Shown here one piece after another: positions 1 through 64,000 of a DNA stretch of 64,000 nucleotides. The position numbers and the translations under genes are program-made. The notes under the pieces were generated by a model, which ran no database searches, was not told the origin of the DNA, and saw only the letters and a program-made list of their open reading frames with translations. Each line of letters starts with the position of its first letter. The stretch's first letter is position 1. This stretch comes from Bryum argenteum (Eukaryota; Streptophyta; Bryopsida; Bryales; Bryaceae): contig CM073323.1 of NCBI GenBank assembly GCA_037043015.1, positions 744,001 through 808,000 on the forward strand. The letters run 5' to 3'.

Positions 1-67
1 CTCAATGACGTGAGATGGTCATCCATATGAGTCTATGAATTGCAAGAAGATATACTGATATTATAAA

Positions 68-1616
68 CTAATAACTGTCCTCTCTAAATACAGACTCCGG
101 TGGAAGCATATGATATGGTTTCCCCATCAAGCGGTTCACCACCTCCCCACAGGTCATTCTCTTCTCCGATTCATGCCTGGTCAGTGATAACACTTTTGAT
201 AGGAATGATTCTCGCACCGTCGAATTCGGAAATAATTCTTCGTCGAATTTGTTTTGCACACCAATCAGCTGGATGAGCTTGCCAACCGCATACGAATCTG
301 ATGCTACTGTGGTTTGATGTCGAAGTTCCTGGACGTTCAAATTTGTATCAGAACTTTCAGGTCCATAAGTATAGAACATCTCGGGCGCCACCCACCATCG
401 ACGTGCCATATCTTCTTCTTTTTTCTTCTCCGTCTGGTATCCGTAACGTGAAGGCTGTTGTTCTACTATACGAGATGCCATCCCCCAGTCACACACTCCA
501 ATACAAATCTTGTCTTCTCCGAACGTTGAGAAATGCAATAGTATGTTCGAGGGGGATAGGTTGTTGTGAAGTACTCCTGTCTTATGCACCAAATTCATGA
601 TGTACACTAAACCTCAAGCTAACTTCATCCTATGCTGACGGAAAAGGCTAATTCTGAAAGCCTCCTCTTGAGTGAGACTCGGAACTTCCTTTATTTCGAC
701 CAGTGAAGATGTTTGTCGCTGACCTTCTCATCCAACTTCAACATTTCGTGTAGTGATCCTCCATCCACCAATATGAGTAAGCTTCGAATGTCCTTGTATG
801 CAACGCCCAAAACTTGATAATTCCTGGATGATTCAAAGGACATACAAGAGCTTCTGCTGCAGTCTCTATCCTCCTCTTCTGAATATTCATATTCTTGGAA
901 AGCTTTGCTGCAAACTTGATATAATCTGGAACGTGGTCTACTCCAACAATCCGCACCTTCCGCACCTGTCCATGGCCTCCCTCCATGTCGCGGGCTGATA
1001 GAGCTTCTATCGTAGCGTCTTGAGGAATCCACACCACCCCCGACCCTGTGTCTCGTTCAAATGTGGCGCGCAAAGCGGTTTTTTCCCATGACATCCCTCG
1101 GGTTTTATTTTTGCTAAGCTTTTGGACATAGAGTTGCCACCAATCCATCTTGCGTTTAAACTGGTCCTCCTTTTGTGTTAGACGCCTCTGTCGAAATCGC
1201 TTCTTCCACAACTCCTTTACATTGAAGATGCATTGTTCAATTGTATTATCCATCCACAATTGGTACTGCGAATGATAATCCACATCTTGGAATTCATCCG
1301 ATTCCGCCATGGCCTTCAAAATTACCGCCTCCAATTTCTACTTTAATCTCCCTTTGCCCGTGCTAACATTCTTCAAGTAGTTGTGCTCTAGGAATTGAGC
1401 CTCCATTTCCTCATACCAATCCAAGCATGCTTTTTCCGCAAACCTAGTATAATCTGATGTTGGGAATCCGGGAGCTACTTCTTTTGGGTGTCTCCTCTTC
1501 CTCCTATGGCCTCCACTTCCACTAGGTTGTTGCATACCAAGGTCTGGTGCAAATGTTTCGGGGGCATCAAGATCCCATGTTCGTTGTCCCTCCTGGTGCT
1601 TTTTGGATTTACTCAT
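68..1616 (-). pseudogene. Protein-kinase-like pseudogene, single exon
   Basis: A protein-kinase domain can be read on the minus strand. The N-lobe has a glycine-loop-like GGHGQVRKV and a strand ending VCPLNHPGIIKFW. The C-lobe has LHNNLSPSNILL in the HRDLKPxN position, DWG instead of DFG, WVAPEM (APE motif) and SDSYAVGKLIQL. The catalytic HRD aspartate is replaced (HNN), so even the parent may have been a pseudokinase. About 220 basic residues precede the kinase part, starting MSKSKKHQ. The reading frame is broken: an in-frame TAG near 1338-1340, a one-base frame change near 770, and a TGA in place of a likely Trp just upstream of the HNN motif (about 611). It is divergent from the RING gene across a GC-rich repeat. 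The kinase assignment is fairly secure; substrate and role are unknown. Confidence 0.7.
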
Positions 1617-1789
1617 CGTTGAACTTCTTGAAAAAACCGGCAAAAAATCTCCCCCCTGCTATCAATGTGCACCAAACCCCAAAAACTCCTCAGACGACCC
1701 GGCAGTGCGCATCATTAAGACGAGCAAGGACACAGGGCGGAGGAGAGTTCGGTAGCGGTTTGGGGAAAAGTAATATCAAACCCGCGCGT

Positions 1790-2060
1790 TGGGGTTTATA
1801 TATCCCTGGAGACCGGCGGTCGCCCTACAGTCGCCCACCGCCGGTCGCCCCAGGTCCCGCTCTCGCGACAGCTGTACCGGCGGTCGCCCTACGTCCCGCT
1901 GTCGCGAACAGCTGCACCGGCGGTCGCCCCACCTCCTGCGTCGCGACAGCTGTACCTGCGGTCGCGCCGTCACTGAACCGCCGGTCGCCACGCAACGTCG
2001 TACCTCTATTTGGACCGCCGGTCGCCTTGATTTTGTGGTCGCCCCGGCGCGAGGTTGCCC
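1790..2060. repeat. GC-rich minisatellite in a divergent intergenic region
   Basis: About eight degenerate copies of the core CCGGCGGTCGCC, in both orientations, are interspersed with CGCGACAGCTG-type blocks. It lies between the 5' ends of the minus-strand kinase pseudogene and the plus-strand RING gene, so it may have been part of a shared promoter. Open frames through it are repeat artefacts. Confidence 0.75.
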
Positions 2061-2192
2061 TATATATTCCCCATCGTATCTGAACTTCTTATTTGGGTTT
2101 AGTGGCCTGGCGCGTTGTCTTACATCCATTAAATTGGCTGCATGCTTGTTCCGGGTAGGTAATAACTATTCGCCATTTTGGCTATTTCATCC

Positions 2193-4526
2193 ATGGCTAC
2201 TCTCGGGCAACTTAGGAAGGAAGAGAACGACAAGAAGAGGAAGAGGAAGGGCGCTCCACAACGGAAAAGATTACACGTGCTTCAAAATCCAAATAAGCTT
2301 GCCTTCAGAGGTTGGGAAGATGAACCAGATATGTGGACGATGGCCACTTGCGAATCGTTCATTGAATGGTGTCACATTGACAAGAAATTCCCTCTGTCTC
2401 GTCACCATTTTCATCGACGCACCAACAAGGCAAATCTTAAGTTTTGCGATTGCCCAAACTTCAAACAACGATGCATTGAGGTTTACCAAGTCCTGTATGG
2501 CATGCCATGTGTGGAGTGCAACGAGGTTCCATTGTTTCTTGCTCATGGAGTATACACCAAGGTTGCTCTTGGTAAACGAGTGGATTGGACAACTGTCATA
2601 GAGGGGAAGCATGTAACACGACCTTCAACGAGTGACATTCCGACAGGCATTCTAAGATTCCCTGACGCTCCTAATGGTGGCATGGCGGTGACGAGGTCTA
2701 TTACCAAGGCTATGGAAGAGGCTTCCTATCATAGTGCTACATCGGAAGAGGACGATGACTCAGATGGTTCGCGGCCTCGTAAGGCGGTGCGTCAAGTACA
2801 ACAACCTCTTCCTCCCTCCAGCGTTGTGATTGATGCGGATCATCGTCGTAATTTACCTGGCCGCGTTCCTAAAATAGGTGGATCTTGCCCTCCAATAGCA
2901 AGTAATCATCCACCCGTAGTAGAGCCCCATGGTACTTGCATCTTACCATTGGAAGAACTTGACACATCTTCTGATCTCAAAGCTCTTCTGAAGAGCAAAG
3001 ACGACGTCATAGCAAGATTGCAAGCGGATCTCGAAAAAACACGAGCAATGTATGAGGAGAAGGTGAAAGAAAGGGACCAGCTTTCCGTGGAATATGCACG
3101 CATGCGCGAGAAGATGCAAGAACTATCTCACGCACGTAACATTCGTGGAGATGTAGAGAAATCAGACATGGCGGATGTTGATAGAGTTGTCTTCAACCTT
3201 ACAGAGGACTTGGCATTTGGAGAAATGTCACCGCAACGCCCTATATTGCGCCGTCCTGTGAAAGCTCAGCCATGTGTTGTTAATATGTCGGGCCTCGAAC
3301 GAGAAGAAGATGTACGATGTGATTCTCAAGTTTCTTTATCTTTACCGTTGTTCCCCCCTATTCGTAATCCCCCTTTCATGTCCTCTGATGGATACAACTC
3401 CTTACTAAAGGAAAAGCAACAACTGCAAGCTCGTTTGGAGCAGTTGTCAGCCACTTACTACCATTGGAAGGTGGCATGTATACTTTTGGTGGACAGAGGG
3501 AGACAAGTTGCAGCGGAGCTGGAGAAGATCGATAAGAATTTTACTAGTGGAGCTGGTCGACGAACGTTCGGTATGACCTCGTGGCCGAGTGTGGATACAT
3601 TGTTTGATAATCTTCCTATGATGGACATCAAAATGCAAGATGACAGTTCTACAGAGGTTGTAGATTGGAGCAAGGCCAGGTGGAATTTCAAACACCACAT
3701 GTCGGCACATGTTGATGTAGCATCCAGGACATTATTGTGGCCCAACCCTCCGCAGTTTGTATTGGATCACTTTACGTGTCCCATATGCCTAAATCCATTT
3801 GGACCTGAGGGTGGATGGGCTTTAGGCTCATGTGTCCATATGTATCATCCGCAGTGTCTCTTAGTTCATTGTTTGACTCAAAGTCGTTGTGCTATATGCA
3901 AAGCGCCTTTTCACGAGCGGTTTTACGAGATGTTCAATCTAAGAACTTATATGCCGCCTTCTTGGGAACACAATGCTGAGACTACTGACGAGGTTCGATT
4001 TTGGGGTAAAGACCTTATTTGGAGTTGGCGTAGAGGTGAACATGATCTCGAGAAGAGTACTCCTAGCTCCCAATTGAATTGGGAGACTGACCCAAACGAG
4101 ATTCTAAGAGTTGCACCAATACTTGCCGGACAAGGTCCACAGCATGAGGGTAATCGGATGTTCTTCTTCCAATGCCTTGGAGGCTATTTTGATGTGAGCT
4201 CTAATACATTCAAGTGGGGGCCCCACCCAATGGGACATCGATGGAATCAATATGGAAAGAGAGTAACCGACGGTGAAGGTCATGCCTCCATGGAAGATTT
4301 GGAAGAGTGTCAATATGTTGAGTCTACTTGGGGGCCACGATACCAGTCTCAAGCTCTAGACTATTTACTGGATGTACATAGTCCCCTCACAAGAAGAACT
4401 TTGCAGGACTTGAAAGACTCTAGAGTCTTAGATCTGATCTTAAATGCAGATGGTCCATTCAATCGAACTCGTGCAAAGTGTAAACTTCTTGTTGGAGAAT
4501 GCTCCAACCCTCAGTCTAGTGAATGA
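2193..4526 (+). CDS. RING-H2 finger protein with coiled coils (putative E3 ubiquitin ligase)
   Basis: An intact 777-residue frame; the first ATG (MATLGQLRKEE) is chosen. Domain order: a basic stretch (KKRKRKGAPQRKR); a conserved block at about residues 30-130 with WCHIDKKFPLSRHH and VDWTTV; an acidic linker SEEDDDSDG; coiled coil at about 270-320 (LKSKDDVIARLQADLEKTR) and again around 410-450; then a RING-H2 finger at about residues 527-570 (CPICL, CVHMYHPQC, CAIC; C3H2C3 spacing). A 200-residue tail rich in Trp and Gly follows. The family role would be E2 binding and ubiquitin transfer; the substrate is unknown. The N-terminal block is shared with the interrupted ORF at 38192-39288, so this may be one of a multicopy, perhaps transposon-linked family. 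The stop is followed by in-frame TGATAA-like stops. Confidence 0.75.
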   Translation: MATLGQLRKEENDKKRKRKGAPQRKRLHVLQNPNKLAFRGWEDEPDMWTMATCESFIEWCHIDKKFPLSRHHFHRRTNKANLKFCDCPNFKQRCIEVYQVLYGMPCVECNEVPLFLAHGVYTKVALGKRVDWTTVIEGKHVTRPSTSDIPTGILRFPDAPNGGMAVTRSITKAMEEASYHSATSEEDDDSDGSRPRKAVRQVQQPLPPSSVVIDADHRRNLPGRVPKIGGSCPPIASNHPPVVEPHGTCILPLEELDTSSDLKALLKSKDDVIARLQADLEKTRAMYEEKVKERDQLSVEYARMREKMQELSHARNIRGDVEKSDMADVDRVVFNLTEDLAFGEMSPQRPILRRPVKAQPCVVNMSGLEREEDVRCDSQVSLSLPLFPPIRNPPFMSSDGYNSLLKEKQQLQARLEQLSATYYHWKVACILLVDRGRQVAAELEKIDKNFTSGAGRRTFGMTSWPSVDTLFDNLPMMDIKMQDDSSTEVVDWSKARWNFKHHMSAHVDVASRTLLWPNPPQFVLDHFTCPICLNPFGPEGGWALGSCVHMYHPQCLLVHCLTQSRCAICKAPFHERFYEMFNLRTYMPPSWEHNAETTDEVRFWGKDLIWSWRRGEHDLEKSTPSSQLNWETDPNEILRVAPILAGQGPQHEGNRMFFFQCLGGYFDVSSNTFKWGPHPMGHRWNQYGKRVTDGEGHASMEDLEECQYVESTWGPRYQSQALDYLLDVHSPLTRRTLQDLKDSRVLDLILNADGPFNRTRAKCKLLVGECSNPQSSE

Positions 4527-4748
4527 TAATTACGATATTGTGAATCCATACACTCCAGCATAGCGTATGGTTTTAGCTATATAGGACTATATTTGATTAT
4601 AGTATTATCGAGTGGCAGCTTTTTGCAACAATGTATCTCATTTCCTATTGTACTACTTTCTGCACCGATTAAATCAATGGTATGTATCTGGTTCACTCCT
4701 TTGCTTGTGGTCTATCGATTGTACTTTGTCAGCTTTTATTGTATCTTA

Positions 4749-5700
4749 GGGGAAACCACCGGTGTGAGCGTTGAGCGGTGAGCGGTAAAGTTTGAGCGGT
4801 AAGGAAAAAAATAATTTAAAGTTAATGGCCCTATTACCATGGAATGGGTGGTTTAGAATTTTTGAAATGGTCATTTTTAGGCATAAAAGTACCCAGAACC
4901 GTGGACATAGGTCATACAATATTTCAAAAATTATCCACACTTGTAAGTTTAAATAAAAGTTAATTAAATTATGGACTAGCATCATCATGTGTAACCAACA
5001 CAATTCAAATCATATCCAAAATATAAACCGAAATTAGGGATGATCCATTTAGGTAATCAATAAGTTTAATTTATCGACAGTAAGCTTTGGAGACTAATTA
5101 GGGCTGACGTCATCAATAGCGTATTGCACTTGTTAGAATTACATGTAAATGCTTCGGCATATATTAACTGAAAATTATCACTACACGTCGTCTTTCCGTG
5201 TCCCCTTGTAAGGTGTACGAAAAGACATTCACGTGGCATTGCAGTGGTCCGAGTTCGATTCTCCTCGGCCTCGTTTGAGCGTTGCACTGCGTCTTAAATC
5301 AGCTATCCTGAGCTATACAAATACTGGACTATAGCCCCTACTAACATTGGCAAAATTCAATCACTCCAATGGAAATAAAAAAAGACCTTCTCAAACTTTT
5401 AGTCTGCATTTAGTTTAGAACTTAAGCATTTACATACACCGGTGCATCGAAATTGGAGTTTAAGAAGTTACATCAAAATTAGGGCTGACGTCTTCATTAC
5501 AGTCAAGCATGGCTTTAAATTACATTGTAGTGAGATACTTAAAGTAATACTTGAAACACTTAGTGTAGCTTAAGCTATAAACGATAATCACAATAAATAA
5601 ATATATAAAACCATATATATTGAAAAACACAAATACATGCTATAGCAGTAATAGATCGAGGTAAACGAATACTCTAGTACCATGTCCAGTACCTATCAGA
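4749..5700. repeat. R end of MULE copy A with heptamer tip and tRNA-like module
   Basis: Tip heptamers GTGAGCG/TTGAGCG/GTGAGCG at about 4763-4785. Next come the family's conserved AT-rich blocks (CCCTATTACCATGG near 4830, ACCGTGG near 4898). A pol III B-box-like arm, CCGAGTTCGATTCTCC, sits at about 5249-5264. Two copies of GGGCTGACGTC (TGACGTCA-type site) lie at about 5101 and 5482. No protein-coding frame is supported here. Confidence 0.7.
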
Positions 5701-5714
5701 AAACAAATCACACT

Positions 5715-8700
5715 CTAGGCAGAAGGTGTTGAACCATTAAAGTGCTGATCACACTGATCAGCCTCAAAGTCTATAAACTTAAGCACAATATTGTTATAAC
5801 GTCGACATGGAGTGTCAAAGAGAATGGGAGATGGAGCTTGAACAAACTCTTGAGCAAGCCGCTCAGCGTACGATGGTAGGGTGAATTTTGATGGAGGGCT
5901 CTTGTAGAGATGAGCGTTGCGAGTCAATCGCTCCTTCAGACCTGCGATCCTAAAATTGCAAAGAAAGTCAGTCCAACAGATTTGTAAGTGCTGAATAAAA
6001 AATCGAGAAAAAGAACACAAGATGGAATTACGCACCAATGAACTTTCGTGGCTTCTTCACGACCGGTTCGTCAGAGTCATAATCCGCGGGAGGGGCAGAT
6101 TCTCCACTTTCTTCATCACCGGGAGGACCATTCTTGTAATCGGCTAGCACACCATCAAAGATTTCTTCGTCAGGTTCCATGGCGATGAGGTGACGGTTGG
6201 ACCGCGCGCAAGCAATGACAGATGCACCTACAAAAACAGAAGCCCACGTTAGAAAAGCGAAATGTGTAAACGAACTCCAACGTAGTGTTTACGGAAACAT
6301 TACCTGTACTAGCGCTCCAATCGAAGACTATACCTCCGTCGTCCGTGAGACAATCGACGAAACACTGAATGAAGGAGGGGTCCTTCTCTCGTGAGCCACG
6401 CCACGGCGTACCGTCCGGACGATAACGTAATGTTTCTTTCTCTGCAAAGTTACAGAGGTGGTCTTCTTCATCAGGTACGATTGCCACACCACCGTATGGG
6501 TGTGCCACCTGCCGAGTTTGGAACTTCGAAACATACTCTTTACGAACATAGACTTTGATGTGGAAGCAGTGAGTCTGCAAAATACAAGTAAAAATACGTT
6601 AACATAGAAGCATAGTCGGAAATAAGCATGAATCGTGAAATTTAAAATTGGAATCTGTTACGTACCTCTTTCGGTTTGGGTACGGTAGAGGCCATAGGAA
6701 GGGGATTATATCCCCACCAGTCTCGAACTGCATTTAAAACTATATGTTGCAGACTCAGAATCGAGAGTACGCTCGATTCTACGACATTTTGGATGCATAA
6801 GAAGTATGGCTCCAACGTCCGTCAAATGATAAGCGGCAAACACGAAGAGGCTCTCAAAGTAGGTTTTGTCACGCCGATTCCAGGATGGAATTTCTGTTGG
6901 AGACACACCCGGTACAGGCAAGTTCTCAGGAGCATCTGCAATAATGAGATCTATTCCAGGATGCTTGGGTTCATACTCCATCGCCGAACACGGATACTTA
7001 CGGTCTTTGCCAATCTGAGATAGAAGTGAAAATTTAGGTACTGGCTACTAGATTCACAAGTACTCAACTTACATATGGAAAATATAAGTGACAAATGTAT
7101 GAAACAATACCTACTTGATGTGCTCAACGATATCGAGGATTTGCGAATCCCATTTTGCAGTCTTCGATGACTGATGAACCAAGTCTCCAATGTTGCCCTT
7201 CTCGAGATACATTGGCAGAGTGACTGAAATTTTGGACGACGAACTGCTACCAATGTGATTGGGTTTCGGAAGAGGGCGTCTTGGAAACAATGGCTGGCTG
7301 ATGCGACGCGGAGACTGCTGTGAGTTGTGGTCCACGGTGAACGATTGAGGAGGCGACCCTGCATTCGTAAGTCCACCTGTAGAAAGCTGAGTCAGTCTTG
7401 CATTGCGTCGGTTTGCATTGTTTGTCACTCCCTCTGAAGCCTGAGTCAGATCAGCATCTTCTGGCCCTGCAATGTCTTCTGGGAGGGGAGCAGTTTCTTC
7501 CGATTCTTGCTCGAGATCAACTACAGGTTCCGCAACAGCATTGCGTCGCTTTCTGGTTGCACGAGACTTGGGCACTGCAACTGGTGAAGAGGGAGAAGAG
7601 ATTGGATCAGGTGCATCTGGTAAAATGGACAAGTCGTCATCGTCATCGTCGTCAATGTCCATCGGTGCAGAGTCAGCTGGGTTTGTAGCCACATTTCGAA
7701 GAAGATGCTTCTCCTCCTTGTGGACGTAGTTGTCGTCGCACTCAAGAAACCAACCACCGGTCGTCAATTGGGAGTTTGTAAACCGCTCCTGTTGGGCTGA
7801 TGAGAAAAAGCTGCGAGGATCATTCGTCACTGCAACGTCCTCGAACTCCATGGGAATCGAGAACGAAGCTAATGCTCCCTTAGCAACAAGCTCTAGTTTT
7901 AAGTACCTACAAGAAAGTAAACAAGTTAGATAGGGAAAATAGAAAACGTTGAACCATTTTCTATAATAATTTATAAGAAAAGGAATACGCACCGAAATAT
8001 AAGCCGCTTAATTGTAGCTTTGCCTCCAGTAATTTTACGAAGATCCGAGCCTTTAATGAACTTCGGACTCGCATTTGAATCAAGGTAGTTTCCGAATGCC
8101 TTTTCCCATAAGAGTAACCTCCACTTCTCGACGTACGCAGCTGGCTTTAGGACAACACTAGACCACTCAATGTTGAGGTTCTCGTTGTCTACTAGATTCT
8201 GCAATTCACTTTCTAGTGATTGCGCAAGCTGAGAATACATGACACATGTTAGTATTTCAAGTAACATATGAACTTTGAATTTTGTAATCACGGAACGAAA
8301 ATGCAAGTTACCTGTGCCCAAAGAGAAGCACGATGTAGAAATGCAACCAAAGCTTTATCTTTCATAGGGCGATCTTCAGGAAAGCGAAATGATCGTCGAA
8401 CTTCGTCTGATGAGTTCCACCATTGGAGCCACTTTCCCTTGTAATCGAAGTGAACATTGGTAGTGGCCACCATTTGTAAGCGATCGATTGTCATATCGGG
8501 CTTCAGGTTCTGGCTGTAATGAGAATTAATCTGCACATCAGATCACAGTTTTGATTAGAGCAGTAGAACGTAGGGACAGTTTAAGTGTTAGTAATCGAGG
8601 AACCCAGCCAGCAATACCTCTTTCGCAAAGACTTTCCCGAGATTGATATTGGCCACCGCGACCATTTTGTCGAAATTCTTGCCACGTATTAATTTAATTT

Positions 8701-10035
8701 CAGCCTTGATTGCGTTGTCCATGGCACTCCATACTCCTGGTCCACTTTGTTTATCTTTTGGAAACGTGGCGTAGTACGTAGCTTCGGCATCGTCGGATTT
8801 TTTTGCTAACCTCCTCTATATAACAACCAAAACTCAAATGAGAAGTTATTTTACATGATATATAAGAAGAGGAGTCGAGCACATATGAAGTGAACGTACC
8901 GCGTAAAGAAATTTTACGAAAACATCTATTGTGACAGGATACCACGTCTCCTTTTTTGCTTTGGCGTTCTTACAGATCCTGTAATCTTCCGGAGAAATGA
9001 GGTCCTTGAAATCTTCGAGTTTCAACTTTCCAAACTTCCTCATGCGTTGGAGTTTCGCACACAAACTGTCTTCGACGTGATCATGTTCAGTGGACCTACA
9101 ACATAGAATGAAAGATTAGAAAAATTGTATATGAAAAAATTATAAAACTACTTTTTTTTAGAAATGCGACAATCACTTACCAGTTAATGTCGTTCATAGC
9201 ATCGAGGAGGACATTGCTCTCTCCACGGGCATCGAGAACGATGCAATCAACCGAAATGTACCAGGATGGATCATTCTTGTGATACCTCTCGATATGGCGC
9301 ATCCAGGCTGTAAGACGGTGGTTACCTTCGTAGACGTAGAAATATTTGTCACTAAGGTTATGAAGATCTGGATCGGACCGCAGCGTACTCTCGAACTCTT
9401 CATTCGCGGCAGCCCAAAGCGGGTTCTTCCAAAGTTCATCTTCGGAGTGAACCATTTTCTCTCGCCCTTTCCTGTCGAAAGGAGACACGTACATTACTCG
9501 ATCCCCTTCGCGGTATCCTTTGTTGAACTCATTCGAGTTTTCTGACGTCCTGTTCTGAGATCGGCCGTACCTTTGGATAACAAACGAGGCGACAAAGTGG
9601 AATTAGCATACGAGACTTCTTAACAGGTTTGTAGCGTAACCTGTTGATGACTGCAATCGAATCACTCTTGTGGAGCATGCGCATCTCGTTTGCACTCCAG
9701 TCGGGATCCTTGTTTTGAAGATGTGCAGGCATGTGAATAGTTCCAACGTTGACACCCTCGGGCAACGTAGGTTCTTCATCATCCGAAAGTGATTGCTGTT
9801 CATGAGGATCATGAGTGGGTAGATGAAGATCTGCAGCCTCGAGATTATTGTCACTTGATACTGCATTGCATTCGCCTTCCAGAGGTTGGCGATCTAACGA
9901 ACTAGTTTGCGGAACTCCAGGTCCCAAGTCATCATGTATAAGTTCATCCCCGTTGGAAGATAAAGTATGTAGAGGATTAAGATGAGGCAGGTTGGTTCCG
10001 TCATCTTGATCGAACCGGACTTGATCTATGTTCAT
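5715..10035 (-). pseudogene. ParB-like / DNA methyltransferase-like fusion gene, copy A
   Basis: Ten exons by homology between copies and GT..AG sites: 9181-10035, 8900-9095, 8618-8815, 8312-8530, 7993-8228, 7111-7906, 6666-7014, 6304-6574, 6036-6227, 5715-5949. The product would be about 1190 residues. Exon 1 has a ParB-like domain (PLCRLVCYPKVRPISEQ, VYEGNHRLTAW). The middle region is novel, ending in an acidic Asp run and a basic ATRKRRN. The C-terminal part has the beta-class methyltransferase order: motif IV-like ADAPENLPVP, then FFESL/GAILLMHPK-type strand and helix, then motif I-like VFDWSASTG split from ASVIACARSNRHLIAMEPDE. The usual DPPY is DAPE here. It is broken: a 2-base loss near 9537 and a TAG as the last codon of exon 6. 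Predicted role: DNA base methylation or DNA binding in the nucleus. Confidence 0.7.
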
Positions 10036-10174
10036 CTGGCAGACCAGTTAACCAAATCCAACACAAAACAGTAAGCATGAGATAGTATGAAATAAAAAAT
10101 ATTCTATTAAAAGGAATACATAATCTATTCAATAATTAGAATGTGATAAACAAATCATACAATGTTCCGATAAA

Positions 10175-10486
10175 CTAAGACTGATGCATCTTTGCAGCAA
10201 GTCGTGGAGAACGTCTGGGTGCAAGTCTAGCAAATTCTTTCGCTCCGTAACGACGAGCTTTGGCAACATTCTTTTTAATGTTTGTGTTAACTGCAAGCCG
10301 ATCAACATCAACACGTGACGTGTGACGGACAGGTGACGCAGGAGGTGGGGTTTCTGGAACCGAAGATAGAGCTATAACTAATCGACGAGACTCCACTACA
10401 GCCAAGACATGATCTCTCAAAACGGAGAGGTCACTATCAGCATCAGATTCCTCCTCGGGATGAACTCCTGGACGCTTTAAAGGATC
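10175..10486 (-). CDS. Small basic protein, last exon, MULE copy A
   Basis: An exon of about 103 codons preceded by a TTTTTGCAG acceptor at 10487. The product has an acidic start (PEEESDADSD), a middle ending RHTSRVDVDR and a basic tail FARLAPRRSPRLAAK, then a stop. Copies B, III and D have the same exon with the same intron phase and a stop in the same place. The upstream exon is absent because copy A is truncated. It lies just upstream of the methyltransferase gene on the same strand (about 140 bases). No known domain; the basic tail suggests nucleic-acid binding or nuclear location. Confidence 0.5.
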   Translation of the reverse strand, partial: DPLKRPGVHPEEESDADSDLSVLRDHVLAVVESRRLVIALSSVPETPPPASPVRHTSRVDVDRLAVNTNIKKNVAKARRYGAKEFARLAPRRSPRLAAKMHQS

Positions 10487-10552
10487 CTGCAAAAACACCA
10501 CCGTTCCAATAATGAAAATTCAAACAACAATAAACCTAATGTTGCAACACAA

Positions 10553-12362
10553 TATACAAGTTTGACACTTGTCCGACCAATTCGACATTCAAACGGCCAA
10601 AATTCTCACAAACCACATCACACACACAAATACAATCAAACACGAACTCCACGAGGCACGCTTCCGAGCTCAGCTCGAAGCTTCATTGCCCGGGCTCTGC
10701 TCACCAACGTGATGAGAGGCTGCGAGATCACCACACCCCACGAGGGCCCGGATCAGCTAGGCTGCGAGATCACCACACCCCACGAGGCCTGGATCGCTCT
10801 GTGCAGGGGATGGCTGGGGAACCGATACCAGTTGTGTGCAGGAAATTCGGCCCCCTGCCGAGCCCGTGAGTTGAAGCCAGTCCTCATGCAGGGATTTTGA
10901 CAAAAAAAAAGGGAATTCAGTCGGACAAGTGTCAGACTTGCGTCGACGCAAGTCTGACACTTGTCCGACCAATTCCACATTCAAACGGCCAAAATTCTCA
11001 CAAACCACATCACACACACAAATAAAATCAAACACGAACCCCACGAGGCTGGCTTCCGAGCTCAGCTCGAAGCTTCATTGTCCGGGCTCTGCTCACCAAC
11101 GTGATGAGAGGCTGCGAGATCACCACACCCCACGAGGGCCCGGATCAGCTAGGCTGCGAGATCACCACACCCCACGAGGCCGGGATCGCTTTGTGCAGGG
11201 GATGCCTGGGGAACCGATACGAGCTGTGTGCAGGTACATTCGGCCCCCTTCCGAGCCCGCGAGCTGAAGCCAGTGCTCCTGCAGGGATTTTGACAAAAAA
11301 AAAGGGAATTCAGTCGGACAAGTGTCAGACTTGCGTCGACGCAAGTCGACACTTGTCCGACCAATTCCACATTCAAACGGCCAAAATTCTCACAAACCAC
11401 ATCACACACACAAATAAAATCAAACACGAACCCCACGAGGTCAAGCCCGAGCTCACCTCAAGCTTCATTGCCCGGCTCGCTCACCAACGTGATGAGAGGT
11501 CATGAGATCACCACACCCCACGAGGGCCCGGATCGGCTAGGGTCATGAGATCACCACACCCCACGAGGCCGGGATCGCTTTGTGCAGGGGATGCCTGGGG
11601 AACCGATACGAGCTGTGTGCAGGTACATTCGGCCCCCTTCCGAGCCCGCGAGCTGAAGCCAGTGCTCCTGCAGGGATTTTGACAAAAAAAAAGGGAATTC
11701 AGTCGGACAAGTGTCAGACTTGCGTCGACGCAAGTGTGACACTTGTCCGACCAATTCCACATTCAAACGGCCAAAATTCTCACAAACCACATCACACACA
11801 CAAATACAATCAAACACGAACCCCACGAGGCTGGCTTCCGAGCTCAGCTCGAAGCTTCATTGCCCGGGCTCTGCTCACCAACGTGATGAGAGGCTGCGAG
11901 ATCACCACACCCCACGAGGGCCCGGATCAGCTAGGCTGCGAGATCACCACACCCCACGAGGCCGGGATCGCTTTGTGCAGGGGATGCCTGGGGAACCGAT
12001 ACGAGCTGTGTGCAGGTACATTCGGCCCCCTTCCGAGCCCGCGAGCTGAAGCCAGTGCTCCTGCAGGGATTTTGACAAAAAAAAAGGGAATTCAGTCGGA
12101 CAAGTGTCAGACTTGCGTCGACGCAAGTCTGACACTTGTCCGACCAATTCCACATTCAAACGGCCAAAATTCTCACAAACCACATCACACACACAAATAA
12201 AATCAAACACGAACCCCACGAGGCTGGCTTCCGAGCTCAGCTTGAAGCTTCATTGCCCGGGCTCTGCTCACCAACGTGATGAGAGGCTGCGAGATCACCA
12301 CACCCCACGAGGGCCCGGATCAGCTAGGCTGCGAGATCACCACACCCCACGAGGGCCCGGCC
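10553..12362. repeat. Tandem array of about 390-bp units with palindromes (MULE A)
   Basis: About 4.6 units. Each unit carries a near-perfect palindrome of some 50 bases centred on GCGTCGACGC, with arms CAAGTGTCAGACTT and its complement. Centres lie near 10945, 11340, 11727 and 12120. Each unit also has two copies of GAGATCACCACACCCCACGA and a run of A before GGGAATTCAG. It lies in what would be the first intron or promoter of the small-protein gene. Open frames on both strands here are repeat artefacts. Confidence 0.9.
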
Positions 12363-13112
12363 CGGACTCCGTGTAGTCATGCCCCTTCCCACGACGTCCA
12401 CGGAAGGGCTCCTGCAGCCCGGCACGTCCACGATCCGTACGCCCCTCACAGCGGCAGTCGGTTCGAACGGACGTGGGACGGCGGTTTCAGGGCCACTCCG
12501 TGTTGTCATGCCTCTCCCCACCGTGCCCACGGAAGGGCTCCTGCAGCCCGGCACGTCCACGATCCGTTCGCCCCCGACAGCGGCTTTCGGTTCGAACCGA
12601 CATGGAACGGCGGTTTTAGGGCCACTTCGTGCTGTCATGCCCCTCCCCACCACGTCCACAGAAGGGGGCCTGCAGTCCGGCACGTCCACGATCCGGGCGC
12701 CCCTCGCAGCAGCGGCAGTCGTTTTGAGGAAAAGTTGTCGTCGCGGGCACCCTGAACCGGTGGGGCCAGTTCCGTGCCAGCCTGGGACATCCATCACCCG
12801 TCCGGACTCCAACTGCAGCACCGGCTCGAAGAACTCGAAGCCGCCGGCCAAATCTATCACGTCATCCCCGTACTCGTCATCCAATATCTTGTCGGGAGAG
12901 CGAGGATGCGTGCACCCCTGCGCGTCCACCCGTGCGCGCTTCCCGTCCGGAGTGCGTGCGGGAACTCGATTCCCAATCTCTTCACGGCCGCACCCATGAT
13001 CGTCCCCGTCGTCCTCCTCACCGTCGGATTCGGACAGCAGAATCGGTTCAGGGCGTTTGCGTATGGCTGGGGGAGATTCCTCCAAGCCTCCGTGCCCCTC
13101 ATTCAAAAGCAT
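12363..13112 (-). CDS. Hypothetical acidic protein with 43-residue repeats, cut by MULE A
   Basis: A frame starts MLLNEGHGGLEES, then ILLSESDGEEDDGDD, a mixed region, and three tandem 43-codon repeats with the core RIVDVPGCRSPSVDVVGRGM. The 129-bp units begin near 12421, 12550 and 12679 and keep frame. The frame is cut where the MULE A array starts, so the C terminus is lost. The opposite strand is also open through the repeats, so strand choice rests on the acidic N terminus. No known domain; function unknown. Confidence 0.35.
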
Positions 13113-14559
13113 GGCCCCCCACCCCACCTTCTACTGGAGAAGCCCTCCTTTCCCTCCAGTCGTGTTCAGGACACAACCCACAAAACGTCACCGATGTGGG
13201 CGGTTTTAGGCAAAGACAGCGATGGGCGAGGCGGGGAACAATTGTTTTGGGGGAGTTCCTCGTCCAGGGAATAAATGGGGAAGCCCGCATCCCGATGCGG
13301 ACTCATGATCCGTCAGTGAGTGGGTCCAGGGCCAATCTCAGCAGTCCATATTCCAAAGCTCTGTTCCAACCATCGAAATGAATGCGGTTTTAGGCCCTCA
13401 TGCTTGGGAGAGTCGTGGGGAGTTGTCGGACCTGGGATCCGGGCCTAGGGGTCGACATCCTTACAAATTCGGGTTTAGGGTCATTCAATACTGGATTCCT
13501 TTTTTCTTTTTTTTTTGAATTTTTTTTTGGGTGCTTTCCCTTTTTTCCTCCTTCCTTTTCCCTTACCCTTTTTTGGGTTTCCCTTTCCCTCTCTCTTTGC
13601 TTTCATGTTTTTAGGGGTTATGTACTTATTTATATTTCTTCATGGGTTTAAAATAAGGCACACAAAAGAAAAAGGGTTCAAAAAAAAAAACGAAAAAGGG
13701 TTTCCTTCTATAATTGTGATTCGGTTTTTCCTCCGTAGATGTTGGGGCATACCCAGGGGTCTTCCTACCCCCATGGTCGAGTGTTTGAAATTATGTCAGA
13801 ATGGAATCCAATTAGTGGTTCGGGGTTCAGGGTTTTGGTACGGTACATGTTCCACATGCACGCCCTGACATGGCTGGATGCTACACGGGTGTTTTAGGGA
13901 TTACGGTACAGTAGCGTTTCCTTCCTTCTGTGCACACTCTCTCCCGACTACTCTATGTAGCGGCGGGTGCTTACCAATCATAGTTTCTGCTCCTTGTAGA
14001 AGGCCGATTTTCCCTGATTTTATAAAAGTAAACCCTTTTTTTCCCGAGTAATGGGAACGGCTTCAGGGTAAATGTGTGTACGGATCCGTTCGGTGTTTGT
14101 ACGGCACCGTGAAGTTCAGGAGTTTTATTGAAGGGGGTTTAGGGTCAGTTCCGTTCCGAGGGGAAGTTCTCCGTCAGCCGAAGTCAGTTCCGTCACTGTG
14201 TAGTCAGTTTTCCAATTCGCAGTAGTGAGAAGTCAGCTACCTTTTTTTTAGGGTTCAGGGTCGGTTTTAGAAGTCCGTCGGTCCAGGGATCCGTCTGTTT
14301 TCAGGGTTCAGAGGGTACAGGGTTCACGAACATCGAATACGTCCAAGATAAAAACCTGGATAAAAAAGGTTGTTTACCACCAAGATAAAAACCCGGATGA
14401 AAAAGTGGATGCCTTATCGTGGAAGGGATGACGTACACTATGGTAAAGTGGCCCAACCATGCACCGCCAGGTCCGCCGGTATCATCGATAATATTTGCTG
14501 GACTACAACCTCCATAGCTTAAGGATGTTCCTGGAAGTAGCCAATCCCGTCGTCAGGAA

Positions 14560-14870
14560 TGCCGTTTGGTTCCGATTCCGGCCCCAGGCTCCGTTCGGAA
14601 AGTGGGGAAAACGATCCTGTCGGACCAATTTCGGCAGCAATCCCGTCCCGCACACAAGCCCATACATCCCAGTAGCGCGGTTTAAGGGCTATGTCACGAA
14701 CCGTGCCGAAGCCGAAGCAGTACGGAGTGATGATGCAACTACGGTGGCAGGATTCCTACGTAACCACATCGTTATATCAGGTTTGGCTGGCCCAAAAGAA
14801 AATGGCAAAGCGATCGTGGCAGCCATTTTATTTAAACAACAGTACCGAAGCTTCGACGGGGGGGGGGGGG
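14560..14870 (+). mobile_element. Ty3/gypsy integrase fossil, short fragment
   Basis: A short stretch resembles the core of a Ty3/gypsy integrase (PFGKWG ... DATTVAGFLRNHI). It is an old, broken remnant without recognisable flanking LTRs. The family call is tentative. Confidence 0.35.
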
Positions 14871-15942
14871 ACATGAGATCGGACGTCAGGGTTCAGGGTA
14901 CTCTGTATCACACAAGAGCAAAATGGACAGATAGAGAAGACTAACAGACTCTTTCCCGAAGATCATCACGAATACTACATCCGAAGCACAAAAAAAAAAA
15001 AAATCGGGTTCAGGGTACAAGACTGTTCTTGCGGCACGATGCGTTCAAGGGTTTAGGCCATAAGGTTACAACGGGTCGCACTCTGTTTCCATGGATCTAG
15101 AAATTGGAAGACTCTACGGATTCTAGTGGATCGGATGAAGGGGCTTGGAGAAACGGAGTCTTACCGAGCTAGATCACAAGACCCGGAAAAACTGGATGGA
15201 GTTCGGGTCATGGTCTAAGGGTCGGTCTAGATATGGAAGCTATTCTGGAACGGAGAATGAGCTGTCCGTGATGGTCTTACGGTAATACGGAAATCCGTCG
15301 AAGTTAACGATTTCAGTGTATTTAGGGTCGGAGACATCCGTGTTATGGAGTTCCCCGGAAAATTCCAAGGGTGCCTTGGACCGTACCAAGCTCGAAAACG
15401 GGACGACCAAGTCTAGGGTTCAGGGCGACCGGGCGGACGAAGGTCGGGCGGAGGAACGGGCGGAACGGGGGGTGTCAACCGGGCGGAACGGTTTAAGGGT
15501 TTAGGACGATCGGGCGTAACGGGGTCCGCCGGGCGACCGGGCGGTTTTTGGGGGGTCGGTTGAAGGACCGGGACCGACACGGTTTAGGGTCGATCTGCTC
15601 GACTGCAAGGGTCGGACGGACAGCCAGGCGAACACGGGACGAACGGCCGAGGGTTTAAGGGCGGTTTCAGGGTTTTTTGAGCGGGGGGAGGGGGCGGCGG
15701 GTAGGGGGGGGGGGAAGGGTGCACCCCAACTTCCCAGCGAGCTATCCCCCTGAACTCTAGGGGTTTTAGGGTTCAGGTGCGCTCTTCGCCGGGTTTAGGC
15801 CGGGCCTCGCCCCTGAAGGGTTTCAGGGTCAGTGGAAGCGTCCGTAAACCCTGCCCCGCTCCGTGGCAACTGGCCGGAACCGTTCGGTCTTGGTCCGTCG
15901 CCCAGCCAAACATCAGTTGAAGGATGTTTACGAGGGTTCAGT

Positions 15943-15975
<33 letters not shown>

Positions 15976-16373
15976 TCTTCAGTGCTTGTGACGGGGGATA
16001 AACGGAAGTCGGCCCAGACGTTATCACAGCTGTTTTTACTGTGTTCAAGGTATCTCTTTCGGAAACGGGGGTGGGGTGAAGATAAAGGAATGTGAAAGCT
16101 GACAACAAAATCATCAAGTTAAAGATGAACATGGAAAGGAAAAGAAAACGGAAGTGATCATGTGTGTAGTACCGGTCGGAAAGGGGTTCACGGTGCATCT
16201 TGGGCATTGATGGACACTTGATGGAATGATGGCCTTAGGGTTCATGAAATGATGTTCCCGAAGGGTCGAGGGAGTTTAGTTCTGTGATTGAATCCCGTTC
16301 GGTAATTTTGTTCCGGTGAGTGAAACGATCGCGGGGTGATTTGAATTGTGAGACGGGAGAAAGGACAGTCGTG

Positions 16374-18136
16374 ATGGACGGGGCGCAACCCACGAAGGGG
16401 TCTCCGGCGACACCTGCGAAGCGCAAGGCGAAGAAACAGCGTGTTTACGTGGAAGTGCCGGATCTGACGGAGGTGAAATTCGCGCCGTTGGACAGGATGA
16501 CGATCGATGTGCACCTGCAGGAGCCGGCGAGGAAGGATCTGAAGATGGCGGACCTGTTCGGCTTCATGAATTTTTCGAGGGAGCTGCCGGAGTTGGACCG
16601 CGGGCTCGTCAACGAGTACATCCTCAACTACAACGTCAACGACGGGAGCAGTATCGTGCGAAGGAGGAGGATAGTGTTGCATTAGGAGCTGATGAACAAG
16701 GCGCTGCTCCTACCGATTGGCGAGTTCGAGGTCGGGAGGGCGGCCCAGGTCTCGGATGACTTCAACCCAGGGAAGTATTTCAAAACGGGTATGGCCGCTT
16801 TGAACGCGAATCAGGGATGGAGAATTGCGGAGGCGATCAGCCCCGATCTGATGGCATTCATGCGCTTCGCTCAAAGGCGACTGGTCCTAGGGGCGCACGA
16901 GGGGGAGGATTTCGAGCCTACTGGGAGCCAGTTACATAAGTGCAGCCGTCCGGTACCAGCTGGATCAACCATTGACGGAATCGGATGAAGAGCTCGAGTG
17001 GGAACGCCGGACCCTGGCTGCGTCACCATCGGAGGAGGACGCCGTGGCAACGGAAGTAGAAGGTGCCGCGGTTTTAGGAGCTCCCGGGCCGGCAACGAGG
17101 ACGCGGCGGCGGCGGACTCCGCAGCAGGTCCAGGAGAAGGACGAGGTGGCGGAGGTTGGAGGTGCGAGTACTCCGCAGGTCCAGGACAACGACGGAGTGG
17201 CAGGGGTCGGAGGATCGGGCGGTTTCAGGACACCGGTGGGGGTCAATCGTAATCCGTCCGACCAAGAGGTCGATACCGCCCGGGCTTCTCCGTCGGTTCG
17301 GCCGGGATCAATCGGGATGGTCCAGTCCGTGGAGGAGGAGGAGGGGGCCCAGTCAGGAAGAACGTTGAAGGAACACGTCGTCATCGAGCTCAGACGTGTC
17401 CTGGGCTGGATGGAGGAGCAGGACGAGCCGGATTTCGGGAAGATGACTCGGGATCTCAGGGTGCTGAGAGAGGGGGGTCGCAAGTTGCAGTCGGAACACG
17501 AGAAGGTCACCAGGGAAATGGCGGTTTTGAAGGCCGAGCGGTCCAGAGAAAAGGCGGAGTTGGAAGCGTTGAGGATCGAGAAGGAAACGTCGGAGTGGGG
17601 GTTTAGGGTGTGTCGTAGGGACGAGGTCGCCCCCGCGACATGGCAGGAGGAGAAGACCGCTCTGGAGGCAAGGTTGGAGGAAAGCCGAGCAGGGCACCAA
17701 CGGATAAAAGATGACCTCGACTTTCAACTGGGCAGGGCTCTCGACGATAACTTGGCGGTACGGGAGGCACTGAGGGCATGCGAAGGAAGGGCGGCGGAGC
17801 TCACAGCAGCGCTGAGGAGTAGGGAGATGGATTGTGAGGCGTTGAGAGAAAGAGTGGATACATTGAACGAACAGCTCCTCTCGGTGGGGAGGTACAATCA
17901 GGAGCCACCCGAGGAATACGAGCCCCCCTAGTAACTTCGAAGATGACGGGGCCGGAGTCATTCGGGATGGCCCGACCCGGGTACCACATATCTCCTCGCA
18001 TTCCGAGGTGCCCCGCAAGGAACGGATTGTGATCTCCTCCTCGGACGGGGAAGAAGCGGAAGAGGGCGAGGTTGAGGTTACCTCCAGAGTGGTTCAGCAA
18101 AGGACGGATGGCACCGAGCCGGTCCAGGGTCGATAG
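16374..18136 (+). pseudogene. Decayed ORF: conserved N-terminal block plus long coiled coil
   Basis: Readable blocks on the plus strand run from an ATG at 16374 (MDGAQPTKGSPATP). A basic region follows, then a block DLFGFMNFSRELPELDRGL ... ELMNKALLLPIGEFEV. An acidic linker, SDEELEWERR, leads into a long coiled coil at about 17380-17900 (ELRRVLGWMEEQ ... LRERVDTLNEQLLSVG). A tail IVISSSDGEEAEEGE ends near 18136. The frame is interrupted a few times. I do not recognise the family. Its layout (basic and conserved block, acidic linker, coiled coil) resembles the RING protein and the ORF at 38192, but direct homology was not seen. Confidence 0.4.
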
Positions 18137-18978
18137 CCCCCCGTTCGACGAGAACGAGAAAGAGAACGCGCGCCAGGAGGAACGGGGCAAAAATCTTCGA
18201 GAGGGGAAACGAGGGATCTTCGGCGGTTTCGGGGTTACCGAGTTGCCAAATCAAGGGGAAGCCGCCACGGTTTTAGGGTGGAGAGCGGCTGCGCCAACAA
18301 TCACGACAGCAGGGGTGTCGAATCTGCGCCGGCCGAGGAACCAGTAGCTACTACGGTATCAGCATCCGAAGACCCAGGGTTTAGGGGGTCGTAGTTGCCG
18401 AAGGCGGTTTCAGGGGTTGAAGTAGTTCGTAGGATTTAGCGAGGACGAAAATCGGTTCAGGACCGCCCAAGGGGGGGGGGTGGAGAGCTGTGTACAACGT
18501 TGTGTTCATAAAATTCCAATTTTTTCCAAGTTTATTCCGTCCGTCTTACTGGTAAACGGGAACGGAGGTTAAAGGAGTCTGTCCAGTCTTCGTACGGCAC
18601 TGCAAGGGGGGTCAGTTTCTTATCGGGGTTTAGTGTTTAGGATCAGTTCCGTTGAAGGGGGGGGGGACTCCGTTAGCCCAAGTTCAGTTTTCGTCACGGC
18701 TGTCTGTTTCCGGTTTTTAGGGTTTACGGTTCGACCCGATCGGTTTTTAGGGACCCGTTTCTCAGTCCGTTCAGTCCCAACTGCATAGTCGGAGTCCGTC
18801 CGAGCAAGGCTTCCTTCAGCTCCAGGTCGTGAAATTCCGGTTCACAGATTTGAAGTGTTATGTCGTTCGTAAACCGTTCTCTCCGAGGATGAGTACACTC
18901 AGGGGTTCAGGATCCAGTAAACTTTTTCGCTCTCAATAAAGAATTGTAATATTCCGTAATAGGGAATCGGTTTCAGGG

Positions 18979-20504
18979 TGTGTGAACCCAAAAACCACCA
19001 TGAGGTGGCATTTGGTCACAAGGGGTTTTGAAGAGCAAGATTAGATGAGAAAAGAAGAGGGGAAGAAGGAAGACAAGAAGAAGACAAGGAAATAGGGAAG
19101 AAGAAGAAGAGAACCACCGGCCGGATGGCTTGGAAGTGGTCTCTACTCGTTTGATTGCCATTCCTTCGTCTTAGGTCCAAATGGGGCGTGCCATAGCTTT
19201 TTGGAAAGCTAAGCTCAATGTGCACCCGCCCCTAAAATCTCAAAGGCAGAAGATCAACAAGCTAAGACTGATTGCTGTTTGACTGTGGCGGTTTTTGCCA
19301 CTGCCGGGGGGAAAACTTTTTCAACACCCCGACTTTGGAAGCTCATATCTCCCTCTCTACAACTCGGAATTGAACATGCTTTATACCATTGGAAAGCTCT
19401 CCTGGAGCTCTATCTAGTGTAGAAATCTCAGAGGAGTTGAAGAAAAATCGAGTGAGTTATGGGGGAAACAATCTGGCTGGCTTTCATAGGGCAAGAACAA
19501 GCTCTTTATCTTAATAACAAAGGAACTCAATAAGGAGGAGGAAGATGAGTGAGGCAAGACAAGCAATTTGAGAAGGGCTCTCCTTCTCCTAACTACTAAC
19601 ACTTCAACAACAAGATCATTTTGAGAAGGGCTCTCCTTCTCCTAACTACTAACACTTCAAAAGCAAGATCATTTTGAGAAGGGCTCTCCTTCTCCTAACT
19701 ACTAACGATTCAAGAAAGATGATCAAGGTGAACAAAGAGGAAAAGGAGGCCCATGGCCTTCCTCCTCCTAACTACATAGATGGATGGGTAGGTGAACAAA
19801 ACGGAGGAGAAGGAGGCCCAAGGCCTTCCTTCTCCTACTCTAACCTAAACTAAGAGGAAATGGAAGAGGTGAAGATAGCTTGGAAACAAGCTATTAAGTA
19901 CCAAATGGGAGCCGCCAAAGAGGCGGCTCACCATAACCCTAACTAAGGCCTAAGCCCTAACTAAGGCATGGATGAATGACCGCCACTCCACGCGCTCCGT
20001 CCTTGAAGCCTCCATCCTAACAACGACTTCATCAATGGATGTAGCTCCCACATGCTACCACAAGGTTAGATGAATGAATCTCTCAACAACCAAATTTCAA
20101 ACACAACAAGGACATCAAAGACTACTTGTACAAGGCCCATGGTAAATTTCTAACCCAACTCCAAGTCCCTAATTCTAACGCTAATCAAACCAAGGATCCA
20201 CTAGGGGGCTTTTTACCTCCTCTAGTCCTTCCTTATCAAACCAAGGATCCACTAGGGGGCTTTTTACCTCCTCTAGTCCTTCCTTATCAAACCAATCACT
20301 CCTAATCTAAACTAAGCTCAAAATTCATGCTAAATAATCTACCAAAGGCCTTGCGACAACTAATCTTTAATATACCTATTGCATTCAAAACTCAATTATC
20401 ATAAATTCATCAAATTACCTCAAGATGTCATGGTTTGCAAACAATTCATTAATAAAAATCCATTATTAGTAACATTTAAGCAAAAGAGAGCTTACACGCT
20501 CTCA
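18979..20504. mobile_element. Probable solo LTR (1.53 kb) with 5-bp target duplication
   Basis: A lower-GC block begins TG and ends CA, flanked on both sides by CAGGG (18974-18978 and 20505-20509). Its composition differs sharply from the surrounding GC-rich DNA. It contains three tandem copies of GAGAAGGGCTCTCCTTCTCC (about 19568-19700) and a 52-bp direct duplication around 20192-20290. No internal coding region is present, as expected for a solo LTR left by recombination. Family unknown; a fossil. Confidence 0.6.
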
Positions 20505-21746
20505 CAGGGTGCGCAAGTGTGCATGTGTAATGAAGAAAATCGAGTACCGTCGCTTACGACTGATGTATATATTTTTTTCTTTCTTCATTTTTTTTTTTTT
20601 TTTCGGGTTTCCTTTTTTAGTTTTTTTTTTTTTTTTTGATGTTTTTTATTTACGACCGACGGCTGTAAATCCCCTGTAGTAAGAACCCTACTCAGTGGAA
20701 TCCTTCACTACCAACACACCTAAACCCTTGAAATTCTCCGTGCACTCGTGCGCCTTCGGAACTGGGAACGGGTTTAGGGTTTTGGCGATGGTCTTAGGAC
20801 CGAAACTGTTGACGGTTTTAGGGGTCAAGCCCCCGGACCGGGGGGCCCCGCACACCTATGGGGCACGCGTCCGAGAACGAACGGTAGTAGTACTCCCCGA
20901 GTACTTTTCCTCCGATGGCCATCACTACAGCCGTTGGGATGAATTTCGAATGATGGGGCGCTACAACGGGGTGTGGGGGTTCCGTCCGTTGTTACGGACG
21001 GAAATGTGCGAGTCAACGGAGCGTTCCGTTCCCCACCATAGATCCTCCATAGGGCCGAGGGGTCGGTCATGTAGGTGCACCATTTGGTCCATGTCCGCTC
21101 CTTCGGCCTTAGGCGCTCCTCTCGTTCAGTACCCCGTCGAAGGCCGGTGGCAGGTTTAGGGCCCCCGTGGGCCTCGTCAGCGCCTGCTCTCCGATCGCCC
21201 GTCGTCGGCGTCACCCCCCCTCCGTTGCGGAGTCCGTCGCTCTCGTGAGAGCACGTCCGGCCGTCTCTGGTCTTCCATCACCGGCGACAAACGGAGGCTG
21301 CGGAGGAGGCCCTCGGGCGACCGGCGCAAGATCAATCAGGTGATTGTCCTTGCGTTTTTAGGAGTGTTTGGACTGGGACTCGCTGCAGTCCGTAGCGTAG
21401 CAGCCCAGTGTACGGTAATTCTCTGGACTCTTCCCCCAGGGAACCAGCAGCGATTTTGGCATGTAGTTGCCGACCGGCTGCGCTCAACCTGGTTCCTGTA
21501 GCTAGGGAGGGGGTGGGAGTCGCCGGTCCACCAGATGGGACCGGTTTTAGGGGTGAGAAGTTCAGCGCTGTTCTGTGTTCAAACCGGTGTGAACCGCTAG
21601 TCAGCACACAGTTCAGGGTTTAGGGTTTTAGGTAGGATCCATTCGGCCGGAAACCGTAGTGCAGTGCGGTTCTCAATCAATCATGTTCCTCCTGAATGCA
21701 GGGTTTTAGCTGCAGTGGCATCATACGGTCCCGGTCCCGTCGAAAC

Positions 21747-22323
21747 ATGCATACCATGGAGGCACTGTTACCATTGCTCGCAGCTCATGGCATCACGCGG
21801 TTGGGGTCGAAGTTCTACTGCACAACCCACGAGTGTCTACTGGAAGCGGAGCCAGAAACATTAGGTGTCCATCTCAGGGAACACAAGGATTCCCCGGAGG
21901 TTCCCGTGCAGTCCAATTGCGTAGCAGATTTCGGGAGGACAGCCCCAGCCGTCCTTCGGTTCAGACACAGGCTGTGGAAGGTAGATCTCGCGTCCACGAA
22001 TGCAGGGTTGAACCAACAGTTGGGTGGTTTCGAGCGCCAACAGGGCCCTTTCGTCCTCAGGGATGATTCACCACCCAACAACTTCCTCGCGAGCCTCAGG
22101 AATGATGTCTTCAACGAGGAAGATCTGGGTGTGATGTTCAGGGTAGCATCGCACCTGGAAGTCAACGGTGATCCAGTCGATCGATCTACTTCCATCGAAG
22201 GCTCTAAGATGAATGCCTTCGGCATGCGGTGGTCCATGGACGACCTGGGTTGGTAAGCCCTCCAACCTTCCGTTCGAAACTTTCCAGTCCGTGAACGGGT
22301 TTCAAGTATCGACTCCCTTTCTT

Positions 22324-22366
<43 letters not shown>

Positions 22367-23206
22367 TCCGTAACATTTCGGGGACTACCGGGTTCATAAC
22401 TCAGTGAGGGGTGTCGTGCTTTTTTTTTTTATTCCTGTACTGGTGTCCAGGTACAGGCACCGGCATACACACGTCCAGAGGCTTGCGCTGGAGTTCACCG
22501 ACTTTGTGTCGGACCGCCTCCGGGATTCCTACCCCAACGTATTCAAACATCTCCACAACGTCGTGAGCATGGCAGGTTTCCACCGCCGTGAACCGGTTAG
22601 ACACGGTTCTTCCCCTTTCACGACTTTTGCTGTCACGAGTGACTACAATTGCCGGCCCCATGTGGACAAGGACGATCATGACCTGGGGTTCATCATCTGG
22701 TTACAACGAGGTACGAATGTTTTTTTATTTTTTTATTTTTTTTATTTTTTTTGGTACCGCGGAACCCTCGGCATTTCTCGAGGAATCTGCGCATGTTGTA
22801 AGTATCATACACAGGGGTTGATGGGGGGTTCCGGACGGTTACAGGTGGTGGTCTAGACAACGACGGAGACGTGTCGTTGTTCTCATTTCCGGAATTGAGG
22901 GTCAGTTTCGTTCCGAGACATGAAGACGTGCTCTGTTTTCGTGCGAGCAGTCTATACCATTGTACACGGGCACTGAAGAATCAGAATCAGTTGGGTCTAG
23001 CTTTCTTCCAGAAGTCGTCACTGCTCAGACAGCTGCATAAACTGTTGCACGGTCCGTCGCACGGGGTGATGGAGGCCGAGATTCTCCGAAAATGCAAGAA
23101 GCCCGGACCGGCGCTGGGGAAGCGTTCGGACTTTGAGATGAAGAGATCCGTCGTCAAGAAAGAGGTGGCAGGCGGTCAGGTTTGCTTACGTGATTTCATG
23201 GTTTAG
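21747..23206 (+). CDS. C2H2 finger plus TET/JBP-like 2-oxoglutarate/Fe(II) dioxygenase
   Basis: Three exons join in phase: 21747-22252 (donor GGTAAG; W codon split TG/G), 22451-22710 and 22845-23206; both introns carry long poly-T. Further 5' exons are possible. Near residues 25-48 is a C2H2 finger (C-x4-C-x12-H-x3-H; FYCTTHECLL...HLREH). The C-terminal half matches the TET/JBP double-stranded beta-helix: PFTTFAVTSDYNCRPHVDKDDHD has the HxD iron ligands at 22659-22667; GFIIWLQRGGGLDNDGD and LFSFPELRVSFVPR follow; then DVLCFRASSLYHCT with the distal iron His at 22958-22960. The basic 2-oxoglutarate ligand is not obvious (NQNQLGLAFF where Arg is usual). Family members oxidise 5-methylcytosine or thymine. 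It ends with a Lys-rich tail. Frames are intact through all three exons. Confidence 0.55.
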
Positions 23207-24336
23207 GGTTTTACGGCGTGCATCCATACCCACGGAGACCGTCCCGTCGGCTACGGGATGGTGGAGGGGGTGTCCGACCGGTCGAGGATGTCGGAAGTGG
23301 GCGGGGCGGGGGGTTGGGGGGTTCAGAGATGTGGGCGGACCCGGGGTTCAGAGATGTGGTCCAGGGTGGAGTGCTTTAAGGGCGTCCGATGTGGACGGGA
23401 CCCTCCTCATCACTAAGGGCGGGCCAGTGCAGGGGGGGTGGGGTTTGGGGAGGGACCCCTTGCCCACTGGCCGCTCACAAGCTTGCAACGGACGAGGCCT
23501 GGCAGCCTCCGTCGACCGGCGCCCGTCCGTGGTGCCGCTCCGGCCGTGCGGCCCGTTGTACCTGCGTTCGCCTCGGACCTGGCCTCATCCCGTAAACCCT
23601 TATGTGTGGGATTGTAAAGCCTCCTTGAAGTGAAAGTTTCCAGAACACCTTTAGCGATTTCAGCGGGAAACCGATGTTTCATAGATATCATTCCACCTTT
23701 CACACCGATCGGATGACCCGAGTCCGTTTGTCACATTTTCTACGAGTTCATCTGCTTTTCTCCAGGTTTGCATGGGATAATTCTTATCATCGAAGCCTGC
23801 AAAAGTCAAATCTGCAGTGTCGAGTTACATGAGCCTTTCCTTTAGCATCCAGTAATGTGGAATGAGATCGATGACGGTGCAGGGTTTTTTTTTTTTTTTT
23901 TTTCATGCCATTCAGTTGCTTCAGTCTCTGCCATGAGCTCCTGCCCACGACGCCGATGTCTTGGATCACGACCGGACCGACACCCGACTGAACGCATATC
24001 GTAATTTCACATTCCTACTTTTTTCCCCGGCTCTTCTCTCTTTTCACGCAGGTTTAGGGTTATTCAGTTTCGAAAATGTTTAGGATTAGGACTCAATCCA
24101 AGTGTCCACCTGAACCATGGAAATCAGGGGTCCAGGGACTGATCGGATTGAGCAATATGATTTCCTCACTCCCACTGGGCATGTGAGGGTTCGAGGGGTT
24201 TTAGGAGCCGTTTTGCGGGTTTTAGGGGTCTCATGCAGGGGCCTCGTGAGCGGAGGGGGGTTTTGCGGGGTGCACAGCCATGACCCTGCGGCATCAGTGA
24301 CGGCGAAGAAGGGTTTAGCCTGGGACGTTACTTGGG

Positions 24337-24372
24337 CGTGAGCGTAGAGCGTAGAGCGTAGAGCGTAGAGCG
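24337..24372 (+). repeat. L-end heptamer array of MULE II
   Basis: GTGAGCG is followed by four TAGAGCG heptamers and GGAGAAATTC. The following block CTTGACTTATTACCGTGG (about 24503-24520) matches the reverse complement of the L end of copy III. Confidence 0.8.
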
Positions 24373-24860
24373 GAGAAATTCAGATTGGAGAGCGGTGGTG
24401 AGAACATTTTTTTGGAAAAAATTTCTAAAAATAAAAAATTTCTAATTTTATACAGAATATTCTATTGAATATTCGAATATTCTATTGAATATTCGAATAC
24501 TCTTGACTTATTACCGTGGATTTGGGACCCAAACCCGTGGAAATGAGGGAAACAAATCTAAGATTTGGCAAACTTCAACAACATTTGAAAGACATTTTGA
24601 GACCCTTATAGTGTGACATGAGTCAAACAATTTTGTGGATATAGATACTAATATAATTATTTTTACAATATTGTGAAATCTTGTGACACAACGTGGGATT
24701 CATATTTCTTCTAAGTCACAACCATCATTGCCCAACATACTTCGGACAAAGACTCCTTCAGAAAAATAATCAATGTGCCATAGCTTCTCGTTTACTTTAG
24801 TTTCTTTAACAAACGTCGTGCGTTGAAAAATGAAAATTGGTTCTAACAGATGTGGATGGT

Positions 24861-25175
24861 TCAAAGGTTTAGTTCTTTGACTTCATCTTTTTCATAGATA
24901 GTACTCAAATTCTTAGCACAAGTTTGGGTAACCCTTCTCCCTATTTGAAGACGTGAGAAGTTCACGTAGTTTAGTTTATAAGTTTTGTGTTTAGATTCAA
25001 TTGGAACATCAAGCTTACAAAAAATGTCGTGTTGATGTTGCACTCCGTGTACGATGTATTGCTTTGTGTGGGTCGCTGGGCACGTATGTCCATTGCTAAG
25101 CCCCAAGGGCTTAGTGATCCTATTGAGAATACTACACCCACGTAAATACTTGAAAGAGTAGATGAGATTTCTCAA
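24861..25175 (-). pseudogene. MULE transposase remnant (copy II)
   Basis: The minus strand reads MRNLIYSFKYLRGCSILNRI, nearly the same as MRNRIYTFKYLRRYGILDGI in the copy III transposase. It then runs into ATHTKQYIVHGVQHQHDIFCK, the counterpart of the KHTKQYIVPELQGQHRILCK segment of III. The stretch between these blocks, which holds the DDE region in III, has been deleted. Strand and position (reading toward the L end) match the layout of copy III. Confidence 0.65.
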
Positions 25176-25389
25176 GCTTCAATAGTTTAATTCTTTATAC
25201 TTATCAAAGACTCATTCCAGCCTTTTAGAGGGATACCATGTCTAGTATCTTCAAGGAGTTAGTAACTAGCTAGAAAATAGTGTCATAGTGTCCATCCTCG
25301 AAAGGGGAGAGTAGTATAGTGCCAATTTCCCCTTATCCGGTCATTAGTTTTACGAATGGACACTTCATTCACGCTGGCCCCTTACAAAG

Positions 25390-26270
25390 GGACCGAAATT
25401 TCTATCTATATATCAAATGCATCATCAACAACAAGTGGAACTTATAGACATACATTTGAAAGAAGTGAGGAAAGAAGTTTTAACCTTCTGGCAGTTTATT
25501 GAATTGATGACTTTCTTGATTGTATTCATCTTTTACGTTGAGAGTTCTTTTTCACAATTTTATTTTGGAGGGTAACTCAAAACATCCATGCAATCCTCTA
25601 CATCTTCCAGCACTCTTTCATTGGTGCTCTCGTCTTCTACAACAGTGAGACATGCATTGGAAGAAGATAAAGAGGAAGTTTACTTTTCTATGTAGTTGGC
25701 TTAATTCTACTTACTCGCAATATTGAGTTCTTGTCAAGCTCGTATGTAAGGAAAATAGGCAAAGCTATGCAACCTTTAAGGACTTGAAGCATTCTTCATG
25801 CATCTCCAACAACAATATGAGTTAGTTAACACCCATGAAAATAAGGTAAGAAAATTAGTTATAAGCTTTTAGTATTCTACTTTATTAATACAATGTTTAA
25901 ATAGTATTAATCGTTTTTTTTTGGGTATTGTATTTTTTTAACTCTTTTATTTTGGTAGGAGAGTAGGCATATCAATAGATGAAACCGCCCAGAACTATCG
26001 GCACTCTTTCATTGATAAATCCATCTTCAACGACAACTGAAACAAGTAAAAATGCACTTACACAAGGTAAAAATAAATATTCTAAGCTTTTAGAAATTCT
26101 GATTTTCTAAGTGATTTTCATGATACCACTTAATATTTACTTTGGAAGTTATTTTTTATTGACATTATGTTTGGGGTGATAATAAACACACCTATGCAAT
26201 TGCCATTACTCTACAATTGATAAATGCATCTCCAAGAACAACAAAAATGTTTGAAAATATTATGGACTAG
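25390..26270. repeat. Degenerate direct repeats of about 200 bp
   Basis: Recurrent variants of CACTCTTTCATTGATAAAT plus CATCTCCAACAACAA appear near 25610, 25795, 26003 and 26205, in AT-rich DNA of MULE II. No coding frame is supported from 25180 to 26970. Confidence 0.5.
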
Positions 26271-27189
26271 CTAACGAATACTGTGTGTACAACCATGCAA
26301 ATGATCTGGGCTCAACTCATCAAGAGTTAGCCTGAGCCAGTCATTAATACTGGAGAAATTAAAGTAAGGGTTATCTCATATCAAATCCAAGTCGAGGCAG
26401 AAGATTTTTCCAGAATATACCTCATTTTGAGAAGATTCTGACAAGGTCGTCAAGTCCAGTGCCCTTCCATTTCCCCCATAACGTTATCCTACCTCCTCAA
26501 TTTGAAGGATAAATGAGGAGACTTGTGGCATTGAGAATCTAATGCCTGCCACTCGTGCTACTAGCACCACGAACACGAAGACCAGGATAGCGAGGAACAA
26601 GAAGTTCTGAATCAGCAATCGTTGCGTAACTGACACAGAGGCTTTTAACATATATCCAAATTGCAGCACTTTAAAAGTGTATGACCATACACAAGGTGAT
26701 TTAGGGATCCGATGTCTGAGTCACATTAGAGGGCTCAGTGAGCGTGAAGTTGGAAAGCAAAACATTAGAGTCCTCTACAACAACCGCTTAGTGAGTGGAG
26801 AGAGAGCTCTTATGGCCAACTGAGAAAAAAAAGTTGCCAATCTAGAATGCCAAGGATTATTGAGAGACCTACTCACCTCAAAGCAGAGCCAAGTGACTCA
26901 GTGCGAGTCGACCGCTCTCCTACCTCGAATCAGCAAAATCAGAACACCCTAAGCACAAAAAACCCGACAACTTAGTTTGTGAGAGACCTCGTACGTAAAA
27001 GTGAGAAAAAACAAATCTTACTCAAACAATATAACTCTTGGGCAACGTTGTCAAATCGGGCTTGTTGAGGTGATCGGGGGGGGGGAATGGGCGTACGAGT
27101 TGTCCTGGACAGGCCGGCCTGCCTGCCCACCTTGATTGTAGGGGGTGTGTAATTTTTTGTGGGTAATGAAATTTGCAGTAAAAAGCCAC

Positions 27190-27770
27190 ATAGGATGTGA
27201 CGTGTAAGTCGATCGTGGCGTCGGGGCGGGTGAAATTGTGTCAGGGCGAGTGAACTTTTGTCAAGGCGGGTGAACTTTTGAAAGGGCGAGTGACATAGAG
27301 GGCGGGGCAGGTGAACTTCGAGGGGCGGGTGACATGGGGGCGGGGGCGGGTGAGGGGGAGTAGGGGCGGGTGACATGGGGGGCGGGGTGGGTGAGGCGGG
27401 TTATCGGGTGGAGGGGCGGATTACCGGGGAGGGGGTGGATTATCGGGGAGGGGCGGAATACCGGGGAGGCGACACGGGAGAGGGGGCGGGTAACTTGGGG
27501 GTGGGTACCAATTTTTTTAAATTTTTTTTTTCTCCTGATGAGTAGGGCCGGTGCAAAAAGGGTGGGTCGGGTACAAAATGGGGTAGGGCGGGTGAGGGGG
27601 GAGTGGGGGCAAGTGAGGGGGGAGGGGGCGGGTGCCTCGGGCGGGGGGGGGCGGGTACCATTTTTTTTTTTTTTTTTTTTTTTTTAACGATCAATATAAG
27701 GGTGGGTTCCCGGTTCGCAAGGCGGGTATCCTAGCGGTGGGCGGGTGCAAAGGGGCGGGTGCAAAGGGGG
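27190..27770 (+). repeat. G-rich minisatellite, quadruplex-prone
   Basis: Dozens of short units built on GGGCGGGTGA (for example GGGGCGGGTGACATGG) lie on the plus strand, broken by poly-T at about 27515-27530 and 27661-27685. A few more GGGCGGGTG units follow to about 28135. Repeated runs of three or more G on one strand could form G-quadruplexes. Open frames here are artefacts. Confidence 0.8.
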
Positions 27771-28238
27771 TAAATAGGGGAGGAGAGGAGTGCACAAACT
27801 CTCCCTTATTTTCTTTTTTCTTCTTCGTAAACTTGGATTTTTCATTAAAATAGCAAAGGCCCTCGGATTAGCATGTGCAAATCCAAACATTCTCCGACGA
27901 TATTCGGGAAACCAAAATCCCGGAATTCATGGAAGAATGTTTGGATTTGCTCACTCCAAAAATACCCTTGCCTTGCTCAAAGAAGGAGAAGGGTGGGGGA
28001 GAAGGATGGGGGAGAAGGGCGGTGACGAAAGCTCTGGCAAACCTCTTCCTCAGGCTCTTGGGAGGGTAAGGGCGGGTGCCATAATGAATGGTGGATTTTC
28101 AAGGGCAGGGTGGGTGCCATTCGAGCAGGGCGGGTGAATTTTTTTTCTTTTTTTTTATTTTTCTTTATTTTTTTATTTTTTTTTGGATTTATTCCCTCCT
28201 TTCTCTTGGAACCTTTTCAACTTCCAAACCCCGCACTT

Positions 28239-28345
28239 TTTCAAATTTGAGCTACCACATCCCAATTCCCCTTCTTATTCAAAATTTGAGCTACCACATC
28301 CTAATTCCCCCTCTTATTCAAAATTTGAGCTACCACACGGCAAAC
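28239..28345. repeat. Three tandem copies of a roughly 45-bp unit
   Basis: The unit contains AAATTTGAGCTACCACA and CCCCTCTTATTC. It follows a T-rich stretch. 28390-28980 is AT-rich with nothing recognised. Confidence 0.7.
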
Positions 28346-28982
28346 CTGCCTCCCCCCCTTATTCAAATTTGGAATACAGAAGTTTAGAAATGTAGCTTAA
28401 CAATGATTTAAAAAGACTTCGATCCTCCCCGTGCTTGTAAAACACTTCACCCTTTCATTGTAATGTAGCCCAATATTTGAACTCATTTCATGGATTATAT
28501 TATGTTTTTTGGATAACTTTGAAACCATAAGGAGAATATAAATGTATCTCACGTTGAGAAATTTGAAGAAGAACTGAAAATAATAAGAATCATTTTGAAT
28601 TAAGTTAACAATAAATTAAATAGTACAAACATAGCCACGCAAATAATGTTATATATTTATTTTAGTATTTGTTGTCAAAATTTATATCTCATACTAGTAC
28701 CAAGGTGATGGCAAGCGTATAGCAAACCAATATATACCAGAATACCATAAACAATAAATATTTGAAAGAGCTTGTTCATAATAGAGAACGCATCGTTATC
28801 ATATATGTATAAAACAAAAACATTCTTTGATATAATTTCATCCAAATATCTGAGTTGTTTTAAATACACAAGTATCTAATTTGTCTTAAATACATGTATA
28901 TCTTGAACATAGAAGGTGATAAATTGCAAAAAAATAATTTAAATTGTAATTATTTTATTTATTTTGGTTTCACAAATACTTT

Positions 28983-29435
28983 ATGTCCAATGTCGAAACC
29001 CACCTTAACATCTACTTCCATGACAAACATCTCTTGCTATAAACTTCACAACTAAGAGCTACCATCACTAAATTTCATGCCATAAACTCATGCCTTCTTC
29101 AACGGGTTTGCAATGTGAACCATACAAAGTAGACTTGATTTGAGACCCAACCCAAGTGATTTCGTCCAAATCAGATATTCTATGAAGAAGTTATGGCCCT
29201 TCAAAGTCACAGTCCCTGACCACATTCGTCAACGAAATTGTTACCCACTTGGTCACTTTCATTCATGAATGCCATGTAATCTCATTGATAGAATTATCTC
29301 ATGATTTCCTCTCACAAAACACAACATCATAATCGAGGTGAGGTTTCAAATTTGGTGCCCTGTGTCAAAACCCACCCCAACATCTACTTCCATGAAAAAC
29401 ATCTCATGCTCTAAACTTCACAACTAAGTGCTAAG
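28983..29435. repeat. Pair of 78-bp direct repeats about 375 bp apart
   Basis: Copies at about 28985-29060 and 29360-29435 share AAACCCACC, ACATCTACTTCCATGA and AAACTTCACAACTAAG. They lie just upstream of the 13-copy array. Confidence 0.6.
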
Positions 29436-31450
29436 GGTCTTGCCTAGACCATGCGTTTGTCCTATCATCGTTCGAGAATCCGCTGAGAAAACCGTGAACT
29501 CGGTATCCTCGTCAACGAAACTGCCTCAAAATCCGAAGTTGCCCCATGGGTCTTGCCGTGAATCCGTTCAGAACCTGCTGAGCTCGATAGCCTCGTCAAT
29601 GAAACTGCCTCTGCATATTGATATTGAATTACAATTTGGATTTTTGGTCTGCTTAAAATAGAGTTCGGTCTGCTGAAAATCCGAAGCTGCCACCCCGTAG
29701 ATTGTATCGACTATCGTTTTGCCTCCCAGAGTTCGAGAATCCGCTCAAAACCTGCTGAACTTGGCAGCCTCGTCAACGAAACTGCCTCAGCGTATTGATC
29801 TTGAATTAGAATTTGCATTTTTGGTCTGCTTAGAATTCGAAGCTGCCCCGTGTGTCTTGCTTGGACTATGCGATTGTCCTTCCAGAGTTGGAGAATTCGC
29901 TCAGAACCCGCTGAGCTCGTTAGCCTCGTCAACGAAACTGCCTCACCGTATCGATCATGAATTAGAAACTCGAGTTTCGGTCTGCTTAGAATCGGAAGGT
30001 GTCCCGGTGGGTCTTGCCTAGACTATGCATTTGTCCAATCATCGTTCAAGAATCTGCTGAGAGAACGCTGAACTCGGTATCCTCGTCAACGAAACTGCCT
30101 TAGAATTTAAAGCTGCCCCATGGGTCTTGCCGTGAATCCGTTCAGAACCCGCTGAGCTCGGTAGCCTCGTCAACGAAACTGCCTCAGCGGATCGATCTTG
30201 AATTAGAATCTAGAGTTCTCCTCCACACATAGAGCTCGGTCTGTTGAAAATCCGAAGCTGCCACCCCGTGGATTGTATCAACTAAGCGTTTGTCCTCCGG
30301 AAGTTCGAGAATCCGCTGTACTGGTTGTTATGAATGGAGTTCGAGAATCCGCTAAGAACACGTTGAGCTCGGTATCCTCGTCAACGAAACTGTCTCAACA
30401 TCCGAAGCTGCCCTGTGATTCTTGCCGTGAATCCGCTCAGAACCGGCTGAGCTTGGTAGCCTCGTCAACGAAACTGCCTCAGCGTAATGTACTGGTTGTT
30501 ATGAATGGAGTTCCGGTCTGGTTAGAATCTGTAGCTGCCCCCGTGGATTGAATCGATTTTTCTGTTTGGGATCCTCTGTTATTGAGTGCCGAGTCCTCGT
30601 TTGTTTTTTGACTGTAGTGGTATGTAATCTTGATTTCGAGAATCCGCTGTGAACCCGCTCAGTACGCTCAAAACCTACTTAGCTCGGTAGCCTCGTCAAC
30701 GAAATTGCCACATTGTATTGATCTTGAATTAGAAACTGGAGTTTCTGTTTGCTTAGAATAGAGTTCAGTCTGCTAAAAATCCGAAGCTGCCCCCCCGTGG
30801 ATTGTATCGACTATCGTTTGTCCTCCCAGAGTTCGAGAATCCGCTGTACTGGTTGTTATGAATGGAGTTCGAGAATCCGGCGAGAACTCCATTGCGCGCT
30901 CGGTATCCTCGTCAACGAAACTGCCTCAGAATCCGAAGCTGCCCTGTGGTTCTTGCCGTGAATCCGCTCAGAACCGGCTGAGCTCGGTAGCCTCGTCAAC
31001 GAAACTGCCTCAGCGTAATGTACTGGTTGTTATGAATGGAGTTCTGGTCTGGTTAGAATATATAGCTGCCCCCGTGGATTGTATCGATTGTTCTGTTTTT
31101 GAGTGCCGAGTCCTCGTTTGTTTTTTGACCGAACCCGCTCAATACGCTCAGAACCTACTGAGCTCGAAAGCCTCGTCAACGAAACTGCCTCAGCGTTCTG
31201 ATCTTGGGTGGAGCTTCTGGAATATCCGTCTGCTTAGAATCCGAAGCTGCCCCTGTGGGTCCTGCCTGGACTATTCGTTTGTCCTTCCAGAGTTCGAAAA
31301 CCCGCTCTGAACCTTTTGAGCTCGGTAGCCTCGTCAACGAAACTGCCTCAGCGTATTGATCTTGAATTAGAATCTGGATTTTTGGTATGCTTAGATAGAG
31401 TTCGGTCTACTAAAAATCCTAAGCTGCCCCCCCGTGGATTGTATCGACAT
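29430..31450. repeat. Tandem array of MULE II with about 13 conserved cores
   Basis: Thirteen copies of the core CCTCGTCAACGAAACTGCCT (small variations) occur near 29508, 29591, 29772, 29929, 30087, 30169, 30378, 30465, 30695, 30908, 30993, 31175 and 31333. They are set in larger units with GAATCCGCTCAGAACC, GCTGAGCTCGGTAG and ATCCGAAGCTGCCCC. Spacing alternates between about 80-90 and 150-230 bases. The array occupies the position of the palindromic arrays of copies A, III and D, upstream of the small-protein exon. Both strands have open stretches, judged to be artefacts. Confidence 0.85.
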
Positions 31451-31505
31451 TGAATTGAGAATATTATACTGACGCCCTGAATTTCTGTTGTGTTTGCTGA
31501 TATAG

Positions 31506-31820
31506 GAATCGATTGACTTCGAGCCAGAGTTCTCTTATGTGGACTCTGAGAGCGATAGCGATTTCTCTAGCACACGAGCTAGAGTCTTAGATGTAGAGGT
31601 TAAAACCACATTGGTTCGGGCACTTCTAGCTGCTAGTAGAGATACTATCACCGACTGTGCTCAATCAACATTGACTGCTCCTGTGACTGTTGTTGAAGAT
31701 CAACGAGCTACTTACATGAAGTGCTGGAGGGCGCGTCACAAGCAATTGCGCTTAGAAGCTCAATCTCAAGCTAGACTTCGCCCACGACGTTCTAAGAGGA
31801 TTACGGCAAAGTCTAGCTAA
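31506..31820 (+). CDS. Small basic protein, last exon, MULE copy II
   Basis: Begins after acceptor GATATAG with ESIDFEPEFSYVDSESDSD and ends ARLRPRRSKRITAKSS. About 104 codons in the same phase as the exons of copies A, III and D; the basic tail is the best-conserved part. The upstream exon was not found; the 13-copy array lies immediately before it. Function unknown. Confidence 0.5.
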   Translation, partial: ESIDFEPEFSYVDSESDSDFSSTRARVLDVEVKTTLVRALLAASRDTITDCAQSTLTAPVTVVEDQRATYMKCWRARHKQLRLEAQSQARLRPRRSKRITAKSS

Positions 31821-32028
31821 AATAATACATTCTACTTTTGTGACAATATTCTGACATGATACATTACCATAAGACATGAAGACCAAAGTTCATGTGGTCT
31901 TTATTTATAAGTTTTTGTACAACTCTATTTCTATGAGTTATCATTATTGATTACTAAATGTCGTCGGTACTCTTGCGCAGACCCCACTCTCAAATGCGTC
32001 GCTGTCATCTGAGAGCGATCCTACCGAC

Positions 32029-35000
32029 ATGGCAACAACTGACGGTCGTGATGCGGGACAGCAGTCAGGTCCGCCATCGACTACCGCACCAAGCCGCCAA
32101 CTCACCTCACAATCTCCAATTGTTGAAGACGAAGATGACGACATTCAAGAGATAATTCCGGGTACACAGCCTTCGCGCGACATTGATGAAGTTGACGAAG
32201 GAAACACACTTACGGTAGCAGCGTCTCCAACTGTAAGATACGCGGAGGAAACTCCTTCTCTCCCAAATACTGTGGAGGTTGGGGTTGTTGAAATGCCAAG
32301 TCATTTGGCTGAGATGGATCCTATGTGGAGCGCCGACGAGTTACGCGCTCAACAGAAGGGAAACTCTATCAACACTATATCTAGGTTGCGAATCAAACCT
32401 GTCGAGAAATCTCGACTTCGTATTCCCCTTTGTCGCCTCTCCTGTTACCCCAAGGTACGTCCTATAATAGAAACAGATGTTTACAAGTTGGCAAACGAGT
32501 ATGTCAAAGGTTACAGAGAGGACGATCGCGTTCTATATGTTTCTCCCTTCAGCAAGAACGGAAAGCAGCGGTTGGTGAAGGACGATGACGTGGTTTGAAA
32601 TAACCCTCATTGGAAAGCGGCCAATGATCGGTTTGAATCCTCATTGCAAGCCAATCCGGATCTTTGCCATTGAGTGGCAAATACTTCTACGTCTATGAGG
32701 GGAATCATCGCGTCACTGCTTGGATGCGGTACATTGAGCAAATGCGCAGAGATGATCCAGATTGGTATTTCTTTATCGACTGCATTGTCCTTGACGGACG
32801 TGCAGAATACAAAGTACTAAACGACGCGATGAATGACATCAACTGGTGAGTTTAATTTCGTATAATATTCTTTGTCTGTACTCTTTTATACACACACTCT
32901 ATATATTTATTAACTCACTTTATGAACAGGTCCACAGAGCATGATCATGTAGAAGATAGTCTGCCATCGAGGTTGCAAGTTGCAACGCATGCGCAAGTTT
33001 GGCAAGATGCCACTTGAAGAATGGAAACCCCTGATCTCTGCTGAGGACTGGAAGTACTGTTACACTGCGAAAGATAAATTGAGGCCAACTTGGTACTTTG
33101 TGACTAAAGACGTCTTCATCAAGTTCCTCTACGCGGTGCGTCTTTAATCATATCTTATGTATGAATTAATTTTCAACTAGGCTTTTAACGTTCTCTAATA
33201 TGCGTTATTTGATCGTTCAGAGGCCTTGTGCTAAGGTCGCCGACGAAGCCCAAGCCAAGTACTACAAAGACACTCCCGAAAACAAGAGGACAGCGCAAGG
33301 AGTTTGGACGGCCATGGACAAGGCTGTTAAGGCTGAGATTAAACGAATCTGACAAAAAGATTTCGACAAAATGCTTGCCGTAGCTAATCCAGAGTTAGGA
33401 AAAGCATTTGAGCAAGAGGTATGAATTCTGTCGACCAGACATATTGTTTTCTCTCGATCCCTTGTCGACACCCCTCTATTTAAATTTTTGATCTCTTTGT
33501 TGTTATTCGATGTAGATCAATCTTCATTATAGCCGTCAGAAGGATCCCGAGATGTCTTTGGAGCGCCTCTAGAAGGTAGCCACCACCAACGTTTTGAAGG
33601 AAGTGAAAACAATGTGGCTTCGTTGGTGGAACAATACTCCGGCATTTCGACGTAGTGTTCGCTTTCCAGACCCGGTCGAGATGAAAGTCAGGGTGTTGGA
33701 GGCATGGCTTGCTCGTGCAGCACTCTGGTCGCAGGTACTCAATATCCACTCAATCACATTTGTTACACCATTTTGTCCATACCAATTTATTATGTATGTA
33801 ACTAACTTCAATTGTTGACCGCAGTTAGCGACGTATCTTAAGGAGGAGGTAAACAGGTTCTTCAAACAAGAGATTTCTCAAATCCCGAACCTTGACGCAA
33901 TTATGATGCCCGAAGAGTACGTCGAAAAATGGCGACTTCTTTTATGGGATAAGGCTTTTGATGCTTATGTAGGGCCCAAAGTCAGCCCTAAGTTCCTTAA
34001 AGGCTCCCACATTGACAAGATAGGCGGGGGTGCTCCAACTAAGAAGCAATTGATGTTCACGTTCGAACACGTCGTTTCGTATTGTCTATTTTATTATCAT
34101 CAAATTCTTTCAAATGATTATAATTGATTATACTCATTGTAGGTATATCAAACAAGAGCTCGTTGCTAAGGGTGGTCTCCCTACGTTGGACATTCCATCT
34201 GAGTTCCAAGTCCCATACTTGAAAAAGAAACCAATGTCGATTTTTTCCAATGATCAGAGGCAGCGGTTCAAGATGGCTTTACTGTTGACTGGTGGTTGGT
34301 TTCTAGAGTCTCTTACCCACCATGTTCACAAGGAAGAGATGCATATTGTGCAGTTAGCGGATTCGGTCGGCTCCGCTCCTGGTTGATGATGATGAGGACG
34401 ACTTCTGCATGCTTCCGGGTGCTCCACCACTACCCCCACCGGCTACACTAAAAGGTAGAGAACATGCAGGTGGCAGCCGCAAACGTCGCAAAAAAGAGCC
34501 TATCCCTGAGCTAGAGGAGGAGGAATAAGAAGAGGAAGTGGAGGAGCACGAAGAGAATGACAAAGACGACGAGGGAGATCATGATATGTTCCCATTCCCG
34601 ATGTTCCCATTCCCGATGAGCTTGCAGGTGGTGCAAATTGGAATGTATGTAAGTTACCTTTTCCTACTACACTTTGTTATTTTTCTAACATATACACTTC
34701 TGTATACATTGCAGTTCAAAGAGAAGTTGATATGACACAAGCTTCCCAAGAGACGGTTGTCAACAACGGTGGGCGTGGTGTAAGAGGTCGAGCTGCCTCA
34801 GAGAGTCAGGCAGTTCTGCCACAAAGGCATGCTTGAGGATGGACACAAGCATCTGAGGGTGGGGTTTCGAATGTGGGATCTACTCCTACATCATCGTCAG
34901 CCCCTCGTGAATCCCCTCTGTCACATGGACCGACGCATTCTAATGGACCCATGCGTCTCATAGTTATTCCCAAAAATGTGGGTAGTACTTCATCTTCTCC

Positions 35001-36165
35001 TACAACTGTAACGCTCCCTATGTCCTAGAGAAAGGAGACACGGCCGCCTAGGTTCAGCAGTCTACAAAGGGTGCAGGCTGGGTAGACGCTATTATTATGC
35101 ACCCTAAGGACGTCAAAATTGACCGTATACTACACGATCGTGCTAATACTTACAACTTCCGGCTTGTGCGAGAGTGTTGGGCCTATAACCCCCTTCCTTT
35201 GGTTAAACCTGGCGCTACCGCAAGAGAGGTATAATTTGAATATTGTACTTTATTTAATCTCTCATTTCAACATTTCGTTTTCTTATTTCGAATTGCTTAT
35301 TGCAGACCTATAACTTTACCATCAAGGTCTATGCTCGTAAGGACTTCGTGAAGATGTTCAATATACGACAGGTGGCGCAAGCATACGCAGGAGTCGCGAC
35401 CATACCTGACGAGGATGACATGGTCAGTTACTTTGCTGACGCGAGTTCTATTACCTACCGCACTAACGGAAAGCCGTGGCGCGGCGCACGTGAGAAGGAT
35501 CCTTCGTTTTTGCAGTGCTTCGTGGATTGTCTCACGGACGATGGGGGAATCGTGTTTGACTTAAGCGCTAGTACAGGTAAAAATTTAAGTTCCCATTTAT
35601 AAGCAGTTTGCAAATTCATATTTTCAATACTCATGTGGATTTCCAAATGTGCAGGTGCTTCAATTATCGCATGTGCACGCTCCAATCGTCACCTCATTGC
35701 TTTTGAGGCAGATGAAGAGATCTTTGATGGCTCTTCGCCACCTTCAAACACCCTAAACCGTTGGAAGAAGAAAGTGGGGAATCAGCCTCTGGTGACGATT
35801 ACGACTCCGATGAACCATATCTGAGGAAGCCTCGCACTTATATTGGTGTGTAGTTCATTCAATTCAATGACTTTTTGTGATTTCAAAGTCCGTACTACAT
35901 TCATAGCATTGACTGGTTATGATTATTTAGATATGCAGGCATCTCAAGACACTTGACCCGAAACGCTCATCTCATCAATAGCCCACCTCCCACACTTGTT
36001 CTACCATCTTATGCGGAGCATGTTGCTCGGGCTTTCGTCGCGGCTCCAACTCCTCCTGTACCGAATTCTTCACGCCGACGCTTTAGAGCTTGTGTGCTTA
36101 GGTACGTTGACTTAGAGGCAGATCAGTGTGACCATCATTTTAATGGTGCTTCACCTTCATCGTAG
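32029..36165 (+). pseudogene. ParB-like / DNA methyltransferase-like fusion gene, copy B (MULE II)
   Basis: This is the most diverged of the four copies. Exon 1 (from an ATG at 32029) has PLCRLSCYPKVRPIIETD and VYEGNHRVTAWMRYIE (ParB-like). Later exons keep EEYVEKWRLLLWDKAFDAYV, the acidic/basic linker, and the C-terminal FLQCFVDCLTDDGGIVFDL with SASTG, ASIIACARSNRHLIAFEADE. The motif IV region (DAPE) is missing, so catalysis would be lost. Other breaks include TGA at 32596 where Trp is expected, a frame change near 32670, stops near 33352 and 33571, and a frame change near 34385. The C-terminal exon (YVDLEADQCDHHFNG) ends at 36165. It reads toward the R end. Confidence 0.65.
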
Positions 36166-37220
36166 TGTGCATATTTTTTTTACTATTTCAGAGATGACTA
36201 TGTAGGGCCAACTCTCATGAGTTGTCTTACCCTACAAGTCATTACTTTCAAATGATCTACATTATTTTACATATATGTGTGTTTGCCAGTTTGGAAACCT
36301 TAGACCGTATTGAACAATTTCAATGTCTAATTCTGTACTCAATCTATATGTTGGGTTCACTTGTCACACCCCACTATTTCAAATGACATTAAAATTTCTA
36401 AAATGTATACAAGGTCTTATAGGTCAATGCTACCCTATATTTGTCAATGTCTATAGGAGCTTCTATTTTGTCCCTAATAGCTCAAGATAGTTGCCTTGTG
36501 CGCAATGCGATGCTCAAACGAGCCCGATGGGGATCGAACCCGGACCTCCGCTATGCCATCGTTATGTCTAAACCGTCCACTACATTAGATTAAACGATGA
36601 CACAGTTTCAATTACTGAAAATTGAATTATTTATCTTATTGCCATTTATATTTTTTCCTTTATCAGTATTGTTTCACAACATGCGCAGTATTCCTTGCCG
36701 GGCTCGTGTGAGCAACACGTTACATAAGAGGCAACTATCCAAGGATGTAGTATAGATCTCTAGGGTTCTTTGCTTTCGTTGAATTTTTGTTGTATTTTAA
36801 TGATGATGTCAGCCCTAATTTATCCCCAAACCATAAACCCAAAAACAAATTTTAGAATTACCTAAAACATATGTTCAATTTAACCTTTAAATAGTTATGC
36901 CTCCAATTCACACGTTCATCAATATGATGACATCAGCCCTACTTTCAATATATTAACATAAAATCTTCAAGACAATACAAATGAAATATTCATGCGAGGT
37001 GGGACCCACATTTAAAGAAGACCCAACACCACGGAATTAGGGACCCTAAATCCTAAAAATAGACATTTAAAAATAGTACAGTACAAAATTAAGTGGTGAT
37101 AGGGTACTTTACTTTGAAAAAAAAATGTTATAAAATAGTCAAAATTGTCCCGTCACCGCTCTACACTCACCGCTCACCGCTCTACGCTCTACGCTCTACG
37201 CTCACGCCTCTACGTTCCCC
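36166..37220. repeat. R end of MULE II with tRNA-like module
   Basis: Contains two TGATGATGTCAGCCCT / GATGACATCAGCCCT motifs (about 36801 and 36926), the ATTCCGTGG block (as its complement) and terminal CGCTCTACGCTC heptamers. The tRNA-like module is listed separately. No coding frame is supported. Confidence 0.7.
36523..36590 (-). other. tRNA-like (pol III A-box/B-box) module
   Basis: Read on the minus strand, TAGTGGACGGTTTAGACA resembles a tRNA D-arm/A box. It is followed 24 bases later by GGTTCGATCC, a good B box in a T-arm-like context (CCGGGTTCGATCCCC). The same arm recurs at the matching place in copy A (5249), III (39867) and D (62076), always in the same orientation relative to the R end. 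It is not a complete tRNA: no acceptor stem was found. Confidence 0.5.
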
Positions 37221-37229
37221 GTTTAGCCT

Positions 37230-38115
37230 GCTCGACGGAGGAGGCATGCGTCCGTCAGTCCGGAAGCGGTTTTAGGGGTCGGGGCATCGGTCTTAGGGGG
37301 GGCGGTGTTCCCTCCTCCCCCACTCGCCCGCCCTCAGTGACGAGGCCGGGGGGGTTCAGAGGCAGATGTGGCACGGACGGGGGGGGGGTTCACAGATGTG
37401 GACGGACGGACCGGTTCAGGGTTCAGTGATGTAGGCAGTCGGGGCGTCCGATGTGGGCGGAACGGGGGGTCGTACGTACGCGGTTTTGGAGGGGGGGTGT
37501 GTTTCGGGTGGGTTCGGACCGACGGAGAGAGGGTCGGACGGGGAACGGGCCTTCGTTCGAGGACGGACCTGGGGTTTAGAGTGGCATCATTGGTCGGAAA
37601 GGCGGCGCTTAGGTTCGGTCCCAGGTTCGGGAATAGGGGGTCGGGATTCAGGTGGCCCGAGGATAGGGGGTCCTGGGGTTTTGGGGGTCCGGGAATAGAG
37701 GGTCCCGGGAATAGGGGGGGGGTCCGGGACGAGGTGGGTATTGAAGAGGTCCAGGCTCTAGGGTCTCATTCTCAAATCCGCACTCCTTTCAGCGCCCAGA
37801 CCGCCTGCCTCTCATTCCAGAGCGCGGGTGCGCGGGGTGCGCAAAGTGAGGGGTCGCGGATAGCCGGGGGTTTAGGGTCCTACGAGAAAAATCAGAATTC
37901 ACGCGCGGTCCCACTGCTCAGTATGAAGTAGTACGCGCGCGCGCGAGCGCACACACACACACACACTCACACCCGCACCCTGTTGGCACCTGTCGGACGG
38001 CGGAAGTTCATGGTCGGACGCATGTGCATCGGTTTAGTTCGAAGCACAGCACCCAAATCCAGCCAAAAAAGTAACTATTACCCCGTCGTGGAAGGGGGTC
38101 CGAAAGTGGTTTTAG

Positions 38116-38148
<33 letters not shown>

Positions 38149-38191
38149 TTTTAACTATTTAGAGCTCGCGGCAGACCCGGTTCTAGGGAAC
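37230..38191. other. GC-rich intergenic DNA with alternating purine-pyrimidine tract
   Basis: Continuation of the TTTAGGG-laced GC-rich block. At 37931-37970 a run of GCGCGC followed by CACACACA forms an alternating purine-pyrimidine tract (Z-DNA-prone). A T-rich tract at about 38110-38152 precedes the next ORF. No convincing gene. Confidence 0.5.
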
Positions 38192-39288
38192 ATGGAGACC
38201 CCTCCCAGTTCGAGGTCCAAGGGGAAGCGACCATGGCGATCATGTGGCGAGTCAGAGAACTCCGATGGTGGCGGATCGCCAGGATCCAGTCCGACTCGTA
38301 GGAAGCGGTGCAGGAAGGGTACTCCCCTGGAGATGGAGATCTTCGAGGACCCGTCCAAGGTGGCGTACCCGGGTTGGGAGAAGGCACCGCTTCCGTGGAC
38401 AGCCAAGACCGCAAAACAGTTCGTGAACTTCTGTCACATCGACAAAATGTGGCCGGCAGTGGAGGATCACACGACGCACTGCCACCGCAGGGAGGCCAGG
38501 TGGTGGCGTCTCGAGGATTTGGAGGTGAAGTGGAGATTCCTCACCATTCTGAGGGCCATCTCAGACAGTCCGAAGTGGAACAGGAACTCCATCCCAAAAT
38601 GCGTGGCGTCTTTGATGTACGCGGAACACGTGCTGAAAGTGCCCGTCGACTGGTCCACACTCCCGACCGGCAGACCGTTCGGTGCCCTCGGATACATGTA
38701 CACCACAAGGAGACCGGTGAACATTACGACCGTGGGGCCGATCCCGGACTGGTTCACGGAGGACCCGACTCGAGTGGAACCGCCACGAGGCGACGAACCC
38801 GAGCACAAGAAGACACCCAAACGTCGGCGGGCACGGTCGCCTCCAGTCGAACCCCAATCCGATCCCGGTCAAGTGGACAGGACGGAGGGGGAGGAGGAGT
38901 CGACCGAAACGTCCCCGCTCTCGATGGATCCGGTCGAGCCGACGACCGTGGCGGACGGACGCGCCGTGACAACGGGGGCGGACTGGGAGCCGACGGGGTT
39001 CGATGTGGTGCTGTGGACGGAGGCGGGCAGGATGCGCACGGAGGCGGACAGGGATCGCACCGTGGCGGACGGGACGCACAGCGGGGCGGACGGGGTGCTC
39101 GCCGCGGCGGACGTGGCGGCCACCACGTCGGGTCCGGGGTTTAGGCTCGGTGATGTCTCCGCATGGATGGCTCGTCTCGACGCCGTGACCGAGGAATTGG
39201 CGGCCGTGAGGACGGAAAATGCTGACCTCCGAATATCACTGGAGACTGAGAGGCAGGAATCCGCCGCCAGGGTGGGGAGGGCGGCGGC
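38192..39288 (+). CDS. CHIDK-block coiled-coil protein, truncated by MULE III
   Basis: Starts METPPSSRSKGKRPW. Residues about 35-160 share a block with the RING protein at 2193: SKVAYPGWEKAPLPWTAKTA then QFVNFCHIDKMWP and VDWSTL, against KLAFRGWEDEPDMW, SFIEWCHIDKKFP and VDWTTV. A basic stretch KKTPKRRRARS, an acidic/Thr-rich linker with repeated Ala-Asp-Gly, and a coiled coil ARLDAVTEELAAVRTENADL follow. The frame stops where the R-end tip of MULE III begins (GGGGAA at 39289), so the C-terminal part, a RING finger in the relative, is lost. Function unknown. Confidence 0.6.
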
Positions 39289-40150
39289 GGGGAATGCACG
39301 GGTGTGAGCGGAGAGCGGTGAGCGGTGAGCGGTGATTGACAGAATTATTTTTTTTTTCATGAAAGATTAAGACCCTATTACCACTCATTGCAAAAAAAAT
39401 TTTAAAGTTAATAGCCCTATTACCATGGGATGGGTGGTTCTGAATTTTTGACATGGTCGTTTTTAGGCTGAAAAAAAACCCAACACCGTGGCTATAGGTC
39501 CTTTATCCATTTATTTTTATGGTTTAGAGGTTATACAATATTTCATAAATTATCCACATTTGCAAGTTTAAATAAAAGTTAATTAAAATATGGGCTGGCA
39601 TCATCATGTGTAACCAATACAATTGAAATCATATACAAAATCTAAACCATAATTTGGGATGGCCCTTTAGGTAATCAATAAGTTTACTTTATCAATATTA
39701 AGATTTAGAGACTAATTAGGGCTGACGTCATCAATTTCCTATTACACCTGTCAGAAATATAGGTAGATGCTTCGGTTCATATAATCTGAAATTTAGAATT
39801 ACAGGTCGTCTTCCTGTGTCACCTTGTAAGGTGTACAGAAAGACATTCACGTGGCATTGTAGTGGTCCGAGTTCGATTCTCCTCGGCCTCGTTTGAGCGT
39901 TGCACCGCGTTCTAAAGCAGCTATCCTGAGCTATACAATTACTGTACTATAGCCCCTACCGACATTGGCAAGCTTCAATCACTCCCATGGAAACAAAAAA
40001 ACTTTTAGTGTACAATGAGTTTAGTAATTAAAAATTTACATACATCGATGCATTGATATTGGAGTTGAAGGAGTTACATAAAAATTAGGGCTGACGTCAC
40101 CGTTAAAGGCATGCATGGCTTACATTACACCGTTTTGAGATACTTAAATG
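39289..40150. repeat. R end of MULE III with tRNA-like arm
   Basis: Heptamer tip at 39303-39333. Conserved blocks CCCTATTACCATGG (about 39414) and ACCGTGG (about 39485). A B-box-like arm CCGAGTTCGATTCTCC at about 39867, and GGGCTGACGTCA sites at about 39719 and 40088. The similarity to copy A breaks off at about 40150 and resumes near 41680. Confidence 0.7.
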
Positions 40151-40242
40151 GCATGTTTTGTAATATCACCCACATCTTCCATAATATCAACAAATTTATG
40201 TAATATCATCCAATATTCCATAATATCACACTATTAGAAATT

Positions 40243-41000
40243 TTGCTCATGCTCATGCTCAATGTCGGTGCTCATGATCATGCTCATGCTCAATGTCGGT
40301 GCTCAGGCTCATGCTCAATGTCGGTGCTCATGCTCATGCTCAATGTCGGTGCTCATGCTCATGCTCAATGTCGGTGCTCATGCTCATGCTCATGCTCAAT
40401 GTCGGTGCTCATGCTCATGCTCATGCTCAATGTCGGTGCTCATGTATTATGATGTTGGACGTCATGAGATTGAATGGGTTGTGTCATATGGAGTGTCGGT
40501 TAAGGGGTGAATACATTCCATGAAGCTGTGAATTGTCGGTGCTCATTGTGATGTGCTAGTAGAGATGGGAGAAAAGGATGCTGTGGTGATTGGATTACTC
40601 ACGAGAATGTAAGAAAAATGCCGTGATGGTGTTCATGAGAACTCACGTCCATTGTCATGACAGTGTAAGTGAATTTTTGTCTCGATTTCTAATTTGTTGG
40701 AATGTCGGTGCCGCTGTGGAGTTCAAGATGATGACAAAAAATGTAAAAAATGTTCAAAATCGCGGTGCCACTGTGGAGATCGAGAAGTGACAAAAAAAAT
40801 GAAAAAATTGTCCAAAATCGCCGGTGCATTTGTGGAGTTCGAAGCTGACAAATAATGTAAAAAAATGTCTGAAACTGTCGGTTTTAGCTGTGGAGTTCAG
40901 AAGCTGACAAAAAATGTAAAAAAATGTCCAAAATTATCGGTGCCGGTGTGCCGATTCTGACGGCACTGCCGGTGTCCCAATCTGACTGCACTGCCGGTTT
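40243..41000 (+). repeat. Minisatellite and degenerate array upstream of the ADD gene
   Basis: At 40243-40450 are seven tandem units of CTCATGCTCAATGTCGGTG with variable CTCATG copy number. From about 40490 to 40960 the same GTCGGTG core recurs in longer, degenerate units with GTGGAGTTCGAAGCTGAC and AAATGTAAAAAATGTCC. It lies directly 5' of the ADD gene and may be its promoter region. Open frames in the minisatellite are artefacts. Confidence 0.8.
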
Positions 41001-41146
41001 TGGGTGATCATATTGGTGAGGTTTGATGGGAAATCCAAAGTTTTTCCTTGCATACAATAACGGAGGAGGAGAAAGCCAGCATCTCAATGCATTGTGTTGG
41101 CCATCTCTTTTTTGAAACCTCTCACTCTTGCACTGTTGTGGAACAA

Positions 41147-41584
41147 ATGGCGGGGCATTCGGCCGATTTTGATCCTTTGTACTTGTATTCATGCACTGCT
41201 TGTGGAGCTAAAAAAATCCGTGCTTGTTTGTTGGAGCATCCTCGTCTCGGTGTTGGCATATGCATTTCGTGCAAACTTGTGTTGGACGACGTTGTATTCA
41301 CGAAGAACGCCCAGTACGATGATGAGCAATGCAATTGGTGTGGGGGAAATCAGTTTGTGATCCCGTGTGATTATTGTAACAGGGCGTGGTGTGCAGCGTG
41401 TATCGCACGGAACAAGGGAGACGACTACCTGAAGGACATGACGGTCAAAAATTGGGGGTGCTTCAGCTGCAACAAGTACGAGATAGTGCCTCTGCAGACG
41501 ATCTGGGAGGATTTCGTGGAATTCACTTCAGAAGCTGGTGACCGCAGCAGCAGTGATTCTGCGAGTGATTCCAACTACGACTAG
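41147..41584 (+). CDS. ADD-domain (ATRX-DNMT3-type) zinc-finger protein
   Basis: An intact single-exon frame of 145 residues from ATG 41147; an in-frame ATG at 41087 would add 20. It matches the two-part ADD fold: a GATA-like finger (CTAC ... EHPRLGVGICISC), the linking QYDDEQ as in DNMT3 (YDDD.Q), then a C8 PHD-like finger (CNWCGG, CDYC, CAAC, WGCFSC). A hydrophobic/acidic tail ends in a Ser/Asp run (DRSSSDSASDSNYD). In DNMT3 and ATRX the ADD reads unmethylated H3K4 (with H3K9me3 in ATRX) and anchors DNA methylation or chromatin remodelling. Here it stands alone, next to and convergent with the methyltransferase gene, inside a block of about 1.5 kb absent from copies A, II and D. Nuclear H3 reading is an inference from the family. 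Confidence 0.7.
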   Translation: MAGHSADFDPLYLYSCTACGAKKIRACLLEHPRLGVGICISCKLVLDDVVFTKNAQYDDEQCNWCGGNQFVIPCDYCNRAWCAACIARNKGDDYLKDMTVKNWGCFSCNKYEIVPLQTIWEDFVEFTSEAGDRSSSDSASDSNYD

Positions 41585-41805
41585 TTGATTGCTAGTTATA
41601 GTAGTTGTTTGGCCAGGACTCACACTTGGATTGAGAGTTGGCTTCAATGTGCTGAAATTTTTTGAATACATATGACCGACTTATAAAAATATAAAACCGT
41701 GTATATTGGAAAACACATATAGATAGTATATAAGTAATAGATCATGGAAAACTACGAATGTATGGCGCTACCATGTCTAGTACCTATCGGAAAACAAATC
41801 ACAAA

Positions 41806-44800
41806 CTAGGCAGACGGTGTAGTACCATTAAAGTGCTGATCACACTGATCTGCCTCAAAGTCTATAAACTTAAGCACACTCTTGCTATAACGCGACGTGG
41901 AGTGTCGGACAAAATGGGGATGGAGCTTGAACAAACTCTTGAGCAAGACGCTCAAAGATACGATGGTAGAGTGAATTTCGATGGAGGGCTCTTGTAGAGA
42001 TGAGCGTTGCGAGTCAATCGCTCTTTTAGACCTGCGATCCTAAAATTGCAAAGAAAGTCAGTTTTGGCGATTTGAAAGTGTGTAATTTAAAATTGAAAAA
42101 GAGAATACAAGATGGTAATACGCACCAATGAACTTTCGTGGTTTCTTCACGACCGGTTCGTCAGAGTCATAGTCTGCGGGAGGGGCCGATTCTCCACTTT
42201 CTTCATCACCGGGAGGACCATTCTTGTAATCCGCGAGTACACCATCAAAGATCTCTTCGTCAGGTTCCATAGCGATGAGGTGTCGGTTGGAGCGCGCGCA
42301 AGCAATCACCGATGCACCTATAAAATTGGAAACCAACATTAAAAATGCGAAATGTGGAAACGAATTCCAATGTAGAGTGTACGGAAACAGTACCTGTACT
42401 TGCGCTCGAGTCGAACACTATACCCCCCTCGTCCGTGAGACAATCGACAAAACACTGAATGAAGGAGGGGTCCTTCTCTCGTGAGCCTCGCCACGGCGTA
42501 CCGTCCGGACGATAACGCAAGGTTTCTTTCTCTCGCAAAATTACGGTGGTCTTCCTCATCAGTGCGATTGCGACACCCGCGTATGCGTGTGCGACTTGCC
42601 GAGTTTGGAACTTTGAAACGAACTCTTTGCGAACATACACTTTGATATGGAAGCAGTGAGTCTGCAAAACACAAGTACAAATACGTTAACATAGAAGCAT
42701 AGAAGGAAATATTCATAAATCATGCAATTGGAAATTAGAATTTGTTCCGTACCTCTTTCGGTTTGGGTACGGTAGAGGCCATGGGGAGGGGATTATATCC
42801 CCACCAGTCTCGAACAAGACGAAAACCATACGTATGAGACTCAGAATCGACGGTACGCTCGGTTCTCCGACATTTTGGATGCATCAGAAGAATGGCTCCA
42901 ACGTCTGTCAAATGATACGCGGCAAACACGAAGAGGCTCTCAAAGTAGGTTTTGTCACGCCGGTTCCAGGATGGAATTTCTGTTGGAGACACACCTGGTA
43001 CAGGCAAGTTTTCGGGAGCATCTGCAAAAATCAGATGAATCCCTGGATGCTTGGGCTCATACTCCATCGCCGAACACGGGTACCTACGGTCTTTGCCAAT
43101 CTGAGGTACATGTGAAAAATTAGATAGTTGCTAATAAATTCACGAATACAAAACGTAAGTAGAAAGATTATAAATGACAAATGTATGAAATAATACCTTC
43201 TTGATGTGCTCAACGATATCTACGATTTGCGAATCTCATTTCGCTGTCTTCGATGACTGGTGAACTAAGTCTCCAATGTTACCCTTCTCGAGATACATAG
43301 GCAAAGTGACTGTGATTTTTGACGACGAGCTGCTACCAATGTGATTGGGTTTCGGAAGAGGGCGTTTGGCAAATTTTGACTGACTGAGACGGCGAGGAGA
43401 CTGCGGAGAGTTGTGGTCAACGGTAAAGGACACGGGAGGGGATCCCGCATTCGTAAGTCCACCACCGGACACCTGAGTTAGTCGTGCACCATGTCAAACG
43501 ACATGGACTGTCGCACCATGTGATGTTTGAGTAAGATCAGGGTCCTCCGGACCTTCCAGTTGGAGAGGAGCGATTTCTCCGGAATGTTGTTGAAGATCTT
43601 CCACCGGGTCGGCACCAGCGTTACGTCGCTTCTTCTTTGCCCGAGCTTTAGGCTGTGCAGCTGGGGACGATGGTGGAGAACTAGAGACAGGTGCGCTCGG
43701 TAGAATTGAGAGGTCGTCGTCGTCGTCGTCGTCATCATCGATCTCCATGGGTTCATTGGCAGCTCCAAGTGAACCGAGATTTCGCACAAGTTCCTTCTCC
43801 TCCTTGTGCACAAAGTTAGCCTGGCACTCAAGGAACCAACCCCCCGTAAGTAACTGTGCGTTAGTGAATTGCCTTTGTTGGGATTCGGAGAAGATGCTCG
43901 AGGGATCGTTTGTGACTGCAACGTCTTCCAACTCCAAAGGAATGGACCATGAAGCTAGAGCTCCCTTTGCAAGAAGCTCTTGCTTCAAGTACCTACAAAC
44001 AAAATATCCAATTAGATCAACGGAATGAAATATGTAATGCAGACTTCGTTAGTAGATAAGTAGGTAACAGTTAGCATACCTGAACAACAAACGTTTGATG
44101 GTGACTTTGCCACCCGCAATCTTATAAATATCTGTGCCCTTGATGAATTTGGGGCTGGCATTTGGAGCAAGGTAGTTGGCGAATGCCTTCTCCCAGTATA
44201 GCAACCTCCATTTCTCCACATAGGAGGATGGCTTCAAGACGCCGTCAGACCACTGAATGTTGAGATTCTCTTTTTCGATAACTTCTCCAATTCACTTTCA
44301 AGAGATTTCTCTAACTGCACATACATAGAGAACGATGAAAATTATATTATTCTAGAGGCAACAGAAATGTAAACATAGAAGTGGGGATCAAAGCACCTGT
44401 GCCCATAAAGAGGCTCGATGAAGGAATGTAATCAGACTTTTGTCCTTCATAGGGCGGTCTTCCGGGAAGTGGACTGAACGTCGAACATCGTTTGGTGAGT
44501 TCCACCATTGCAACCACTTTGCCTTGAAATCGAAATGGACATTCGTAGTTGCTACCATGTGCAAGCGATCGATTGTCATGTCCGGTTTGAGGGTTTTGCT
44601 ATAGTGTGCATAAATCTGCACAAAAGACGGATTGTAATACAGAATTTAGTGTTCAAAAGCAATCATATGTAAGCGCAGAAGTAACATTAAAAAATAGACA
44701 TACACACCTCTTTTGGGAATTGTCTCCCAAGATTGTAATTCGCCACTGCGACCATCTTGTCAAAATTTTTGCCACGGATTGCTTTTATTTCTGCTTTGAT

Positions 44801-46080
44801 AGCATTGTCCATGGCACTCCATACTCCTGGACCCGATTGCTTCTCTTTCGGGACAGTGGCATAGTAAGCTGCCTTTGCATCATCGGATGCTTTGGCTAAC
44901 CTCCTCTACAAAAGACAACTGAAAGATAAGAAGATGTGACAAATAAGACACTATGTACAAAAGAGAAGCGCTTGATAGGGGAACTTACCGAGTATAAGAA
45001 CTTAACGAAGACGTCTAAGGTGACAGGGTACCAAGTTTCTTTCTTGGCCTTGGCGTTCTTGCAGATTCTGTAGTCTTCTGGACTTATGAGATCTTTGAAA
45101 TCGTGCAGTTTGAGCTTACCAAATTTCCGCATGCGTTGAAGCTTGGCACAAAGGCTGTCTTGAACATGGTCATGTTCAGTAGACCTACAAATTGTAATTA
45201 GAATTTAGGAACATTGGAGGGAGATCATGTAGAAAACAAATTTGAGTTAAAGAAAGAGATATTCTCTTACCAGTTGATGTCATTCATGACATCGAGGAGC
45301 AAACTGCTCTCCCCGCGAGCATCGAGGATGATGCAGTCAACTGAAATATGCCACGAAGCATCGAGCTTGTGGTACCTTTCGATGTGCCGCATCCACGCAG
45401 TAACACGATGGTTTCCTTCGTATAAGTAGAAGTACTTGCCGATGAGATGATGGAGATCCGGATCCGCGCGCAACGTCTTATCAAATTCGTCATTCGCCTC
45501 TCTCCAAAGCGTATCCTTAAAGACATCGTCTCCGGCATCCACAATCTTCTCTCTCTCTTTTCTATCAAAGGGAGACACGTACATGACCCGGTCGCCCTCG
45601 CGATAGCCTTTGTTGAACTCATTCTCCAACTTTCTGACGTCTTGCTCCGAAATTGGTCGAACCTTGGGATAACAAAGAAGGCGACACAACGGAATCATCA
45701 TGCGAGATTTCTTAACGGGTTTGAAACGCAACCTGTTGATGATGGCGATAGAATCACTCTTGTGAATCATTCGCATCTCGTTTGCACTCGATCTGGATCT
45801 TTGTTTTGGAGATGAGGGGGCATGTGAACAATCCCGACATTGACACCACCCGCAATGCAGGTTCGTCGCCATCGGAAGAGAAATCGTGCCCATCGTCCGC
45901 ATCGAATGTTTGAGGAAGTTGGGCAGTTTCGAACGAACTATCGCCAGGAACCGCATCTGTCGAGGCTTCTTGTATATGTTCCTCAACAACTACCCCGTCT
46001 TCACCAATGGTGTTTTCAATTCCGTCCGTAAGACGAGGTTGGACATCTTCTTCATCATCAAGCGGAGAAGTTGGTGACAA
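41806..46080 (-). pseudogene. ParB-like / DNA methyltransferase-like fusion gene, copy C (MULE III)
   Basis: Same exon layout as copies A and D. The ParB-like exon (45289-46080) has SDSIAIINRLRFKPVKKS, PLCRLLCYPKVRPISEQ and LYEGNHRVTAWMRHIE. Middle exons include SSYVEKWRLLYWEKAFANYL and an Asp run with PMEIDDDDDDDDDLSILP. The methyltransferase part has LIFADAPENLPVP, PSWNRRDKTYFESLFVFAAY, GGIVFDSSASTG and ASVIACARSNRHLIAMEPDE. Breaks include a TGA as second codon after the equivalent ATG, a frame change near 45790 before SANEMRM, another near 44290 and another near 42560. The last exon ends at 41806. It reads toward the R end and is convergent with the ADD gene. Confidence 0.7.
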
Positions 46081-46225
46081 TCACATCTGGTAAGAAAAAC
46101 AACCGAGTACAACAAAGCACTTACAGAATAAGAATATGTCAATATAGGAATGAAACATGAATAGAATCATAAGATATATAGATGATAAAGTTCATAAATA
46201 AGTAACATAATATGAGGTCATTAAT

Positions 46226-49200
46226 CTATTTAGACTTGGACTTTTTAGCGAATCGGGGTGAGTGTCGGGGGGCAAGTCTGGCCAATGCCTTGGCTGCAAG
46301 ACGACGTGCTTTTGCTTCTGCATGATAGTTTCGCATGTAACTTGCCCGTGCTACCCGATCAACATCAACACTTGAAGTGTGACGGACAGGAGAAGCAGGT
46401 GGGGGCGTTGCTGGAATCGAGGACAAAGGTATTGCTAAACAGCGAGACTCAACTACTTTCTGAACATAAGATCTAATTTCTGATAAGTCGCTATCGGTGT
46501 CTGATTGTTCTTCCTCCACAACGGCGGACTTCTTCACAACACTCTTAGGTTCCTGCAATCCCACGTACCAGAACTTCAGAAAGGAGATATCAACAAACAT
46601 ATTCAAACATCGTAGAACAACAACACAATACAAGATCCAGAAGCACCGCATCAGCGGGCTCTATCACCCAAATCTAAACGTCCACTACATCGCCATTAGC
46701 CTCACATAGACGCTATTCCGGACCACACAAGCTTATCGAGGTGACAAAAAGAAAGAAGTTTGCAACAAAAAAATGACGAGCATCCTCGAGGGTCAGCCTT
46801 GCGTCCACGCAAGGCTGACTCCTGTCACACAAATTCACCAAAAAAATTTGACTCCCGAGCTCCTGGCCAGTCCTCCACCACCACGCTTGCGAGCTGGCAT
46901 CCCGAAGGATCCCCCAGCATGCCTCAGCTGATCTTGCAGAGGAGCAGCAGCAGGGTCGAGAGCCTCCACCGACCACTCACAGACGCTAAGGGCAGCCACT
47001 CAGAGGGTCTGCTTCCTCGCATTGTGCCTCACACACAAGCTTATCGGGGTGACAAAAAGAAAGAAGTTTGCAACAAAAAAATGACGAGCATCCTCGAGGG
47101 TCAGCCTTGCGTCCCACGCGCAAGGCGACTCTGTCACACAAATTCACCAAAAAAATTTGACTCCCGGGCTCCTGGCCGGTCCTCCACCACCACGCTTGCG
47201 AGCTGGCATCCCGAAGGATCCCCCAGCATGCCTCAGCTGATCTTGCAGAGGAGCAGCAGCAGGGTCGAGAGCCTCCACCGACCACTCACAGACGCCGAGG
47301 GCGCCCACTCGGAGGGTCCGCTTCCTCGCATTGTGCCTCACGACAAAGCTTATCGGGGTGACGAAAATAAAAAAATTTGCATCAAAAAAATGACGAGCAT
47401 CCTCGAGGGTCAGCCTTGCGTCCACGCAAGGCTGACTCCTGTCACACAAATTCACCAAAAAAATTTGACTCCCGAGCTCCTGGCCAGTCCTCCACCACCA
47501 CGCTTGCGAGCAGGCATCCCCAAGGATCCTCCAGCATGCCTCAATTGATCTTGCAGAGGAGCAGCAGCAGCGTCGGGAGCCTCCACCGACCACTCACAGA
47601 CGTTGAGGGCAGCCACTCAGAGGGTCCGCTTCCTCGCATTGTGCCTCACACACAAGCTTGTCGGGGTGACAAAAAGAAAGAAGTTTGCAACAAAAAAATG
47701 ACGAGCATCCTCGGGTCACCTTGCGTCCCACGCAAGGTCGACTCTGTCACACAAATTCACCAAAAATTTGACTCCCGGGCTCCTCGGCCGGTCCTCCACC
47801 ACCACGCTTGCGAGCCGGCATCCCGAAGGATCCCCAAAGATGCCTCACCGATCTTGCGAGGAGCAAAGCGGCGGCGTCGGGAGCCTCCACCGACCACTCA
47901 CGTACGCCGAGGGGCCAATGCACTCGAGGGTCCGCTTCCTCGCATTGTGCCTCACAGACAAGCTTATCGGGGTGACGAAAATAAAAAAATTTGCATCAAA
48001 AAAATGACGAGCATCCTCGAGGGTCAGCCTTGCGTCCACGCAAGGCCGACTCTGTCACACAAAATTCACCAAAAAATTTGACTCCCGAGCTCCTGGCCGC
48101 CCCTCCACCACCACGCTTGCGAGCCGGCATCCCTAAGGATCCCCAAAGATGCCTCACCGATCTTGCGAGGAGCAAAGCAGCGTCGGCGTCGAGCCTCCAC
48201 CGACCACTCACGACGCCGAGGGCGGCCACTCGGAGGGTCCCTCGCATTGTGCCTCACATACAAGCTTATCGGGGTGACAAAAAGAAAGAAGTTTGCAACA
48301 AAAAAATGACGAGCATCCTCGAGGGTCAGCCTTGCGTCCACGCAAGGCTGACTCCTGTCACACAAATTCACCAAAATAATTTGACTCCCGGGCTCCTGGC
48401 CGGTCCTCCACCACCACGCTTGCGAGCTGGCATCCCGAAGGATCCTCCAGCATGCCTCTGCTGATCTTGCAGAGGAGCAGCAGCAGCGTCGGGAGCCTCC
48501 ACCGACCACTCACAGACGCTGAGGGCAGCCACTCAGAGGGTCTGCTTCCTCGCATTGTGCCTCATAGACAAGCTTATCGGGGTGACGAAAATAAAAAAAT
48601 TTGCATCAAAAAAATGACGAGCATCCTCGAGGGTCAGCCTTGCGTCCACGCAAGGCTGACTCCTGTCACACAAATTCACCAAAAAAATTTGACTCCCGAG
48701 CTCCTGGCCAGTCCTCCACCACCACGCTTGCGAGCTGGCATCCCTAAGGATCCCCCAGCATGCCTCAGCTGATCTTGCAGAGGAGCAGCAGCAGCGTCGG
48801 GAGCCTCCACCGACCACTCACAGACGACGCGAGGCGGCACTCAGAGGGTCTGCTTCCTCGCATTGTGCCTCACACACAAGCTTATCGGGGTGACAAAAAG
48901 AAAGAAGTTTGCAACAAAAAAATGACGAGCATCCTCGAGGGTCAGCCTTGCGTCCACGCAAGGCTGACTCCTGTCACACAAATTCACCAAAAAAATTTGA
49001 CTCCCGGGCTCCTGGCCGGTCCTCCACCACCACGCTTGCGAGCTGGCATCCCGAAGGATCCTCCAGCATGCCTCAACTGATCTTGCAGAGGAGCAGCAGC
49101 AGCGTCGCGAGCCTCCACCGACTACTCACAGACGCTGAGGGCAGCCACTCAGAGGGTCCGCTTCCTTGCATTGTGCCTCACACACAAGCTTATCGGGGTG

Positions 49201-49721
49201 ACGATAAGCAATCAATGTACAATAAGAGTTTGATAAGCATCCTCGCAAGTCAGCAGGACTCGCTCGGTCCGGGGCCTCCATCCACACATCACAGACATTG
49301 GAGCGGCCTTTCTGAAGTTCAGCAACCTCGCCATTTGCCTCACAGACACGCATTTTGGGGTGGAGAAATTCACAGGCACGAATTTCGCTACCTCGCCATT
49401 AGCCTCACAGACACACATTTCGGGGTGGAGAGATTCACGACAAAAATAACAGAACCAAGCAGGGAGATTCATGATTGCGATGCATACCTTAAATTTGTTT
49501 GTGTGGCAATTCTTCAGCTCCTCATTAGATTCCAACGGTCCTTCATGAGGATGACGATGACACTTATAGAACTCTCTCCAAACTCTCGATTCTGAACTTG
49601 TACTCACATTTTGCAGATTCGAGTCAATGTTCTCCCCCTCGCTTCGCACACCCTCCTCCTCCTCGACTCCGTTTGCCATTTCTTCCTCCTCTGGTATCGC
49701 TACTCCGCCCTGCAACTCCAT
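46226..49721 (-). CDS. Small basic/acidic protein gene, two exons, MULE III
   Basis: Exon 1 at 49608-49721 encodes 38 residues starting MELQGGVAIPEEEEMANG and ends at a strong donor (AAT|GTGAGTAC). Exon 2 at 46226-46552 follows a TTGCAG acceptor and starts EPKSVVKKSAVVEEEQSD. Both junctions are phase 0, giving about 146 residues. The product is acidic in front, with RHTSSVDVDRVAR in the middle and a basic tail ARLAPRHSPRFAKKSKSK. The intron of about 3 kb contains the palindromic tandem array. Exon 2 is conserved in all four copies; exon 1 is visible only here. Function unknown; the basic tail suggests DNA or chromatin binding. The gene is intact as read. Confidence 0.5.
46710..49210. repeat. 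Tandem array of about 307-bp units with palindromes (MULE III)
   Basis: Eight units start near 46792, 47100, 47410, 47714, 48022, 48325, 48632 and 48940 (spacing 303-310). Each carries a palindrome of arms GTCAGCCTTGCGT and ACGCAAGGCTGAC around two central bases; units 2, 4 and 5 are slightly degenerate. The rest of the unit contains CCTCCACCACCACGCTTGCG, ATCTTGCAGAGGAGCAGCAG and CACAAGCTTATCGGGGTGAC. Shorter leftover units (GCCTCACAGACACGCATTT) run to about 49440. Long open frames on both strands are artefacts of the unit length. Confidence 0.9.
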
Positions 49722-50429
49722 CTTCTAATCGATGAAGTACATACAAACTCTCTCTGATACTTTCCACTACAAGACAAGGAATTAAATTCTCCATGCTATT
49801 TCCCAACGACATCTTCTTTTGTCAGTGCTAATTTAACTACACTCCAAAATTCGTGGCAAGCACGAGCATTGTGATCCCTGCATGTGGTAGGCGCTAGGGT
49901 TTCAGTCAGGAATCGACTGGATGGTTTCGGCAGTCCCTCCACCTGCCAGCCGAGCCGGCCAGCGACGCCGTGAAAGGCGCCGAGTCAACCCCCATCAGCG
50001 GCCCGATCAGGGCGCCGAGTCAGTGTTCGTCCACGACCCGATCAAGGCGCCGAGTCAGCGTTCGTCATCGGCCCGTTAAGCTCGCTCAGGCATAAGTTAG
50101 GCGACAAAAAATGTTTATTATTTTTTTTACAAAAAAACTTTATGAAAAAGCAGTTTTAAATTCTGTAATCGAATATTCCAAGTCATCCGTGGCTGCCACG
50201 CTGGCAAGGGAAGGGGGATAAAGAGTTCCGATTTATTTATCTTGAAAATGATTATCCAACCCCCGGTTGGCACGTATTTTAAAAGAAGAGTCACAACCAG
50301 ATTAAAGGTTTGAATAATGTAATTACGTATTTGTACCCGTAAGTATGTTTAACGGTATCCATTGGGCATTACGGACAGTCTAGGTGGTTAAAAAAGGCAT
50401 CGGAGGCCATTGTATTGCATCTGAATGTT

Positions 50430-51127
50430 GCACATAATTACGACAACACGTAGCATCTACTCTAAGAATGTGAAGGCCAATATGGGCCCGGTTTCACTCA
50501 TGACATTTAGAAAAAAGGTCATATCAGTTACCTCCTCCTCTAAGACTTGTTCAGTGATGTCCACTTCTTTCTCCGACGCAGAAAGATCCTTCAATGGATC
50601 TAATTGCTCATCGTCACCAAGGCTATGTTTACCATCCTCCTCATCATTTCCACCACTTACATATTCCTCCCCATCATCTTCCTGGGTCTTACCTGCATCA
50701 TCCTAGATTATATAAAATTATGTCAGATTAGACAAAGTACACTTTACGTCGTCTCAACTTTGAGCTATCAACGAACCTCTCTTTCGGAATCCACCGCCAC
50801 ACCATCACCTCCAATGTAGTAACTCAAAGACTCGCTCGATATTGAAGTCCGTCTCCCATGTTCTAGCTCATCGCCTATGCTCTTCCACTCCGACGGTTCA
50901 CTAGATTTCTTTGTCTCTCGCGATCTCCACAACCGTGTCAAGATTGATAGAACGCATCTTCACACTCCGCCTAAATCGTGGCCCAACCTCTTCATCGTCT
51001 CCGTCAATATCCGCAAGACCACGCTCGTCTCCACTTGATCGAGATACTCCCCCTTACGCAATGCACTCCGCTTTAACGCTTTCGTATTACTAAACCTTGT
51101 CCCACCCCTCCGTTTCTTTCTCTTAGG
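50430..51127 (-). CDS. Hypothetical minus-strand gene with basic and acidic exons
   Basis: From ATG 51127 the minus strand reads MPKRKKRRGGTRFSNTKALK then KGEYLDQVETSVVLRIL, strongly basic at the start. About 250 bases downstream comes an acidic open stretch (DDGEEYVSGGNDEEDGKH, LEEEVTDMTF; 50500-50700). Exon joints were not resolved. It could be an independent gene or 5' exons of the small basic-protein gene, which continues on the same strand at 49721. No known domain. 49800-50420 holds GC-rich CGCCGAGTCA repeats and AT-rich DNA without a gene. Confidence 0.3.
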
Positions 51128-51887
51128 CATACTCTCATTCGATCTCTCGGATCCTCGGCTCACAAAGATCCATGACCTCTAGTCCTTCTAGAATCGAGAC
51201 ACAACCGGAATGCACTCAAATCCTGAACCAAAATACAACAGACAATGAAAGGGTCGATATCGTCTTTCTCCTTCTATTTAAACACTTTCCACTACCTTGC
51301 AAGAGACTTAACTTCTTTACTTCCTCATTAATTATAGCAACTGCAATGACGGCCCACAGAGCGCCATATATGACATGATCGACAAATCGATGTTTATTCC
51401 GATTCTAAAATATACATTCACTACTCACGACAAGGACGGCCGCCACAAGATTCGAAATTAAAGACTGCACAATTCAATGAACCTGTATAATCTTGTGCAC
51501 TCACTGACATGATCAAATGACATGAAAGTAACCAACTAGGTAATTTAATTCACAGTAATTCACTTTATGGGCTGCAAAGTGACAGTCTATGACATGGGAT
51601 GCTAATTTATTTTTCGAATTTAGATACAAATGGTCGACAATGATGACGGCCACCGCTTTTCCAAAATCATATCACAACACTTGCGATTAACATCATTAAT
51701 TACAATTGTCTAATTGTATTTAACATTTACTATTCAACAATCTAATTGTCAAGTTTATTCAATCTACTGTACTTATTTACATCAATACAAATTCCAACAA
51801 CCAAAGTCTTCTTATAAACTCCATCATACCTTGTCTGTATCCTTTTCTCACTCCCACCGTCGATACTCGTTGGTTCTCTCGCTCCTT

Positions 51888-54800
51888 ATGGCTTCCTCCT
51901 CTTCGAACCCTCTCATGCGGATGTCGTTGAGATTGTATCACAGGGGAGCACTTGTTCCCCATTTGCTGTCCGTAGGGCTTGAAGGTATCGTAGAGATCAT
52001 CGCATCGTGGCTTGGAATTCGATTCGGGTACGATGCATCTTCCCTGTGGTTAGAGAGAGAAGTTCTTGAACCCGTTACTAACCATGTTCAGTATTCCCTG
52101 GTCGTAGATCCTATCATCTTAGAGAATAATACTACAATTTGGAAGCTTACTGCTGGAAAGTACCGCCTCTATGGTTTGACAGAGTCCGTCATGAACGCCT
52201 CAACAGTTCTCCTGACCCCACGTAGTTCATCTACAATCTCCACAGTAGCTCCCGGTCTTGCTCGTGTCAAGGTCGAACCAGGTTTGGAAGTCACCATTGA
52301 CATATCGGATTCATCAGAAGACGAGAAGAAGTATCCTCGGCAGCCATGTCGTCTGTCGTCTGCAATTCCATTGCAACCTCCTATTAGGGATAACTACCTA
52401 AGAGCCACCCCTCCTTTACTTACATCCGAAAATGTGGAACCCAAAAAAATACTTCCATCCCTCTGCAATCTCGCTAGAATGCCCAGTAGCAAGACTCTCC
52501 TCAAAAAAATAGATTTCAAAACCATCCGCACTGTCAACGTATCTTTCTTGCCTCCGTCATTCAATGGCGATATTCTCTTCATCTTTCCGCCGACTCTTCC
52601 GTCAGCAACTCACAAGGTCGCGAAGTCCATGGAGGGGATGGATAAACGGTACGACGGTCATGTGTGGACTAGGACGATGACCACCAACATCAGCAATACG
52701 CAAGGGTTGTCTTTCCGATACTCCAACTGTGTAGGACATTTACAGTGCCACAACCCTAACTGCGACTTCTTGCAACGACCTGATCGAGTCGCTGGTGTGA
52801 ACGATGTGGAGTTTGAAGGCATAACCAGGACCCCTTTCCGGTAGGCGGAGCGCCCCCACCCACCTCTACGTTGGTCTGTAAGCTTTGCAAAGATCCTCCT
52901 GTTTGTGTTGCGCCTTGTACTGCAAAGATCTTTTACGTAGTTGGAGAAGATTGTCAGGAGCGTGCATGTGTCCATATAGGAACGCACGAACACCCTGTCA
53001 AAGTTGGAGATTATAGATGTGTAAGAAAACAAATAGATGAGTTACTAGAAGAGCATGTTGACCGTAATCCTCAGGCAACCGTTTCTAAAATTGTTATGGA
53101 AACGAGCAAAGACTTGTTGGGTAACTTACTTCTCCGTGACGAAGGTGACCCCGAAAATCGCAACCTTTCTCTTCAAAGTGGAACCGGTCTCTTTGAACAA
53201 TGCAAAGAGTTAAACTCTCCCAAAGATGCGCAATCGTATCTACACTTTCAAGTACTTGCGTAGGTATGGCATTCTCGATGGGATCACAAAGCTCAGAGGT
53301 CTCAGCAACTGGGCATATGTGCAACGCAACATGTTCCCTGGCCAAGGCGACGAATCGGAGAAAGTCTTCATCTTCAAGATGTCCGAGGTCGGCCCCGGTA
53401 GCGGTGTTGATCTGGTCCGACGTATGCAACCTGGAGGAAATCTCTCCCACGCATGGATGATGTTCGACCATGTCAAACGCGTTACGGATTGGACCACCAT
53501 GGCCTGCCACGTGTACGACTCACGTTATCAACGCATTCTAACCATAGCATGCTGTGATTTTCACTCAGAGGACAAAGATGCTCAACTCGTCTTCTGGAAG
53601 AACCTAAATCATGTGATGGCAAGGAATGGAGTCCCTAAGCCGCAGTTCCAAGGATTTATGGCTGATAGTGCCCAAGCCAATTGGAACGCTGTGCGCATCG
53701 TCTGGCTCGAAACCTGCGTCCCCCCATGGAAGGCCGCGAACGCACATGTTATTTCCACTGGACACAATCTCTTGAGAAGCATACGAAACAATACATTGTG
53801 CCGGAATTGCAAGGCCAACACCGGATTCTCTGTAAGCAGTACAAGGATGCGCGCACCATGGAAGAGGCTGAGACCCGATATTGGGCTATACGAGCGTGGT
53901 GGGCATCCTCGAAGGCCACCTCCGAAGTTGGTTTAGAACACTTAGGTCATTGGCTTGCGTACTGGCACTTCAGATACAGACAATGGGGTGGATTTATGGA
54001 ACTGGTAAGTATCCAATTATTGTGGTGTCTTTGCTTATGACATGCTCTAGGGATGCTTCTCGAATGTTCAGAACGTACCAAAGAAATTGACAGTTATTGT
54101 TTTAATAATATATATTATTAGTTGATTTTTTATGTGGATTTATATACTTTGAATCTAGTTTAAGTACAAATCTAAATTCTGAATAAAATCTTCGTACATG
54201 TGTACATTGCGGAAAAAAATATTCGGCCAAGAACTTGCAGAGATGCCTTCATGTAATCTTGCGGAGTCAATCCATAACAAGTGGTCGCAAGCGTCTGGCA
54301 ATAAGGGTAGGGATCTCTACGTCGCACGGTTGTTGACGACTACGTTCGCGCATTCCTCCAAGTTGTTGGCTACCATCGAGTTCAACAAAGGCGGTGCAAG
54401 TGGTTCGGACCATCCGTAGAAGAACTTCGTCGGCGCCTTTATACCGCCCAACGTCGGGCTAATCGATCCGCAATCCATCTTGCCTCAACAAGGTCATTAT
54501 GGACTTCCCCTGTCAAGCTTATCGTACACGTGACGCCCACTTGGAGGGGGAGATTTTTGGTTCCAGGAAACGGAAGGCTGATGTTCCCATTGGTCTTTGA
54601 AGATGAAACTCATCGACCGACACCGTGAGTTACTCACGTCCTCGAATAGGGAGAAGAGTCACACGAGCTCTTCTTTGAGAATCTCGATCCTATCCACGAA
54701 GAAGATGAAGTTCATGAGGAACCGATGGAACCCCTCGCTTCTCCAAGACCCGAGATTCGGCCAGCGTCATTGCTATCCAAGAGACGAGGTGAATGAGCGT

Positions 54801-55613
54801 CTATGGCACATTGCTCGTTTGAAGGAATCCTCATCCAAGGCTTGTTGGGGTATTATGGCTAAGACCAGGAAGAAATGCGATTCCCGCATTGTCCAAAACG
54901 GAAAGGCGACCGCGGCTCAACTTACACCGAGTATGGCAACGTCCTCAAGAGGGACCCAAAAAAAATCGACCGGTTTTTCTTTTGTCCGCATTTACATTGA
55001 GCGTTGTGTGAAAGGCAGTCGTCGTAAATGGATTGAGCCGTTCTCTCGTAAACAAGGACGACCGCCTATCCCCTCTGTTTGGCCCGTGAAGATTGGGACC
55101 AATCTGACAGTGGACGAAATAGAGGCGTTGGAGAATGCGGGTTTTCGGCTCCCACAAAAGGAACGCCTTCCTCTCAACCGCACATTCAATACTTTTGCGC
55201 CACCGAGAGACTTGTCACATATTCTTGTGCCGGACAAGGCTGATATGTACCCCAAATCACGCAAGTCTAAAGTTCTTCGACGCATCAAGGCCGTGACTTC
55301 GAAGCACATGAAGAACATTGACTCAGCTCGTGCCATGGAGGCAAAAATACTCGAGGTGACCATGATACCTCAACCTGGTTTTGGATGTATCGTTGCTTTG
55401 GAGTCGGATTCAGAATCTATCTATAAACTCTCTCTAAGTGAGAACCCTGAGTGTTCTTGCCCGGTGTTCAAAAAAACCATAACTAAGTTAGGACGAAAAG
55501 GCGAACCGTATAGACATTGCAAGCACCTATACTTTGTGTTGGTATTGGTATGCAAATTTGATATTGATAGAGACCTCTTCATCCACGCGCCCACCTCGCC
55601 TTCAACGAGGTGA
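51888..55613 (+). pseudogene. MULE transposase with SWIM finger (copy III)
   Basis: Starts MASSSSNPLMRMSLRLYHRG. A zinc-binding block SNCVGHLQCHNPNCDFLQR is near 52720-52780, with a second CKLCKDPPVCVAPC near 52880. The DDE region follows: WTTMACHVYDSRYQRILTIA, CCDFHSEDKDAQ, QGFMADSAQANWNAV, then RTCYFHWTQSLEKHTKQYI. A GTAAGT donor at about 54006 leads to an exon with CNLAESIHNKWSQASG (likely the catalytic Glu). The C-terminal SWIM finger is CSC ... HCKH at about 55452-55530. Frame changes occur near 52840, 53225 and 53720, and a stop near 54420, so it is inactive as read. Family role: cut-and-paste transposition at the TIRs. It reads toward the L end. Confidence 0.65.
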
Positions 55614-55919
55614 AAACCATTCTAGAGCGGGGAATCCTAGACCAAGTTAGAGAGTAGACTACCTCAAGGTCACATTACGTAAACCAACATCCACATCTAC
55701 CTATTCTACATGTTATCCCTGTAATCGTGTGTTTCACACGTAATTTATTCTTATTTCAGCGTTTTACAAAAGTCAATAAATGTATCCCTATTTACAAAAA
55801 TTTATGAACTGCTATACAACTTCGTCTTCCGATTTCAAAGTTATGATATACTAGCCTACTCTGTAAAATTTGTAAATGTCTCTTAATGTTTGAAGAACGT
55901 GGTTTAAGTCTACCAAATT

Positions 55920-56138
55920 TCAGAATTTTTAGCCTTATCTCCACGGGTTTAGGAACACAAAACCACGGTAATAAGTCAAGAATATTCGAATATTCTTGAG
56001 AATATTCCAGAAAAAATAGTAAAATATTATTTTTAGAATTTTTTTTGCTAAGAATACCAATTCACCGCTCAAATTCCTGAAACTTGATGGCTCAACGCTC
56101 ACCGCTCACCGCTCTCCGCTCACACGGTAGCTACGTCC
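55920..56138 (-). repeat. L end of MULE III
   Basis: Read inward from the right, the end carries GTGTGAGCG, GAGAGCG, GTGAGCG and TTGAGC heptamers. An AT-rich block with AATATTCGAATATTCTTGAC and TTATTACCGTGG follows, shared with the L end of copy II. The outer tip is GGACGTAGCTACC, against GGACGTTACTTGG in II. Confidence 0.7.
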
Positions 56139-56820
56139 GACGCAAGTCTGGCACTTGTCCGACCAATTCTCTTTTTTTTTCTGAAATTTCGTTGCAATGT
56201 GAATATGCTCTCTCAACGCTGAGTTTGCGGGGACCTGCAGAGGTCAGCCCCTCCTGCACAGGGCTCAAAATGCCTTGCATTGCGGGGGTGTGGGGAGGCC
56301 AGCCCCTCCTGCACAAGCTGTAAAGTTCCAGGGAACCAGTAGCTAGCTGGGCCATGAAGGTGTTAAGCTGAGCCCGAGCACTAGCCTCGTAGACTTGCAT
56401 TTTGCGGTTGATTTTTTTGCGATGGGGATTATGACTCTGTGTGCTTTTGAATGTCGAATTGGTCGGACAAGTGTCAGACTTGTGTCGGCGCGAGTCTGGC
56501 ACTTGTTTGACCAATTCTAGTTTTTTTCTTCTCAACATACGATCCAATGTGAATTTGCTCTCTCAAGGCTGAGCTCGCGGGGACGTGTAGAGGCCTGCCC
56601 CTCCTGCATGAGCTGTGAAGCCGCGGGGAACCAGTAGCTAGCCTGGCCATGAAACTTTTAAGCTGAGCCCGGGTACTAGCCTCGGGGACCTGCATTTTGC
56701 GGTTGATTTTCTTGCGATGGGAATATATGTGAATTTGTTTGTGAAACAAAGGTGGTTTGCTTAAGTTGTGTTCTTTTTTGAATTTCGTTTCCGTTGTTTG
56801 GTAATTTATTGTTTGGTTGG
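56139..56820. repeat. Palindrome-bearing array of MULE D
   Basis: Two degenerate units share GCAAGTCTGGCACTTGT and CCGACCAATTC with the copy A array. A half palindrome is at 56139-56166 and a full one is centred near 56486. AGCCCCTCCTGCACA recurs within units. The unit length and interior differ from copy A. Confidence 0.75.
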
Positions 56821-56834
56821 TGGTGATTTTACAG

Positions 56835-57152
56835 GCTCCTTCAAAGCAACATGTAGTTCATCCAGAGGAGGAATCTGATGCAGATAGCGACATCTCCACT
56901 TTGAAAGACAATGTGTTGGCTTATGTGGAGTCCCGTCGATTAGTCATAGCTTTGTCTTCAGTTCCGGATACTCCACCTCTTGCCTCCCCTGTCCGTCACA
57001 TTTCACGTGTTGACGTTGATCGGGTTGCACGAGCGGAGAACATGCGAGATCGTAAGAATGAGGCAAAAGCTCGTCGTATCGAAGCTATAGCCCTAGCTAG
57101 ACTTGCACCGAGACGTTCGCCGCGACTTGCGGCAAAGTTGCCATCTGCTTAG
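56835..57152 (+). CDS. Small basic protein, last exon, MULE copy D
   Basis: After acceptor GATTTTACAG it reads APSKQHVVHPEEESDADSD and ends LARLAPRRSPRLAAKLPSA with a stop (105 codons). It is closest to copy A. Upstream exon lost with the truncation. It precedes the methyltransferase ATG by 119 bases. Function unknown. Confidence 0.5.
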   Translation, partial: APSKQHVVHPEEESDADSDISTLKDNVLAYVESRRLVIALSSVPDTPPLASPVRHISRVDVDRVARAENMRDRKNEAKARRIEAIALARLAPRRSPRLAAKLPSA

Positions 57153-57271
57153 TTGCGCCGTCACAATATATGATATGTTTATTATATCCTTAAATACAAA
57201 AAGATTGTGTTTCTGCTTTTTATATATTATTGTTTATTTGACACTATCTTATTCTTTTTGTGAATTATTAG

Positions 57272-60200
57272 ATGAACATAGCTCAAGTCCATCTCTTTGA
57301 AGATGAAGTCGTCAACCGGCCTCTCCTTAATCCTCCACAAACAGGGTCTTCCGACAGAGATGAACTCATACTTCATAGTGTCGGAAATTTTGAAGAGTTG
57401 GGATCTGGAGTACAACTAGAGAGGCCTGCGGAAACTGATCACCAACCTTTGGAAAGACAATGCAATGCAGTTTCAAGTGACAATCCTCTCGAAGCTGTTG
57501 ATATTCATACACTGTTTCAGGACCATGACGGACACCATTCCCTCTCGGATGATGAAAAAACTACATTGCCTGAAGGTGTCAACGTTGGAATCATTCACAT
57601 GCCTCATCATCTTCAAAACAAAGATCCGGACTGGAGTGCAAACGAGATGCGCATGCTCCACAAGAGTGATTCGATTGCAATCATCAACAGGTTACGCTAC
57701 AAACTTGTCAAGAAGTCCCGTATGCTAATTCCACTTTGTCGCCTCGTTTGTTATCCGAAGGTTCGCCCGATCTCAGAACAAGAGGTCAGAAAACTCGAGA
57801 ATGAGTTCAACAAGGGATACCGCGAAGGCGATCGGGTAATGTACGTGTCTCCCTCCGACAGAAAAGGCCGAGAGAAAATTGTTGACACTCAAGATGAACT
57901 TTGGACGAACCCGCTTTGGACAGCCGCGAATGAAGCGTTCGAAAGTACGCTACGGTCTGATCCAGATCTTCGTAACCTTTGTGACAAATATTTCTATGTC
58001 TACGAAGGTAACCACCGTGTTATAGCCTGGATGCGCCATATCGAGAGGTACCACAAGAATGATCCCTCGTGGTACATTTCGGTTTATTGCATCGTACTCG
58101 ATGCCCGTGGAGAGAGTAATCTCCTCCTCGATGCTATGAACGTCATTAACTAGTAAGTGAATGTCGCATTTTTTAAAATTTCTTTCTTTTATGATTTTAT
58201 CATATATAATTTTTCTCACTTTTCATTCTATGTTGTAGGTCCACTGAACATGATTACGTCGAAGACAGTTTGTGTGCGAAACTCCAACGCATGAGGAAGT
58301 TTGGTAAGTTGAAACTCGAAGACTTCAAGGACCTCATTTCTCCAGAAGATTACAGAATCTGTAAGAACGCCAAAGCAAAAAAGGAGACGTGGTATCCTGT
58401 CACAATAGACGTTTTTGTAAAATTTCTATACGCGGTACGTTCACTACATATGTGCTCGACTCCTCTTCTTCAAATTTATCTAAAACAACTTCTCATTTGT
58501 GTTCTGGTTGTAATATAGAGGAGGTTAGCGAAAAAATCCGACGATGCTGAAGCTACGTACTATGCCACGGTTCCAAAAGATAAACAAACTAGACCGGGCG
58601 TATGGAGTGTCATGGATAACGCAATCAAGGCTGAAATCAAATTAATACGTGGGAAGAATTTCGACAAGATGGTCGTTGTGGCCAATATCAAACTCGGGAA
58701 AGTATTTGCGAGAGAGGTATTGTTGGCTGGGTTTTTTTTTATTTATGACATTGTATTTCTCTTCACGTTCTACTGCTCTAATCAAAACTGTGATTCTGAT
58801 GTGCAGATTAATTCTCATTACAGCCAGAACCTAAAACCCGACATGACGCTTGAACGCTTACACATGGTAGCCACTACAAATTTTCACTTTGAATTCAAGG
58901 CGAAGTGGCTGCAATGGTGGAACTCACCAAACGAAGTTCGACGATCATTTCGCTTCCTAGAAGAACGCCCCATGAAAGATAAAGCGTTGATTTCATTTCT
59001 TCATCGTGCTTCTCTTTAGGCACAGGTAACTTGCATTTTTGTTCTCTGATTACAAAATTTGAGTTTATATGTTACTTTAAATACTAACATGTTTCCTGTA
59101 TTCTCAGCTTGAGCAATCACTTGAAAGTGAATTGCAGAATCTGGTAGATAACGAGAACCTCAACATTGAGTGGTCTAGTGTTGTCCTAAAGCCATCCGCG
59201 TATATCGAGAAGTGGAGGTTGCTCTTATGGGAGAAGACATTCGGAAACTATCTTGCTCCAAATGCAAGTCCGAAGTTCATAAAAGGCTCGGATCTTCATA
59301 AGATTACTGGAGGCAAAGCTACAATTAAGCGACTTTTATTCCGGTATGTTTTCTTTTTCGTATAAAATATTATTGAAAGTGGATCAACGTATTCAATTTT
59401 CCCTATCTAATTTGTTTACTTTTTTGTAGGTACTTAAAACAAGAGCTCGTTGCCAAGGGAGCTTTGCCTTCGTTCTCTATTCCAATGGAGTTCGAGGACG
59501 TTGCAGTGACGAATGATCCCCGCAGCTTTTTCTCCTCAGCCCAACAAGAGCGGTTTACTAACTCCCAATTGACGACCGGTGGATGGTTCCTTGAGTGCGA
59601 CGACAACTACGTGCACAAGGAGGAGAAGCATTTTCTTCGAAACCTGGCTTCAAATCCAGCTCACTCCGCACCGATGGAGATTGACGACGATGACGATGAC
59701 GACCTTTCCATTTTACCAGATGCACCTGATCCTATCTCTTCACCTTCTTCACCAGTTGCAGTGCCTAAGTGTCGTGCAACCAGGAAGCGACGCAATGCTG
59801 TTGCGGAACCTGTTGTAGATCTTGAGCAAGAATCCGAAGAAACTGCTCCCCTCCCAGTAGATATTGCAGGGCCAGAAGATGCTGATCTGACTCAGGCTTC
59901 AGAGGGAGCGACAAACAATGCAAATCGACGCAGTGCAAGATTGACTCAATTTTCTACAGGTGGACTTACGAATGCTGGGTCCCCACCTCAATCATTTACC
60001 GTTAACCACAACTCGCAGCAGTCCCCACGTCGCCTCAGTCAGCCAATATTTGCCAGACGCCCTCTTCCGAAACCCAATCACATTGGTAGCAGCTCGTCGT
60101 CAAAAATATCAGTCACTCTGCCTATGAATCTCGAGAAGGGGAACATTGGAGATTTGGTTCACCAGTCATCGAAGAGACGAAGACTGCAAAATGGGATTCG

Positions 60201-61628
60201 CAAATCCTCGATATCGTCGAGCACATCAAGAAGGTATTATTTCATACATTTGTCATTTATAATCTCCCTAATTACATTTTTTACTTGTAAATCTATTAAT
60301 CAATATCTAATTTTTGACTTGTATCTCAGATTGGAAAAGACCGTAAGTACTTGTGTTCGGCAATGGAGTATGAATCCAAGCATCCAGGGATTGATCTCAT
60401 TTTTGCAGATGCTCCGGAGAACTTGCCTGTACCGGGTGTGTCTCCAACAGAAATTCCATCCTAGAACCGGCGTGACAAAATCTACTTTGAGAGCCTCTTC
60501 GTGTTTGCCGCGTATCATTTGACAGACGTTGGAGCCATTCTTCTGATGCATCCCAAATGTCATAGAATCGAGCGTACTCTCGATTCCGAGTCGCATACAT
60601 ATAGTTTTCGTCTTGTTCGAGACTGGTTGGGATAAAATCCCCTCCCTATGGCCTCTACCGTACCCAAACCGAAAGAGGTACAAATCAGATTGTAGTTTCC
60701 AATTTCACAATTCATGGTTATTGCCTTCTATGCATCTATAGTAATGTATCTATACTTGTGTTTTGCAGACTCACTTCTTCCATATCAAAGTCTATGTTCG
60801 TAAAGATTTTTTTCCAAAGTTCCAAACTCGGGAAGTGGCACACGCATACGCGGGTGTGGCAATCGTACCTGATGAGGAAGACCACCTCTGTAACTTTGCA
60901 GAGAAAGAAACCTTGCGTTATCGTCCGGACGGTACGCCGTGGCGAGGCTCACGAGAGAAGGACCCCTCCTTCATTCAATGTTTCGTCGATTGTCTTACGG
61001 ACGACGGGGGTATAGTCTTTGACTGGAGCGCAAGTACAGGTACTGTTTCCGTAAACTCTACATTGGAATTCGTTTATACATTTTGCATTTCTAACGTGGG
61101 CGTCTGATTTTTTAGGTGCATCTGTGATTGCTTGCGCACGCTCTAACCGACACCTCATTGCTATGGAACCTGACGAAGAAATCTATGATGGTGTACTAGC
61201 TGAATACAAGAATGGTCCTCCCTGGGATAAAGAAAGTGGAGAATCAGCCCTTCCCGCAGATTATGACTCTGACGAACCGGTCGTGAAGAAGCCACGAAAG
61301 TTCATTGGTGCGTAATACTATCTTGTATTCTCTTTCTCGATTTTAAATTACGCACTTACAAATCGGTAGGACTGACTTTCTTTGTACTATTAGGATCGCA
61401 GGTCTGAAAGAGCGATTGACTCGCAACGCTCATCTCTACAAGAGCCCTCCATCAAAATTCACCCTACCATCGTACGCTGAGCGTCTTGCTCAAGAGTTTG
61501 TTCAAGCTTCATGTCCCATTTTGTCTGACACTCCACGTCGACATTATAGCAATAGTGTGCTTAAGTTTATAGACTTTGAGGCTGATCAGTGTGATCAGCA
61601 CTTTAATGGTACTACACCTTCAGCATAG
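57272..61628 (+). pseudogene. ParB-like / DNA methyltransferase-like fusion gene, copy D
   Basis: Best reference for the family structure. Exons: 57272-58152, 58239-58434, 58519-58716, 58807-59025, 59108-59343, 59430-60233, 60330-60677, 60769-61039, 61116-61307, 61394-61628, about 1190 codons. The ParB-like domain covers residues 152-280 (PLCRLVCYPKVRPISEQ; GNHR at 246-249). The linker has an Asp run EIDDDDDDDLSILP and basic ATRKRRN. Motif IV-like ADAPE is near residue 870; motif I-like DWSASTG near 1047 spans the exon 8/9 joint. Breaks: Trp to TAG at the exon 1/2 codon, near 59016 and near 60463; TAA near 60633; a 5-base insertion near 60170. ATG 57272 directly follows a TATTAG acceptor, so an upstream non-coding exon is possible. 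Confidence 0.75.
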
Positions 61629-62627
61629 TGTGTGATTTGCTTTCTGATAGGTACTGGACATGGTAGCGCCATACATTCGTAGTTTACCATGATCTATTAC
61701 TTATATTCTATCTATATGTGTTTTTCAATATATACGGTTTTATATTTTTATTTATCGTGATTATCGTTGATAGCTTAACCTACACTAAGTGCTTCAAGTA
61801 TTACTCTAAGTATCTCAATACTATGTAATCTAAAGCCATGCTTGCCTTTAATGGTGACGTCAGCCCTAATTTTGATGTATCTTCTTCAACTCCAATTTCA
61901 ATGCATCAGTCTATGTAAATGTTTAAGTTCTAAACTCAATGCAGACTAAAAGTTTTAGAAGATTTTTTTTTTTTTTTTTTTCCATAGGAGTGATTGAATC
62001 TTGCCAATGTTGTTAGGGGCTATTTGTATAGCTCAGGATAGCGGCTTTAAGACGCAGTTCAACAGTCAAACGAGACCGGAGAGTTTCGAACTCGGACCAC
62101 TACAATGCCACATGAATGTCTTTCTGTACATCTTACAAGGAGACACGGAAAGACGACCTGAAGTGATAAATTTCAGATTATATAAACCGAAGCATTTACA
62201 TATAATTCTGACAAGTGTAATAGGAAATTGATGACGTCAGCCCTAATTAGTCTACAAATATTAAAATTGGTAAAATAAACTTATTGATTACCTAAATGGC
62301 CATCCCAAATTTTGGTTTAGATTTTATATATGATTTGAGATGTATTGGTTACACATGATAATGTCAGCCCATAATTTAATTAACTTTTATTTAAACTTGC
62401 AAATGCGGATTATTTATGAAATATTCTATGACCTCAATATGATGAAAATAAATAGATAAAGGACATATATCCACGGTTTCGGGTACTTTTATGCCTAAAA
62501 ATAACCATTTCAAAATTTCAGAACCACCCATTCCATGGTAATAGGGCCATTAACTTTTAAATTTTTTTCTTCTTACCGCTCAAACTTTACCGCTCAACGC
62601 TCAACGCTCACACCGGTGGTTTCCCCC
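61629..62627. repeat. R end of MULE D with tRNA-like arm
   Basis: Contains GTGACGTCAGCCCTAATT at about 61854, GATGACGTCAGCCCTAATT at about 62230 and a weaker copy at 62366. The B-box-like arm is at 62076-62095 (complement). The CCATGGTAATAGGGCC block and terminal CGCTCAACGCTCAACGCTCA heptamers are present. Nearly the reverse complement of 4749-5700. Confidence 0.7.
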
Positions 62628-64000
62628 ATCTTTTCTCGAAGATATCCGAGTAAGTTTACAATCTGATCCTTTGGCCTTGAAAGTCAAAAGCAATCCTAAC
62701 GTCTCCAATGTTGGAGAATCTCCAGGTCAAGACTCTCAAGTTTCAGATTCAGAGGTTATAGATTCAGAATCCCCGAATCAACCTACTTCCCATTCACGGG
62801 CTTCCACGTCGCTTGAAGCACCCCAAGATGATGCAGATCCAAGATTCCAGTTTCAAGATGGGCTATTATACTATCAGGGACTACTCTATGTTCCTGAAGG
62901 CCCATGCCGACTCCGAGTGCTCCAGTCTCGACACGACTTTCCATCGGCGGGACACTTTGGCTACAACAAGACCATGGAACTGTTATCCAGAGACTTTTGG
63001 TTGTCACAAATGTGGAAAACCGTGAAGGACTATGTCACAACGTGTGACATCTGTTCTAGATCCAAGATCCCTCGTCATCAGCCGTTGCCGATTCCAGAAA
63101 CCCCATGGACATCCATATCCATGGACTTTATTGTGGACCTTCCAATATCTAACACCTTTGATTCCATCTTCGTTGTTGTTGACCGGCTGACCAAGATGGC
63201 TCACTTCATTCCGTGCCACAAGACAGTTACCGGAGAAGAGACAGCAAGACTCTTCGTAGACAATGTCTATAAACTCCACGGCCTCTCCAACGACATCATT
63301 TCCGATCGGAGAACGCAATTCACATCGAAGTTCTGGCAGTCTTTGTTTAAGATTTTGGGCGTGGAGATCAAGCTATCTTCAGCATACCATCCTCAGACTG
63401 ACGGACAAACCGAGCGCGTCAATCAAGTGCTGGAGCAGTACCTGCGGTGCACCATCAACTACCATCAAGACAATTGGGTGGAATGGTTGCCGCTCGCCGA
63501 ATTTGCCTACAACAACACGTTGCAGGGGTCTACTCAACAGACTTCTTTCTTTGCAAATTACGGTCATCATCCAAGGATTGATCAATTCAATGTAAACATT
63601 TCTGAGAATCCAGCTGCCACAGATCTTGCTACTCGATTGTCTGATACTCAGAAGCAGATGAAGCAGAGCCTCCTTGAAGCCCAAGAACACCAGAAGACAA
63701 ACGCCGACAGGTCTTGTAAGGAACATCCAGCCATCTCTATTGGCGACAAGGTATGGCTACTGCGTCGGAATTTGAAGACTCGCCGGCCATCTGACAAACT
63801 CGACTACCGTCGCCTTGGACCATTCACGGTGGTCGAACAAATCAACAAGGTGGCTTACCGGTTGGAGTTACCGGCCTCTATGAAGATTCATCCAGTTTTC
63901 CATGTCTCTCTCCTTGAACCGTACAAGGAATCTACGTTACCGGGCAGGATTCAAGAACCTCCTCCACCGATCGAGATGAAAGGCGATGAAGAATTCGAAG
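62628..64000 (+). mobile_element. Ty3/gypsy pol region (integrase and GPY/F module), runs off the window
   Basis: A Ty3/gypsy fossil on the plus strand. It carries an integrase zinc-binding domain (GHFGYNKTMELLSRDFW ... CDICSRSK), the integrase core (SMDFIVDLP; ISDRRTQFTSKFW; YHPQTDGQTERVNQVLEQYL) and a chromovirus-like C-terminal module (LGPFTVVEQINKVAYRLELP; HPVFHVSLLEPY). Its 5' part (protease, RT, RNase H) is not present, being cut at the MULE D R end, and the 3' end lies outside the window. The visible part looks little decayed, so it may be young. Confidence 0.85.

Follow-up and report, generated by a model that had tools for sequence, protein, structure and literature searches.

The stretch analysed here (the window) comprises 64,000 nucleotides of Bryum argenteum DNA and contains a small gene, ADD1, which lies on a mobile element beside a multi-exon gene with ParB-like and methyltransferase-like parts (Table 1). 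The ADD1 frame runs from ATG to TAG, encodes 145 amino acids and has zero internal stops; the opposite strand is interrupted by stops. The intact frame, the full cysteine pattern of an ADD domain and the position of a stand-alone ADD gene next to a methyltransferase-like gene had all been put forward in a sequence-only reading of this DNA, and each is upheld by the results below.

Table 1. Features of the ADD1 element and related copies in the window
Feature	Position	Strand	Description
ADD1	41147..41584	+	intact, stand-alone 145-aa gene, ADD of ATRX type by score; C-terminal tail acidic and less conserved
Block with ADD1	40147..41682		approximately 1.54 kb; approximately 54 bp at the same site in sister copies 1 and 3
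ParB-like and methyltransferase-like multi-exon gene (copy 2)	41815..45989	-	convergent with ADD1
Sister copy 1, ParB/methyltransferase-like gene	5724..10035	-	without ADD
Sister copy 3	57272..61619	+	inverted, without ADD
Sister copy 4	32029..36135	+	more degraded, no ADD match
Left terminus of ADD1 element	39289..39340	+	GGGGAATGCACGGGTGTGAGCGG followed by (TGAGCGG)n heptads
Tandem array, approximately 308 bp	46695..49278		toward the far end of the ADD1 element
MULE-like transposase fragments	51888..56131	+	run up to a terminus built of these heptads, reading GCTACCGTGTGAGCGG on the minus strand

ADD1 is predicted to encode a two-finger ADD domain. The GATA-like first finger (CxxC...CxxC) is formed by cysteines 16, 19, 39 and 42; the PHD-like finger that comes next supplies the other eight (62, 65, 74, 77, 82, 85, 105 and 108). 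All 12 align with ATRX, all 12 columns are invariant across ten aligned ADDs (including spliced ADD2 and ADD3, discussed below), and the set is complete in 26 of 30 ADD1 copies fetched from the genome. In a PDB search the top match is the ATRX ADD (2jm1, residues 13-126; E = 1.6e-14), which pairs with ADD1 residues 13-121 across both fingers. The PHD finger of AIRE matches residues 55-117 alone (E = 0.0063), slightly outscoring DNMT3A (E = 0.016 at best), and DNMT3L gives 0.037. A profile made from transposon copies only (A1) returned 9.7e-17 for ATRX, 1.1e-4 for AIRE, 1.2e-4 for DNMT3L and 1.8e-4 for DNMT3A. By score, ADD1 is thus ATRX-type rather than DNMT3-type; of the DNMT3/ATRX-type first proposed for it, the DNMT3 side is not supported. 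The QYDD of its linker resembles the DNMT3 letters; like DNMT3A, DNMT3B and DNMT3L, ADD1 has a two-finger ADD, but it is neither fused nor adjacent to a C5 methyltransferase.

Other zinc-finger identities were considered. A PHD finger was rejected, as AIRE and CHD4 match the second finger alone (E from 0.0063 to 0.6) whereas ATRX matches both. RING, FYVE and other zinc fingers were likewise rejected, and no unrelated family of the PHD, RING or FYVE kind gave a better sequence match: a Pfam scan of ADD1 returned no family besides two sub-threshold ADD models, namely ADD_ATRX (18.9 bits against a cut-off of 25.7, first finger only) and ADD_DNMT3 (14.5 bits, under a cut-off of 26). Two scanned host ADDs exceed the ADD_ATRX cut-off, with 42.7 and 32.7 bits. 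The AlphaFold2 model of ADD1 is of low confidence (mean pLDDT 40.2, pTM 0.29) and too poor to inform the fold, which is therefore assigned from sequence. As sole query against a protein collection, ADD1 had no match at E 0.001; an ADD profile (A2) recovered 42 proteins, distant ADDs whose informative names are all ATRX or ATRY. An Rfam search gave no match.

Like the ATRX ADD, ADD1 combines the two-finger cysteine pattern with an inter-finger linker of equal length; unlike ATRX, it is a stand-alone 145-aa protein without an SNF2 part. According to excerpts of published work, Y203 is the single aromatic residue of the ATRX K9me3 pocket (PMC7764450), and H3K9me3 binding by ATRX is weakened by Y203A and by D/E mutations (PMC12900691). 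The Y203 position is occupied by V45 in ADD1, by D in ADD2 and by F in ADD3 and in four host ADDs; among the 30 fetched ADD1 copies it is V in 29 and M in one, with no aromatic residue. ADD1 D59, E60 and Q61 align with ATRX D217, E218 and Q219 (counted from Y203 and E218), whereas ATRX D207 and D208 correspond to V49 and V50. Because E60 and Q61 are kept and Y203 is replaced by V45, we infer that ADD1 would read the H3 tail with unmodified K4 but not K9me3. ADD3 might read K9me3.

The window holds four copies of the ParB/methyltransferase-like gene (5.7-8.7, 33.3-36.1, 41.8-44.8 and 58.6-61.6 kb) on both strands, and ADD1 lies beside one of them; the early observation that its block is missing from the sister copies holds at the sites compared in copies 1 and 3. 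The right edge of the block (41682) coincides with the point where resemblance to L035, a larger ADD element, breaks off, which gives the block the look of a cassette that was transferred. Homology of copy 2 to P0044 ends at 41815, and one of its exons (approximately 42.3-42.7 kb) appears by eye to be frame-disrupted relative to another member of the family, L036. The far end and target duplication of the ADD1 element were sought in the window and not found. Heptads similar to those of its left terminus occur in the larger elements, in a copy of a further type (L043, below) and at the MULE-like fragment at 51.9-56.1 kb; this fragment resembles by eye the transposase of a larger element (L033), and its three largest frames have no Pfam match. 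A further heptad array at 37164-37182, which reads GAGCGGTGAGCGGTGAG on the minus strand, could be the end of yet another element. Elsewhere in the window, an approximately 393-bp tandem array (10453-12319) lies toward the far end of another sister copy, and a 777-aa frame (2193-4526, plus strand) has a RING-like finger (zf-RING_2, 5.5e-5, under cut-off).

The neighbour of ADD1 was examined through L036, in which ten exons joined via GT-AG introns give a single 1079-residue open frame. Comparison with three relatives from Ceratodon purpureus shows that the last exon of this model is wrong. These hypothetical proteins (M758_6G158200, M758_1G310400 and M758_9G084500) have 50-53% identity to the neighbour gene, and the same protein collection yielded no close relative of ADD1. 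Likeness to the N6/N4-type methylase model PF01555 (N6_N4_Mtase) stays below the cut-off of 26.7 bits throughout: 14.8 in L036, 18.3, 14.5 and 15.7 in the Ceratodon relatives, and 12.4 in the 23-kb element described below. N6/N4-type methyltransferases are expected to carry a DPPY motif; the corresponding site reads DAPE in L036, DAPEG in Ceratodon and AEYP in the 23-kb element. The ParB likeness was read by eye, and ParB Pfam models did not match the gene. A methyltransferase fold of the neighbour protein is plausible from these sequence comparisons, and methyltransferase activity is doubtful.

A C5 methyltransferase as the neighbour of ADD1 was rejected: the PF00145 (C5 methylase) profile matches 19 places genome-wide, none of them within the window at E 0.01. 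Of the DNA methyltransferase that had been named as the neighbour, a weak, sub-threshold N6/N4-type likeness remains and a DNMT3-like C5 enzyme does not. ADD1 itself consists of the ADD with a short tail behind it and has no C5 methyltransferase domain. Two PF00145 matches have an ADD gene in their vicinity: C1:36158403 is 6.5 kb away from an ADD3, and C3:24556159 is 27 kb away from an ADD2. By our own estimate this is no more than chance, with approximately 0.9 pairs expected within 30 kb. Three PF00145 matches fall in very long open frames (C3:24556159, C1:43310210 and C1:28763441, with 1278, 1086 and 725 aa, respectively), which would fit C5 methyltransferases travelling on other mobile elements.

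ADD1 is widespread in this genome (258.8 Mb in 25 contigs). At least 151 matches were found (best 150 of 294 candidates scored), from which at least 98 ADD1 places were read, damaged and partial copies included; second pieces of one copy, one 30-residue fragment and matches at 41% identity or less were left out. Related genes, ADD2 and ADD3, occupy at least 53 places (best 150 of 211 candidates) and at least 57 places (best 150 of 226 candidates), respectively, leaving out weaker cross-hits and second pieces. The search for the same gene on other elements thus succeeded, and a one-off capture of ADD1, private to one element as first supposed, is rejected: ADD1 is a module present on three element types with heptad termini in common. 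In type A (the window, L031, L032 and L036), the ParB/methyltransferase-like gene lies downstream of ADD1 on the other strand. In type B (L033, L034 and L035), ADD2 lies approximately 2 kb downstream of ADD1. In type C (L043), the ParB/methyltransferase-like gene is upstream of ADD1. The 10-kb stretch of L035 that holds an ADD1/ADD2 copy also has a 684-aa DUF7869 frame (319-2370, plus strand; E = 5e-39).

ADD1 repeatedly has the same neighbours. Among its 98 places, a same-strand ADD2 lies within 8 kb of at least 32 and an opposite-strand ADD3 within 60 kb of at least 23 (chance 0.0066 per place for ADD3); at least 22 have both in those ranges. The ParB/methyltransferase-like family looks very large: a first look gave 1235 candidates, of which the best 134 were scored, all matching at 66% identity or more bar two short second pieces, and counts based on them are lower bounds. 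A scored ParB exon lies within 12 kb of at least 34 of the 98 ADD1 places, against approximately 1.2 pairs expected by chance. These 34 pairs divide evenly between the type A geometry (17, with a spacing of 3.9-6.0 kb) and the type C geometry (17, one of them same-strand), so that 33 of 34 are on opposite strands. From the opposite strands and the two geometries, ADD1 seems to have joined ParB/methyltransferase-like elements more than once. Neither ADD2 nor a scored ParB exon accompanies 33 of the 98 ADD1 places, in part because 134 of the 1235 ParB candidates were scored; conversely, no member of the 98-place ADD1 set lies within 12 kb of 100 of those 134 ParB copies. One contig, C1 (44.1 Mb, 17% of bases), holds at least 56 of the 98 ADD1, 29 of the 53 ADD2 and 31 of the 57 ADD3 places, and is possibly a transposon-rich or sex chromosome.

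One type B element was read end to end. It is 23,352 bp in length, is flanked by a perfect 9-10 bp target duplication, AGTAACTCAA, and has a 37-bp inverted repeat (89%) just inside its ends. It contains ADD1, ADD2, an adjoining transposase-like gene, a ParB/methyltransferase-like gene (P0044 matches with E = 8.5e-14 and 2.2e-8) and ADD3. The transposase shows an apparent frame change at an ADSAQAN motif, where two frames overlap, and this copy may therefore be non-autonomous. Its target duplication and terminal inverted repeats are of MULE type, for which a duplication of 9-11 bp is expected, and the motifs of its transposase-like gene are ones that we take to resemble MULE transposase. The SWIM match of the transposase is under cut-off (12.0 bits against 19.6), and MULE Pfam models matched neither this gene nor the fragments in the window. 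The assignment to MULEs is thus based on the target duplication, the inverted repeat, the sub-threshold SWIM match and the resemblance of motifs.

Once their introns are removed by eye at GT/AG boundaries, ADD2 and ADD3 also match ATRX (E = 1.3e-10 and 1.1e-12, respectively). Intron positions were taken from genomic GT/AG sites. The ADD2 intron is in phase 0 directly after ...WTK; in L039-L042, four ADD genes that do not lie on these elements, an intron comes directly after ...YTK, FTK, FNK or FTI. The ADD3 intron is close to that of ADD2, and ADD1 is uninterrupted at the same point. The ADD2 of L035 has a stop. L041 is taken to be the host ATRX because SNF2-like motifs, identified by eye, lie downstream of its ADD. 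In the fetched stretches of L039, L040 and L042 no SNF2 motifs were seen; these three genes are a possible source of the transposon ADDs. The intron position common to ADD2 and the four host ADDs suggests that the transposon genes are host-derived and were taken up as genomic DNA, with later loss of the ADD1 intron. A tree of ten ADD rows puts the five from transposons on one side (88/91), on a branch that is not starred and where long branches meet, and a single origin of ADD1, ADD2 and ADD3 is not firmly supported.

ADD1 shows signs of purifying selection between element families. Pairwise dN/dS is 0.174 for the window against the C-type copy (at dS 0.44), 0.154 for the window against the B-type and 0.177 for the B-type against the C-type; for ADD2, L033 against L034 gives 0.245. 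The pooled nonsynonymous/synonymous ratio of the 30 fetched ADD1 copies is 0.26 (ADD part 0.21, tail 0.58), although, these copies being top scorers and akin to one another, the ratio is biased downward and variant counts are inflated. The start codon is kept in 29 of the 30 and stops are present in two; removal of the latter leaves 28 intact copies. Of the variants found in at least three of these 28, those in the ADD part (residues 13-121) comprise 6 nonsynonymous and 13 synonymous changes (ratio 0.115), and those in the tail 5 and 2, respectively (ratio 0.60). The contrast between ADD part and tail is less affected by the choice of top scorers and their kinship.

Accessory genes are already known from related transposons. 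Excerpts of published work describe the VANDAL MULEs of Arabidopsis as carrying extra genes, VANC and VANB, one of which is anti-silencing, with VANC recognising short DNA motifs in related elements. VANC recognises DNA, whereas ADD1, ADD2 and ADD3 belong to a histone-reader family; likened by role, both are MULE-type accessory genes, and VANC is probably the nearest known analogue. Rehavkus, as excerpts of one account have it, is MULE-related, with a 9-bp target duplication, a PHD finger and an internal minisatellite (PMC6446971); its PHD finger is within the transposase, whereas the ADD genes here are separate. A literature search, with most subscription journals outside its reach, found no ADD-type readers as selected stand-alone transposon genes.

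We lean towards the view that ADD1 serves a group of moss MULE-like DNA transposons as a functional accessory gene, derived from a host ATRX-type ADD and acting as a decoy or adaptor that binds H3. A large element would have captured, at the level of genomic DNA, a host ATRX-type ADD gene with a phase-0 intron between its fingers, and multiplication on that element would have given rise to ADD1, ADD2 and ADD3; ADD1 would have shed its intron and moved onto smaller ParB/methyltransferase-like elements in two geometries. The three proteins would bind the histone H3 tail and, by occupying K4-unmethylated H3 on element chromatin, exclude host ADD silencing proteins (anti-silencing); in an alternative role, they would tether the element's own proteins on this chromatin. 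Since ADD1, ADD2 and ADD3 have no recognised effector domain, we consider it most likely, and take as our first choice, that they counter host silencing as decoys or adaptors, with targeting second.

As a targeting factor, which we consider rather unlikely, ADD1, ADD2 and ADD3 would hold either the transposase or the ParB/methyltransferase-like protein on H3K4me0 chromatin, and in the case of ADD3 perhaps on H3K9me3 chromatin too, so that insertion would be steered into silent DNA. Chromodomains of some integrases steer insertion in this way. The concentration of all three genes on contig C1, the aromatic residue at the Y203 position of ADD3 and the four host ADDs, and the transposase-like gene adjoining ADD2 in the element read whole are consistent with targeting. 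However, the enrichment on C1 may reflect slow removal of insertions there, ADD places alone having been counted, and ADD1 is without the K9 tyrosine.

It is quite improbable that ADD1 and the adjacent methyltransferase-like protein form a reader/writer pair, equivalent to DNMT3 in trans. Given the opposite strands of 33 of 34 pairs, with ParB downstream and upstream equally often, some link between ADD1 and its neighbour may exist; the 23-kb element has a ParB/methyltransferase-like gene as well, and the sub-threshold PF01555 likeness is shared by the window family, the Ceratodon proteins and that element. The DNMT3 design split into two proteins, as originally envisaged, is nevertheless unsupported: PF00145 is absent from the window, so the neighbour is no C5 enzyme, the DPPY site is altered, and most scored ParB copies have no listed ADD1 place nearby.

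Pack-MULEs is the name for MULEs that carry captured host gene fragments, and many genomic ADD1 matches have stops, yet a functionless passenger of this kind is the least likely reading of all, given purifying selection in the ADD part with little or none in the tail, the low dN/dS across families (0.15-0.18), the start codon kept in nearly all fetched copies and the retention of three ADD paralogues on one element type. That MULEs often carry host gene pieces is stated in an excerpt of PMC6446971.

Beyond the decoy or adaptor role favoured here, a wider and tentative possibility is element-encoded epigenetic control, in which ADD1, ADD2 and ADD3 (with V, D and F, respectively, at the Y203 position), derived from a host ATRX-type reader, would together with a protein of ParB/methyltransferase fold sense and alter the chromatin of the element. 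If true, ADD readers would represent a route against host silencing different from that of VANC, the best-described anti-silencing factor of transposons, which recognises DNA motifs, and these transposons would make available natural ADD variants without the K9 tyrosine. Gene removal is routine in mosses, and the idea of a transposon ADD reader is open to testing in these plants.
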